From assembly GCA_018692315.1 (NCBI GenBank), contig JABHKC010000024.1:1-50450 (forward strand): DNA of 50,450 bases, read 5' to 3'. The position numbers and the translations under genes are program-made. The notes under the pieces are model-generated. The model had not been told where the DNA came from and did not search any database. It saw only the letters and a program-made list of their open reading frames with translations. Every line of letters begins with the position of its first letter. Positions within the stretch are counted from its first letter, which is position 1. Below, in pieces: positions 1 to 50,450 of the stretch. This DNA comes from Bacteroidota bacterium (GTDB taxonomy: Bacteria > Bacteroidota > Bacteroidia > Bacteroidales > JABHKC01).

Positions 1-68
1 CCTCAATTTTCCTCCCAAATTATAGATAGCTGGCTATCAGGGATTTTGGGTTTAGTTTTATAAATTAG

Positions 69-353
69 CCCATATTTATTATCAAACAGATAATTAAAGA
101 TACCATCTGCCAAGGCATAGCTATAGAAAGAAGGGATCCCGAAGAAGCGTTTAGCAAAGATAAATATTTTCTCAAAAACTATTTTGAGTTTTAGATTTTT
201 GCCAATATAAATTGTAACAAAATAAGCTATAGCATTGATAAGGACAACAATATTTCTGATAGATCGGATATTGAACAAATTGAACTTTGCAAAAATTGCA
301 ACAATCGACTTGATGAAGGATTTGTATTTTGTCCATACTGTGGAATTCAATAG
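69..353 (+). pseudogene. Fragment of a zinc-ribbon protein (broken reading frame)
   Basis: The plus strand from 195 to 353 reads as 52 codons ending in a classic zinc ribbon: CKNC, ten residues, CPYC, then GIQ and a TAG stop at 351-353. In the same frame, 69-191 is also open and reads like ordinary protein, but TAG codons at 66-68 and 192-194 interrupt it. No convincing start is visible. I read this as the C-terminal remnant of a small zinc-ribbon protein that extends or extended left of the window. The longer minus-strand reading frame over the same bases has a skewed Ile/Phe composition and no recognisable motif. A sequencing error at either stop would restore a longer gene. Confidence 0.35.
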
Positions 354-696
354 GAATAATGATGAAAAAACCCATTAGACAATAAATAAAAGTAAAAATT
401 TCAGCAATTCTGAAATAAAAAAAAGTCCCGTACTTCAATACGGGACTTTTCTGAAAAAAATCAAACTCAAAATCTGAATTCAAAATTTTTGGATTTTTTA
501 TGAAAATAATTGCAATTTAAAAATTCAACTTAGGAGTTAATATTACATGTTTCGTTAAATACAATTGTCTCTGACAGAACTCGTAACTCGTATTCACGCA
601 ACTCACAACAAAAATTCAACTTACTACCTGCGATTTAAAAATTAATATTTTACTAATTTATTGAGGTCTGAATATAGTTCTATGTTTAGTAAATCA
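354..696. other. Intergenic region between the zinc-ribbon remnant and narK
   Basis: This 343-base stretch is AT-rich and lies 3' of both flanking genes, which converge on it. It holds the hairpin terminator at 421-450. I see no other gene or repeat; the reading frame across 172-483 on the minus strand runs through the terminator and is not credible. Confidence 0.5.
421..450. terminator. Bidirectional intrinsic terminator
   Basis: A perfect 12-bp stem (AAAAGTCCCGTA paired with TACGGGACTTTT) encloses the loop CTTCAA. The stem has an A run on one side and a T run on the other, so it can end transcription both ways. It lies downstream of the minus-strand nar operon and of the plus-strand zinc-ribbon remnant. 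Confidence 0.8.
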
Positions 697-2364
697 CTAT
701 GGATTTTTTATATCAGCTTTAGGGCCAAGATAGTACCACCAATTTAATACAGCACAAATGGCGTAGAAAGCCGCAAATCCATATAGAGCATATTCAGGAG
801 TAGTCAGTTTCATTTGCTCCCCAAGAACTTTTGGAATAATGAATGCTCCATACGCAGCAACTGCTGAAGTCCATCCTAAAACAGGACCAGCTTGTTCTTT
901 GTTAAATACCATTGCAATAGTTCGGAATGTTGAGCCATTGCCAATTCCTGTAGCTGCAAAAAGAATTATAAGGAGAATAAAAAATGGCATAAAAAAGTCT
1001 TGCGGTGTTTCAGAGTGATATGCCTGAGCCATATAATATGCAACACCAAGTGCTGCAAGTACCATTATAATTGATACTATCTGAGTGATTAAAGCACCAC
1101 CAAATTTATCTGACAATTTTCCCCCAACCGGACGAATTAAGGCTCCAATAAACGGACCAGCCCAAGCAAACATAAATGCACTCGGTCCATCCGGATTTGA
1201 TACATCGTGCATCCATTGCCCATCAGGTCCAAGAGTATGAATATATCCAAAAATGAATTTGATTGATAGTGGAACTGCTGCAGAAAATCCAATAAACGAA
1301 CCAAATGTCATGGTATAAATGATTGTCATTACCCAAGTATGTTTGTTATCAAATATTGCGTATTGTCTTTTTAAATTTGATTTTATTTCTCCAGGAGATG
1401 CAAGTTTTAGAAGAAAAACTGTTAAGCCAATTATTATTGGAAGAATTACCCACTTGTTTTTCAATACATTACTCACAAATGCATTATCTCCCGGGTCTAA
1501 ACCAATTGGTGGCGGTAGGATGAAAAATAAGCCTAATCCGGCAGTTAAAAATCCGAGAAAAAGTAACCATGAAATTCGTCCAAATGAAATAAGTGGATTT
1601 TTTAAGTTGGGTGTAACTGCTTCTGTTTTTATATTGTTCATACCAAACCAACCAAAAAATGCAAGCGGCACTAACCATAAAACCCAGACCCATCCGGCAT
1701 TTGCAATCCATGTAGTCGATCCGGCGGCAATTCTCTTAAAAATTGTACCCGATGGTCCAGAAAGTTCTAATTCTACTCCGCTCAAAGAACCAAGCAATGG
1801 AACTGTCATCGCAAGAGGTATAAGTATTTGCATAGTTGTAACACCGAAATTTCCTAATCCGGCATTAAGCCCTAAAGATGTTCCTTGTACTCTTTTAGGA
1901 TAAAAGAAACTAATATTACTCATGGAAGAGGCGAAATTTCCACCACCAAAACCAGAAAGAAAGGCAAGAAATTGAAATTGCCATAAGGGTGTTGAACTGT
2001 CTTGTAATGCTATTGCAGTGCCGATAGCTGGAATCAAAAGTAGGGCAGTAGTAAAAAAGATTGTATTTCTTCCGCCTGCCAATCTAATAAAAAAGGTACT
2101 TGGAATTCTCAGTGTTGCTCCAGTTAAGCCGGCAATTGCTGCAAGCGTAAGCATCATACTTTTGTTTGTTGCAGGATCGGGATCAAATATAAAACCTAAG
2201 TTAATCATCTGAACTCCGATAATTCCCCACATCAGCCAGACTGCGAACCCAACCAACAGACTTGGAATAGAAATCCACAGGTTTCGAGTAGCAATTTTTT
2301 TTCCTGTTGAATTCCAGAAATTTGCATCTTCAACATTCCAATCAGTAATATTAATATTCGACAT
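697..2364 (-). CDS. narK: NarK-family nitrate/nitrite transporter (second copy)
   Basis: A 555-residue polytopic membrane protein of the major facilitator superfamily, NarK/NasA group, which moves nitrate in and/or nitrite out across the inner membrane. The family signature is clear: a GGGNFASSMSNISFF segment followed by GLNAGLGNFG near residues 140-170, and a second glycine-rich signature with GNGSTFRTIAMVF in the C-terminal half. It is longer than the usual 400-460 residues, with extra hydrophobic segments around 260-330. It is the last gene of the nar operon, 98 bp after the other narK. Paired NarK proteins often divide the work between proton-driven nitrate uptake and nitrate/nitrite exchange; which copy does which cannot be decided by eye. 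Confidence 0.88.
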   Translation of the reverse strand: MSNINITDWNVEDANFWNSTGKKIATRNLWISIPSLLVGFAVWLMWGIIGVQMINLGFIFDPDPATNKSMMLTLAAIAGLTGATLRIPSTFFIRLAGGRNTIFFTTALLLIPAIGTAIALQDSSTPLWQFQFLAFLSGFGGGNFASSMSNISFFYPKRVQGTSLGLNAGLGNFGVTTMQILIPLAMTVPLLGSLSGVELELSGPSGTIFKRIAAGSTTWIANAGWVWVLWLVPLAFFGWFGMNNIKTEAVTPNLKNPLISFGRISWLLFLGFLTAGLGLFFILPPPIGLDPGDNAFVSNVLKNKWVILPIIIGLTVFLLKLASPGEIKSNLKRQYAIFDNKHTWVMTIIYTMTFGSFIGFSAAVPLSIKFIFGYIHTLGPDGQWMHDVSNPDGPSAFMFAWAGPFIGALIRPVGGKLSDKFGGALITQIVSIIMVLAALGVAYYMAQAYHSETPQDFFMPFFILLIILFAATGIGNGSTFRTIAMVFNKEQAGPVLGWTSAVAAYGAFIIPKVLGEQMKLTTPEYALYGFAAFYAICAVLNWWYYLGPKADIKNP

Positions 2365-2462
2365 AATTTATTTTTTTGTAAAATTTAATTCAAATTTTGT
2401 TGTATCCTTCTCGCACCAAAGAATTACAAATTTTCTTTGTTCACAATCACTCAGTTTGGGTA

Positions 2463-4004
2463 CTAATCAAAACTATCTACAAATGCATTTTTGGGTTCTT
2501 TTAGCATTATAAAACAATATATGAGGCTAATCAAAGCACCGGCAGAAAGCATATATAAGAAAGATTTATCATCCATAAAATTGTATAAAAACAAATATGT
2601 TACAGCCCCAACATTACCAAAAGCTCCTGCCATACCGGCAATTCTTCCTGTCATTTCTTTTTTTATGGACGGAATCATTGCGAAAGTTGCACCTTCAGCA
2701 CCTTGAACAAAGAAAGAAGCAAACATTGTAATTGCTACAGAAACAATCAACCAACCAATCGTGTTAAATTGTGGAAGTAGTGTAACTTCACCCTCTGCAC
2801 CTATTGGTCCATATTTTGAAATAATCGCCATAAGAAAAAATCCAATTGAAATCCCTGCCATGTAAAGCAACATTGTATTCTTACGTTTTCCCATTTTATC
2901 GGAAATTAAACCTCCTAATGGACGAGCAACTAAATTCATAAAAGCAAATGAACCTGCAACTGCTCCTGCCATTGTTAAGGTCATAATACGAGATCCATCT
3001 TCATATAGTAAATTGCTGAAAACTTCATAAAAGAACATTGGAAGCATTGAAACGATAGCCAGTTCGGCACCAAAGTTTGCAAAATATGTAGTATTCAGTG
3101 CCCCAACACTTCCAAACGGGAATTTGTCTTTTTCCGGTACTCCAACTTTTAAGCGAGGAAGATTGGTTCTTACAATTCTTACAACATCGGCAAGATATAC
3201 TGCTCCAAGTATTATCCAGGCTATCCAAACTTGAGCCCAACTTATCATATGTTCGGCATAAATCATTTGCTTATGTAAAACATACACAACCAGCCCAAGA
3301 GCACCATATAATGGTAATTCCCAAACGATATATTGCACTAAATCAAAATAGGATGAAACGGGCATTGCACCTCCACTTTTCTTCTTGATGGAAGGTTTTA
3401 TTCCTTCAGGATAATCATTAACAATGAAGAAATATATTACACCGTATATTGCAGCTATTATGCTTGTAATTGCAAGAGACCAACGCCAGTCGCCCCCTAA
3501 CATATTCACAGCTACAAAAGGAACCATTGCAGCTGCAGCTGCAGATCCAAAGTTTCCCCAGCCGGCATAAAAACCTTCGGCTCGACCAATATATTTAGGT
3601 GTAAACCAGTTTGCTGTCATTTTGATACCAATAACAAAACCGGCACCAATGGCACCAAGAGCTAATCTTGATAAAACTAATTGTGTAAAGTTATTCCCAA
3701 AAGCAAATGTTAAACCCGGGATTATCATGATTACCATTAGACCTGCAAATATTCGTCTTGGTCCATACTTGTCAATCAAACCTCCTACAATAATTCGTGC
3801 AGGTATTGTTAAAGCCACGTTTGTTACCAATAATGCTTTAACGTTCGATTTCGAAAGCCATTCAAACTGTTCTATCATTTTTGAAAGAACACCGGCCATA
3901 TTGAACCATACAACAAATGTGAGAAAGAATGCTATCCAAGTAAGATGTAAAGTTCTTATACTCGGATCTTTAAAATTAATTAATGATGGTGCTATTTTGC
4001 TCAT
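2463..4004 (-). CDS. narK: NarK-family nitrate/nitrite transporter (first copy)
   Basis: A 513-residue major facilitator protein of the NarK/NasA group. The nitrate-transporter signatures are visible: NWFTPKYIGRAEGFYAGWGNFGSAA near residues 132-156 and GAEGATFAMIPSIKKEMTGRIAGMAGAFGN in the C-terminal half. An extended, partly hydrophilic central stretch (about 205-300) makes it longer than the E. coli protein. It lies 75 bp after narI and before a second, distinct NarK copy on the same strand, matching the common nar layout in which the reductase genes are followed by paired transporters. It should supply nitrate to the cytoplasmic NarG active site and export the nitrite formed. Confidence 0.88.
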   Translation of the reverse strand: MSKIAPSLINFKDPSIRTLHLTWIAFFLTFVVWFNMAGVLSKMIEQFEWLSKSNVKALLVTNVALTIPARIIVGGLIDKYGPRRIFAGLMVIMIIPGLTFAFGNNFTQLVLSRLALGAIGAGFVIGIKMTANWFTPKYIGRAEGFYAGWGNFGSAAAAAMVPFVAVNMLGGDWRWSLAITSIIAAIYGVIYFFIVNDYPEGIKPSIKKKSGGAMPVSSYFDLVQYIVWELPLYGALGLVVYVLHKQMIYAEHMISWAQVWIAWIILGAVYLADVVRIVRTNLPRLKVGVPEKDKFPFGSVGALNTTYFANFGAELAIVSMLPMFFYEVFSNLLYEDGSRIMTLTMAGAVAGSFAFMNLVARPLGGLISDKMGKRKNTMLLYMAGISIGFFLMAIISKYGPIGAEGEVTLLPQFNTIGWLIVSVAITMFASFFVQGAEGATFAMIPSIKKEMTGRIAGMAGAFGNVGAVTYLFLYNFMDDKSFLYMLSAGALISLIYCFIMLKEPKNAFVDSFD

Positions 4005-4079
4005 ATAATAAAATATTTAATAAAAGTATTACAATTGAAAATGTATGTTTATAAAACCAAACAAATAATTAATTCCTGT

Positions 4080-4799
4080 CTAATTATTTTTAGGCCGTTT
4101 TCCAACATGTATTTCTCGTGAATTCCTGATTTTATTTTTATCCCAGTTCCAAATTACTCTTTGATAGCTTCTGAAGAAATACCTAAATGGATATACTAAA
4201 AAGTGAACAAATCTGGTAAAAGGAATTATTGCTAAAATTGTAAATGCTGAAATTGCATGAATCTGAATAAAAATTGGCATTGCTTCAAGAGCCGCAGTAT
4301 CAGGCGATAATATAAACAGAGATTTTAAATAAGGTGTCATTGTAGATGCAAACCACGAAGTACCCCAACGATGGAAATATGCAACAATTAGTCCTGTAAC
4401 AATCTGAACAAATAATACAATATAAACAACTACATCCATTTTTGAAGTTACAATTTGAATTCTTTTTGTTTGTAACCTTCTAATAATTAAAATAATTAAT
4501 CCCCATAAGGCTGAAAGTGCAAACCCAAATGCAGCAATTTCAATTATCAAAAGTCGTAAATATTGTCCGTTCCATGCCAATACTGTTTCTGGGAAAAGAA
4601 AACCAATAAGATGTCCAAAAAATAAAAACATCAAACCCCAATGAAAAGGACGTACTCCTTTATAAAGGGTTCTCCCTTCAAGAAACTGCGATGACAATGA
4701 AGAGTATTCAAACTCTAATGATTGATACCTGTAAATTGTACCAATAATCATAATTAATATTGAGGCGTATGGCAGCCCTACAAAGAAGAAGTTACTCAT
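4080..4799 (-). CDS. narI: Respiratory nitrate reductase gamma subunit, cytochrome b
   Basis: A 239-residue integral membrane diheme cytochrome b with about five transmembrane segments. It anchors NarGH and in classical Nar oxidises quinol at the outer face, passing electrons inward to NarH. Candidate heme ligands fall where the family needs them: H53 and H63 in an early helix (PFHWGLMFLFFGHL) and H181 and H199 in the last helices, corresponding to H56, H66, H187 and H205 of E. coli NarI. Length matches the family. It follows narJ after a 43-bp gap. In this operon an alternative electron donor is encoded nearby, so NarI may receive electrons from cytochrome c as well as, or instead of, quinol; that is inference. 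Confidence 0.93.
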   Translation of the reverse strand: MSNFFFVGLPYASILIMIIGTIYRYQSLEFEYSSLSSQFLEGRTLYKGVRPFHWGLMFLFFGHLIGFLFPETVLAWNGQYLRLLIIEIAAFGFALSALWGLIILIIRRLQTKRIQIVTSKMDVVVYIVLFVQIVTGLIVAYFHRWGTSWFASTMTPYLKSLFILSPDTAALEAMPIFIQIHAISAFTILAIIPFTRFVHFLVYPFRYFFRSYQRVIWNWDKNKIRNSREIHVGKRPKNN

Positions 4800-4842
4800 A
4801 ATCTTTATTATTTTATATTGTCATTTTTGTTAGCTATCCTAC

Positions 4843-5445
4843 TTACTTTCGTGATTTGCAGGCATGTGGGTTGCAGTTAATATTTTTTAGAAAATTTGTT
4901 TTGTCATTATTTGTAACAACAAATTGCTTATAGTTAAGATCTTTAAAGTCTGTTTCCATAATATTCAAAAGCGTTACCAGATTTTTTCTGTAAACATTAC
5001 TTTTGTCTTCAAAAGTTTTCAACATTTCTTTTAATGCTGGTATCATTATACTATAGCCTAATTCTTCTGCAAAATTTTTATCGGCAATTTTTGGCAACAA
5101 CCTTAACATATTTGGTAAATGATCAGCAAGTTCAGAACCACAATCGCTTTTTGCCTTAATATGCTCATTTCTTAAATTAACAAGAAACTCCCCTCTTTTG
5201 TAATCTTCTCCAAAAAGTATATAACCTATATCAAGATAGCACAAAGCTTGGATATCAAAAGTTTTAATGTAGTATTCAGTTTGTTTTTCAACGGGTGTTT
5301 CTTCAACAAAGGATAAAAAAGCCTCAACATTTTCCTGATTTTCAGGATAGAGATTAATAATAGTTTCATTTATTTCACTAACCTTTTTTGCTAAATCTTG
5401 GTTGGGATAACTAAATAGAGACGCTAATGCTGAATAATGTTTCAT
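4843..5445 (-). CDS. narJ: Nitrate reductase maturation chaperone (delta subunit)
   Basis: A 200-residue, mostly helical cytoplasmic protein of the NarJ/TorD chaperone family. NarJ binds apo-NarG, helps insert the molybdenum cofactor and holds the complex back from NarI until it is ready; it is not part of the final enzyme. The assignment rests on its place between narH and narI, on length, and on the family-like N-terminal region (LASLFSYPNQDL). The C-terminus is short, basic and carries two cysteines (CNPHACKSRK). Spacing is 50 bp from narH and 43 bp to narI. Confidence 0.85.
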   Translation of the reverse strand: MKHYSALASLFSYPNQDLAKKVSEINETIINLYPENQENVEAFLSFVEETPVEKQTEYYIKTFDIQALCYLDIGYILFGEDYKRGEFLVNLRNEHIKAKSDCGSELADHLPNMLRLLPKIADKNFAEELGYSIMIPALKEMLKTFEDKSNVYRKNLVTLLNIMETDFKDLNYKQFVVTNNDKTNFLKNINCNPHACKSRK

Positions 5446-5495
5446 TTATGTTGGGATATGTGATTTGAGATTTTAGTGTTTTAAATACAAATTTT

Positions 5496-6986
5496 TTATA
5501 ATCCTCGCTCTGGTTTATTTAAAAAGCCAAAACCGGTATTACCTTTAACATCGCCAGTATCTTCAATTAGTTCCATTGCTTCTTCACGGTGTGCTTCCGG
5601 TATAATAAACCGTTGTTCAAATTTTGCTAATGAAGTCAACCTAAAAATTGCATCGGCCATTTCGGTATCAATATTTGAAGCTCTTAGAGCTTCTACAGCT
5701 TCATTTTTGTCAATATCTCCAACTGTTACATCTCTACGATGAATTCTTACTGCTTGCAATTTTCTTAATACTTCTTTTATTTTTTCGGTATCACCGGCAG
5801 TAAACAGGCTCGCCAAATATTTTAGAGGAGGTCTTGTATCTTCAGCTTTTCCCCAAAGAGAATCAGTTGTACTATCATATGTATTACCCTTTGTACTTGC
5901 CATTGTTGGCAATAGTGGGGGTACATAAAATAAATTTGGTAATGTTCGGTATTCAGGGTGCAGAGGTAGTGCAATTCCCCATTTTTTCACAAACTTATAA
6001 ACAGGCGAATTCTGAGCTGCATCAATTGTTGAATCAGCAATACCATTCTTTTTTGCAGCAGCTATTACTGTTGGATCAAATGGATCTAAATAAATATCTA
6101 ATTGTTTTTCAACTAAATCTTTATTTTCACATGAAGCAATTTCTTCTATTCTGTCAGCATCATAAAGCATAACTCCAAGATAACGAATTCTACCAACACA
6201 TGTGTGCATACAAGCTGGTGCTTGCCCGGTTTCGACTCTAGGAAAACAAAGAATACATTTTTCTGATTTTCCAGTATTCCAATTATAATAACTTTTTTTA
6301 TAAGGACAAGCTGTTACGCACATTCTCCACGCACGACAACGTTTTTGATTTATAAGAACAATTCCGTCTTCACCTCTTTTGTAAATTGCTCCGGAAGGGC
6401 AAGATGCTACACAAGCAGGATTAAGGCAATGGTTGCATATCCTTGGCAGATAAAACATTACCATCCTTTCTAATTGGAACATTGTCTTTTTTTCTTCTTC
6501 GGTCAAATCCTGTAGGTTTGTGTCTTGTCGGGCATAGTCAATCGAACCACTGAGATCATCATCCCAATTTGGACCTGCTTTTACGTCAATAGGGTCGCCG
6601 GTAACTAATGAAACTGTCCGTGCCACAGGTTGGTCATCACCTTCAGGTGCCTCAAAAAGATTTGAATATTTATAGGTCCATGGTTCATAATAATCATCCA
6701 GAACTGGGAGATTAGGATTATGAAAAATTTTATTCATTCCCTTTACTTTACCTGCACCAATTAAATCGACCGATTCGCCTTTTTTCTTCCAACCACCTTT
6801 GTAGATTTCCTGATCCTCCCACTTCATAGGATAACCTGTTCCCGGTTTTGTTTCAACATTATTCCACCACATATATTCAGCTCCTTTTCTATCAGTCCAA
6901 ATATTTTTACATGCAATTGAACAAGTATGACAACCAATGCACTTATCCATATGGAATACCATTGATATTTGTGATCTTACGTCCAT
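5496..6986 (-). CDS. narH: Respiratory nitrate reductase beta subunit, iron-sulfur protein
   Basis: A 496-residue electron-transfer subunit carrying four iron-sulfur clusters between NarI and NarG on the cytoplasmic side. All four Cys groups are present: C16/C19/C22/C26; C184/C187/C192/C196; C217 with W220, C223 and C227 (the Trp variant marks the [3Fe-4S] site, as in E. coli); and C244/C247/C259/C263. The stretch PACVASCPSGAIYKR and the motif CVGRIRYLGV are typical of NarH. No export signal is present. It follows narG after 47 bp. Confidence 0.95.
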   Translation of the reverse strand: MDVRSQISMVFHMDKCIGCHTCSIACKNIWTDRKGAEYMWWNNVETKPGTGYPMKWEDQEIYKGGWKKKGESVDLIGAGKVKGMNKIFHNPNLPVLDDYYEPWTYKYSNLFEAPEGDDQPVARTVSLVTGDPIDVKAGPNWDDDLSGSIDYARQDTNLQDLTEEEKKTMFQLERMVMFYLPRICNHCLNPACVASCPSGAIYKRGEDGIVLINQKRCRAWRMCVTACPYKKSYYNWNTGKSEKCILCFPRVETGQAPACMHTCVGRIRYLGVMLYDADRIEEIASCENKDLVEKQLDIYLDPFDPTVIAAAKKNGIADSTIDAAQNSPVYKFVKKWGIALPLHPEYRTLPNLFYVPPLLPTMASTKGNTYDSTTDSLWGKAEDTRPPLKYLASLFTAGDTEKIKEVLRKLQAVRIHRRDVTVGDIDKNEAVEALRASNIDTEMADAIFRLTSLAKFEQRFIIPEAHREEAMELIEDTGDVKGNTGFGFLNKPERGL

Positions 6987-7033
6987 CTGTTATTTTTTTT
7001 TTAAAATATAAAATAGTCAATAATAATATTCAA

Positions 7034-10000
7034 TTAATGGTCTTCAATAACAACTTTTTCCATTTTTTGAACAACAACATGAGTATCCCGATTTACACCA
7101 ACCGGTCCCCAATAATTAAAATGATAAGTAAATTGACCGTAGCCTCCAAGAAGTAAATTTGGTTTCAAGTGAACTCGTGTTAAACTATTATGTCCACCAC
7201 CACGGCGGTTTCCCCTGACTTGCGATTTTGCAAGTTGATAAGTACGTTCCGGTGAATGATAAACTATGCAAACACCTTTTGGAATTCGTGCACTTACGCA
7301 AGCTCTTGTGCAATACACTCCATTATCATTGTGAACTTCAACATAATCGTTATCTTTAATTCCCATTTCTTCAGCATCAATTTCACTCAACCAACATGGT
7401 TCTGTACCTCTCGACAAGGATAGCATTCGTAATGTATCTCCGTATGTTGAGTGAATATGCCATTTACCGTGAGGTGTAAGTACATTTAGAACTCTCGCCT
7501 TATCTTCAACTACGGTTTGCCGTAATTCTCCATAAACCTCAGGTTTTGGTGAGGGTTTATATGTTGGCAAATGTTCTCCGAATTTAATATAACCTTCATG
7601 ATCTAAATAAAAATGCTGACGACCTGTTAAAGTTCTCCATGGAACTAAACGTTCAATATTGTAAGTATAAGCTGAATAAGCTCTTCCGTCATTCATTAAT
7701 CCGGACCATAATGGTGAGTTATTGTATCGTTTAGGTTGTGCTTGCAGGTTTTTGTATGTCAATTTTACATCTTTGCTACCTTCACCTAAATCTCTAAGTT
7801 TCAACCCTGTGCGTTTCTCTGCATTTTCGTATGCCCTATCGCTTAAAACACCATTTGTAAGTGAAGAAAGGTGAAGTACTGCCTCAACTGCTTCTACATC
7901 GTCTTTTAGAGAAGGATAAATTTCTCCATCAATTTTTTGAATATGGTCTGGTTCTTTGAGCATCATATCATAATAATCTCCACATTGATAGGGATTACCA
8001 TGTGCTCCTAAACCATTTTTTATATTTCTGCCAAGACTGATATATTTCTCATAAATTTTTGTATAATCTCTTTCTACAATAGCAAGATTGTGCATTGTTT
8101 TGCCTGGTATAGGTTCACATTCACCCTTGCTCCAATCTTTTATTTCTGTTTGAGAAATTTCGCCGGGAGTGTCGTGTAAAATTGGCACATTTACAAGATC
8201 TTTTACCGGTGAAGGAATATGCTCTTTTGCTAATTCACTTGTAGCACGTGCAATTTCTTTAAAAATTTGCCAATCGCTTTTTGCTTCCCAAACCGGATTG
8301 ATAGCTGCAGATAATGGATGAATAAATGAGTGCATATCTGTACTATTCAAATCGGCCTTTTCGTACCACGAGGCTGCTGGGAGTACGATATCTGAATAAA
8401 GTGCCGAAGTATCCATTCTGAAGTTTAAATCTACAACTAAATCCATTTTTCCTTCAGGATTGTCATCTGTCCATTCTATATCTTTTACGAATTTATCTGC
8501 AACCTCGTCTGCTATAGTATTGTTATGTGTTCCAAGATAATGTTTTAAAAAGAATTCATGTCCTTTTGAACTTGAGTTTATTGCATTTCCTCTCCAAATA
8601 TACCACACTCGCGGAAAACTTTTTTCATTATCCGGTTTAGCAACAGCATGGATTAATTCTTTGCTTTTTAGTTTTTCAACAACATATTTTTTAATATCAT
8701 CGTCGTTTTTTGCACCCGATTTTTCGGCATCGGTAATAATATCAAGACTATTTTTTGTATATTGAGGATAAAATGGCATCCATCCGTTTCTCACAGCTTT
8801 AACAATATGATCAGCTGTATGTTGTTTCGAAAAATCGTTTTCCGGAACAGTATTATAGTCAGCTTGATTTCCGTCATATCTCCATTGGTTTGAATTAATA
8901 TAGTGCCAAATAGGAGCTTGTTGAAGTCTTACTGCAGATTGCCAATCTTTTGCGGACATAATTGCTGACCATGAATCCATCGGGGCAAGTTTTTCTTGTC
9001 CCACATAATGATTCATTCCTCCTCCGTTTACTCCAATACTTCCTGTTAGCATAAGTGCCATAGTCCCTGCTCGGTATATCAAATTATTGTGATACCAGTG
9101 ATTAATACCAGCACCAATTATAATCATACACTTACCGTTAGTAGCTTCAGCAGTTCTTGCCCATTCACGTGCAAACTGAAGAATAGTATTTCTTCCAATT
9201 CCTGTAAATATTTCTTGCCATGCCGGTGTATATGCAGTATTTTTATCATCATAAGATTCTGGGTAACTCCCTGCAAGACCTCTGTCAATTCCGTATTGTC
9301 CCATTATCAAATCATAAACAGTAGTAACAGGTACTTTTCCTCTTATCGTATCTACAAATTTTACTGGTACTCCTCGTTCTTCTTTTACACCAAGTCCAAA
9401 TTCGGTAAATTCAACTTGCAATACTTCGTCGTTGTTTTCAATCAAAGATAGAATTGGATCGTATGAAGTACCATCTTCTGCGTCTTCAAATTTCATATTC
9501 CATTTGCCAGGCTTGCTATCCCACCTGTGCCCAGAACTTCCTCCGGGGCAAACAAAATTTCCTGTTGCAGAATCAATGTTTAGGAATTTCCAATCGCCAT
9601 TCTCAATATTTTTGTATTTTTCTATCTGGTTAGCCCGCAACATTTTAGCAGGAACAAATTTGCCATTTTCTTCAACTAATTCAACAAGAAACGGACTATC
9701 AGTATATTTTTTTGTATAATCAATAAAATAAGGAGTTTTTTTATCAACATGGTATTCTTTGAGAATTACATGGGTAACAGCCATCCAGTATGCACCATCT
9801 TGACCGGCATGAATTGGAATCCATTGATCGGAATATTTTGCCACCATATTAAAGTCCGGAGACATTACAACTGTTTTTGTTCCATTGTGTCGGGCTTCAG
9901 AAAAGAAGTGTACATCAGGTGTTCTAGTCATTCCAAGATTGGCACCCATCGCTACAATGAATTTTGAATTATACCAGTCTGCACTTTCTCCAACATCTGT

Positions 10001-10654
10001 TTGTTCTCCCCAAATTTCTGGAAATGAGTTTGGAAGATCACAATACCAATCATAAAAACTGAGATTTATTCCACCCATAAGTTGTAAAAATCGCGAACCT
10101 GCAGCATAGCTTAGCATTGACATTGCAGGAATTGGAGAAAAACCAGTAATTCTATCAGGTCCATATCTTTTTACTGTAGATATATTAGAAGCTGCCATCA
10201 ATTCAAGTGCTTCATCCCATGATACTCTTCGGAATCCTCCTTTACCTCTTGCTTTTTGATATCTTTTTCTTTTTTCAGGATCGTTTTGAATATTTTCCCA
10301 TGCTTTTACGGCATCGCCTGTTTTTTCTTTTTCTGCTTTAAATAAATCAAGAAGAGCTCCACGCATCAATGGATATTTTACACGAATTGGACTGTATAAG
10401 TACCAAGAAAATGAAATTCCACGCTGGCAACCTCTTGGTTCATAAGGAGGTAATGAACTTTCTAATTCTGGATAATCTATGGCTTGTGTTTCCCATACAA
10501 CTATTCCATCTTTTACATGAATATTCCAACTACATCCGCCGGTACAGTTTACTCCGTGTGTACTACGAACAACTTTATCGTGTTGCCATCTGTTTCTGTA
10601 AAATTCTTCCCATTTTCTTAAATCCGGTCTAATTAAATCTTGTATCCAACTCAT
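7034..10654 (-). CDS. narG: Respiratory nitrate reductase alpha subunit, catalytic
   Basis: A 1206-residue molybdopterin enzyme reducing nitrate to nitrite, close to the usual 1220-1250 residues. The FS0 [4Fe-4S] ligands are H33, C37, C41 and C76 ([13 protein letters not shown] then EPRGCQRG). The molybdenum ligand is D206 in the motif LSFYDWYCD, the aspartate diagnostic of NarG-type enzymes. There is no twin-arginine signal, so the active site should face the cytoplasm, unlike archaeal-type or nitrite-oxidising relatives. It starts 67 bp after a diheme cytochrome c gene. Identification of the family is secure; nitrate as substrate is strongly supported by the adjacent narHJI and two narK genes. 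Confidence 0.97.
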
Positions 10655-10721
10655 TTATAAAAGGTGTTTAAATTTTTGTCAAAATTGATATTTTCAAAAT
10701 TCTCTTTCAAAAATTTTATAA

Positions 10722-11537
10722 TTATGAACTTCTTATTTGACGACTAAATATTTCGTCTCTCACTCCAGCTTTTTTTGTGTTTTTCCAAAACAGATTAATA
10801 ACTGCAAGAATTACTACAAAGAAAATTGCTCCAAATAGGAAGAACATTCCTTTGAACTGCCCGGGAGAATGGTATAATTGCTCTTCTTTTGTTGTTTTAA
10901 GAAATAATTCAAGATTTGCATGCTCTTCAACTGTAAGAGGTGAATTACTATATGAATTTATCATAGCCGGCATGCTTGTTTCCATTGATGCAACAACTCC
11001 TTCAACATAGGATGTTGATAAATCCATTGCCATAAGTCCTCCAAAAGACACTTCATTATGACGTATGTTATGACATGAGAGACAACTAGGACCTCCATTA
11101 ATTAATGCCAATTCGCCTGTGAACATTTGCCTTCCCTTTTCAGCATCAGGTTTAAATATCAACGATTCTTTTCCTGAACCTTCTTCACTACTACTATTTT
11201 CAGAAGCTCCTCCGCTTGCAATATAATCAAGCATTGCTTGAATTTCTGCTACAGAATTTGAATGTGATGGCATCGGTTTTTTCTTAAATTCTTCAAAAAT
11301 TGCAACAGCATCAGCATCTCCCGAAGCAATTAAATCTTTTGAAGATTTGATAAATTTAACTATCCAGTCGAAATCTCTTTTTGAAGTAACACCAGATAAA
11401 TCTGGTCCAACTTTGATTCCTCCGCCTATCGTATGACAAGCTTGGCAATGCTTTTTGTAAAGTGCAGCACCGTCTTGAGCATATGTAGTAGCTGCTAAGA
11501 ACAAAAATGATGCAATAAATGAAGCTATGTATTTCAT
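10722..11537 (-). CDS. Membrane-anchored diheme cytochrome c, NarC-like by position
   Basis: A 271-residue exported cytochrome. It has a signal peptide (about 1-20), a first heme site C31-QA-C34-H35 with a probable Met ligand in the PMP motif (88-90), a second heme site C152-LS-C155-H156 with candidate Met ligands near 189-192, and one C-terminal transmembrane helix (about 229-250). The soluble part should be periplasmic. The first domain aligns without gaps to the N-terminal domain of ActA (35 of 76 residues identical by hand count). It sits between actF and narG. Thermus nar operons also begin with a diheme cytochrome gene (narC) before narGHJIK, so this may be a functional counterpart linking ACIII to Nar. 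Homology to Thermus NarC could not be tested; no cytochrome oxidase subunit domain is visible. Confidence 0.8.
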   Translation of the reverse strand: MKYIASFIASFLFLAATTYAQDGAALYKKHCQACHTIGGGIKVGPDLSGVTSKRDFDWIVKFIKSSKDLIASGDADAVAIFEEFKKKPMPSHSNSVAEIQAMLDYIASGGASENSSSEEGSGKESLIFKPDAEKGRQMFTGELALINGGPSCLSCHNIRHNEVSFGGLMAMDLSTSYVEGVVASMETSMPAMINSYSNSPLTVEEHANLELFLKTTKEEQLYHSPGQFKGMFFLFGAIFFVVILAVINLFWKNTKKAGVRDEIFSRQIRSS

Positions 11538-11562
11538 ATAAAATATAGTTTTATTTTTTGAT

Positions 11563-12756
11563 TTAATGTAATTCGTGCATTAAGCTTTCTTCAATATATG
11601 GATGATTTTCGGGTATCAGTTTTGCTTTACTCAATGTTCTTGAAACTGCAAAAATAAACAATCCCAAGAACCCTAAGAACATGCCTATTTCAACAAAACC
11701 TATAGAATTAATACCCATAGGTGAGGATTCTGAAATTGTTGAGCCGGGCATAACTTGTAAATATAAATCAACCCACATTCCAATCATTAAAACTACAGCA
11801 GTAATTAAAAGTGCATTTATGTTTTTTGCAATTTTGTTTAACATTAAAAATAAGAATGGAAATAACCAATTAAGAATAACATTTACATAGAAAAGTACTT
11901 TCCATTCACCACTAATTCTTGTTTGATAGTAAAAAGTTTCTTCAGGCATGTTTGCATACCAAATTAATAGAAATTGCGAAAACCACATATATGCCCAAAT
12001 AATTCCGAGAATGAACATATATTTTGACAAATCATGTAAATGAGATTTATTCAACATAGGAAAATGTCCTTGTTTATGTAACAGAATTACTATCAATGCT
12101 AATATTGCTGAGCCATGCAAAAATGCTGACACAAGATTCTTAATAGCAAATATAGTACTGAACCAATGAGCATCTATCGACATTATCCAATCAAATGTTC
12201 CAAAGCTAAATGTTACAGCTAGAGCAAAAATGAATACTTTTGAATAGAATTCACTTTTGTGAAAATATTCCATTCCTCCAATCAAATCTTCTTTTAATGA
12301 AAATTTTCGTAACAAAGCAATTAAGACAATCCAAACTGCGAAAATGATCAAATATCTTATTATAAAAAATGGAGTATTCAGATAAGGTGATTTGTGTTTT
12401 AGTAATGCGTCAGCTTCAACTGCATCGTGGTGTGACCAGTGGTATATTGAATGTGCCCCAAAAAGCACAAAAATAAATAAAAGTACTGCTGCATAAGGAA
12501 TATAGCTTCCCATAGCTTCTGCAATTCTTTTAAACATTGACGACCAGCCGGATTGAGTAATATATTGAATTGCCATGAAGAAAGTAGCTCCTATCGCAAG
12601 AGATATGAAATAATAGTTGTTTATCAAATAGTTTGCCCAAGTTCTTTGAGGATTTGACAAAAACCCTACGATTATAGCCGCAATACCGATAAGGACAAGG
12701 ATAATTGAAGCTATCCTTAATTTTGGTGATACTGTATATGCTTTATCCATTTTCAA
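11563..12756 (-). CDS. actF: Alternative complex III membrane subunit ActF
   Basis: A 397-residue protein with about ten transmembrane helices, belonging to the smaller of the two polytopic subunits of alternative complex III (quinol:cytochrome c oxidoreductase). ActF is a distant relative of ActC. Supporting features are the serial hydrophobic helices, the loop FGTFDWIMSIDAHWFSTIFA, and its position after actE. The C-terminus (ENHPYIEESLMHELH) resembles other Bacteroidota ActF proteins from memory. It starts 60 bp after actE and is followed after 25 bp by the diheme cytochrome gene. Confidence 0.88.
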   Translation of the reverse strand: MKMDKAYTVSPKLRIASIILVLIGIAAIIVGFLSNPQRTWANYLINNYYFISLAIGATFFMAIQYITQSGWSSMFKRIAEAMGSYIPYAAVLLFIFVLFGAHSIYHWSHHDAVEADALLKHKSPYLNTPFFIIRYLIIFAVWIVLIALLRKFSLKEDLIGGMEYFHKSEFYSKVFIFALAVTFSFGTFDWIMSIDAHWFSTIFAIKNLVSAFLHGSAILALIVILLHKQGHFPMLNKSHLHDLSKYMFILGIIWAYMWFSQFLLIWYANMPEETFYYQTRISGEWKVLFYVNVILNWLFPFLFLMLNKIAKNINALLITAVVLMIGMWVDLYLQVMPGSTISESSPMGINSIGFVEIGMFLGFLGLFIFAVSRTLSKAKLIPENHPYIEESLMHELH

Positions 12757-12816
12757 ATTTTTGTATTCAATGAATTACCTTTATAGTATAAAAAGTTTAA
12801 CAACTTAGAAGGGTCG

Positions 12817-13419
12817 CTATTTTTCTAATTTGTTTTTTATATAACTTACAACTTTCCATCTATCTTCGGGTTTTATTTGTGCACTATGCGAGCCCATAAA
12901 TCCCGAAACTGAACCCATTGTGATAACATGAAATATCTCTCCATCGGGTTTGTTTTGTACAAAATCATCAACTAGTGAGGTAACTTCTGTGTTGAATTTT
13001 CTGGAAGTTACTAAATGTCCGTCACCTTTTCCTGTTTCGCCGTGACACATTGCACAATTTATTTTGTAGATTTCTTGTGCTTCTATATAATCTTGTTCGG
13101 TAGGCAACAATGGGTTTTTCAAATTAATACCAGCCATAACTTGTCCAGAATCTGTTCTTTGATATTGATATGGAATTGCTCCTCTTGCGATTGTTCCGGC
13201 AACTGGTGGCTGAGCAGTTTTTCCATCTGTAAAATTCGGATTAATGGAGTAATATTCATAGGCTTCGGAAGGTGCCATATCGTTAAAATATGTATATCCT
13301 GGATGATTCCTATTATCATGATTACAGGATGAAAAAATCAAAAGCATTGAAAGAACTACTAATATTGTCGAATTTCTGAATTTATTTTGCATAAGAAGTT
13401 TAGCTTTAAATATTTTCAA
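12817..13419 (-). CDS. actE: Alternative complex III monoheme cytochrome c subunit ActE
   Basis: A 200-residue (annotated start) lipoprotein cytochrome c. It has a lipobox ending SSC at about residue 32 and one heme site C122-AM-C125-H126, with a probable Met ligand in the GSVSGFMGSHS stretch. ActE sits on the periplasmic face of ACIII and passes electrons outward. Starting at the Met at residue 10 (near 13392) gives a more typical lipoprotein signal and removes a 14-bp overlap with actD, so that start is more likely. The motif SGFMGSHSAQIKPEDRWKVV is shared with other ActE proteins. Its neighbours are actD and actF. Confidence 0.88.
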   Translation of the reverse strand: MKIFKAKLLMQNKFRNSTILVVLSMLLIFSSCNHDNRNHPGYTYFNDMAPSEAYEYYSINPNFTDGKTAQPPVAGTIARGAIPYQYQRTDSGQVMAGINLKNPLLPTEQDYIEAQEIYKINCAMCHGETGKGDGHLVTSRKFNTEVTSLVDDFVQNKPDGEIFHVITMGSVSGFMGSHSAQIKPEDRWKVVSYIKNKLEK

Positions 13420-13948
13420 TATTTTCTTTTTCTCCGGTTTCTATTGCTCCATTTTCGAATAAAACAGAATTTATTCTATTTGTTTCTTCTTTCGACATAT
13501 CTTCAGGTTTTTCAATAACAATTACAAATTTGTCGTCTGTAATATCGTTATGAACAACAACTGCTTCTTTGCCTGGTCCAAGTTTTTGTCTGATAAAAAA
13601 AGTACCAAGTGATAAAACAATTCCAACATTGATAGTCATAACAAACAGAATAATTATAAACGAAAGTGTATTATTTGGTTTTCCGCCTATTACAATTGGA
13701 ATGTCAATAACAGAAGTCCAATACAAAAAAGCATAAGTTAATGAAATACCAAATACTCCATATATGAATGCAGCATATGGCATTCTAGTTTTTAGTCCCA
13801 TTTCATGAAAAACTTCGTGAATTGGATATGGAGTAAAGACATTTTTGATTTTTATTCCGGCAGACTTTATTTTTTTCATCGCCTCAAGGAAAATATCTTC
13901 CTCATCGAAAACTCCAAATATATTGTTATTTTTATCAGTACTAATCAT
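13406..13948 (-). CDS. actD: Alternative complex III membrane subunit ActD (DUF3341)
   Basis: A 180-residue protein with a soluble N-terminal region and two transmembrane helices (about 79-98 and 107-130). The stretch IKNVFTPYPIHEVFHEMGL is the hallmark of the DUF3341/ActD family. ActD is a small structural subunit of ACIII. It overlaps actC by 8 bp at its 5' end and abuts or overlaps actE at its 3' end, which implies translational coupling. The C-terminal tail (SVLFENGAIETGEKE) is typical of the family. Confidence 0.9.
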   Translation of the reverse strand: MISTDKNNNIFGVFDEEDIFLEAMKKIKSAGIKIKNVFTPYPIHEVFHEMGLKTRMPYAAFIYGVFGISLTYAFLYWTSVIDIPIVIGGKPNNTLSFIIILFVMTINVGIVLSLGTFFIRQKLGPGKEAVVVHNDITDDKFVIVIEKPEDMSKEETNRINSVLFENGAIETGEKENIENI

Positions 13949-15293
13949 TGCTTGTTGGTTTTAATACTCCCTTAACTTCGCTAATTGCAATCATGGGAAT
14001 GTATTTGAAAAATAATAATACTCCACAAACAAATAATCCCAACGTTCCGACATATACACCTACTTCTACAACTGTAGGAGAATATGATGACCAATTTGAT
14101 GGCAAATAATCTTTCGACAAGGAGGTAATTACTATTACATATCTTTCGAACCACATTCCAAGATTTATAAACAATGAGATTATAAATACAATAGTGATAT
14201 TTTTTCTAATTTTTTTGAACCAAAACAGTTGTGGAATAAGAGCATTACAAATTACCATCCCGTAGAAACCAATCATATAATCTCCGGTAATTCGATTATT
14301 GAAGAATGTGTAAAACTCATATTCACTCCCCGAATACCATGCGATAAATATCTCTGTTGAGTAGGCAGTTCCCATTATCAAGCTTATAAAAATAAGAATT
14401 TTTGCAATTGCGTTTAAATGTTTATCAGTAACATAAGCTTGATATTTATAAAACTTTCGGATAATAATCATAAGTGTGAGTACCATTCCGAAACCTGAGA
14501 ATATTGCTCCAATTACAAAATAAGGAGGAAAAACTGTAGTATGCCAACCCGGCATTACCGATGTTGCAAAGTCCATAGAAACTATTGAATGAACAGATAT
14601 AACAAGTGGAGCAGTCAAACCACCAAGAATCATTGCCAAAGCTTCAAAACGAAGCCATCCTCTTGCAGAACCAACCCATCCGAAACTCAGAAAACCATAT
14701 ATTGCTTTTTTTGTTTTTGAAATGGTTTTATCTCGAATCGTAGCAAAATCAGGAATCATTCCAATATACCAAAAAGTTGCGGAAGCCATTAAATATGTAC
14801 TAATTGCAACAACATCCCAAAAAAGTGGAGAATTGAAATTTACCCATAGTTCTCTTGTAGTTGGGTAGGGTATAATGAATTTAGCCATCCAGATTCGTCC
14901 CATATGAATTAGAGGAAATAGTCCGGCACACAACACAGCAACCACGGTCATTGCTTCTGCTGCACGGTTTATGGATGTTCGCCATTTTTGTCTTACAATC
15001 AACAGGAATATTGAAAATGCAGTTCCTGCATGACCAATTCCAATCCACCAAACAAAATTGACAATTCCCCATCCCCAGGCAACAGAGTTGTTCAATCCCC
15101 AAGTACCAATGCCTTCAGTAATTGTTATGTAAAAAGCCCATGCACCCCAAAGCATTGCAGCTATGCTAATAGAAAAAGCATATATCCACCACTTTGGAGG
15201 TTTATTTTCAATCGGTGCAACAATGTCTTTGGTAATATCAGCATACGATTTATTACCTTCAACGAGTACTCCTCTTACCTTAGTTTTATACAT
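13941..15293 (-). CDS. actC: Alternative complex III polytopic subunit ActC (NrfD/PsrC family)
   Basis: A 450-residue membrane protein with about ten transmembrane helices, of the NrfD/PsrC-like family. In ACIII, ActC binds quinol near the periplasmic side and contacts the iron-sulfur part of ActB. The N-terminal phrase ADITKDIVAPIENKPPKWW and the segment NFVWWIGIGHAGTAFSIFL are characteristic. It follows actB after 95 bp and overlaps actD by 8 bp. The first 15 or so residues before SYADIT are poorly conserved in the family from memory, so the exact start is uncertain. Confidence 0.93.
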   Translation of the reverse strand: MYKTKVRGVLVEGNKSYADITKDIVAPIENKPPKWWIYAFSISIAAMLWGAWAFYITITEGIGTWGLNNSVAWGWGIVNFVWWIGIGHAGTAFSIFLLIVRQKWRTSINRAAEAMTVVAVLCAGLFPLIHMGRIWMAKFIIPYPTTRELWVNFNSPLFWDVVAISTYLMASATFWYIGMIPDFATIRDKTISKTKKAIYGFLSFGWVGSARGWLRFEALAMILGGLTAPLVISVHSIVSMDFATSVMPGWHTTVFPPYFVIGAIFSGFGMVLTLMIIIRKFYKYQAYVTDKHLNAIAKILIFISLIMGTAYSTEIFIAWYSGSEYEFYTFFNNRITGDYMIGFYGMVICNALIPQLFWFKKIRKNITIVFIISLFINLGMWFERYVIVITSLSKDYLPSNWSSYSPTVVEVGVYVGTLGLFVCGVLLFFKYIPMIAISEVKGVLKPTSND

Positions 15294-15388
15294 GGTTTAC
15301 TCAATTTTCTTAATTAATTTTCCTCAGTATTTAGTTCTGGTTTTTCTATTGGCAACTAGCAACTATCTTCGATAAACTGTCCATTTTT

Positions 15389-18300
15389 TTAGCTTTTCGT
15401 ATTTCTAACCTTCGTTAAATAACCTACTGACGGACGTGTATTTACTTGCTCCAATAAAAAATAATTTCTTTCATCGGAATAAGCTTTAGAAACTGCACTT
15501 TCTGACATATTCAAATCGCCAAATACTATAGCATCTGCCGGGCAGGATTGAAGACATGCTGGTTTAATTTCACCGTCTTTCAGCTCTCTGTTTTCTTTTT
15601 TGGTGTCAAGTTTTTTCTCTTGAATTCTTTGAATGCAGAACGAGCATTTTTCAACTACACCACGTGTTCTTACAACCACATCAGGATTCAAAACCATTTT
15701 TCCTAAATCGCTGTTCATATTGTAATCAAACTTATCGTTGTTTGAATATTCATACCAATTGAATCTTCGTACTCTATAAGGACAATTATTCATACAATAA
15801 CGAGTTCCAATACATCTATTGTAAGCCATGTCGTTCAGACCTTCTTTGCTATTTTGTGTTGCCGCAACCGGACATACATTTTCGCAAGGTGCATTGTCAC
15901 AATGTTGGCACATCACAGGATGGAAAAATACTTCGGGCTCTTCTGCTTTTTCTGCATAATACCTGTCAATTCTCATCCAATGCATGATACGCTTGTTTCG
16001 AACTTCATCGCGACCTATAACCGCAACATTATTTTCGGCCTGACAAGCAATTACACATGCACTGCATCCGGTACAAGAATTCAGATCTATTGCTAAAGCC
16101 CAATGATGTCCTTTAAACTCTCGTTCATTATATAAAGATTGTTTGTGTTTTTCTGCTTCAACGTGTTCTTCGTTTCCGGCAGAAGGATTATTTTTGTATT
16201 TTTCCAGTACAGTTGTGTGGACATGGTTACGTCCGTGCATTGTATGATGAGTTTGTGTAAGTGCTAAAATATAATTTTCTCCTGTAGGAACAAGTTTAAT
16301 ATCATTACCGTTGTATTTTCTGGTTCCATCACCTCTAACAAGTCTAAATGCATTTTGTCCTACAGCATTTGCTACTTTCCCTGCATTACTTCTCCCAAAT
16401 CCTAAGGCAATTGCAACTGTATTCTCTGCTTGTCCGGGCTGAACAAGTATCGGCAATTCAAATAAATCATCAACAATTACAATATCTCCTAGAGATAAAT
16501 GATTTTTGTCAGCAAATGTTTTTGAAACGGCAAGATAATTATCCCAACAAACTTTTGAAATTGGGTCTGGTAATTCTTGTAACCATGGATTATTTGCCTG
16601 TTTTCCGTCTCCCAGTCCTATACTTTCGTACAAAACAAACTCAATTGCTCTTTCACCAGCATCAGTACTTTTAAGTTTAGAAGCGCAGTATGAAATGTTT
16701 CCGGATGAATAATTTACAACTGTCGGATTGTTATTTTCTGATGACGAATTGCTTGAAGAAAATACGCCAGCCTGAAGTGTATTATTCCAAAATTCAGTGA
16801 AAAGAATATATTTTGATTGCTTCGAGAATAAATTTGATTCCCAATATTTTTTAATATAAGAATAATAAACATCTTTTTTTACAGTATTTTCTGCATTAGG
16901 TTCAATATTGCCAGACCAAGTAATTAGGCTTTCTTGGGCTTGACGTGTATTAAAAAGTTTATTTATAGTAGGTTGTGTTAAACTGAAAAAATCTCTTTTA
17001 AATTCAGAATCATTCCAAGATTCTAAATAATGATTGTCTGGACAAACATAGGTGGCAAGTTTTGCTGTTTCATCCAATGTATTTGAAAATGAAACGGAAA
17101 GTTTAGTTTTGCTTAGTGCCGCAGTGAATGCTTCTGAATTTTGATAATCGTAAGCTGGATTTACATTGTACATCAAGAGTGCTCCAATTTCACCTTTATT
17201 CATACGTGTAGTGAGATTATCCATTTCGCTATCAATGCCTTGTCTAATATAAACCGGTTGGTCAATATTTATGGTTATTCCATAATTGCCGAGCATTGAG
17301 TTAATATCGTTTATTACAAGCTGAATATTGGTATCATTTGAACCTGAAACTACAAGTGATTTGCCTTTTGCATACCATAATTCATCGGCAAGCGACTCGA
17401 CATTAACTGTAGATTTGGGTGCCAAAACTGTTGCTTTACCGGCTTTTTTTGCAATATAATTATAAAGACTCAAAATTGCCCCGGCTTCTTGCGATGGATT
17501 TATTGGTATTCTAAAATCAGCATTACTTCCTGTTAATGTAAGCGTTGATTCAAATTGAACATGTTTCGACATCTTCAAATTTGTTTTACTTAGCTTTCTA
17601 TTTTTTGAGTACTGTTTTGTGTATTCTATTGGTGAAATCCAATTTCCAAGAAAATCGGCACCAAAACTTACTATCAAATCTGCTTTATCAAAATTGTATG
17701 AAGGTAAATTCGACAATCCGAAATTTTGTTGATTTGCTTCAATGATTCCTGATGCAGAAACAGAATCGTAATTAATTATTTCTGAAGTAGGATATTTTCT
17801 TTTGAAATCTTCAAAAATGCTTTTAGTGGAAGGACTTATTACTGTAGATGAAAGAATTACTATTCTGCTATTCTTCTTTGCTATTTCATCTAGAGTCCCA
17901 ACAATTTCAGTATCTATTTCTTCCCATGTTATTTCCTGCTTGTTTTTTAAGGGATTTTTAATTCTGTAATTATCGTATAAACTCAATACAGATGCTTGAA
18001 CTCTTGCGTTTGTCCCACCTTTTGTAATTGGACATAAATCATTGCCCTCAATTTTTATTGGTCGTCCTTCACGTGTTTTTACAACTACACTACAGTAATC
18101 ATATCCATCAAAAAAGGTTGACGCATAGTAATTTGCATTACCTGGAATTATATTTTCAGGCTTAATTAAATATGGTATAGCTTTGTTAATAGGATTTTCA
18201 CAACTTGCGGCTAAAGTAACAAAACCAACTCCAAAACCAAGCATTTTCATAAAATCACGGCGCGATGTTTTCCCACTCTTCTGAATCTCATCTTCAGATA

Positions 18301-18397
18301 ATCCATCAATTGGAAATTCCGGTTCCGGTTCCTTTTTAGTTTTTGAATCTATGTCTAATTCCTCTAAACTTCTCCAATAATCTTTCATACTTTGCAA
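15389..18397 (-). CDS. actB: Alternative complex III iron-sulfur/molybdopterin-fold subunit ActB
   Basis: A 1002-residue exported subunit combining a molybdopterin-oxidoreductase-like domain without obvious cofactor ligands (about 60-700) and a C-terminal ferredoxin-like domain. The Tat motif S45-RRDFMK and a following hydrophobic stretch ending AASC show periplasmic export. Cluster ligands are C775/C778/C781/C785, C830/C833/C838/C842, C862/C868/C872 and C918/C921/C948/C952. It passes electrons from quinol at ActC to the heme subunits. A Met at residue 4 (18388) is the likelier start, since relatives begin MKxYWxSLEEL. It lies 29 bp after actA and 95 bp before actC. Confidence 0.94.
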   Translation of the reverse strand: MQSMKDYWRSLEELDIDSKTKKEPEPEFPIDGLSEDEIQKSGKTSRRDFMKMLGFGVGFVTLAASCENPINKAIPYLIKPENIIPGNANYYASTFFDGYDYCSVVVKTREGRPIKIEGNDLCPITKGGTNARVQASVLSLYDNYRIKNPLKNKQEITWEEIDTEIVGTLDEIAKKNSRIVILSSTVISPSTKSIFEDFKRKYPTSEIINYDSVSASGIIEANQQNFGLSNLPSYNFDKADLIVSFGADFLGNWISPIEYTKQYSKNRKLSKTNLKMSKHVQFESTLTLTGSNADFRIPINPSQEAGAILSLYNYIAKKAGKATVLAPKSTVNVESLADELWYAKGKSLVVSGSNDTNIQLVINDINSMLGNYGITINIDQPVYIRQGIDSEMDNLTTRMNKGEIGALLMYNVNPAYDYQNSEAFTAALSKTKLSVSFSNTLDETAKLATYVCPDNHYLESWNDSEFKRDFFSLTQPTINKLFNTRQAQESLITWSGNIEPNAENTVKKDVYYSYIKKYWESNLFSKQSKYILFTEFWNNTLQAGVFSSSNSSSENNNPTVVNYSSGNISYCASKLKSTDAGERAIEFVLYESIGLGDGKQANNPWLQELPDPISKVCWDNYLAVSKTFADKNHLSLGDIVIVDDLFELPILVQPGQAENTVAIALGFGRSNAGKVANAVGQNAFRLVRGDGTRKYNGNDIKLVPTGENYILALTQTHHTMHGRNHVHTTVLEKYKNNPSAGNEEHVEAEKHKQSLYNEREFKGHHWALAIDLNSCTGCSACVIACQAENNVAVIGRDEVRNKRIMHWMRIDRYYAEKAEEPEVFFHPVMCQHCDNAPCENVCPVAATQNSKEGLNDMAYNRCIGTRYCMNNCPYRVRRFNWYEYSNNDKFDYNMNSDLGKMVLNPDVVVRTRGVVEKCSFCIQRIQEKKLDTKKENRELKDGEIKPACLQSCPADAIVFGDLNMSESAVSKAYSDERNYFLLEQVNTRPSVGYLTKVRNTKS

Positions 18398-18426
18398 AAA
18401 ATTTCGTGTCCTCGTTTAATTGTTGG

Positions 18427-19581
18427 CTAATAGTGACATTTTGAACAATTAGTTCCGCCAACGTCATCTACAGTAACTTCTTTTATTTTTCCGGACTTAA
18501 TATCCTCGTGATGTTTGTAGGATGAATAGTATTTATTATCAAACTGAACTTTTTCTGTTTTATGGCAATTTATACACCATCCCATGCTCAAATCATTAAC
18601 TTGTTGAATCCTTCCCATTTTTTCAACTTCACCATGGCATTTATTACAATCCAATTTGCCAACATTAACATGCTGCGCATGACTAAAGAAAACATGGTCG
18701 GGTAAGCTATGAACTTTTACCCATTGAATTGGTTCTTTCGATTCGAAGGCTTTGTGAATTTTATTTATCTCTTCTTCGCCAGTATTTGTTCCGTATCGGA
18801 TTACATTGTGACAGTTTAGGCAAAGATTAGCAGATGGAATAGATGAATGCCGGCTCTCAAATGAGCTTGTATGGCAATAGTTGCAATCAATTTTATTATC
18901 ACCAGCATGAATTCTATGTGAAAATTTTATTGGTTGGTCCGGCTCAAAACCTTGACTTCTTCCCAAATATGTTGCTTCTTCGTTAATGGCTTTTCCTGAA
19001 ATTGCAAAACCTACAAATATTAGCATAACATTAATAAGCCTTATTTTTAACAGTCTTGTGAATGCTAAATCTATTAGTGGAATGAGAATTAATAAGATTC
19101 CAAGTATAAAAACCCAAGAGGTTGAAGTAGGCGCATTATTAAAATCATTATCAAGAAAGTTTGGATCAGCATCTAATTTTTTTGTTTCAAAAGTAATATA
19201 ATCAACTAATGATAAAACTTCATCCTTAGAATAATCATGACGAGGCATAGGAAGATTTTCATTTTCTTTGAAAAGTCTTAATGCTGCAGTATCTCCAGAA
19301 GCAATAACTAAATCTGAAGCTTGAATAAATTTAATTAACCACTCTTCAGAATGCTTTTCTTTGATACCTGCTAAATCTGGTCCAATAAGTCTTCCTTTAC
19401 CAATTGTATGGCATCGTGCACAAGACTCAAATAGTTCTGATTGAGACCTCATTGAAAGCGTAGTTTCTTTTTTTATGGAATCGGCAACTGTAATTTCTTT
19501 GAGTTTAATAGTATCATTTTGTGCCGAAACATTTATGATTACTAAAAAATAAAATACAGATAGTGAAATAACAAATTTCAT
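18427..19581 (-). CDS. actA: Alternative complex III multiheme subunit ActA with an extra monoheme domain
   Basis: A 384-residue exported multiheme cytochrome c. After a signal peptide (1-20) comes an extra monoheme domain with C54-AR-C57-H58 and a PMP motif (110-112), then two hydrophobic segments (about 155-176 and 182-199), then the standard five-heme ActA region with CxxCH at 233, 254, 312, 336 and 379. Family ActA is pentaheme, so this is a six-heme version. The extra domain matches the N-terminal domain of the diheme cytochrome at 10722-11537. It is the first gene of the unit, with 750 bp of non-coding DNA upstream, where its promoter must lie. Confidence 0.93.
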   Translation of the reverse strand: MKFVISLSVFYFLVIINVSAQNDTIKLKEITVADSIKKETTLSMRSQSELFESCARCHTIGKGRLIGPDLAGIKEKHSEEWLIKFIQASDLVIASGDTAALRLFKENENLPMPRHDYSKDEVLSLVDYITFETKKLDADPNFLDNDFNNAPTSTSWVFILGILLILIPLIDLAFTRLLKIRLINVMLIFVGFAISGKAINEEATYLGRSQGFEPDQPIKFSHRIHAGDNKIDCNYCHTSSFESRHSSIPSANLCLNCHNVIRYGTNTGEEEINKIHKAFESKEPIQWVKVHSLPDHVFFSHAQHVNVGKLDCNKCHGEVEKMGRIQQVNDLSMGWCINCHKTEKVQFDNKYYSSYKHHEDIKSGKIKEVTVDDVGGTNCSKCHY

Positions 19582-20331
19582 TAAATATAATATTAATTAC
19601 TGAGGTGAATATTTTTTCCCACTGATTTTACAATGGATATATATACAATATTTTTTAATTACAATCCCTAAAGCTTGAGGATAAAAGAGTTAACAGATTA
19701 GAGAAAACGAATGATTTAATATTCTTAAATGATTTCTAATAGTATTTAGGTACTGCAATACATAATATATATTAAAAAAATTGCTAAAATGATACTATAT
19801 TAGCAATTACAAATATTTTTGAATTACGCTATTTATAAAATAATTCAATTACGGTGAATCTAATAATTTCACAAAAAAGTTTATACATTTTTATACCTTT
19901 TTATTATCAAACTTGACACAGCTTCGCTCCGTCAGTTACATAAAGCACATTTCAGCTGGCAATGTAAACAATAGTTTTCAAAAATATAATATTTAACAAA
20001 TATTTATATATATATTCAAAATAGTTCTTGTATATTAAAAGTTTCATAAGTATAATTCAATGATTTAATCCTATCTATTAGTTTTTTATCTCAAATTATT
20101 AACCTCTCTGTCGCTTTTTATGCCTAACAAATTAATTTTGCAAATTTTAACATTAAAAATAATAAATACTTTCAAAAGTTTTTATAATCTGAGACGATTT
20201 ATTTATTGTTCAAATTTTAACAATACAACTCAATTAGGGACAAAATTTGCATCCATTAAATTTCTATTTAATGACAAAATAAATATATCATTAGGTAGCA
20301 AAGTAGAAAATTAAATTAAAAAATAGTACGT
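19582..20331. other. Non-coding region upstream of the act-nar operon
   Basis: This 750-base AT-rich stretch lies between the end of miaA and the start of actA, both minus strand. It must contain the act-nar promoter. I found an inverted repeat with a minus-strand T run at 19772-19808, a weak AT hairpin at 20254-20273 (CATTAAA, loop, TTTAATG) just past miaA, and a short GC-richer patch at about 19914-19971. A plus-strand reading frame at 20120-20314 has no credible features. I recognise no regulator-binding consensus. Confidence 0.5.
19772..19808 (-). terminator. AT-rich hairpin with T run, minus strand, upstream of actA
   Basis: Arms AATTGCTAA (19779-19787) and TTAGCAATT (19800-19808) are perfect 9-bp inverted repeats with a 12-base spacer. 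On the minus strand the hairpin is followed by a run of seven Ts. It could end read-through from miaA, 524 bp upstream, or act in the leader of the act-nar transcript, about 200 bp before actA. The stem is AT-rich and therefore weak. Confidence 0.4.
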
Positions 20332-21228
20332 TTAGCTTATATATAGTTTCATTTCCTTAAGCTGAGATGGTTGAAACCAAATTATATTGTTGTCTCTACC
20401 AAACCACGACAATTGCCGTTTTGCGTAACGTCTAGAATTTCGTTTAATAAGTTCAATAGCTTTCTCAAGCGAAATATTTTCGTCGAAATATTCAAACAAT
20501 TCTTTATAGCCTACTGTGTTTAAGGCATTCAATTTTCTGTATTTATACAAATTTCTGGCTTCATCAAGCAAACCTTTACTAATCATCAGATCAACCCGCT
20601 TGTCGATTCTTTCATAGAGAATTTTTCTGTCGCAATTCAAAGCAATTTTTGCAATATTAAATTCACGCTTTTTGCTTTTTTTCTTTCTGAAAGAAGTATA
20701 GGTTTTTCCGCTGCTCATGCACACTTCTAATGCTCTGATAATCCGTTTATGGTTTTTTAGGTCAACTGAATTATAATATTCAATATCAAGGTGTTTTAAC
20801 TCAAATCGCAAACTTTCAATTCCTTCATCTGCAAGTTTTTTTTCCAAAGAATTTCTTAATTCGAGATCAACTTTTGGCAAATCATCAATCCCATGAGATA
20901 TCGCATCCATATAAAGTCCCGAACCTCCCACCATAAATACCATATCGTATTCCAGAAACAATCTATTTAACAATTCTAATGAGTCCATCTCAAACATGCT
21001 CACATTATAGTAATTGTGAATGCTTCGGTTGCCAATAAAATGATGTTTTACTTCAGCCAACTCCTGCTTGGTGGGCATAGCAGTGCCAATTTTCATTTCG
21101 TGATAAAATTGGCGGGAATCAGACGAAATTATCTCACTCTTAAAAAAATTTGCCAATTTGATAGCAAGGCTGGTTTTCCCTATTCCTGTGGGTCCGCATA
21201 TTTGTATTAAGGTTTTATTTTGTTTCAA
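20332..21228 (-). CDS. miaA: tRNA dimethylallyltransferase
   Basis: A 298-residue cytoplasmic enzyme that transfers a dimethylallyl group to N6 of adenosine-37 in tRNAs reading codons that start with U. The P-loop GPTGIGKT is at residues 12-19, followed by the family motif SSDSRQFYHEMKIGTAMP and later VGGSGLYMDAI and KRQLSWFGRD. Length is normal. It begins 24 bp after the TnpR-like gene on the same strand, so the two probably share a transcript. Confidence 0.95.
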   Translation of the reverse strand: MKQNKTLIQICGPTGIGKTSLAIKLANFFKSEIISSDSRQFYHEMKIGTAMPTKQELAEVKHHFIGNRSIHNYYNVSMFEMDSLELLNRLFLEYDMVFMVGGSGLYMDAISHGIDDLPKVDLELRNSLEKKLADEGIESLRFELKHLDIEYYNSVDLKNHKRIIRALEVCMSSGKTYTSFRKKKSKKREFNIAKIALNCDRKILYERIDKRVDLMISKGLLDEARNLYKYRKLNALNTVGYKELFEYFDENISLEKAIELIKRNSRRYAKRQLSWFGRDNNIIWFQPSQLKEMKLYIS

Positions 21229-21252
21229 TTTTTTGAACGAGCTTCAACAAAC

Positions 21253-21765
21253 TTACAAATAATCATCATAATCATCAATATTATCGAAACCTATTTCATC
21301 TTCAAAATCATCATCGTCAAGTTCTCCTTCGGTAAGAAAATCGAAATCAGCTTCCTTGTAAACTATCTGAGGCGGAGGAAATCCTTCACTTTTCACACAA
21401 TACGGGTATTTTCGGTTTTTAACTTTCGAAGACGATTCTACTAATTCAATAAAAAATCCTCTTTCAGAGAAAAAATCGAAAACGTAGATCATTCTCTGTT
21501 TTTCATCTTTAATAAAATTTTTTAAAATAGCATCTTCCATCAATATTTTACTATCGGTAGAATCAGACATGTCAATCAGAGTAATTTCTTCACCTTTCTC
21601 CCAATTTTTATTACAAATAAAAAAAGATGAAAGCTGAGTTTTGTCATATTTGCAAATTTTTTGAATTAATTCGTGTAATTTTTGAAAGCTATGAGTAGGT
21701 AAAATTTCTATTACAAGCAGGAAATCATCTTCCTCTTCAGATAATATTCTTAATGTATAAAGCAT
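21253..21765 (-). CDS. IS1096 passenger TnpR-like family protein
   Basis: A 170-residue protein with an N-terminal ILPTHSFQKLHELIQKI segment and an alternating beta-sheet region, resembling the plasmid pRiA4b ORF-3 / IS1096 TnpR-like family. The C-terminus is strongly acidic (about 149-170, mostly Asp and Glu). This family is frequently found beside miaA in Bacteroidota and its function is unknown; despite the family name there is no transposase or IS element here. The ATG start at 21763-21765 is followed closely upstream by a hairpin with T run at 21782-21812. Family placement is from memory and moderate in confidence. Confidence 0.65.
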   Translation of the reverse strand: MLYTLRILSEEEDDFLLVIEILPTHSFQKLHELIQKICKYDKTQLSSFFICNKNWEKGEEITLIDMSDSTDSKILMEDAILKNFIKDEKQRMIYVFDFFSERGFFIELVESSSKVKNRKYPYCVKSEGFPPPQIVYKEADFDFLTEGELDDDDFEDEIGFDNIDDYDDYL

Positions 21766-21781
21766 TGTATATTAATATTAT

Positions 21782-21812
21782 AAAAAAAAAGTCCCGACTA
21801 AAAGTCGGGACT
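21782..21812 (-). terminator. Strong hairpin with T run on the minus strand
   Basis: Arms AGTCCCGACT (21790-21799) and AGTCGGGACT (21803-21812) are a perfect 10-bp stem with an AAA loop. On the minus strand it is followed by a run of nine Ts, the form of an intrinsic terminator. The next minus-strand gene starts only 17 bp further on, and no minus-strand gene is seen upstream, so the transcript it would end is unexplained. Confidence 0.6.
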
Positions 21813-21825
21813 AAAACCACTAATC

Positions 21826-21912
21826 ATGAAAAAAATAACATTTTCATCAATCAAATTATTAACCCAATTCAAAATTACTACTATTATTTCTTTTTCCAAA
21901 TATTTTTTTTAA
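21826..21912 (+). CDS. Possible 28-residue basic/hydrophobic small peptide
   Basis: A short plus-strand frame begins with ATG-AAA-AAA just after the strong hairpin and ends with TAA. The product is a 28-residue peptide with a Lys-Lys N-terminus and alternating hydrophobic and Ser/Thr residues, like an incomplete signal sequence. It lacks a clear ribosome-binding site. It may be a leader peptide, the 5' remnant of a lost exported-protein gene, or chance; evidence is thin. Confidence 0.2.
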   Translation: MKKITFSSIKLLTQFKITTIISFSKYFF

Positions 21913-22167
21913 TCATGGAAAATAAAAAATCTAAATATCATGTAATCTATTGTATTTCTGCAACATATCACTTTATTAATTTAATGAATTTAACAAAACC
22001 CAAAAAAGTTGAAAATCGAAATTAGTATGAATTATTAATGTCCTTTTATGATTTTTTCTTACAGTAATGAAGAGTTTCAAATTCTTTATTGAAAAAATGA
22101 AAATAATTAAAATTTTACGATTTACTGTAAAAACTGTATTTTAGGCAAAAATATATTTTTTTGACTT

Positions 22168-22848
22168 ATGGTAGAATATTTAAAGTGTTTATCCGAAAAG
22201 TATAAGGCAAATGCAAATAGCGAAAATGCCCTTCCAATGAAAAAATATATGCGTAACCAATTTGAATTTTTTGGCATTAAAAACCCCGAAAGGAAAATTA
22301 TTGACAAACAATTTTTTGCCGAAAATGGGCTTCCTGAAATTTCCGATCTCGAAAAAATAATAAAAAGTGCCTGGAATTTGCCAGAACGAGAATTTCAATA
22401 TTTCGCTATGTTTTTGCTTGACAAGATGAAAAAGCAATTCGATGAAAAAGTACTAAATTTATTAGAATATTTGACTTTAGAAAAATCGTGGTGGGACTCT
22501 GTCGATTTTCTTTCAGCAAATATGTTTGGATATATGTTTCAGCGTTTTCCTGTTTTAATTCCAGAATATACAGAAAATTGGATGGCTTCTGAAAATATGT
22601 GGTTACAAAGGACTTCAATACTTTTTCAGCTAAAATATAAAGAAGCCACCGATTTAGAATTGTTATCGAATTTTATACATCAATTATCTTCATCAAAAGA
22701 ATTTTTTATTCAGAAAGCAATTGGTTGGGAACTTCGTGAATATTCAAAAACTAACCCTCAATGGGTGATAGATTTTGTCGAAAATAATAAATTGGCATCA
22801 TTAAGCAAAAGAGAAGCTTTGAAAGTTATTAACAGAAACAAAAAGTAA
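22168..22848 (+). CDS. AlkD-type DNA alkylation-repair glycosylase
   Basis: A 226-residue all-helical HEAT-like repeat protein of the AlkD family, which excises N3- and N7-alkylated purines without flipping the base. The key residues fall at the same numbers as in Bacillus cereus AlkD: W109, D113 (in KSWWDSVDFLS), R148 (WLQRTS) and W187 (KAIGWELREY). It should therefore be catalytically competent. Only 8 bp separate it from the downstream membrane TPR gene, so they are probably co-transcribed. Confidence 0.88.
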   Translation: MVEYLKCLSEKYKANANSENALPMKKYMRNQFEFFGIKNPERKIIDKQFFAENGLPEISDLEKIIKSAWNLPEREFQYFAMFLLDKMKKQFDEKVLNLLEYLTLEKSWWDSVDFLSANMFGYMFQRFPVLIPEYTENWMASENMWLQRTSILFQLKYKEATDLELLSNFIHQLSSSKEFFIQKAIGWELREYSKTNPQWVIDFVENNKLASLSKREALKVINRNKK

Positions 22849-22856
22849 AATCGGAA

Positions 22857-24911
22857 ATGAAAAAACAAAAGCAAAAAACAAAATATCCAAACAAAAGCGA
22901 AAAAACCCAGACCAAAAAACTTGAGAAAACTCCGCAAAATTTGCGAAAAAATTATCTGGCAATTTTAATCATTGTTGTTGTATGTTTTGTTTTGTACGGT
23001 AACACAATTCCATTTGGTTATGCTTTCGACGACACAATAGTAATTAGCGGAAACGAATTTACACAAAAAGGATTTTCGGGAATCAAAGAAATATTTACTT
23101 ACGATTTGTTTGCTGGCTATTACGGCAAAGATAAAAATATGGTAGTTGGTGGCAGGTATCGCCCGCTTTCACTACTGACATATGCAATTGAATATCAGTT
23201 TTTTGGAGAAAATCCGCATATAAATCATTTTTTTAATGTGTTACTTTATGCACTTTGCGGAATAATGATTTACATCGTTCTTTCCATGCTTTTTAAACTA
23301 AAATTTGCAAAAACCTTTCATCAGCAAAAATGGTATTTTTCTATTCCTTTTTTAGTTGCAGTATTTTATGTTGCACATCCTGTACATACCGAAGTTGTTG
23401 CTAACATTAAAGGGCGCGATGAAATCCTGGTTTTACTGTTTTCGCTAATTAGCCTTTATTTCAGTTTCAAATATCTGGAAAAATTAAAACTGAAATATTT
23501 ATTTATCAATTTTTTCATTTTTTTCCTTGCACTCCTGGCCAAAGAAAATACAATTACTTTTCTTGCAATTATCCCACTTTCGGCATATTTTTTTTCAAAT
23601 TATAAAGCCAGAAATATTCTAATTTCGATTATTCCTTTAATTTTAGCTTCTGTCGTTTTTCTTATCATCAGGCAAAGTATAATTGGAACAACACCCGAAA
23701 AACTTGAAGATGAACTGATGAATAACCCATTTCTCGGAATGAATTTTACAGAGAAATTTACAACTATTTTTTATACACTTGTGGTTTATCTTCGTTTAAT
23801 GATATTCCCTCATCCACTGACAATTGATTATTATCCATATCATATTCCGCTTGTTAAACTTACTGATTTGAGAGGAATATTTTCTTTTCTAATTTACTTA
23901 GGATTGTCAGTTTTTATTATTCGAAATTTTAAGAAAAAATCAATATTTGTATATAGCCTTCTATTGTTTATAATTACACTTTCAATTGCGTCGAATATAC
24001 TTTTTCCTATTGGAGTATTTATGAACGAACGATTTATTTTTATTTCAAGTTTAGGATTTTCTCTTGCATTTATATATTTTTTGATTGAAATAATGCCAAA
24101 AATTATCAAAAACAAAAAAGTCTATCAAGCTACTTTTCTTTCAATGATGATGATTGTGTTTTTACTTTATTCAGTAAAAACTATTTCGAGAAATCGGGCT
24201 TGGGAAAGTAGTTTCAAACTTTTCACAAACGATGTTCACATCTCAGCAAACAGTGCTAAAGGAAACGGACTTGCAGGCGAATATTATTTAATAGAAGCTA
24301 AAAATACGGAAGATGAAAAATTGCGCGACGAGTATTTTCAAAATGGAATTAAATATCTGACACGTGCAATCGAAATTTATCCTAAGCATGCAATTGCTCT
24401 TTACAATCTTGCAGCAGCACATTTTCAGTATAACGAAAACTACGATGAGGCAATTAAAGTTTACAAAAAGATATTGGCAATAAGTCCGTACGAATCAAAG
24501 GCATTTCAGAATATTGCCATAATTCTTGCGAATAATAAAGATGTTGATTACAAAATGAAGGTCTTTTCAGACTTATTGAAAATAAATCCAAATACATTTG
24601 AAATAAATCTTGAAATAGGACGATTACTTTTGATGAATAAAAACAAAACTCAAGAAGCAATTCCTTATCTTGAAAAAGCTGTTAGTTTGAACAATCAGAG
24701 TTTTGTTGCACTGAACTCGCTTGGTGTTGCATACAATAAAACCGGAAAAATTAAAGAGTCTGCAAAAATATTTGAAGGTTCGTACAAATTAAGACCAAAT
24801 GACATTCAAATTGTTCAAAACTTGGGAATAGTGTACCAACAACTTGGGCAAAATGAAAAATCTAAACAATATTTTGACAAAGTGAAAGAATTGCAAACTA
24901 AAACTAAATAA
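22857..24911 (+). CDS. Polytopic membrane protein with DUF1736-like region and TPR repeats
   Basis: A 684-residue protein with a Lys-rich N-terminus (1-38), about ten or more transmembrane helices (about 38-440), and C-terminal tetratricopeptide repeats (about 485-680; for example AIALYNLAAAHFQYNENYDEAIKVYKKIL). The first periplasmic loop contains the FDD motif (GYAFDDTIVI) seen in GT-C glycosyltransferases, and the later membrane part resembles the DUF1736/TMTC family whose eukaryotic members are O-mannosyltransferases. A role in protein or envelope glycosylation is plausible but unproven. It follows the AlkD gene by 8 bp. Confidence 0.75.
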   Translation: MKKQKQKTKYPNKSEKTQTKKLEKTPQNLRKNYLAILIIVVVCFVLYGNTIPFGYAFDDTIVISGNEFTQKGFSGIKEIFTYDLFAGYYGKDKNMVVGGRYRPLSLLTYAIEYQFFGENPHINHFFNVLLYALCGIMIYIVLSMLFKLKFAKTFHQQKWYFSIPFLVAVFYVAHPVHTEVVANIKGRDEILVLLFSLISLYFSFKYLEKLKLKYLFINFFIFFLALLAKENTITFLAIIPLSAYFFSNYKARNILISIIPLILASVVFLIIRQSIIGTTPEKLEDELMNNPFLGMNFTEKFTTIFYTLVVYLRLMIFPHPLTIDYYPYHIPLVKLTDLRGIFSFLIYLGLSVFIIRNFKKKSIFVYSLLLFIITLSIASNILFPIGVFMNERFIFISSLGFSLAFIYFLIEIMPKIIKNKKVYQATFLSMMMIVFLLYSVKTISRNRAWESSFKLFTNDVHISANSAKGNGLAGEYYLIEAKNTEDEKLRDEYFQNGIKYLTRAIEIYPKHAIALYNLAAAHFQYNENYDEAIKVYKKILAISPYESKAFQNIAIILANNKDVDYKMKVFSDLLKINPNTFEINLEIGRLLLMNKNKTQEAIPYLEKAVSLNNQSFVALNSLGVAYNKTGKIKESAKIFEGSYKLRPNDIQIVQNLGIVYQQLGQNEKSKQYFDKVKELQTKTK

Positions 24912-25353
24912 ATTTTCTATCTTTACTGACTAAGTTTATTGAATTTTACAAAAAAATGTGATGGGCACTTTTACGTTTTTTATTATTATAATAGGTATAG
25001 TAAATTTGATATTCATTTTTAAATGTGTGTATTCAATAAATACTGTAAGCTCTTCGACGAATTTCTATTATTGTTCGTCTTGCGAAAAAGCAGATAAAAA
25101 AATCTAAAGGTTAACATCCTTGTAGATCTACTTTTAATGCTACAATCAATTTTGTGGACAAAAACATATAAACCGTTTCATCTATACTAAAATTATCAAA
25201 ACTATTGGAATATTGAATACAAATAAATTCTTATTTCCAAAAAAACAAACTCTTTTCAATATTTTAAGAATTATCATAATTTTTTCATAAAATAATATTA
25301 TATTCGCCACATTATAAGATTGACATATTGAAATACTTAAATACGTAAATGTA
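24912..25353. other. Intergenic region upstream of the nap cluster
   Basis: This 442-base stretch holds a possible 48-residue small membrane protein (24961-25107) and a perfect 10-bp palindrome GTAGATCTAC at 25122-25131. The promoter of the nap operon should lie in the last 250 bases, which are AT-rich. I recognise no regulator site. Confidence 0.45.
24961..25107 (+). CDS. Possible 48-residue small membrane protein with a CxxC motif
   Basis: An ATG-started frame encodes 48 residues: a single hydrophobic helix (about 4-24) followed by a polar tail with C38-SS-C41 and a Lys-rich end. The layout of one membrane anchor plus a short CxxC tail is sensible for a redox or metal-binding micro-protein, and it lies just upstream of the nap genes in the same orientation. 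There is no clear ribosome-binding site, as is common here. It could be a chance frame in AT-rich DNA. Confidence 0.35.
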   Translation: MGTFTFFIIIIGIVNLIFIFKCVYSINTVSSSTNFYYCSSCEKADKKI

Positions 25354-26247
25354 ATGAAAACTTATAGAACAATTCAAGCTTTAATTGCGCTGCTTCTACT
25401 ATCTATGCCAAGCTTCTCACAATGGGAAGTTCCTGAGAAAAAACAAAAAGCCAATCCACCCTTTATTTTTAACAGACAATCTGTTAAGGATGGAAAAGTT
25501 ATATATTATAAACATTGTTCGAGTTGTCATGGCGATATTGGGAAAGCAAATTTTCAACCATTAACACCGGCTCCTGGAGATTTAGGTTCAGCACAAACAG
25601 AAATAAATACTGATGGAGGATTATTTTATAAAATATCCACAGGAAAAGGACTGATGCCAGTTTTTAAAGATGTTCTCACAGACAATGAAAAATGGCAAAC
25701 AATTTCATATATGAGAAATTTCCATACCAATTATGTTCAAAAACTAAATGTAGAGGCTAAAGCTGAAAAATGGACAGGCGGCGAGATTATATTTCAAATT
25801 TCAAATTTAGAGTCTTCAAAAAAATGCAGAATAAAACTTACTGGTGACAATGGAGAAAAATTTATTCCAATTGAAGGAGCATCCATTGGCATTTTCACCG
25901 AAAGAATGTTTGGAACTATGCAAATTGGTCAAACATTAGAAACAGACGAATATGGATTTGCATCACTACCATTCCCTGAAAATCTACCTGGAGATGAAGA
26001 AGGAAACTTGAATATTACTGTAAAACTTTTAGACGATGATATTTATGGAGAAGTCTCAACAACAGAAATCTTAAAGATTGGCAAACCAAAACAAGTTACA
26101 AATATTTTAGAAGGCACACCCATATGGTCAGCAAATAAAGTTCCGTTTTGGATACTATTTTCGTATGTAGGAATTATCTTACTCATGTGGGGAGCAATGA
26201 TTTATGTCTTACTTTCCATACTAAAAATAAAGAAATACAATATATAA
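25354..26247 (+). CDS. Membrane-anchored monoheme cytochrome c at the head of the nap cluster
   Basis: A 297-residue exported protein: signal peptide (1-22), a class-I-like cytochrome domain with C55-SS-C58-H59 and probable Met ligand in LMPVFKDVLTDNEKW, a beta-rich domain (about 135-245) without motifs I recognise, and a C-terminal transmembrane helix (about 262-290). It starts 33 bp before napA and probably belongs to the same transcript. NapC, the usual quinol-oxidising tetraheme cytochrome, is absent, so this protein may carry electrons to NapB or link Nap to a cytochrome c pool. That role is inferred only from position. Confidence 0.75.
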   Translation: MKTYRTIQALIALLLLSMPSFSQWEVPEKKQKANPPFIFNRQSVKDGKVIYYKHCSSCHGDIGKANFQPLTPAPGDLGSAQTEINTDGGLFYKISTGKGLMPVFKDVLTDNEKWQTISYMRNFHTNYVQKLNVEAKAEKWTGGEIIFQISNLESSKKCRIKLTGDNGEKFIPIEGASIGIFTERMFGTMQIGQTLETDEYGFASLPFPENLPGDEEGNLNITVKLLDDDIYGEVSTTEILKIGKPKQVTNILEGTPIWSANKVPFWILFSYVGIILLMWGAMIYVLLSILKIKKYNI

Positions 26248-26280
26248 TAACTAACTATTTATAAATTAAAATGAAGTGAA

Positions 26281-29070
26281 ATGACTTTAACCAGACGAGA
26301 ATTTATTAGAAATTCTGCGGTTGCATCTGCCGCAGTAACTATTGGTTTGAGCGTACCAATGGATTTATCTGCAGCGCAGAAAACTGCGGAAGGAGGTTGG
26401 AGATGGGACAAGGCTGTATGTCGATTTTGTGGTACAGGCTGCGGACTGATGATTGCAACAAAAGATGATAAAATAGTTGCAGTAAAAGGAGACCCAGCTG
26501 CACCTGTAAATAGAGGACTAAACTGCATAAAAGGATACTTTAATGCAAAAATTCAATACGGCGAAGACCGATTGAAAACACCCCTATTGCGAGTTGATGA
26601 AAGCGGAAATTTTAGCAAAACAGGAAAATTTAAACCTGTTAGTTGGAAAAGAGCCTTCGACGAAATGGAAAAACACATTAAAAAAACTCTCCAAGAACTT
26701 GGGCCTACAGGCTTAGCAGTTTTTGGTTCTGGTCAATACACTATTCAAGAAGGTTATGCAATGTCGAAACTTATGAAAGGAGGTTTCCGTTCGCACAATC
26801 TAGACCCAAATGCTAGACACTGTATGGCTTCTGCAGTTGCAGGTTTTATTCAAACTTTCGGAATTGACGAACCATCGGGAACATACGACGATCTTGAACT
26901 TACAGATACAATTGTTACCTGGGGAGCAAATATGGCTGAAATGCATCCAATATTATGGTCTCGTGCAACTGATAGAAAACTATCTGATCCCGACAAAGTT
27001 AAAGTAGTAAACCTTACAACATTCACAACAAGAACTTCTGACCTTGCCGATATAGAAATTGTGTTCAAACCTCAAACCGATTTGGCATTATTTAATTATA
27101 TCGCCAGAGAAATTGTTTACAATAATCCAAAATCAATCGATTGGGATTTTGTGAATAATCATACGGTTTTTGCAACCGGACCAGTAGATATTGGCTATGG
27201 TATGCGCGGACCATCGCACAAAAGCTTTACCGATGCCGAAAGAGAAACAGTAAAAAAACAAGAAAAGAAAGTTCTATCGAAAGCAGAAGGGACAACTTTA
27301 GCTTATCTTGGATATAAAGAAGGCGATACTCTTGAAATGAAAAATGCTGCTGTTGCTAAAAAGCATTGGATTATTAGTTTCGAAGAATTTAAAAAAGGAT
27401 TAGCACCATATACTTTAGATTTTGTTGCAAATCTCGCAAAAGGAGATCCAGATGAATCTATAGACGATTTCAAGAAAAAACTTAAAACACTTGCCGATTT
27501 ATATATGGAAAAAGGCAGAAAGGTTGCAAGTTTTTGGACTATGGGTATGAATCAACATACACGTGGAACATGGGTAAATGAGCAAGCATATATGGTTCAC
27601 TTCTTACTCGGAAAACAAGCACAACCCGGAAACGGAGCATTTAGCCTTACAGGACAACCTTCGGCATGCGGAACTGCTCGCGAAGTTGGAACATTTGCTC
27701 ATAGATTACCATCCGATATGGTTGTAGCAAATCCTGCCCATAGAGAAATATCTGAGAAACTTTGGAAAATCCCTAAAGGCACAATCAATCCTAAAGTTGG
27801 CTCACACTATACAAAATTGAATAGAGACATTGAAGACGGCAAAATTAAATTTGGTTGGATAAATGTTTGTAATCCTTATCATAATACAGCTAATGCAAAC
27901 CACTGGATAAAAGCAGCACGGAAAATGGATGTTTTTATGGTTTGTAGCGATAGCTATCCAGGAATTTCCGCCAAAGTTTCCGACTTAATCCTACCTTCAT
28001 CAATGATATTTGAAAAATGGGGTGCATACGGTAACGCTGAAAGAAGAACTCAGCATTGGAAACAACAAGTAACACCAGTTGGAGATTCAATGTCAGATAT
28101 ATGGCAATACATGGAACTGGCCAAAAGATTTACATTAAGAGAAGTTTGGGGAGTACAAAAAGTTCCGGGATTAGAAGGCGGTTTACCTGATGTTTTAGGC
28201 GGAGCACAAGAAATGGGATACGACCCAAATGCTACTCTTTATGATGTTCTGTTCGCAAACAAAGATGCAAAATCATATGACGCGAACGATCCTATTGGCT
28301 CAGGTTTTCAAAATTCAAATGTATTTGGCGACAAACGAAATGTTGTCGGTTCAGACGATAAACCATTTAAAGGCTACGGATTTTTTGTTGAAAAATACCT
28401 ATGGGAAGAATATAGACAATTTGGAATTGGAAACGGACACGATTTAGCTGAATTTGACAGATACCATCATAATAGAGGTTTGAAATGGCCAGTAGTAGAT
28501 GGAAAAGAAACAGAATATCGATTTAATGCAGACTACGATCCATATGCCAAAAAAGCAGGAACAGGGAAATTTGCATTCTACGGCAAAGCTCTTAAAAAAA
28601 TGCCACAAGGTACAATTACCGGAGCCGATGGAAGCAAAGATAAGATAGATCTTTCTAACAAAGCTAAAATCTTTTTCCGTCCGTATGTTGACGCTGTTGA
28701 AATGCCCGATAAAAAATATCCTTTCTGGTTGTCAACCGGAAGAGTACTTGAACATTGGCACAGTGGAACAATGACAATGAGAGTTCCAGAATTGTATAGA
28801 GCAGTTCCAGAAGCCTTATGTTATATGCATCCAGAAAATGCTGCTGAAATGGGAGTGCAACAAGGAGACCTTGTTTGGATTGAATCAAGAAGAGGCAAAA
28901 TTAAAGCTCACATTGATGTAAGAGGAAGGAATAGAACACCAAAAGGACTTATTTATGTGCCATGGTTCGATGAAAAGGTATTTATCAATAAAGTTTGCCT
29001 CGATGCAACATGCCCAATTTCAAAACAAACAGATTTCAAAAAATGTGCTGTCAAAATTTATCCCGCATAA
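26281..29070 (+). CDS. napA: Periplasmic nitrate reductase catalytic subunit
   Basis: A 929-residue molybdopterin enzyme reducing nitrate in the periplasm. The Tat motif TRREFIRNS is at residues 4-12. The [4Fe-4S] ligands are C47, C50, C54 and C82 (CRFCGTGC then GLNCIKGY). The molybdenum ligand is C181 in [13 protein letters not shown], distinguishing it from NarG-type enzymes. It is longer than proteobacterial NapA (about 830), with extra segments around 300-360 and 700-770, as in the longer epsilonproteobacterial NapA. The order napA-G-H-B also resembles that group. It is the second gene of the cluster, 12 bp before napG. Confidence 0.95.
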
Positions 29071-29082
29071 AAATCTGAAAGT

Positions 29083-29889
29083 ATGACTGAAAATCCAAAC
29101 AATGGTGAGCGTCGAAATGCACTAAAAACAATGTTCAAAGCAGTTGGAGGATTGTTTGTAGGTGGAGCCACTTGGGGTAGTTTTGTTGAGCAAGCAAAAG
29201 CTCAGGAATTAATTTTACGACCACCGGGAGCAATTGATGAAAAGGATTTCTTGAAAGCCTGCACTAAATGTGGAGAATGTGTTCAAATTTGTCCATACGA
29301 CACATTAAAACTTGCATCAATCGACGATGAAGCTTTAATGGGAACTCCATATTTCAACGCACGAGAAATTCCCTGCTATATGTGCCCCGATATTGTTTGT
29401 GCAACTGTATGTGCACCAAAAGCTTTGGATATTACTAAGTTATATAAGAATACAGAAGAAAATGATCTTTCACTTGATGTGAATAAATCGAAAATGGGTG
29501 TAGCCATAATCGATCAAGAAAATTGTCTTGCCTTTTGGGGAATACAATGTGATGCCTGTTTTAGAGCTTGTCCTTTGATTGACAAAGCTTTAATTCAGGA
29601 ATATTCCAGAAATGAAAGAACTGGTGCTCACGCAAAACTCACACCAAAGGTAGATCCAAATTTCTGTACAGGTTGTGGAATTTGCGAGCATGTTTGTATT
29701 ACAGAAAGATCATCAATAAAAGTTCTACCTACGGAAGTTGCTTTAGGAAAAGTGAGCGATCATTATATAAAAGGATGGGATAAGAATGATGAAAAAAGAA
29801 TGAGAGTGAAAGATGAGAAACCTGAGGATAAAAATGTTGTTCCGGCCGAAGATTATTTAAATGATTGGGAGGATTTATTGAATGACTAA
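29083..29889 (+). CDS. napG: Periplasmic ferredoxin-type protein NapG
   Basis: A 268-residue exported protein with a twin-arginine start (ERRNALKTMFKAVGG) and four [4Fe-4S] binding groups, seen as CTKCGECVQICP, CYMCPDIVCATVC, a CLAFWGIQCDACFRACP region and CTGCGICEHVC. NapG works with NapH as a quinol-oxidising module feeding NapB/NapA. It lies 12 bp after napA and overlaps napH by 8 bp, which indicates translational coupling. The long charged C-terminal tail (about 225-268) is unremarkable. Confidence 0.93.
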   Translation: MTENPNNGERRNALKTMFKAVGGLFVGGATWGSFVEQAKAQELILRPPGAIDEKDFLKACTKCGECVQICPYDTLKLASIDDEALMGTPYFNAREIPCYMCPDIVCATVCAPKALDITKLYKNTEENDLSLDVNKSKMGVAIIDQENCLAFWGIQCDACFRACPLIDKALIQEYSRNERTGAHAKLTPKVDPNFCTGCGICEHVCITERSSIKVLPTEVALGKVSDHYIKGWDKNDEKRMRVKDEKPEDKNVVPAEDYLNDWEDLLND

Positions 29890-30682
29890 AAACAGCAATA
29901 GATATATAATTATTAGGAGAATATTACAAATCTCAATAATACTTCTATTTATAGCAGGAAATATTTTTAGCGTGAAAATCCTTTCCGGAAATTTAAGTAC
30001 TGCTCATGTTTTTAATTCATTTTATTTGGTCGATCCTCATGCCACCCTGCAAATTTTGTTTTCAGGATTTATTATTGGAACAGAAGCACTAATTGGTGCT
30101 TTGATTATTTTTTTGTTTTATTCAATTATTGCCGGCAGATCGTTTTGTAGTTGGGTTTGCCCAATAAATATCATTTCCGACTTTGCCCTTTTGCTGCGAA
30201 AAAAGTTTAAGATTGATAGTAATTATATCACATTTAATAGAAAAACAAGATATCTAATGTTGATTCTTGGATTAATTTTATCAATAATTACTTCGGTTGC
30301 AGCTTTCGAATTGATTAATCCGATAACAATAATTTATCGTTCAATAATATTTGGTTTTAGTTTTGGATGGACAGTAATTTTCCTAATTCTTTTTTTCGAT
30401 CTTTTTGTGATGCGAAATGGTTGGTGTGGTCATCTTTGTCCTTTAGGTGGATTTTATTCACTAATTTCGAAAATTCACATAATAAAAGTTTATCACAAAG
30501 TAGATAATTGTACAAGTTGTGGAATTTGCTTCGATGTTTGTCCAGAAGTTCAAGTATTAAAAATAATTGGAGTAAACTCCGGATTTGTTTCTTCAGGCGA
30601 ATGTACAAATTGTGGTCGTTGCGTAGAAAAATGCAAGGACGATGCTCTAAAATTTTCAATTAACAAGTTTAGTTATAAATAA
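29882..30682 (+). CDS. napH: Membrane polyferredoxin NapH
   Basis: A 266-residue protein with about four transmembrane helices, two conserved membrane-edge Cys-Pro motifs (CSWVCPINII and GWCGHLCPLGG) and two C-terminal [4Fe-4S] sites (CTSCGICFDVCP, CTNCGRCVEKC) facing the cytoplasm. NapH takes electrons from menaquinol and passes them to NapG. Overlap with napG is 8 bp and the gap to napB is 31 bp. With no napC in view, NapGH is the likely quinol oxidase for this Nap system. Confidence 0.93.
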   Translation: MTKNSNRYIIIRRILQISIILLFIAGNIFSVKILSGNLSTAHVFNSFYLVDPHATLQILFSGFIIGTEALIGALIIFLFYSIIAGRSFCSWVCPINIISDFALLLRKKFKIDSNYITFNRKTRYLMLILGLILSIITSVAAFELINPITIIYRSIIFGFSFGWTVIFLILFFDLFVMRNGWCGHLCPLGGFYSLISKIHIIKVYHKVDNCTSCGICFDVCPEVQVLKIIGVNSGFVSSGECTNCGRCVEKCKDDALKFSINKFSYK

Positions 30683-30713
30683 AAAAAGTAAAAATCATTT
30701 AAAAATTATACTG

Positions 30714-31313
30714 ATGAAAAAATTTTTAATTTCAAGTTTAGTATTAAGTATATTCTTTCTAATAGGATGTAGTAATAGTGCAGAAGTAAAAACCGAGGCA
30801 GTAAAATTGCTTAGTGAAGAAGAAATTGGTTATCGAACCAGCAATTTATACGAAGAAAATGTTGCACTTGGTTCAATGGCAATATACTCAGGTGAGATTG
30901 CAGGAAGTAGCACGAATATTGATCGTTCATTCGAGAATGCTCCGCCACTAATTCCACATAGCGTTGAAGGGCAATTTCCGATAACGATAAAGCAAAACAC
31001 ATGTATAGAATGCCATGCTCCGGCAGTTGCCGATTCGCTGAAATCTACGGCAATGCCAGCCTCACATTTTTCCGATTACAGACCTAAACATTCGTTAGTA
31101 AAAGGTCTGTTTATTCGTAAAACCGGAGACAATGAAGTTTCTTCAAAATCTCTTGGCGACAAAATGTATCTCGGAAGATACAATTGCTCTCAATGCCATG
31201 TCCCACAAACTGATGTTGCTGTTGAAATACAAAACAATTTCGAAGCTTTATTCAGAGATTTAAAAGATAATAAAAACTCTAATCTCAATAAAAACATGAA
31301 TGAAGGAATATAG
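30714..31313 (+). CDS. napB: Periplasmic nitrate reductase diheme cytochrome c subunit
   Basis: A 199-residue cytochrome with two heme sites, CIECH at 97-101 and CSQCH at 158-162. Likely axial histidines are H82 (LIPHSVEG) and H118 (MPASHFSDYRP), in the family positions. A lipobox (FFLIGC, Cys19) suggests that it is an outer- or inner-membrane-tethered lipoprotein rather than a free periplasmic protein as in proteobacteria. It reduces the NapA iron-sulfur cluster. It is the last gene before a hairpin at 31363-31406. Confidence 0.92.
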   Translation: MKKFLISSLVLSIFFLIGCSNSAEVKTEAVKLLSEEEIGYRTSNLYEENVALGSMAIYSGEIAGSSTNIDRSFENAPPLIPHSVEGQFPITIKQNTCIECHAPAVADSLKSTAMPASHFSDYRPKHSLVKGLFIRKTGDNEVSSKSLGDKMYLGRYNCSQCHVPQTDVAVEIQNNFEALFRDLKDNKNSNLNKNMNEGI

Positions 31314-31362
31314 ATTACCTTTTTCAAATCTATATATTTATTGTACTTAAATAGTAATAGCT

Positions 31363-31406
31363 CAACGAGTATTAAAGGCGTAACTTACATCTTTTAATGC
31401 TCGTTG
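31363..31406 (+). terminator. Long hairpin between napB and napD
   Basis: Arms CAACGAGTATTAAA (31363-31376) and TTTAATGCTCGTTG (31393-31406) form a 14-bp stem with one G-U pair and a 16-base loop. A T-rich stretch follows. It could terminate most transcripts after napB, attenuate napD, or protect the 3' end of the nap message. Confidence 0.6.
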
Positions 31407-31458
31407 TGTGTTTATTTAAGGAATAAAAAGCCGAATTGCAAAAAAAAATGAAAATAAA

Positions 31459-31818
31459 ATGAATATTTCGAGCGCAGTAATTAAAACACTTCCGGATTCA
31501 ATTAATGAGGTGATAGAAATAATAAAAGCAAGCAATTTATGTGAGTATCACCTTGATGATGGAAAAGGAAAAATAGTTGTTTCTATTGAAGGAGAGAGCA
31601 TTGACGATGAAATAAAAGCAATTAATGAGCTAAAAAAAATACCTAAAGTAATTAGTGCAGACATAGTTTATTCTTATATGGAAGACGAAATTGGTGAGGA
31701 AATTGCAAAACTCGAAGAAAACGAACTTGTCCCACCCTGGCTAAACAACGATTCCATCAGAGCAGAAGATATAGATTATAAAGGAGAATTGAAGATTAAT
31801 AAAAAGAGGAAGCAATAG
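31459..31818 (+). CDS. napD: NapD-type chaperone for NapA maturation
   Basis: A 119-residue cytoplasmic protein whose first 75 residues fit the ferredoxin-like NapD fold (MNISSAVIKTLPDSINEV, then alternating beta-alpha segments ending SADIVYSYMEDEI). NapD binds the Tat signal of NapA and holds back its export until the cofactor is inserted. The remaining 40 residues are a charged extension not found in the short E. coli protein. It lies 145 bp after napB beyond a hairpin, and converges on a minus-strand lipoprotein gene 17 bp away. Confidence 0.85.
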   Translation: MNISSAVIKTLPDSINEVIEIIKASNLCEYHLDDGKGKIVVSIEGESIDDEIKAINELKKIPKVISADIVYSYMEDEIGEEIAKLEENELVPPWLNNDSIRAEDIDYKGELKINKKRKQ

Positions 31819-31835
31819 TTGCATTCTTATGTAAT

Positions 31836-32201
31836 CTATAAATGTATATAGAGAAACTCTAATTCGCCGTATCTTAGCCGTAGAATAGTATTTGTAAGAT
31901 TTTCAACTTTATAAGTATTGTTTGTAATTAATATCTCTGTTTGGTTTTCAAAGAATTTCCAATTGCTGATAAACTCATCTTGTTCTGTAATTTTCAAAAA
32001 TGTCCCGTCCAAATAAAAAGTATAAGTATAAAATTCTACTTCTATAACAGAATTCGTACTCAAATCCACAAGTGAACTCAACTGCCATGTTTGGCTTGTA
32101 AGTAATTTTTCACGTTTCTGAAGTATGCCTTTTTCGCAACTTACACAAAGGAAAAGGAAAAACACAATTCCTGAAATAGAAAATATCCTTTTGAACATCA
32201 T
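31836..32201 (-). CDS. Small lipoprotein, lipocalin-like
   Basis: A 121-residue exported protein with a signal peptide ending in a lipobox (FLCVSC, Cys22). The mature part begins with a KLLTSQTWQLSSLVD stretch and continues as beta strands with WKFFENQTEILITNN, a pattern typical of small Bacteroidota lipocalin-like lipoproteins. Its function is unknown. Its start overlaps the stop of the thioredoxin-like gene by 4 bp, so the two are translationally coupled. Confidence 0.6.
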   Translation of the reverse strand: MMFKRIFSISGIVFFLFLCVSCEKGILQKREKLLTSQTWQLSSLVDLSTNSVIEVEFYTYTFYLDGTFLKITEQDEFISNWKFFENQTEILITNNTYKVENLTNTILRLRYGELEFLYIHL

Positions 32202-32716
32202 TTATTTTCAACAATTTCTATCAAGTCCTTTTCAAGCGAAACTTCCGGGGTTTCAATTATTCTGCCAATTTCATTTTCATCTATGTAGAAAATGAATGTA
32301 GGAACCAGTTTGATTTGCAAATTTGAAATGTCTTCTTGCTTAGCTTTCTTCGAAGTATCTATACTTATCAACGAAAGCTTGTTTTCATCGAATTTCAGAT
32401 AGTCTAATATTTTATAAAACCTGGGAACTTCCCTCCTGCTGTCGCAACACCAAGTGGCGAGAACAACTTTTATTTCAATTTTTGATAGTTCATTCTCATT
32501 TATTTTTGATAATGTTTCTTTGTCTAAATTATATGTCCGATATTCTTTTTTAAACCACTTTTTGAATGCTTTGCTTTTTAGTCCTTTTCTGTCGCATTTT
32601 CCAATTAGGATTTCTTTTTTAGCTTTTTTATCAACAACTATTTTGTTGATTTCCTGAGAATTTCCAATTTTTGCAAAAAAAAGAAACACGATGAAGATTG
32701 ATAATAATGTTTTCAT
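32198..32716 (-). CDS. Exported thioredoxin-like protein with CCDS active site
   Basis: A 172-residue protein with a signal peptide (1-20) and a thioredoxin fold: strand IEIKVVLATWCCDSRREVPRF, and the cis-proline loop KLVPTFIFY. The usual CxxC is replaced by C90-C91-D-S, so the second active-site cysteine is missing at its normal place. The protein may be a monothiol reductase, an isomerase or a binding protein. It is followed by the lipoprotein gene with a 4-bp overlap and preceded by the prenyltransferase gene 22 bp away. Confidence 0.75.
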   Translation of the reverse strand: MKTLLSIFIVFLFFAKIGNSQEINKIVVDKKAKKEILIGKCDRKGLKSKAFKKWFKKEYRTYNLDKETLSKINENELSKIEIKVVLATWCCDSRREVPRFYKILDYLKFDENKLSLISIDTSKKAKQEDISNLQIKLVPTFIFYIDENEIGRIIETPEVSLEKDLIEIVENK

Positions 32717-32738
32717 AACAAGCAGTTCAAGAGAAATA

Positions 32739-33599
32739 TCAAATTTTTAAATAAAAATCAAAAATAACGAAAATAGCAAAAACCACACTTGCAATTCCAT
32801 TTGTCGTAAAAAATGCAAGATTTATTCTGCTCAAATCATCCGCTTTTACAATAAAATGCTGATAAAATAATAAGACTATAAAAATCAGTGAGCCAATCCA
32901 AAACAATAATCCAAAACTTCCATAAAATCCAACAAAAACAATCAAAAGAGCTACAATAATATGTATTGAAAACGAAACTTTCAAGGCTTTAGGTTTCCCT
33001 AAAAAAGCTGGTATCGACTTAAGGTTTTCCAGATTATCAAATTCTTCGTCCTGAAGAGCATAAATAATATCGAAACCACTTACCCAAAAAAGTACTACAA
33101 ACGAAAAAAGCACAGGCAATAGTGCAAATTGCTCACTCACAGACAGGTATGCCCCGATTGGAGCAAGCGAAAGTCCCAAACCTAAAATAAAATGACAGAT
33201 TGAAGTATATTTTTTTGTGAGGCTATAAGCAAGAATTATAAATAATGCAACAGGCGAAAGCCAAAAAACCAATTCATTTATAAAAAAAGTTGACGAAACG
33301 AACAGCAACGAATTTATTATTACAAATAATATTGCAGATTTTTCTTTAATAATTCCTGCAGGAATTTCTCGATTTGTTGTCCTCGGATTTTTTTTGTCTA
33401 TTTTTCTGTCGGCAAAACGGTTGAAGCCCATTGCTGCATTACGTGCAAAAATCATACATAAAACGATGAAAATAAGAATTTTCCAATCAAAAGAATTTTC
33501 AGTTTGATTTATTGCAAGAAAAAACCCAATCATTGCAAATGGCATTGCAAAAATTGTATGACTAAATTTTACTAAGGATAAATAATTTTTTATTTGCAT
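32739..33599 (-). CDS. mqnP: UbiA-family prenyltransferase, probably MqnP of menaquinone synthesis
   Basis: A 286-residue membrane protein with about eight transmembrane helices. The first metal-binding motif is N60-RFAD64-RKID68 in the phrase GFNRFADRKIDKKNPRTTNREIPAG; the second is in GFDIIYALQDEEFD. It is of the UbiA type, often annotated as 4-hydroxybenzoate polyprenyltransferase. In Bacteroidota without ubiquinone the usual role is MqnP in the futalosine route to menaquinone, the quinone that ACIII and NapGH would use. MenA is a less likely alternative on the basis of motif form. Confidence 0.78.
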   Translation of the reverse strand: MQIKNYLSLVKFSHTIFAMPFAMIGFFLAINQTENSFDWKILIFIVLCMIFARNAAMGFNRFADRKIDKKNPRTTNREIPAGIIKEKSAILFVIINSLLFVSSTFFINELVFWLSPVALFIILAYSLTKKYTSICHFILGLGLSLAPIGAYLSVSEQFALLPVLFSFVVLFWVSGFDIIYALQDEEFDNLENLKSIPAFLGKPKALKVSFSIHIIVALLIVFVGFYGSFGLLFWIGSLIFIVLLFYQHFIVKADDLSRINLAFFTTNGIASVVFAIFVIFDFYLKI

Positions 33600-33744
33600 T
33601 AATGAATTTTTATTTAAAATTTCAGGTAAATCTAATTTGCTATTTTCAGAAAACAGGAAATAACAAAAAAGTCCATCAAATACTTGACAGACTTTACTTT
33701 TTCAATATTTATTTTGAAATATCAATCCTTCTTATTAGCAATAT

Positions 33745-33779
33745 TATTGTTGATGCTCAAAAAATCAGTATCAACAATA
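33745..33779 (-). terminator. Hairpin downstream of the 2-oxoacid oxidoreductase operon
   Basis: Arms TATTGTTGAT (33745-33754) and ATCAACAATA (33770-33779) form a perfect 10-bp stem around a 15-base loop. It lies 33 bp past the stop of the last oxidoreductase gene on the minus strand. The T run afterwards is poor, so termination is only probable. Confidence 0.35.
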
Positions 33780-33811
33780 CGAGTTAAAATTACTTACTGA
33801 AAATTGGTTCA

Positions 33812-34360
33812 TTAAACCTGAACTTCCTGAGTATTTTCCATACCCATTTTTATTGCACTTTCGTTTAGTGGAATTAATTTGTGATAGCGTTCGGGTAACG
33901 ATTTTTTAAGACCTTTTATCACATTTTCCATTTTAACTATTGGCTTAATTTTCAAATATGCACCCAGAACAATCATATTAAAAATCTTAGTATTTCCCAT
34001 TTCGGAAGCTTTTTTTGCTCCTTCGATAGTGTAGATTTTAATATCTTTTCTTGTCGGATGTTTTGTAATTCCGTTTGGGTCGTATAAAAGTACGCCTCCC
34101 GTTTTCACGGTTGATTCGAATTTATCCATCGACTGCTGATTAAGGATAATTGCCGTATCAAAGAAGTTTAAGATTGGCGAACTAATCCTTTCGTCGCTCA
34201 AAATAACAATAACATTGGCAGTTCCACCACGCATTTCAGGACCATACGATGGCATCCAGCTTACTTCTTGTTCTTGCATTATCCCAGAATAACCAAGAAT
34301 TTTTCCCATAGATAAAACTCCTTGGCCACCAAATCCGGCTATTATAATTTCTTCGGTCAT
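33812..34360 (-). CDS. 2-oxoacid:ferredoxin oxidoreductase gamma subunit
   Basis: A 182-residue cytoplasmic subunit with the start IIIAGFGGQGVLSMGKILGYSG, the hallmark of the gamma domain of pyruvate/2-oxoacid:ferredoxin oxidoreductases, and the phrase SYGPEMRGGTANVIV. It completes a heterotetrameric enzyme with the alpha, beta and delta subunits encoded just upstream. The complex oxidatively decarboxylates 2-oxoacids to acyl-CoA, reducing ferredoxin. Substrate (2-oxoglutarate or branched-chain 2-oxoacids) cannot be decided from sequence by eye. Confidence 0.9.
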   Translation of the reverse strand: MTEEIIIAGFGGQGVLSMGKILGYSGIMQEQEVSWMPSYGPEMRGGTANVIVILSDERISSPILNFFDTAIILNQQSMDKFESTVKTGGVLLYDPNGITKHPTRKDIKIYTIEGAKKASEMGNTKIFNMIVLGAYLKIKPIVKMENVIKGLKKSLPERYHKLIPLNESAIKMGMENTQEVQV

Positions 34361-34399
34361 TTTATATTTTTTTATTTGTTATTCTATTCAATCTGAGAA

Positions 34400-35176
34400 C
34401 TATTTAACAAAATTCCCATCTACTTTAATATCTCCTAAAGGATAGAAAGGAAACATGTTTTCTACCATCCATTCGTTCGATTTTACTGGTGTCATTTTCC
34501 ACCCCGAATTGCAATTCGAAACTACTTCAACAAAAGAAACTCCATTGTTTAGTTTTTGGTTTTCAAATGCTTTTCTGATTGCTTTTTTTGTTTTTCGGGC
34601 ATTTCCCGGAGTATGAACTGCTTGTCTGGTTACAAAATTTGTTCCGGGCAATTGCGCAACTAATTCAGTAATTTTTAAAGGATTACCCATTGAAGCAACA
34701 TCTCTTCCGTAAGGTGAGGTTGAAGATTTCATTCCTGGAAGAGTTGTTGGAGCCATTTGTCCGCCAGTCATTCCGTAAATTCCATTATTTACAAAAACAA
34801 TAATAATATTTTCGCCACGGTTGCATGCATGAATTGTTTCGGCTGTCCCGATTGCTGCCAAGTCTCCATCGCCCTGATAGGTAAATACATATTTTTTTGG
34901 CCAACATCTTTTTATTCCTGTAGCAACTGCCGGTGCTCGTCCGTGTGCTGCCTGCTGCATGTCGATATTCATAAATTCATAAGCCAATACTGAACATCCA
35001 ACAGGTGCTATTCCAATAGTATCTTCTCCTATTCCCATTTCATCAACCACTTCCATCATTATTCTATGAACCGTGCCATGTCCACATCCGGGGCAATAGC
35101 TTAGTGATTTGTCTGTCAGAAATTCGGTTTTTTTAAATACTAAATTTTCTTTCTGAATTATTTCGCTTATATCCAT
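34400..35176 (-). CDS. 2-oxoacid:ferredoxin oxidoreductase beta subunit (TPP-binding)
   Basis: A 258-residue subunit carrying thiamine diphosphate. The TPP/Mg motif is G102-DGD-LAAIG followed by N130-N131-G, and the SYCPGCGHGTVHRI start is typical of the four-subunit enzymes. C28, C31 and C61 lie where the family has its cluster-proximal cysteines. It lies 40 bp after the alpha gene and 39 bp before the gamma gene on the minus strand. Confidence 0.93.
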   Translation of the reverse strand: MDISEIIQKENLVFKKTEFLTDKSLSYCPGCGHGTVHRIMMEVVDEMGIGEDTIGIAPVGCSVLAYEFMNIDMQQAAHGRAPAVATGIKRCWPKKYVFTYQGDGDLAAIGTAETIHACNRGENIIIVFVNNGIYGMTGGQMAPTTLPGMKSSTSPYGRDVASMGNPLKITELVAQLPGTNFVTRQAVHTPGNARKTKKAIRKAFENQKLNNGVSFVEVVSNCNSGWKMTPVKSNEWMVENMFPFYPLGDIKVDGNFVK

Positions 35177-35216
35177 TATACTGTATTTTAAATTTTGAAA
35201 ATAAAATTACATTCAG

Positions 35217-36299
35217 CTATGCTGAAATTACTTTTTGTTCCAATGCTTCAAGAACTTCTTCCGGAGTCGGAACTATTCCTCCATATCTTCCAAAATGCTC
35301 GACTTTGGCTTTTCCGTTTGCGGCAAGGCGAACATCTTCTACCATTTGTCCGGCGCTCATTTCTACTGATAATATACCTTTTACTTTTTTTGTCATCTCT
35401 TCGATTTGCTTTTTCGGAAATGGGAATAATGTTATTGGTCGAAGCAAACCAACTTTTAATCCTTTCTCTTTTGCTAACTCTACTGCTTTTTGACAAATTC
35501 GGGCACTTGAACCATATGCTACCATAGCATAATCGGCATCCTCGCAATTGAATTTTTCAAATCTTACTTCCTCTTCCTCCATCTGTCTGTATTTTGACTG
35601 AAGATGATGATTGTGTTGTTCTTGTTTTGCAGAATCTAAATCTAAAGAAGTGATAATTCTTCTTTCTTTATCTTTAGATTTTCCGGTAGTTGCCCATGTG
35701 TATTTTTCTATTAATTCTTCATCAGTTAGTCTGGGAGTATAATCCATCAGCTCAACTTTTTCCATCATTTGTCCAATCACTCCATCCGTCAAAATCATAA
35801 TTGGAGTTCTGTATTTAAAAGCAAGATCAAATCCATCTTTTGCAAAATCTGCCATTTCTTGTACTGATGATGGAGCTAAAACTATCATCTTATAATCTCC
35901 ATGTCCTCCACCTTTCACAGCCTGAAAATAGTCGGCTTGCGAAGGTTGAATAGTTCCCAGTCCTGGGCCTCCTCTCACTACATTTACAATTACGCAAGGA
36001 ATTTCGGCTCCTGCCATATATGATATTCCTTCTTGTTTCAAACTTATTCCCGGGCTTGAAGACGAGGTCATGGCTTTTTTCCCGGTTGCACCAGCCCCGT
36101 AGCACATATTTATTGCAGCTACTTCGCTTTCTGCTTGTAAAACAACCATTCCTGTTCTTTCTTCAGGATTTTCTGTCATTAAGTATTCTATTATTTCGGA
36201 TTGAGGTGTGATAGGGTAGCCAAAATATGCATCTACCCCTATACGAACAGCAGCTTCTGCTATTGCTTCGTTCCCTTTCATTAATCGTAATTCTTTCAT
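35217..36299 (-). CDS. vorB: 2-oxoacid:ferredoxin oxidoreductase alpha subunit (VorB/KorA type)
   Basis: A 360-residue subunit with the typical start RLMKGNEAIAEAAVRIGVDAYFGYPITPQSEI and the phrase SSSSPGISLKQEGISYMAGAE, which bind 2-oxoacid and CoA in the family. In Bacteroidota this gene is usually annotated as VorB (3-methyl-2-oxobutanoate) or KorA (2-oxoglutarate); the sequence alone does not tell me which. It is preceded by the ferredoxin subunit gene after 33 bp and followed by the beta gene after 40 bp. Confidence 0.9.
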   Translation of the reverse strand: MKELRLMKGNEAIAEAAVRIGVDAYFGYPITPQSEIIEYLMTENPEERTGMVVLQAESEVAAINMCYGAGATGKKAMTSSSSPGISLKQEGISYMAGAEIPCVIVNVVRGGPGLGTIQPSQADYFQAVKGGGHGDYKMIVLAPSSVQEMADFAKDGFDLAFKYRTPIMILTDGVIGQMMEKVELMDYTPRLTDEELIEKYTWATTGKSKDKERRIITSLDLDSAKQEQHNHHLQSKYRQMEEEEVRFEKFNCEDADYAMVAYGSSARICQKAVELAKEKGLKVGLLRPITLFPFPKKQIEEMTKKVKGILSVEMSAGQMVEDVRLAANGKAKVEHFGRYGGIVPTPEEVLEALEQKVISA

Positions 36300-36332
36300 T
36301 ATTTTGAATTTTTTACATTAAACTTTTTGCTG

Positions 36333-36557
36333 TTAAACTCTTTTTCTGTAAACTGTTATTACTGAATCAGGACAAACTAATGCACAACTTGTGCATCCTG
36401 TACAAGCTTCTGGATTTTCCATGTAGGAATAATGATATCCTTTCCCATTTACCTCTTTTGCCATGCCAATGACTTGAGTAGGACAAGCAACAGAACATAC
36501 TTCGCATCCTTTGCAATTTTCAATATCAACAACAATAGCTCCTTTCACCTTTGCCAT
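36333..36557 (-). CDS. 2-oxoacid:ferredoxin oxidoreductase delta subunit (2[4Fe-4S] ferredoxin)
   Basis: A 74-residue ferredoxin with two [4Fe-4S] groups: C15/C18/C21/C25 and C52/C55/C58/C62. It is the first gene of the four-gene operon and channels electrons from the TPP subunit to free ferredoxin. Its promoter lies in the divergent region shared with the tolC-like gene. Confidence 0.93.
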   Translation of the reverse strand: MAKVKGAIVVDIENCKGCEVCSVACPTQVIGMAKEVNGKGYHYSYMENPEACTGCTSCALVCPDSVITVYRKRV

Positions 36558-36976
36558 TTTATATGTTTTTTATTTATAATACATTAAAAAAATTGTGGTC
36601 AAAATTAGTATTTATTTTGATATATATACATGATTTTTAGCATTTTTTTTGACAATATAATATGCTGTATATCAATAATATATCTTCATGTTTGCCGTTT
36701 GAAAATTATTTGTTTTCAAATTCTATTATAAATTATTTTAATAGTTTGTAATTTATAAAATAATATTCTAAAAATTTGCTAAAAAATAAATTTCGAAATT
36801 TGTATATTTATTATACTTTCTGACAATTTAAATGTTAAAAATAAATTTGAAAATTCAATCAAAATGTGATGTAATCATTTAATTTTGACAAATATTTTTT
36901 AAAGTAGTTAGTTTAAAATAAATTTGTAATATTATCGTATTATTTTTACAAATATTAAAATTGTAATTTATTGATT
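36558..36976. other. Divergent intergenic region, oxidoreductase operon and tolC
   Basis: This 419-base stretch is extremely AT-rich and separates two divergently transcribed operons. On the plus strand two TAAATTTG octamers (36842-36849 and 36919-36926) match the Bacteroidota -7 element TAnnTTTG, but neither has a good -33 TTG at proper spacing. The second lies 50 bp before the tolC start. Nothing else was recognised. Confidence 0.4.
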
Positions 36977-38410
36977 ATGAAATTATTAAAATTAGTTTTT
37001 ATTCTTAGTGCTATATTTTTAGTATCAAAAAACGGTTTGTCGCAAGAAAGGTGGTCTCTCGAAAAATGTATTGACTACGCATTGGAACACAATATTCAAA
37101 TAAAGCAACAAGAATTAAACGCCAAATATTCGGAAAATTTATTAGTTCAATCGAAATTAAACTTATTGCCAAGTTTGAATGGAAATACTTCATTGAATAA
37201 TAGTTTTGGTCGTTCGGTAGATCCTTACACTTATGAGTTTACAACAGAAAATGTCCAATCAATGAATTTTTCGTTAAGCAGTAGTGTAACTCTTTTTAGT
37301 GGTTTACAAAAACTCAATGCCATCAAACAAAACGAGTTTAATTTACTTTCAAGTTTGCAAGATGTAGAAAAAACAAAAAACGATATTGCACTGAATATTA
37401 CTGCCGCATTTCTTCAAATATTATTTAACGAGGAGCTTCTTGCTGTTGCACAAAAGCAACTCGAAATTACAAATATGCAAGTTGAACGAACAAAAAAATT
37501 AGTTGAAGCCGGAAGTTTGGCAAAAGGAAGTCTTTTGGAAATTCAAGCTCAACAAGCATCCGAAGAACTTCAAGTAGTTAATATGGAAAACCAAATAGAT
37601 ATCTCATTTTTAACTCTAACTCAATTGTTAGAATTGGAAAGCACAGAAAACTTTGAGATAGAAAACCCAAATCTGCCTGATGTAGATGAATCTGTTTCTC
37701 TATCGAAGGTTTCTTCCATTTATCAGCAAGGAGTTTCTTCCCTACCTCAAATAAAAAGTGCCGAATTTCAACTTTTAAGCTCTGAAAAAGCACTAGCAAT
37801 TTCCAAAGCTATGTATTACCCTTCTTTGAGTTTAAACGCCTCGATTTATTCAGGGTATTCAAACAATGTGCAAAAATCAATTTTTTTCACAAGTTTGGTT
37901 GAAAGCCAACTTATTGGTCACACAGCAGGAGGTGAAGAGGTCTGGTCTGAAGAATATTCCTCTATTTCTCAAACTTATGAGTCATATCCATTCTCCGACC
38001 AAGTAAAAGATAATGCATACAAATCATTAGGTTTTAATTTGTCGATACCGATATTCAATAACTGGCAGGTTCAGACAGCTGTAAAAAACTCAAAAATTGC
38101 TTTATTAAATGCTGAATATAATCTTGAACTTCAAAAAAATGTTTTATACAAAGAAATTCAAGTGGCTCATACAGATGCAATTGCAGCTCAAAAGAAATTT
38201 ATTTCAACAAAAAAAGCAGTTACTTCAATCGAAGAATCATTCAGATATACTCAACAAAAATTTGATGTTGGCTTGGTAAATTCTGTTGATTATAATGTTG
38301 CTAAAAATCAATTATCTCAAACCCAATCGGAGCTTTTGCAATCGAAATATGACTACATATTTAAAACAAAAATATTAGATTTTTATAATGGAAAACCAAT
38401 AGTTTTATAA
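36977..38410 (+). CDS. TolC-family outer membrane efflux protein
   Basis: A 477-residue outer membrane channel protein. The ATG at 36977 gives a clean signal peptide (KLLKLVFILSAIFLVSKNG); an upstream in-frame TTG at 36971 adds only two residues and is less likely. The phrase WSLEKCIDYALEHNIQIKQQEL is the typical start of the mature domain, and two long-helix repeats with AKGSLLEIQAQQASEELQVV and VGLVNSVDYNVAKNQLSQTQ follow. It pairs with the membrane-fusion protein 69 bp downstream. No inner-membrane ABC or RND pump gene follows. Confidence 0.9.
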   Translation: MKLLKLVFILSAIFLVSKNGLSQERWSLEKCIDYALEHNIQIKQQELNAKYSENLLVQSKLNLLPSLNGNTSLNNSFGRSVDPYTYEFTTENVQSMNFSLSSSVTLFSGLQKLNAIKQNEFNLLSSLQDVEKTKNDIALNITAAFLQILFNEELLAVAQKQLEITNMQVERTKKLVEAGSLAKGSLLEIQAQQASEELQVVNMENQIDISFLTLTQLLELESTENFEIENPNLPDVDESVSLSKVSSIYQQGVSSLPQIKSAEFQLLSSEKALAISKAMYYPSLSLNASIYSGYSNNVQKSIFFTSLVESQLIGHTAGGEEVWSEEYSSISQTYESYPFSDQVKDNAYKSLGFNLSIPIFNNWQVQTAVKNSKIALLNAEYNLELQKNVLYKEIQVAHTDAIAAQKKFISTKKAVTSIEESFRYTQQKFDVGLVNSVDYNVAKNQLSQTQSELLQSKYDYIFKTKILDFYNGKPIVL

Positions 38411-38479
38411 TCAACACTGCATACTTAAAGTTCTGTTTTTTAGTTAGTTGAAATAAGTATTATATAAAATAATCATATA

Positions 38480-39811
38480 ATGAAAAATAATAAAATTCTC
38501 AAGTATTTAATTATTGTAGCAGTTGTATTTATCATTCTTGCTTTAATAGGAAAAAAGGCAGGCTGGTTTGGCAAAGCTGATATCATAAAAGTAACTACTG
38601 AAAAAGTCTCGAAAAGGAACATAATTGAAACTATTACTGCAAACGGGAAAATTCAGCCTGAAACAGAAGTAAAAATCAGCCCAGATGTATCTGGCGAAAT
38701 TGTAGAGCTAAACATAATGGAAGGCGATGAAGTTGAAGAAGGAAAACTCTTGCTCAAAATTAAGCCCGATATTTATTTATCAAATTTAGACAGAGTAAAA
38801 GCTTCGCTTAATTCTGCAAAATCAAATCTCGCAAACTCAAAAGCCCGACTTGTTCAAATTGAAGCTCAATTTAAGCAAGCAGAATTATCATTTAAACGAA
38901 ATAAAAAACTGTGGAATCAGAAAGCAATTTCGGAAGCCGAATGGGAAACAGCCGAATCGTCATTTTATGTTGCAAAAGCCGAAGTAGAAGCAGGCAGAGA
39001 GACAGTAAATTCTGCCGAATTTGCAGTTAAAAGTTCAGAAGCTTCGCTCAAAGAAGCAAAAGAGAACCTCACCAAAACAACAATTTATGCTCCTATGAAT
39101 GGAACCATTTCTAAACTTAATGTAGAAAAAGGTGAAAGAGTGGTAGGAACAGCTCAAATGGCAGGTACAGAACTCCTTAGAATAGCCAATTTGAACAAAA
39201 TGGAAGTTAAAGTTGAAGTAAACGAAAACGATATTGTTAGAGTCAGTTTATTTGATACAGCCATTATTGAAATTGACGCATATTTGAAAGAAAAATTTAA
39301 AGGAATTGTTACAGAAATTGCCAACTCTGCAAATACATTGGGAGTATCGACCGATCAGGTTACAAGTTTCGATGTAAAGATCCTTATACTTCAAGAATCC
39401 TATAAACATTTGATTCCTACAGATAATCCTAATTTTTATCCATTCCGTCCTGGCATGTCTGCAAATGTCGATATTGAAACCCATATTGAAAAAGATGTTT
39501 TAAGTATTCCTATTCAGGCAGTTACAACTCGCGAAGATACAAGTCAGCTTGCCGATAGTCTAAAAACTTTTGACAATAAGTTTGAAGAAGAAATGATGGA
39601 AGTTGTTTTTGTCTATGAAGATGGAAAAGTAAAGCTACGAAAAGTCGTTTCAAGCATCCAAGACAATAACTATATTAGAATTGACAGCGGATTGACTGCT
39701 GACGAAGAAGTTGTAGTTTCGCCATATAATGCAATTTCAAAAAAGCTAAAAGACGAAAGTGTAGTTGAAAAAGTTGATAAGGAAAAACTCTTTACCGATG
39801 AAGATGAGTAA
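38480..39811 (+). CDS. Membrane-fusion (periplasmic adaptor) protein, HlyD/MacA type
   Basis: A 443-residue protein with one N-terminal membrane helix (about 9-25), a split lipoyl-like domain (ISPDVSGEIVELNIMEGDEVEEGKLL and TTIYAPMNGTISKLNVEKGERV), a helical hairpin between them (about 105-200), and beta-barrel and membrane-proximal domains. Such adaptors link an inner-membrane pump to TolC. It resembles the MacA group that partners ABC transporters of the MacB type. The pump itself is not encoded next to it; the next gene is tsaB. Confidence 0.88.
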   Translation: MKNNKILKYLIIVAVVFIILALIGKKAGWFGKADIIKVTTEKVSKRNIIETITANGKIQPETEVKISPDVSGEIVELNIMEGDEVEEGKLLLKIKPDIYLSNLDRVKASLNSAKSNLANSKARLVQIEAQFKQAELSFKRNKKLWNQKAISEAEWETAESSFYVAKAEVEAGRETVNSAEFAVKSSEASLKEAKENLTKTTIYAPMNGTISKLNVEKGERVVGTAQMAGTELLRIANLNKMEVKVEVNENDIVRVSLFDTAIIEIDAYLKEKFKGIVTEIANSANTLGVSTDQVTSFDVKILILQESYKHLIPTDNPNFYPFRPGMSANVDIETHIEKDVLSIPIQAVTTREDTSQLADSLKTFDNKFEEEMMEVVFVYEDGKVKLRKVVSSIQDNNYIRIDSGLTADEEVVVSPYNAISKKLKDESVVEKVDKEKLFTDEDE

Positions 39812-39946
39812 CCTGTTTTTCAGACAAATATTTTTCAAAAAAAACTTCTATTAAACTGTAAAATCTCAAATTTTCTGCTTTCAATTTTTCGTAAAATTTC
39901 AATCTATTTTTACAGAATAGCACAAATAAATAATTCGTAAAAAATA

Positions 39947-40654
39947 TTGGCACTAATATTAAACATAGAAACCTCTACAAATGTATGCTCGATAGCTCTG
40001 GCTAAAGCTGGAGAAGTAGTTTCCTACAAAGAAAGCAGCGAAGACAAATCTCATGCTTCTTCTATTACTGTTTTTGTTGAAGAAGTTTTTCGAGATACAA
40101 ATTTTGAATTAACCCAAATTGAGGCTGTTGCAGTGAGCAAAGGTCCGGGTTCATATACAGGACTAAGAATTGGTGTTTCTACAGCTAAAGGAATTGCTTA
40201 TGCGATAGAAAAACCATTAATCAGCGTTTCAACTTTGCAATCTTTGGCACTCGGATTGTCAGAAAAATTTGTTTCGGAAAAATCTCAGAGTATTCCAACA
40301 CTTTTTTGCCCAATGATAGATGCCAGAAGAATGGAAGTTTATACCGCAATTTTCGATCATCAAAATATTCTGAAAAAGGAAATTTCCGCAGAAATAATCA
40401 CCGAAGACTCATTCGCCGATTTTCTTGCGAACAACAAATTGATTTTTTTTGGAAACGGAGCCAAAAAATGCAAAACAATCATAAAGCACCCAAATGCCGT
40501 TTTTATTGACAATATTGACACAAGTGCTACAAAAATGAGCAAAATATCTGAGCAAATATTTCAAAATAAAATCTTTGAAGATCTGGCTTATTTCGAACCA
40601 TTTTATCTGAAAGATTTTGTTGCAACTATTCCAAGAAAAAACATCTTCAAATAA
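39947..40654 (+). CDS. tsaB: tRNA threonylcarbamoyladenosine synthesis protein TsaB
   Basis: A 235-residue ASKHA-fold protein, partner of TsaD and TsaE in making t6A37 of tRNA. The start LILNIETSTNVCSIALA and the motif VAVSKGPGSYTGLRIGVSTAKGIAYA are diagnostic. Translation must begin at a TTG (39947-39949), because there is no ATG before the conserved first strand. The next gene starts 14 bp after its stop. Confidence 0.93.
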   Translation: MALILNIETSTNVCSIALAKAGEVVSYKESSEDKSHASSITVFVEEVFRDTNFELTQIEAVAVSKGPGSYTGLRIGVSTAKGIAYAIEKPLISVSTLQSLALGLSEKFVSEKSQSIPTLFCPMIDARRMEVYTAIFDHQNILKKEISAEIITEDSFADFLANNKLIFFGNGAKKCKTIIKHPNAVFIDNIDTSATKMSKISEQIFQNKIFEDLAYFEPFYLKDFVATIPRKNIFK

Positions 40655-40668
40655 GAAAATCGCTACAA

Positions 40669-41520
40669 ATGTCATTCGTAAAAAAAAGTCTGATATATTT
40701 TTTAATTCTATTTTCTCTGAATTGTTTTTCTCAGTCAGATATTTGGTCGGTAGGAACAGCAATTACTCTCGACAAGAATGATTATAGATACGGAGTATTT
40801 CTTCCATTTAGTTATGGTTTGACAGAAAGTTTTGAAGTGTCTGCAAATGTTATCCCTTTTTTGTTAGTTCCAAATATTTCAGCGAAAAAACAATGGACAA
40901 ATCAACGATGGATAATTGCAACAAACCACAGTATCCATTATCCAAGCTTCGGATTAAAAGCTGCAGCTAATACCGAAATTTACGATATTCTACCGGATAC
41001 ATCCATCATTCCTCAAATTATTGCCTTTAAAAATGAAATTTTAATTTCACGAGGATTTGCAAGTTCAAAATGTAATGCTTTCGAAAAAAATTCCGATGAA
41101 GTACGAACAAATGCAAATTTCATACTTACACTAAAACTCGGTTTTCAATTCGCTTCAATATTTAAAGACAGCAATTTTCCTGCAATTAATAAAGCATATT
41201 TATATCATAAGTCTTCGATTTATCACGATAAAAATTTGCTATATGCAGGCATCGACCTTGACGGAAAATTTTTACCAAAACTAAATTATACTATCGATTT
41301 TGATTTTTTACTTTCAGATTTCAAAGAGATTGCTTTGGAGCAAAAATCAATAATTATTTGGAATAAAAGCAGCAAATTTTCAGTTCTGCTGGGCTACAAA
41401 TTGTTTTATGTTCCTCCTATCGAAAACCAGTTTTTTATTATGCCATTTACTGATTTTGTCTGGACCTTTGCATCTGCAAAAAAATTAGAATTGGGATTAT
41501 TTGGCAGAAAAATGTTTTGA
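40669..41520 (+). CDS. Exported protein of unknown function, probable outer-membrane beta-barrel
   Basis: I do not recognise the family. The 283-residue product has a signal peptide ending near residue 22 (LFSLNCFSQ) and a mature part rich in alternating hydrophobic/polar strands with aromatic residues (for example YGVFLPFSYGLTESFEVSANV), consistent with an outer-membrane beta-barrel. The C-terminus ends in Phe (LGLFGRKMF), as many barrel proteins do. It is probably co-transcribed with tsaB (14-bp gap). Confidence 0.6.
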   Translation: MSFVKKSLIYFLILFSLNCFSQSDIWSVGTAITLDKNDYRYGVFLPFSYGLTESFEVSANVIPFLLVPNISAKKQWTNQRWIIATNHSIHYPSFGLKAAANTEIYDILPDTSIIPQIIAFKNEILISRGFASSKCNAFEKNSDEVRTNANFILTLKLGFQFASIFKDSNFPAINKAYLYHKSSIYHDKNLLYAGIDLDGKFLPKLNYTIDFDFLLSDFKEIALEQKSIIIWNKSSKFSVLLGYKLFYVPPIENQFFIMPFTDFVWTFASAKKLELGLFGRKMF

Positions 41521-41622
41521 TAAAAACATTAAAGTGTGCATTAACACTGAAAATTGCATTTACAATATTTCACTATAATTTCTGTAGTTGGACAAATGCT
41601 AAAAATTTAATACATTAATTTT

Positions 41623-41655
41623 TAACTTTGCATTTTTATAAATAAAATAATTAAT
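41623..41655 (+). promoter_or_regulatory. Candidate Bacteroidota -7 element upstream of parA
   Basis: TAACTTTG at 41623-41630 matches the Bacteroidota -7 consensus TAnnTTTG exactly and lies 25 bp before the parA ATG. No good TTG at the -33 position is visible, so this is a partial match. Confidence 0.35.
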
Positions 41656-42447
41656 ATGGCAAAAGTAATTGCACTGGCAAACCAAAAAGGAGGGGTTGGG
41701 AAAACAACAACAGCAATTAATTTGAGTGCTGCCTTGGCCGTTTTAGAGTATAAAGTTTTACTTATTGATGCTGATCCGCAAGGAAATTCAACTTCAGGAA
41801 TAGGTTTCGATGTTCGGCATATAAAATCAAGTATATATGAATGTTTGATAGACGATGTAGATCCTAATAGTGCTATTCTGAATACAGAAATTGAATATCT
41901 CGATTTACTTCCTTCAAATATAGATCTTGTTGGTGCCGAAATTGAAATTTTGAACAGACCCAATCGGGAAAATGTTTTACGTAATGTTATTGAAAAAATC
42001 AATAAAAACTACGATTTTATATTTATTGATTGCTCGCCATCATTAGGATTGATAACCGTAAATTCCTTAACTGCTGCAGATACTGTTATGATTCCAGTTC
42101 AGTGTGAATATTTTGCTTTGGAAGGGCTCGGGAAACTTCTTAACACAATCAAAATTATACAAGGACGTTTAAATACTGCTTTAGAAATTGAAGGATTTTT
42201 GCTTACTATGTACGATACACGATTAAACCTCTCTAACCAAGTTGTAGATGAAGTTAAAAAACATTTCAAACAAATGGTTTTTGATACAATAATTCAAAGA
42301 AATGTTACACTTGGCGAGGCGCCAAGCTATGGCCAATCAGTTTTGTCTTACGATATTAAATCAAAAGGCTCTAAAAATTATCTGAATTTAGCAAGAGAAC
42401 TTTTGCAAAAAAATAATATGACAAAAATTGATCAATCTATGATTTGA
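41656..42447 (+). CDS. parA: Chromosome-partitioning ATPase ParA (Soj)
   Basis: A 263-residue deviant Walker ATPase that binds DNA in its ATP dimer form and drives segregation with ParB. The deviant Walker A motif is KGGVGKTTTA at 11-20, followed by IDADPQGNSTSG and the Walker B region FIFIDCSPSLG. Length matches chromosomal Soj. The expected next gene, parB, is displaced 3.25 kb downstream by a three-gene ABC-3C cassette. Confidence 0.95.
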   Translation: MAKVIALANQKGGVGKTTTAINLSAALAVLEYKVLLIDADPQGNSTSGIGFDVRHIKSSIYECLIDDVDPNSAILNTEIEYLDLLPSNIDLVGAEIEILNRPNRENVLRNVIEKINKNYDFIFIDCSPSLGLITVNSLTAADTVMIPVQCEYFALEGLGKLLNTIKIIQGRLNTALEIEGFLLTMYDTRLNLSNQVVDEVKKHFKQMVFDTIIQRNVTLGEAPSYGQSVLSYDIKSKGSKNYLNLARELLQKNNMTKIDQSMI

Positions 42448-42484
42448 TGTTTGAAATATCAGATTCTTAGTGTTTCGTAAATAT

Positions 42485-42495
42485 ACATAAGAAAA
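42485..42495 (+). repeat. 11-bp direct repeat, left copy, flanking the ABC-3C cassette
   Basis: ACATAAGAAAA lies 37 bp after the parA stop and recurs exactly at 45670-45680, just before parB. Removing everything between one copy and the other would leave parA and parB about 69 bp apart. In DNA this AT-rich an 11-base match can arise by chance. Confidence 0.4.
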
Positions 42496-42568
42496 CAAGT
42501 AAAATTTGAAATCCATAGTAGAATTGGAAAAATGTTAATGTCAGAATTATTAAATAAGGAAAAACTCA

Positions 42569-43555
42569 ATGATTGATTTAAGGCAAAAAGCATTTAATAG
42601 TATTAGCAGAGTTTTAGCAATAACTCGCTATGATATTGAACAACGCCAGTTGATAAATGAATATGGATTAAATATACACGCAGAAAATTACTTTAGAGAT
42701 GTGTTCAATTTTGTTTACGGCTACAACTTTGAAAATGATAATTTTAAAAGCCAAAATAGTTCTTGTGTTGATTTAGTAGATGAAAGTCGGAAATTAGCCT
42801 ATCAAATTACAACAACCCGAACAAAAGAAAAAGTTGAAAACACATTTAAAGCCCTAAAAAAAGAAAAGTATAAAAATTATACCATCAAAATATTTTATCT
42901 TCTTGATAAATCAAAACCTAGTGAAAAAACCATTGAAGAATTCAAAAATGATTATGGAATTGATTTGAATGATTGTTTATTAGACTACACAGACTTGATA
43001 AATAAAATAAATGACCTTACAGATGATAAGCTCATCGAATTAGACAATAAACATTTCAAAAACAATACAGAAAAATATACAGATGAAATTGTATTAAATC
43101 TTGTTTTTAAACACCTAATACAAAATTATTCTAAAATAAACCCCAACTATGATGATGATTTTGGAACTATTGATACTAGTGAAAAAATAGAACTAAATAA
43201 TATAAACAGTAGAATTGCAAGTGAAATAAATGGCGGTTTAGATTACATCAATATTGTAGATAGTGAAAATGATTTATTAAGTGATTTGAGAAAATTAGTA
43301 GTAGATGAATTATATAAAGATATTTTAGTGCATTTGTTATTGCCTAAAGTGTCAAAGTCTGTATTAGTGGATAAAACATTATCGGAACTAAATGATTTAT
43401 GCAAAACTAATAATATAGATTTCAATAAAATTATTAATAATTTACATCAAAATTTAGAAGGTAAAATAAATATCAAAGACTTTAATTCAATGTCAATTAG
43501 TTGGATTATTATATCTTTCTTTTTTGAAATTTGTGATATAGGTATAAAAAAATGA
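42569..43555 (+). CDS. SMEK-domain protein, putative effector of an ABC-3C conflict system
   Basis: A 328-residue cytoplasmic protein. Residues 1-165 fit the SMEK domain family found in bacterial conflict systems, with NYFRDVFNFVYGYNFEN and the phrase VDLVDESRKLAYQITTTRTKEKVENT; D68, D71 and Q79 sit in an arrangement reminiscent of restriction-endonuclease-like folds, but I cannot claim a catalytic site. The C-terminal half is helical and unrecognised. It is the first gene of a tightly packed trio: its stop overlaps the start of the middle component by 4 bp. It would be the sensor or effector of the system by analogy with described ABC-3C loci. Confidence 0.72.
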   Translation: MIDLRQKAFNSISRVLAITRYDIEQRQLINEYGLNIHAENYFRDVFNFVYGYNFENDNFKSQNSSCVDLVDESRKLAYQITTTRTKEKVENTFKALKKEKYKNYTIKIFYLLDKSKPSEKTIEEFKNDYGIDLNDCLLDYTDLINKINDLTDDKLIELDNKHFKNNTEKYTDEIVLNLVFKHLIQNYSKINPNYDDDFGTIDTSEKIELNNINSRIASEINGGLDYINIVDSENDLLSDLRKLVVDELYKDILVHLLLPKVSKSVLVDKTLSELNDLCKTNNIDFNKIINNLHQNLEGKINIKDFNSMSISWIIISFFFEICDIGIKK

Positions 43556-43782
43556 TAATTCCTAGTAATACTATACAGCCTGTTGATAGTCTCATAAGTA
43601 TTTCAGCTATTATTATTGAAATATTAAAGGAGGCTAATATGTCTTTGGATGATTTGTTGGAGGTATTTAATAGAAGGTATTATAAGAAAATAGCAATAGA
43701 AAAATTGATTTTAGCAGTTGATTTTCTCTATATGACGGATAAAATAATGGATAATAATGAAATTATTAAAATTAACATCTAG
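43552..43782 (+). CDS. ABC-3C middle component (MC6-like), 76 residues
   Basis: A 76-residue protein with the start MIIPSNTIQPVDSLISISA, typical of the small middle component 6 of ABC-three-component systems, followed by a compact helical region (LDDLLEVFNRRYYKKIAIEKLILAVDFLYMTDKI) that looks like a winged helix. It probably joins the SMEK protein to the ATPase. It overlaps the preceding gene by 4 bp (ATGA) and the following gene by 26 bp, so the three proteins should be made together. Confidence 0.75.
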   Translation: MIIPSNTIQPVDSLISISAIIIEILKEANMSLDDLLEVFNRRYYKKIAIEKLILAVDFLYMTDKIMDNNEIIKINI

Positions 43783-45472
43783 TAATCCAAAATTCAGAAC
43801 AATAAACTTTGAAAAAGGTTTAAATATTGTTGTTGGTACGCAATTGACCAAAGAGCAAAAAAAATCTATTAATGGTATAGGAAAAAGTATGTCCTTATCT
43901 TTAATTCATTATATGTTTGGTTCAAGTTTTAAGACTAAAGCAGATAAAAAACTCAAAGAGTATTTATCAAATTATGGAGACTTTATATTAACTTTTATTC
44001 ATCGTGAAAAAGAACATATCATAAAGAAGAATTTTTCGCAAAGAGATTTTTATTTAAATGGGGGAAAAGTAACACAAACCAATTACCCAAAAGAATTAAA
44101 CAAACTATTTTTAGGTAGTGTCGATTCTAAACCATCATTTAAACAAACTTTTAATTGCTTTGCAAGAAAACATAGTAGCGAAATAAGTTATTATAGTAAT
44201 ATTTTAGCACAACAAGGTCGTCCGCTTGAAGATTATTCCCAAAGGTATGCTAACCTATCTTTACTTAAGATTGATTTAAAATTAGTAGAGAAAAGTTATG
44301 ATATAAAAAAGAAATTAGAAAAATTAGAAAAAGCTAAAACAACTATTGAAGAATACAAAAAGGCTCTGGATAGTTCAAATGTCAATGACATTAAAGATGA
44401 AATTAAAAGATTAGATATTCAGTTACGAGATTTTATTATAGCAGAAAATTTTGATGCATTAAAGCAAAAAGCAGATGACTTAACATCGCAACTAAATGAA
44501 CTTAGGAATCAGATATTTTTTAACGACAACAGATTAAAAAGAAAAGAAATAAGCCTTGAAGATTCAAAAAGCACAAATATTGATATAAAAAAAATAGAGC
44601 AGCTTTTTAATGAAGCTAATTTCTTTTTTGAAGATAAGGTAATTAAAAGGCTAGACCAAGCACAAGAATTTCATACAAATTTAATAATTAATAGAAAAAA
44701 AAGATTATCTATTGAAACTAGAGATTTAAAAATATTATTAATTCAGTTACAAACTGACAAAGAGAGCATATCTACAAAAAGAGATAGTATCTTAAAGGAC
44801 TTAAATAATAGTGGAGCTTTGGAAGAAAGAGATAGTCTAAAAGATAGAATCAAGACTCTTGAAACTGAAAAAAATGATTTAGAAAAATACGAAAATATTT
44901 TAAGTGACTTCAAAAGAGACAAAAGTGATTTAGATGTGAAAAACGCTATCGTAAAACAAGAAAGCATTTCTTATCTCGAAAAAAATCACGAAGAACACAA
45001 TGAAAATGAAAGAATATTTAGAGGTTTAGTAAAGCGATTTTACGACAACAAAGGAGGTTCTTTAAAAACAGAAGAAGCACCAACAGCAAAATATCTTTTT
45101 AATATTAATTCCCACATCCCAAAAGAAGGTTCACAAGGTGTTGGCGAAGTAAAGATATTTTGCTATGATGTTTTGTTGTATTTACTAAATAAAAATGCAC
45201 TTAATTTTTTAGCACATGATGGATGTATCTTTTCGGAAATGGATCCAAGACAGAAAACAACAATTTTTAAAGTTATTTTAGAACTGATAAAGGATGATAA
45301 TTTTCAATATTTCTTAAATATTGGAGAAAATACATTAAATGAAATTTTAGACGATAATAATCAAATAGATATTTTAACAAAAGAAGAAAAAGAAACCATA
45401 ACACAAAGTATTAGATTAGAGTTATCAGACAAAGAGCCTAAATATTGGTTATTTGGAGAAAGTTTTGATTAA
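43757..45472 (+). CDS. ABC-3C SMC/RecN-like coiled-coil ATPase (DUF2326 type)
   Basis: A 571-residue ATPase with the two halves of an ABC head separated by a long coiled coil (about 170-415). The P-loop is N39-GIGKS-44 within SINGIGKSMSLSLIHYMFG. The C-terminal head has the signature-like GVGEVKIFCYDVLLYLL and the Walker B-like FLAHDGCIFSEMD. This is the layout of DUF2326 ATPases that form the core of ABC-3C systems. The start ATG at 43757 lies inside the middle-component gene. Such ATPases are thought to sense invading DNA or its replication and to activate an effector; no activity has been seen here. Confidence 0.8.
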   Translation: MKLLKLTSSNPKFRTINFEKGLNIVVGTQLTKEQKKSINGIGKSMSLSLIHYMFGSSFKTKADKKLKEYLSNYGDFILTFIHREKEHIIKKNFSQRDFYLNGGKVTQTNYPKELNKLFLGSVDSKPSFKQTFNCFARKHSSEISYYSNILAQQGRPLEDYSQRYANLSLLKIDLKLVEKSYDIKKKLEKLEKAKTTIEEYKKALDSSNVNDIKDEIKRLDIQLRDFIIAENFDALKQKADDLTSQLNELRNQIFFNDNRLKRKEISLEDSKSTNIDIKKIEQLFNEANFFFEDKVIKRLDQAQEFHTNLIINRKKRLSIETRDLKILLIQLQTDKESISTKRDSILKDLNNSGALEERDSLKDRIKTLETEKNDLEKYENILSDFKRDKSDLDVKNAIVKQESISYLEKNHEEHNENERIFRGLVKRFYDNKGGSLKTEEAPTAKYLFNINSHIPKEGSQGVGEVKIFCYDVLLYLLNKNALNFLAHDGCIFSEMDPRQKTTIFKVILELIKDDNFQYFLNIGENTLNEILDDNNQIDILTKEEKETITQSIRLELSDKEPKYWLFGESFD

Positions 45473-45701
45473 AATACTTGAATGGTTAGAAGAATGTACA
45501 TTCCTTTTCATTACAAAAAAGATAATTGAATGTTGATTACAAAAATGATCTGAAATTTTGAATAAAAGAAATGTTAAGTGAATACTTTAAAATATATGAA
45601 AAATAATATCAAGAGAACTAAATTGAAAGAACAAACTTGTATTAATAAAAAACAAAACACTAATTGCTAACATAAGAAAAAATCAAATAACCAACTAACA
45701 T
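45473..45701. other. Non-coding segment between the ABC-3C ATPase and parB
   Basis: This 229-base stretch is AT-rich and holds no convincing gene. It carries the right copy of the 11-bp direct repeat 21 bp before the parB ATG. The left part probably arrived with the cassette; the part after the repeat may be the original parA-parB spacer. Confidence 0.4.
45670..45680 (+). repeat. 11-bp direct repeat, right copy, flanking the ABC-3C cassette
   Basis: An exact copy of ACATAAGAAAA found at 42485-42495. The two copies bracket the three ABC-3C genes and their flanks, which is the pattern left by insertion with target duplication or by recombination at short homology. Confidence 0.4.
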
Positions 45702-46586
45702 ATGGCAAAAAAAAATGTCTTAGGAAGAGGATTAGGAGCATTGATAAGCGATGCAGACGAAATCATATCGCCAAAAAATGAACTTATAAACGAAATCAAA
45801 ATTGACAAAATTGAAGTAAATCCTTTTCAGCCAAGAAAAGAATTTAATGAAGAAAAATTGAATGAATTAGCTCAATCTATCAAAAATCTTGGAGTAATTC
45901 AACCAATCACAGTTCGTAAAATTAATGAAGATAAGTATCAATTAATTACTGGTGAACGCCGGCTCAGAGCATCGAAAATAGCCGGACTTTCGAAAATTCC
46001 ATCTTATACTCGCACAGCTAACGATTCAGAAATTCTGGAGATGGCGCTTGTTGAAAATATTCAACGAGAAGATTTAGACGCAATTGAAATTGCTCAAAGC
46101 TACCAACAATTAATAGATGAATGTAATCTCACCCAAGAAAATCTGAGCGAACGGGTAGGGAAAGGACGAGCTACGGTTACAAACTATTTGCGGCTTCTGA
46201 AACTTACTCCCGAAGTACAACTTGGTATAAAAAATAATAAAATCCAGATGGGTCACGCTCGTGCCTTAGTAAATATTCAAAATCCTGAAAAACAAATAGA
46301 AATCTGTTTAAAAATTATTGATGCCGAACTATCTGTAAGGAAAGCAGAAGAGTTGATTAGCAAGATAAATCTGGTTGATAAACACTCGAAAAACAAACCA
46401 AAGGGCAAATATTCGACCCCAACAGAATATCATCAGTTAGAAAACCATCTGTCGAAATATTTCAAAACCAATATACAATTTGTGAAAACAAAAAAAGGAA
46501 ATGGTAGGATTGTTATTCCTTTTAAAAGCGATTCTGAATTGGAATATATTATTGAACTTTTAGACAAAAAAGGAAGCGAAATATAG
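45702..46586 (+). CDS. parB: Chromosome-partitioning protein ParB (Spo0J)
   Basis: A 294-residue DNA-binding CTPase. The N-terminus MAKKNVLGRGLGALI is the ParA-contacting motif; the CTP-binding motif GERRLRA is at 84-90; a helix-turn-helix (LTQENLSERVGKGRATVTNYLRLL) follows at about 136-160; the C-terminal dimerisation part ends the protein. It would spread on DNA from parS sites; I found no good parS in the window. It is separated from parA by the ABC-3C cassette and followed after 20 bp by the DUF5683 gene. Confidence 0.95.
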   Translation: MAKKNVLGRGLGALISDADEIISPKNELINEIKIDKIEVNPFQPRKEFNEEKLNELAQSIKNLGVIQPITVRKINEDKYQLITGERRLRASKIAGLSKIPSYTRTANDSEILEMALVENIQREDLDAIEIAQSYQQLIDECNLTQENLSERVGKGRATVTNYLRLLKLTPEVQLGIKNNKIQMGHARALVNIQNPEKQIEICLKIIDAELSVRKAEELISKINLVDKHSKNKPKGKYSTPTEYHQLENHLSKYFKTNIQFVKTKKGNGRIVIPFKSDSELEYIIELLDKKGSEI

Positions 46587-46606
46587 TTTAGCCTGTAAAA
46601 TTCAAT

Positions 46607-47191
46607 TTGAAATACAAAATCAATATATTGAAAAGTTTTTCATATATCATTCTAATTTTTGCAATTATTGTTTTGAGCAAATTCGCAAAAGCACAAACTA
46701 TTGATACATTAGCAAATCAGCAATATATGAATACTATTCATTCGCCACGAAAAGCTACAATTTCTTCAGTAATTCTGCCCGGTCTCGGACAAGCCTACAA
46801 CAAAAAATATTGGAAAATTCCTGTTATCTATGCAGGTTTTGGAGCATTAATATATGCTGCAAATTTTAACAATACCGAATATAAACGATTTAGAAAAGCA
46901 TACATAGCTCTAACCGATGATGATGAAACAACTATTGACGAATTTCAAGGTACAAGGTCTTCCGACGAAATCTTATTTTTTACTACCGAATACCGTAGAA
47001 GCCGCGATTTGAGTTTCATTGGAATGTTTGCATTATATGTGCTAAATATTGTAGATGCCTCAGTCGATGGATATTTCTATAGCTTCGATGTAAGCGAAGA
47101 TATTTCTTTAAATCTACAACCAAAAATGCTGAATATTGCATACATCGAAAATGCACCCGGAATATCTCTTACTCTTAAATTTTATCATTAA
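46607..47191 (+). CDS. DUF5683 membrane protein
   Basis: A 194-residue protein of the DUF5683 family, usually found after parB in Bacteroidota. The phrase SSVILPGLGQAYNKKYWKIPVIYAGFGALIYAANFN, here split over two hydrophobic segments, is the family mark. Translation probably begins at TTG (46607-46609), since only that start provides the signal peptide (about 1-30, ending SKFAKAQ). Its function is unknown. It is followed after 36 bp by the transglycosylase gene. Confidence 0.82.
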   Translation: MKYKINILKSFSYIILIFAIIVLSKFAKAQTIDTLANQQYMNTIHSPRKATISSVILPGLGQAYNKKYWKIPVIYAGFGALIYAANFNNTEYKRFRKAYIALTDDDETTIDEFQGTRSSDEILFFTTEYRRSRDLSFIGMFALYVLNIVDASVDGYFYSFDVSEDISLNLQPKMLNIAYIENAPGISLTLKFYH

Positions 47192-47227
47192 TTTTAAACC
47201 TATCAACAAACAAAATCATAATCTTAA

Positions 47228-48811
47228 ATGAAACAAAAAATTTCAATATTAATATTCATACAATTTTTATTCAATTATAGTTTATCTTTTGCTGCGACAG
47301 ACACTAACGATTCCACCAAAACCCGAGACTCGTTAGAAATAAATTATCAGATGAAAAACTTCAGGTTTGCTGACAATCTGGATAGTTTGGTAAATCTTTG
47401 GTACATAAAAAAAGCAGTTTCGGCAAATCATATCGACACTAATTTCTCGCTTGCAGATACAAGCCTAATTCCAAGTTTTGCTGATTCTGTTTTTATAAGC
47501 CGTTTTGCTGAACTAAATTCAATGATAGACCTTTCGTTCAACTCAAATGTAAAAAGTTACCTTAATGTTTACACAAAAAAGAAGCGCGACAAAGTTGAAA
47601 TAATGTTAGGACTTACCGACTATTATTTTCCAATTTTTGAAGAAGTTTTGGCATATTACGATCTTCCACAAGAATTAAAATATTTACCTGTAATAGAGTC
47701 GGCTCTAAATCCAAGAGCAGTTTCACGAGCTGGTGCTACCGGACTTTGGCAATTTATGTATTCTACCGGAAAAATGTATGGACTTGAAATAGGTTCATAT
47801 ATCGACGAAAGACGCGACCCAATAAAATCGAGCCATGCTGCTGCTCGTTTCCTGAAAGACCTATATAAAACTTTTGGAGACTGGACACTTGTGATTGCAG
47901 CTTATAATTGCGGTCCTGGAAATGTAAATAAAGCCATTAGACGCTCGGGCGGAAAAAGAAATTATTGGGATATATACTATCGTTTGCCGCGCGAAACACG
48001 CGGATATGTTCCGGCATTCATAGCTGCAAGCTACACCATGAATTATTATGAAGAACATAATTTGCAGCCTAAAAATATAGAAATTCCAACTGTTACCGAT
48101 ACAATTTGTGTTAAAGAAAAGCTTCATCTGGGGCAGGTTTCCGAAGTTTTAAACATTCCAATTCAGCAATTGCGAGACATGAATCCACATTTCAAAAAAG
48201 ATATAATCCCCGAAAACAAAAAGAAGGATTATTTTTTGAGAATTCCTGAACAATACATTGCAAGTTATATCGATTTGGAAGATTCTATTTTTACCTATAA
48301 AGACTTGGTGTTTTTTAATCCTGAACACATTTCAAAATCGCCTGCAAAATATTCTGCATCGAGCTATTCGGCACCTCCACCAAAGAATAGTGTGAAATTA
48401 TACTATCATGTTCAAGCTGGCGACAATCTGGGATATATTGCCAGTTGGTACAATGTGGGTGTTTCAAAACTCAGAGGCTGGAATAATATTTACAGAAACC
48501 TGATAAAGGTTGGGCAAAAATTAGTGGTTTATGTTCCAAAAGATGAAAAGAAAAAGTATTCCAATATTAGTTCAATGACTTTCGAGCAGAAACAAAAATC
48601 GATAGGAAAAACAGTTTCTGTTAGTCAAAAAACCAAAACAACATATAACTCCAGCTATGTATATTACACCGTAAGAAAAGGCGATAATCTTTGGACAATT
48701 GCAAAAAAATATCCGGGTGTTTCAAACTACGATATTATGAAATTGAATAATATTTCTAATGCAAAAAATTTAGTTATAGGTCAAAAACTCAAGATTAAAG
48801 TTAAAGGATAG
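47228..48811 (+). CDS. Membrane-bound lytic transglycosylase with two LysM domains (MltD-like)
   Basis: A 527-residue exported enzyme that cleaves peptidoglycan glycan strands. It has a signal peptide (1-22), a GH23 SLT domain with catalytic E157 in VIESALNPRAVSRAGATGLW and the motif AAYNCGPGNVNKAI, then two LysM peptidoglycan-binding modules (about 391-436 and 477-526) joined by a Ser/Lys-rich linker. It is the last gene of the par-associated run and is followed by an imperfect hairpin at 48824-48847. Confidence 0.9.
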   Translation: MKQKISILIFIQFLFNYSLSFAATDTNDSTKTRDSLEINYQMKNFRFADNLDSLVNLWYIKKAVSANHIDTNFSLADTSLIPSFADSVFISRFAELNSMIDLSFNSNVKSYLNVYTKKKRDKVEIMLGLTDYYFPIFEEVLAYYDLPQELKYLPVIESALNPRAVSRAGATGLWQFMYSTGKMYGLEIGSYIDERRDPIKSSHAAARFLKDLYKTFGDWTLVIAAYNCGPGNVNKAIRRSGGKRNYWDIYYRLPRETRGYVPAFIAASYTMNYYEEHNLQPKNIEIPTVTDTICVKEKLHLGQVSEVLNIPIQQLRDMNPHFKKDIIPENKKKDYFLRIPEQYIASYIDLEDSIFTYKDLVFFNPEHISKSPAKYSASSYSAPPPKNSVKLYYHVQAGDNLGYIASWYNVGVSKLRGWNNIYRNLIKVGQKLVVYVPKDEKKKYSNISSMTFEQKQKSIGKTVSVSQKTKTTYNSSYVYYTVRKGDNLWTIAKKYPGVSNYDIMKLNNISNAKNLVIGQKLKIKVKG

Positions 48812-48823
48812 TTTGCTTGAATT

Positions 48824-48847
48824 ATTTCCCGATAGCTATCAGGAAAT
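48824..48847 (+). terminator. Near-palindromic hairpin after the transglycosylase gene
   Basis: Outer arms ATTTCC and GGAAAT enclose the perfect palindrome GATAGCTATC, with one C/A mismatch between them. It lies 12 bp past the stop codon and probably forms a 3' hairpin. The core GATAGC...GCTATC also appears at 25-38 of the window, so it may be a dispersed palindromic repeat. Confidence 0.45.
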
Positions 48848-48928
48848 TGATGAATTATGAATAAAAGATTGTTAATTTATATTTTTTAATAAAACTAAAA
48901 AGAAGACAAGACAAATATTATAAACGAA

Positions 48929-50125
48929 ATGTATTATCAAAAGAAAAATAGTGATTTCAAAATACTTATAGTAGATGATGTTCCGAAAAACATTCAGGTT
49001 GTAGGAAATATTCTATTAAAAGAAAACTATCAAATCACTTATACCCAAACTGGCATACAAGCCATTTCTATGGCAAACGATAACGATTTCGATTTAATAC
49101 TTTTGGATGTGATGATGCCAAATATGGATGGCTACGAAGTATGTAAAATATTAAAATCTTCAAATAAAACAAAAAATATCCCTGTAATTTTTCTTACTGC
49201 AAAAACCGATAACGAAAGCATTATAAAAGGATTTGAAGTTGGTGGTGTCGATTTTCTAACAAAACCTTTTAATGCAAAAGAACTTCTCGCAAGAGTAAAA
49301 ACACAGCTCGATTTAAAAGAAAAAACTGAACTTCAGGAAAAGGCAAATGCCGAACTTGCTCTAAAAAATCAGCAAATTACGGCAAGCATTAGGTATGCTC
49401 ATACTCTTCAATGTGCTTTCCTTCCAAGCCAAGCCAATATTAAAAAATACTTCAACGACTTTTTTATATTAAATAAACCTAAAGATATTGTTAGTGGCGA
49501 TTTTTATTGGCTTTCAAATAAAGACGATAAAACATATTTTTCTGTTTCTGACTGCACAGGACATGGTGTCCCCGGTGCATTTATTAGCATTCTTGGCATC
49601 ACTTCATTAAACGAAATCATAAATAAATATAATAACTTATCTTCTGCCGAAATACTTGTAAAACTTCGCGAAATTGTGATTTCATCCTTGCATCAAGCCG
49701 GAGAATTAAACCAAACAAGAGACGGGATAGATATGGCTTTTTGCATATACGACCATCAAACAAAAATTTTGCAATTTTCCGGAGCCAATAATCCGCTTTA
49801 TATTATTAGAGATAATGAATTGATTGAAACTAAGGGAGATAAAATGCCCATTGGAATTTATACTGATGAAAGGAAAGATTTTTCAAATCACGACTTTCAA
49901 ATGCAGAAAAACGATATGATTTATATTTTTTCTGATGGATATATTGATCAATTTGGTGGAGAAAACAACAAAAAATTCAAATCAAATTCTTTTAAAAAAC
50001 TGATATTAGAAATTCATCAAAAGCCCATGAACGAACAAAAGCAAATTCTGGAACAAACCATAATTGACTGGATGGGCAATTTTGAACAAATAGATGATAT
50101 TTTGGTTATGGGGGTTCAGTTTTAG
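48929..50125 (+). CDS. Response regulator with SpoIIE/PP2C-type phosphatase output
   Basis: A 398-residue signalling protein. Residues 9-130 are a receiver domain with acidic pair D16-D17, phospho-acceptor D60 (LILLDVMMPNMDGYE), T90 and K112 (LTKPF). A short coiled coil (about 125-150) leads to a SpoIIE-like PP2C phosphatase domain with metal-binding aspartates in DIVSGDFYW, SVSDCTGHGVPGAF, DGIDMAF and SDGYIDQFGG. Phosphorylation probably controls dephosphorylation of an anti-sigma antagonist or similar partner. No sensor kinase is encoded beside it. Confidence 0.9.
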   Translation: MYYQKKNSDFKILIVDDVPKNIQVVGNILLKENYQITYTQTGIQAISMANDNDFDLILLDVMMPNMDGYEVCKILKSSNKTKNIPVIFLTAKTDNESIIKGFEVGGVDFLTKPFNAKELLARVKTQLDLKEKTELQEKANAELALKNQQITASIRYAHTLQCAFLPSQANIKKYFNDFFILNKPKDIVSGDFYWLSNKDDKTYFSVSDCTGHGVPGAFISILGITSLNEIINKYNNLSSAEILVKLREIVISSLHQAGELNQTRDGIDMAFCIYDHQTKILQFSGANNPLYIIRDNELIETKGDKMPIGIYTDERKDFSNHDFQMQKNDMIYIFSDGYIDQFGGENNKKFKSNSFKKLILEIHQKPMNEQKQILEQTIIDWMGNFEQIDDILVMGVQF

Positions 50126-50161
50126 TGATTCTCCTTATTTAAAGTAAGACAAAAAAATTCA

Positions 50162-50310
50162 CTACGCTACTTTTTCGTATAAATGTTTCTGAAATTCTAT
50201 AAACAACGAACTGATGTTTTGAACATCTCCTAATCCAAGTTGGGCTAAATCATTGCGAGTATCAGCAAGAAACAACTATTTTCTATAGCTGTTTCAGTAG
50301 GACAAGACAA
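50162..50310 (-). pseudogene. C-terminal fragment of a decayed gene
   Basis: On the minus strand a frame ending at TAG (50162-50164) reads as credible protein: LADTRNDLAQLGLGDVQNIS, then about 14 more residues with a Lys-rich end. Upstream, the sensible reading (SCPTETAIEN) continues in a different frame, so there is at least one frameshift near 50275-50285. The fragment stops close to the IS21-like terminus, as if the rest had been cut off by the insertion. I do not recognise the family. Confidence 0.4.
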
Positions 50311-50316
50311 TTGGAT

Positions 50317-50450
50317 ATTCCGGTCATGTTGACCCCTCAATCCGGCCATATTGACCCCTCTAGATTTTGGTTTTAAAGAACGCTTTAATATGACAAAATT
50401 TCAGTTTACAAAATCATTTTTTCATACTTCAAATTTACTTTTTTTTCTTA
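50317..50450 (+). mobile_element. Probable left end of an IS21-family insertion sequence (partial)
   Basis: Two 20-base repeats, TCCGGTCATGTTGACCCCTC (50319-50338) and TCCGGCCATATTGACCCCTC (50341-50360), differ at two positions and are spaced 22 bp. Tandem repeats with TTGACCCC are characteristic of IS21-family termini, and TGTTGACC at 50327 would suit the element tip. The transposase genes would lie to the right, outside the window. Confidence 0.5.

Follow-up and report, generated by a model that had tools for sequence, protein, structure and literature searches.

The gene at positions 10722 to 11537 of the DNA analyzed here (the window, the whole stretch of 50,450 nucleotides) almost certainly encodes a Bacteroidota NarC, the diheme subunit that is anchored in the membrane on the periplasmic side of a nitrate reductase of the Thermus type (NarCGHI). 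In the window, narC stands between the ACIII genes actABCDEF and narGHJI, and the best reading of this arrangement, in our judgment an even call, is that electrons flow from ACIII via NarC to NarI; docking, direction, and coupling are what we infer. Related narC genes of the phylum are paired with a particular kind of narG, and two separate groups of them adjoin a quinol-oxidizing module.

The narC gene is part of an unbroken run of 13 genes on the minus strand that extends from position 19581 down to position 697 in the order actABCDEF-narC-narGHJI, followed by two narK-like genes (Table 1). The intergenic gaps within this run range from -14 to 98 bases. Its upstream part qualifies as an ACIII locus by the set actABCDEF with a pentaheme ActA and a member of the ActD family; ActF was assigned by its position and likeness. 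The stem at 452-419, downstream of the second narK-like gene that closes the run, is the sole minus-strand terminator-like stem of more than nine pairs in the region; the numbers of terminator-like and promoter-like sites in the region show no excess over shuffled sequences. We considered an FNR-type box before actA and rejected it: the four pattern matches in the window correspond to the chance level, and none of them lies ahead of actA.

Table 1. Features of the act-nar gene run in the window and of the NarC protein encoded within it (nucleotide positions refer to the window, residues to the protein).
Feature	Position	Strand	Description	Basis
actA	18427..19581	(-)	N-terminal mono-heme domain (residues ~48-130) and pentaheme part	
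actB	15389..18397	(-)	molybdopterin-like and Fe-S	NCBIfam scan and synteny
actC	13941..15293	(-)	NrfD-like	PF03916
actD	13406..13948	(-)		PF11821 ActD, 1e-36
actE	12817..13419	(-)	mono-heme cytochrome	PF13442
actF	11563..12756	(-)	second NrfD-like membrane subunit	position and likeness to ActC; no Pfam or NCBIfam match
narC-like	10722..11537	(-)	diheme cytochrome c, 271 aa	ORF, motifs, profiles
NarC N-terminus	start of the 10722..11537 protein		signal-like	judged by eye
NarC heme domain 1	residues ~20-108		CQACH31-35, probable Met89 ligand	motif and Met invariance
NarC heme domain 2	residues ~130-220		CLSCH152-156, probable Met192 ligand	motif and Met invariance
NarC C-terminal membrane helix	residues ~228-252			hydropathy
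narG	7034..10654	(-)	short, Thermus-like, 1206 aa	TIGR01580, 1462 bits (cut-off 1084)
narH	5496..6986	(-)		gene order and direct reading; likewise after narG in related loci
narJ-like	4843..5445	(-)	chaperone	position and conservation; no Pfam match
narI	4080..4799	(-)		PF02665, TIGR00351
narK-like	2463..4004	(-)	MFS transporter	PF07690; NarK name from context
second narK-like	697..2364	(-)	MFS transporter	PF07690; NarK name from context
terminator-like hairpin and T-run	419..452	(-)	15-pair stem, 3' of the last gene	consensus match only

The first-pass annotation had described a membrane-anchored diheme cytochrome located right before narG, in the position that narC takes in Thermus. Both parts of this description are borne out. 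The protein contains two CxxCH motifs (C31QACH and C152LSCH), for which Met89 and Met192, invariant among the relatives, are the probable heme ligands, and a single strong hydrophobic segment close to its C-terminus (top 19-residue window 232-250, mean hydropathy 2.84); a gap of 67 bases separates its gene from narG on the same strand. In the two annotated Thermus plasmid loci that we inspected, the cytochrome gene likewise lies directly before narG and ends 2 bases ahead of it. Pfam and NCBIfam assign to the window protein only a generic cytochrome c label, and no confident match to an oxidase subunit arose in these scans: NCBIfam scored the protein at 16.6 bits for ccoP (cut-off 180) and at 38.3 bits for QcrC (cut-off 200), the latter match, below cut-off, spanning residues 19-220 (9e-10). 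Among solved structures, the region of domain 2 matches cytochrome c chains of bc1. An AlphaFold2 model of NarC built from three rows was unusable (mean pLDDT 39, pTM 0.20).

When 72,556 plasmid records were searched by tblastn, 27 contained a match, and 20 of these were listed; among the matches listed, those covering both domains (query residues 21-219) came from 13 records, all of them from Thermus thermophilus. These Thermus plasmids are the material with which NarC was compared outside the phylum. A profile of 17 Bacteroidota relatives matched Thermus NarC over its full length (7e-40). Searches with a separate profile for each heme domain, a check suggested earlier, gave a strong match to Thermus NarC for domain 2 (4e-28) and a weak one for domain 1 (4e-4), and domain 2 can therefore be viewed as the constant NarC module. 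The Thermus narCGHJI system thus shares with the window two heme c domains, a C-terminal anchor, the position right before narG, and homology over both domains; it differs in that domain 1 is another heme domain and in that no ACIII genes adjoin narC in the two loci inspected. A similar divergence of domain 1, next to a conserved domain 2, was found in four genomes of one family in our phylum sample (G393, G398, G403, and G408; loci L252-L255), and there, too, the cytochrome gene precedes narG.

Two kinds of narG are present among the 393 genomes sampled from the order, 30 of which possess narG at E <=1e-100. The 14 genes of the long kind encode proteins of about 1230-1250 aa and score 1797-2024 bits, while genes of the short kind (19, the complete ones of about 1205 aa) score 1430-1497 bits and match the model only from position 22-29 onward. 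The narG gene of the window belongs to the short kind (match from model position 27), and its product is 59% identical to Thermus NarG, compared with 48% for one long NarG. According to excerpts from PMC10609526, the Thermus protein is devoid of the usual N-terminus. We saw no twin-arginine signal by eye in the window NarG, which is therefore probably cytoplasm-facing.

NarC is the nearest gene ahead of narG in all 17 short genes of the order sample for which upstream DNA is available, and in none of the 12 long genes with upstream DNA (Fisher p 2e-8, kinship ignored). Two further short genes stand outside this count, since narC is located on another contig (G167) or the gene is broken near a contig end (G070), as do two more long genes that begin at contig ends. 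Both kinds coexist in G040, G129, and G013 (loci L025, L086, and L028/L051), each genome carrying a long narG without narC and a short one with it; the long gene of G013 begins at a contig end. In a sample of 395 genomes from the phylum, 90 gave matches to the cytochrome, 65 of them to domain 1 only. Matches that include domain 2 were found in 24 genomes besides that of the window, and narG is the next gene in 24 of 24, or in 23 of 24 when a gap rule is applied; the one miss (G447) has narC and narG side by side, with an over-long narG frame (1254 aa). This set was chosen by its NarC and therefore tests only whether narG follows. Besides the window genome, NarC occurs in 17 genomes sampled from the order and in 24 sampled from the phylum.

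The membrane subunit NarI differs along the same line. All 46 aligned NarI proteins keep the four heme b histidines (residues 53, 63, 181, and 199 in the window protein). Lys86 of the Escherichia coli protein, which we take to be a residue of the quinol site, has a lysine counterpart in 11 of 12 long-type NarI proteins and in 0 of 34 NarC-type proteins, Thermus included; the alignment of this residue is ambiguous by one position, phmmer pointing to Arg82 of the window NarI and counting from a shared histidine to Leu83, with no lysine either way. The NarC-type proteins carry V, L, I, M, or A at this place, followed by Arg in 32 of 34 and, five places on, by Glu in 34 of 34. The two proteins without this Arg have Trp (G002) and Gly (G169), and both belong to the clade in which narC follows an FeS-NrfD-cytochrome module (see below). 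As Lys86 and the residues after it split by NarC type, the quinol end of NarI differs together with NarC. The absence of Lys86 does not prove that quinol oxidation is lost, because the NarI partner of Thermus NarC also lacks this residue and yet electron transport in Thermus denitrification without the bc complex has been reported (a title cited in PMC7694296).

An ungapped alignment of the cytochrome (residues 31-106) with ActA (residues 54-129) had been counted by hand at 35 identities over 76 residues. This count is exact; among 300 composition-shuffled versions of the ActA segment, none gave more than 16 identities. The likeness between NarC and ActA is real and family-wide: profiles of domain 1, run on the fetched ORFs, matched most ActA N-terminal domains at 9e-28 to 1e-42, as compared to 1e-19 at best for other non-NarC cytochromes. 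Among solved structures, the best match for domain 1 is 2l4d, part of a protein named as SCO1/SenC family (3.6e-14; 1.6e-25 with a profile query), which in both searches ranks ahead of ActA of Flavobacterium johnsoniae (6btm_A, 6e-12 with the single query) and matches domain 1 only; the domain class is therefore wider than ActA. In the F. johnsoniae ACIII, the mobile heme domain is of the same class as NarC domain 1, and its proposed task is to carry electrons to cytochrome aa3 (PMC8552683, excerpts). It differs from the window protein in being a part of ActA rather than a separate diheme protein, and the presumed partner here is Nar.

In a tree of 48 such domains, NarC and ActA stand apart from five others, although weakly (73/70), and within this group the two are mixed and for the most part not separated (91 columns, 17 of 45 inner branches open, bootstrap unsettled). 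The idea that narC or actA recently received the domain from the other gene within this operon was rejected: the NarC domain of the window groups with NarC domains and its ActA domain with those of the ActA proteins of L009 and L010, so the likeness is old. The earlier reading of the cytochrome is hence extended, by the homology with NarC over both domains and by the family-wide occurrence of the domain shared with ActA, and at the same time narrowed, as a recent copy within the operon is excluded and the SCO1 domain outranks the solved ActA. The N-terminal domains of ActA fall into two kinds. Of the 34 best-scoring ActA proteins, 23 match NarC domain 1 (24 when the ActA of L089, at 2e-28, is included), 10 match domain 2 (3e-7 to 9e-15), and none matches both; NarC thus combines two domains that are found singly at the head of ActA. 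ActA proteins of the domain-2 kind are encoded at L103, L108, L110, L111, L113-L116, L019, and L023, and the domain had no Pfam match in the two that were scanned. The ActA frame of L098 (G264) contains a second, partial heme domain of the domain-1 type in tandem. Among the NarC proteins of the phylum sample, 18 of 22 matches to domain 1 were at 4e-24 or better and four were weak. Domain 1 of the Bacteroidota NarC is accordingly in most cases of the class of the ActA mobile domain, while Thermus and four others carry a different domain 1.

The order actABCDEF-narC-narGHJI is intact in two other Bacteroidota MAGs (L009 and L010) and is probably the same in G262, where actF is split over two contig ends (175 and 137 aa). 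The spacing between actF and narC amounts to 25 bases in the window, 12 in L010, and 13 in L009, at a NarC identity of about 71%. In a narG tree built by a quick method without bootstrap and flagged for long branches that join at the Thermus sequence, the window, L009, L010, and G262 form one clade (97) that is nested among rows without ACIII. In a second clade (95; G002, G317, and G169), narC follows an FeS-NrfD-cytochrome c module. Module-like FeS and cytochrome genes also lie, divergently oriented, beside narC in G167, with no NrfD gene on that short contig. Within the fetched DNA, the 44 Bacteroidota narC loci comprise 4 next to ACIII, 4 next to the module (counting G167), and 36 with neither; the upstream DNA usually comprised 5-14 kb, about 2-3 kb in two cases and 0 and 24 bases in two others, and a narC fragment at a contig end of G005 was left out of this count. 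The adjacency of ACIII to narC arose once, in one small clade.

Seen from the side of ACIII, nar genes are present only in G262 among the 17 ACIII loci of the order that we fetched, while five of these loci have oxidase-like genes downstream, three of them confirmed by PF00115. ActA is encoded in 64 of the 393 genomes of the order, after removal of four that were matched only via NarC. It was found in 12 of the 19 NarC-type genomes, the other seven having no ActA match beyond NarC itself, compared with 2 of the 11 long-type-only genomes (p 0.026; G005 counted here despite its narC fragment) and 52 of the 374 others (p 3e-6), kinship being ignored in both comparisons.

In textbook NarGHI, it is NarI itself that oxidizes quinol. 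In the arrangement encoded by the window, menaquinol would instead be oxidized by ACIII, and the electrons would exit via the pentaheme part of ActA, ActE, and the mobile heme domain of ActA to NarC. By analogy with the Thermus protein, NarC would in all likelihood dock on the periplasmic side of NarI. Its domain 2 would then pass the electrons to the distal heme b of NarI, from where they would cross the membrane to NarH and NarG for the reduction of nitrate on the cytoplasmic side. NarC would thereby make Nar cytochrome-c-linked, with ACIII added as a coupling site. This link between ACIII and NarC is supported by the conserved gene order, by the tightness of the run, and by the two clades that have a quinol-oxidizing module beside narC. 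The lack of Lys86 in NarC-type NarI and the ActA-like class of domain 1 in most Bacteroidota NarC proteins also speak for it. In the window, L009, and L010 genomes, NarC is the electron acceptor encoded closest to ACIII, which cannot work without one. The L010 genome (completeness not given) contains ACIII, NarC, and Nar and gave no match to a heme-copper oxidase; the L009 genome has one. The genome of the window, which is 99.6% complete, encodes one ActA, a single heme-copper oxidase in the form of a fused cbb3 enzyme, NrfHA, and Nap genes, and ACIII may feed the cbb3 oxidase instead of, or as well as, NarC.

Several observations count against the link between ACIII and NarC: the 36 of 44 loci without ACIII or the module, the 7 of 19 NarC-type genomes without a further ActA match, the single origin of the adjacency, a cytochrome b (PF00033) encoded in each of the L009 and L010 genomes, the Arg kept next to the Lys86 place in most NarC-type NarI, and the retention of all heme histidines by NarI. 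The rarity of ACIII beside narC and the kept histidines suit a different account, to which we give a lower but still appreciable likelihood, in which NarC matures and anchors NarGHI and acts as an outlet from NarI to periplasmic acceptors as in Thermus, NarI oxidizes menaquinol, and ACIII is co-expressed at low oxygen and serves the cbb3 oxidase. Genetic and two-hybrid data from Thermus favor such a role: according to excerpts from PMC7694296 and PMC10609526, NarC is required for the maturation of Nar and interacts with NarI in two-hybrid assays; under repression of complex III, growth on nitrite or NO also depends on it, a finding explained in the original work by an electron bridge out of Nar. 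The outlet proposed there leads from Nar to the nitrite and NO reductases, opposite in direction to a feed from ACIII (PMC7694296, excerpts).

An outlet is also favored by relatives of COX1 of the size of an NO reductase (743-767 aa, 184-221 bits; classed by size and score), which are present in 10 of 21 NarC genomes, and G067 has a further one of 451 aa. On the other hand, none of these 21 genomes has a NirS-length match (the best are short, <=41 bits), and a NirK score above the cut-off was reached once. In the three genomes with a certain ACIII-NarC adjacency (window, L009, and L010), there was no NirS, no heme-copper NO reductase, no true NosZ, and no NirK above the cut-off; for the window genome, the NirK model reached 34 of 296 bits and NosZ-like matches and a PF00033 cytochrome b were absent. 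NosZ was searched with a single model (TIGR04246), which gave a 25-bit partial match in the L009 genome and strong matches, still below cut-off, only in G067. Since NirS, NO reductase, NosZ, and NirK were not found, a Thermus-type outlet would be without a known client in the window, L009, and L010 genomes. Nitrite reduction in the window genome falls to NrfHA, and NrfH is normally fed from quinol. Furthermore, an outlet that replaces complex III would be redundant next to ACIII, and two separate acquisitions of quinol modules beside narC would be left unexplained. Beyond these alternatives, NarC could serve both electron directions.

Apart from the act-nar run, the window contains a separate Nap cluster on the plus strand (25354-31818) that comprises genes for a CBB3-type cytochrome, napA, napG, napH, napB, and NapD; the assignments of napA, napG, and napH were made by eye. 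The first cytochrome of the cluster has a C-terminal hydrophobic stretch, again judged by eye, and shares about 30% identity with the one in the G002 module. Elsewhere in the same genome (G000:C188, 25000-44900; L031), genes for multiheme, FeS, NrfD, and cytochrome proteins cluster, possibly as a further quinol:cytochrome c module. A plus-strand gene pair in the window (42569-45472) encodes proteins with an SMEK domain (PF21941) and DUF2326 (PF10088); it resembles a candidate anti-phage ATPase pair (PADLOC PDC-M68B, 6e-66) and sits between a parA-like (41656-42447) and a parB-like gene (45702-46586), both named by eye.

We regard it as improbable that ACIII and narC are mere neighbors by chance, placed side by side when the DNA of one clade was rearranged long ago, and exchange no electrons. 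Their adjacency arose a single time, and among the 17 ACIII loci, one with nar genes faces five with oxidase-like genes, as such a chance event would have it; nevertheless, the spacing between actF and narC has stayed tight while the NarC proteins diverged to their present identity. Very unlikely, finally, is a reversed complex operating as a nitrite oxidoreductase, with electrons passing from NarG via NarH, NarI, and NarC to an oxidase and ACIII running backwards to reduce quinone: a very similar cluster in Nitrobacter, where a NarC homologue takes the electrons of nitrite oxidation (PMC7694296, excerpts), the cbb3 oxidase, and the two NarK-like transporters would fit, but Nap genes and an ammonia-forming NrfHA make up the kit of a nitrate ammonifier, and NarG shares the identity given above with the nitrate-reducing enzyme of Thermus.

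Other systems offer parts of the arrangement proposed here. The actinobacterial QcrC protein is membrane-anchored and bridges directly to the oxidase; it resembles NarC in its two heme c domains and differs in its partners, which are bc1 and the oxidase rather than ACIII or Nar. In MAGs of Planctomycetota and KSB1, nar genes have been described beside a six-gene cluster in 13 instances (PMC10732223); from the sections consulted, this cluster reads as an actABCDEF-like ACIII. There, however, Nar is located upstream, no NarC is named in those sections, and the authors proposed either a new nitrite reductase or a role within the respiratory chain. For Caldithrix abyssi, ACIII has been proposed to pass electrons to NapM, a cytochrome of Nap (PMC5317091), and in some N2O reducers ACIII reportedly takes the place of bc1 (PMC9270275); in the excerpts at hand, these cases differ from ours in that the reductases are periplasmic and NarC is not involved, Caldithrix being devoid of nar genes. 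We found no proposal of an ACIII-NarC-Nar chain in the titles and abstract openings of the papers listed on ACIII together with nitrate reductase, narG, or NarC, or on NarC together with Bacteroidetes, a search that covered few subscription journals. New here are the pairing of NarC with the short narG, the split at Lys86 of NarI, and the clades with ACIII and with the module.

According to a review (PMC7694296, in the part consulted), the Nar operons of mesophiles lack NarC. Our data place NarC in many Bacteroidota genomes (growth temperatures not given), accompanied by a distinct kind of NarG and, in the loci where NarI was seen, by a distinct kind of NarI. Owing to this spread across the Bacteroidota, the unsettled role of NarC becomes testable in many organisms, for which the clades with ACIII and with the module provide natural contrasts. 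With ACIII as its electron source, a NarC-bearing Nar would be linked to cytochrome c, and the energy conserved per nitrate could rise. In a more far-reaching and rather doubtful version, ACIII and the cytoplasm-facing NarGHI would be joined through NarC into an anaerobic respirasome, a counterpart for nitrate of the ACIII-aa3 supercomplex, in which all quinol electrons would pass through ACIII and NarC and none would enter at NarI, with the same bridge leading from the FeS-NrfD-cytochrome c module in the second clade. If true, such a respirasome would give nitrate respiration a second coupling site.
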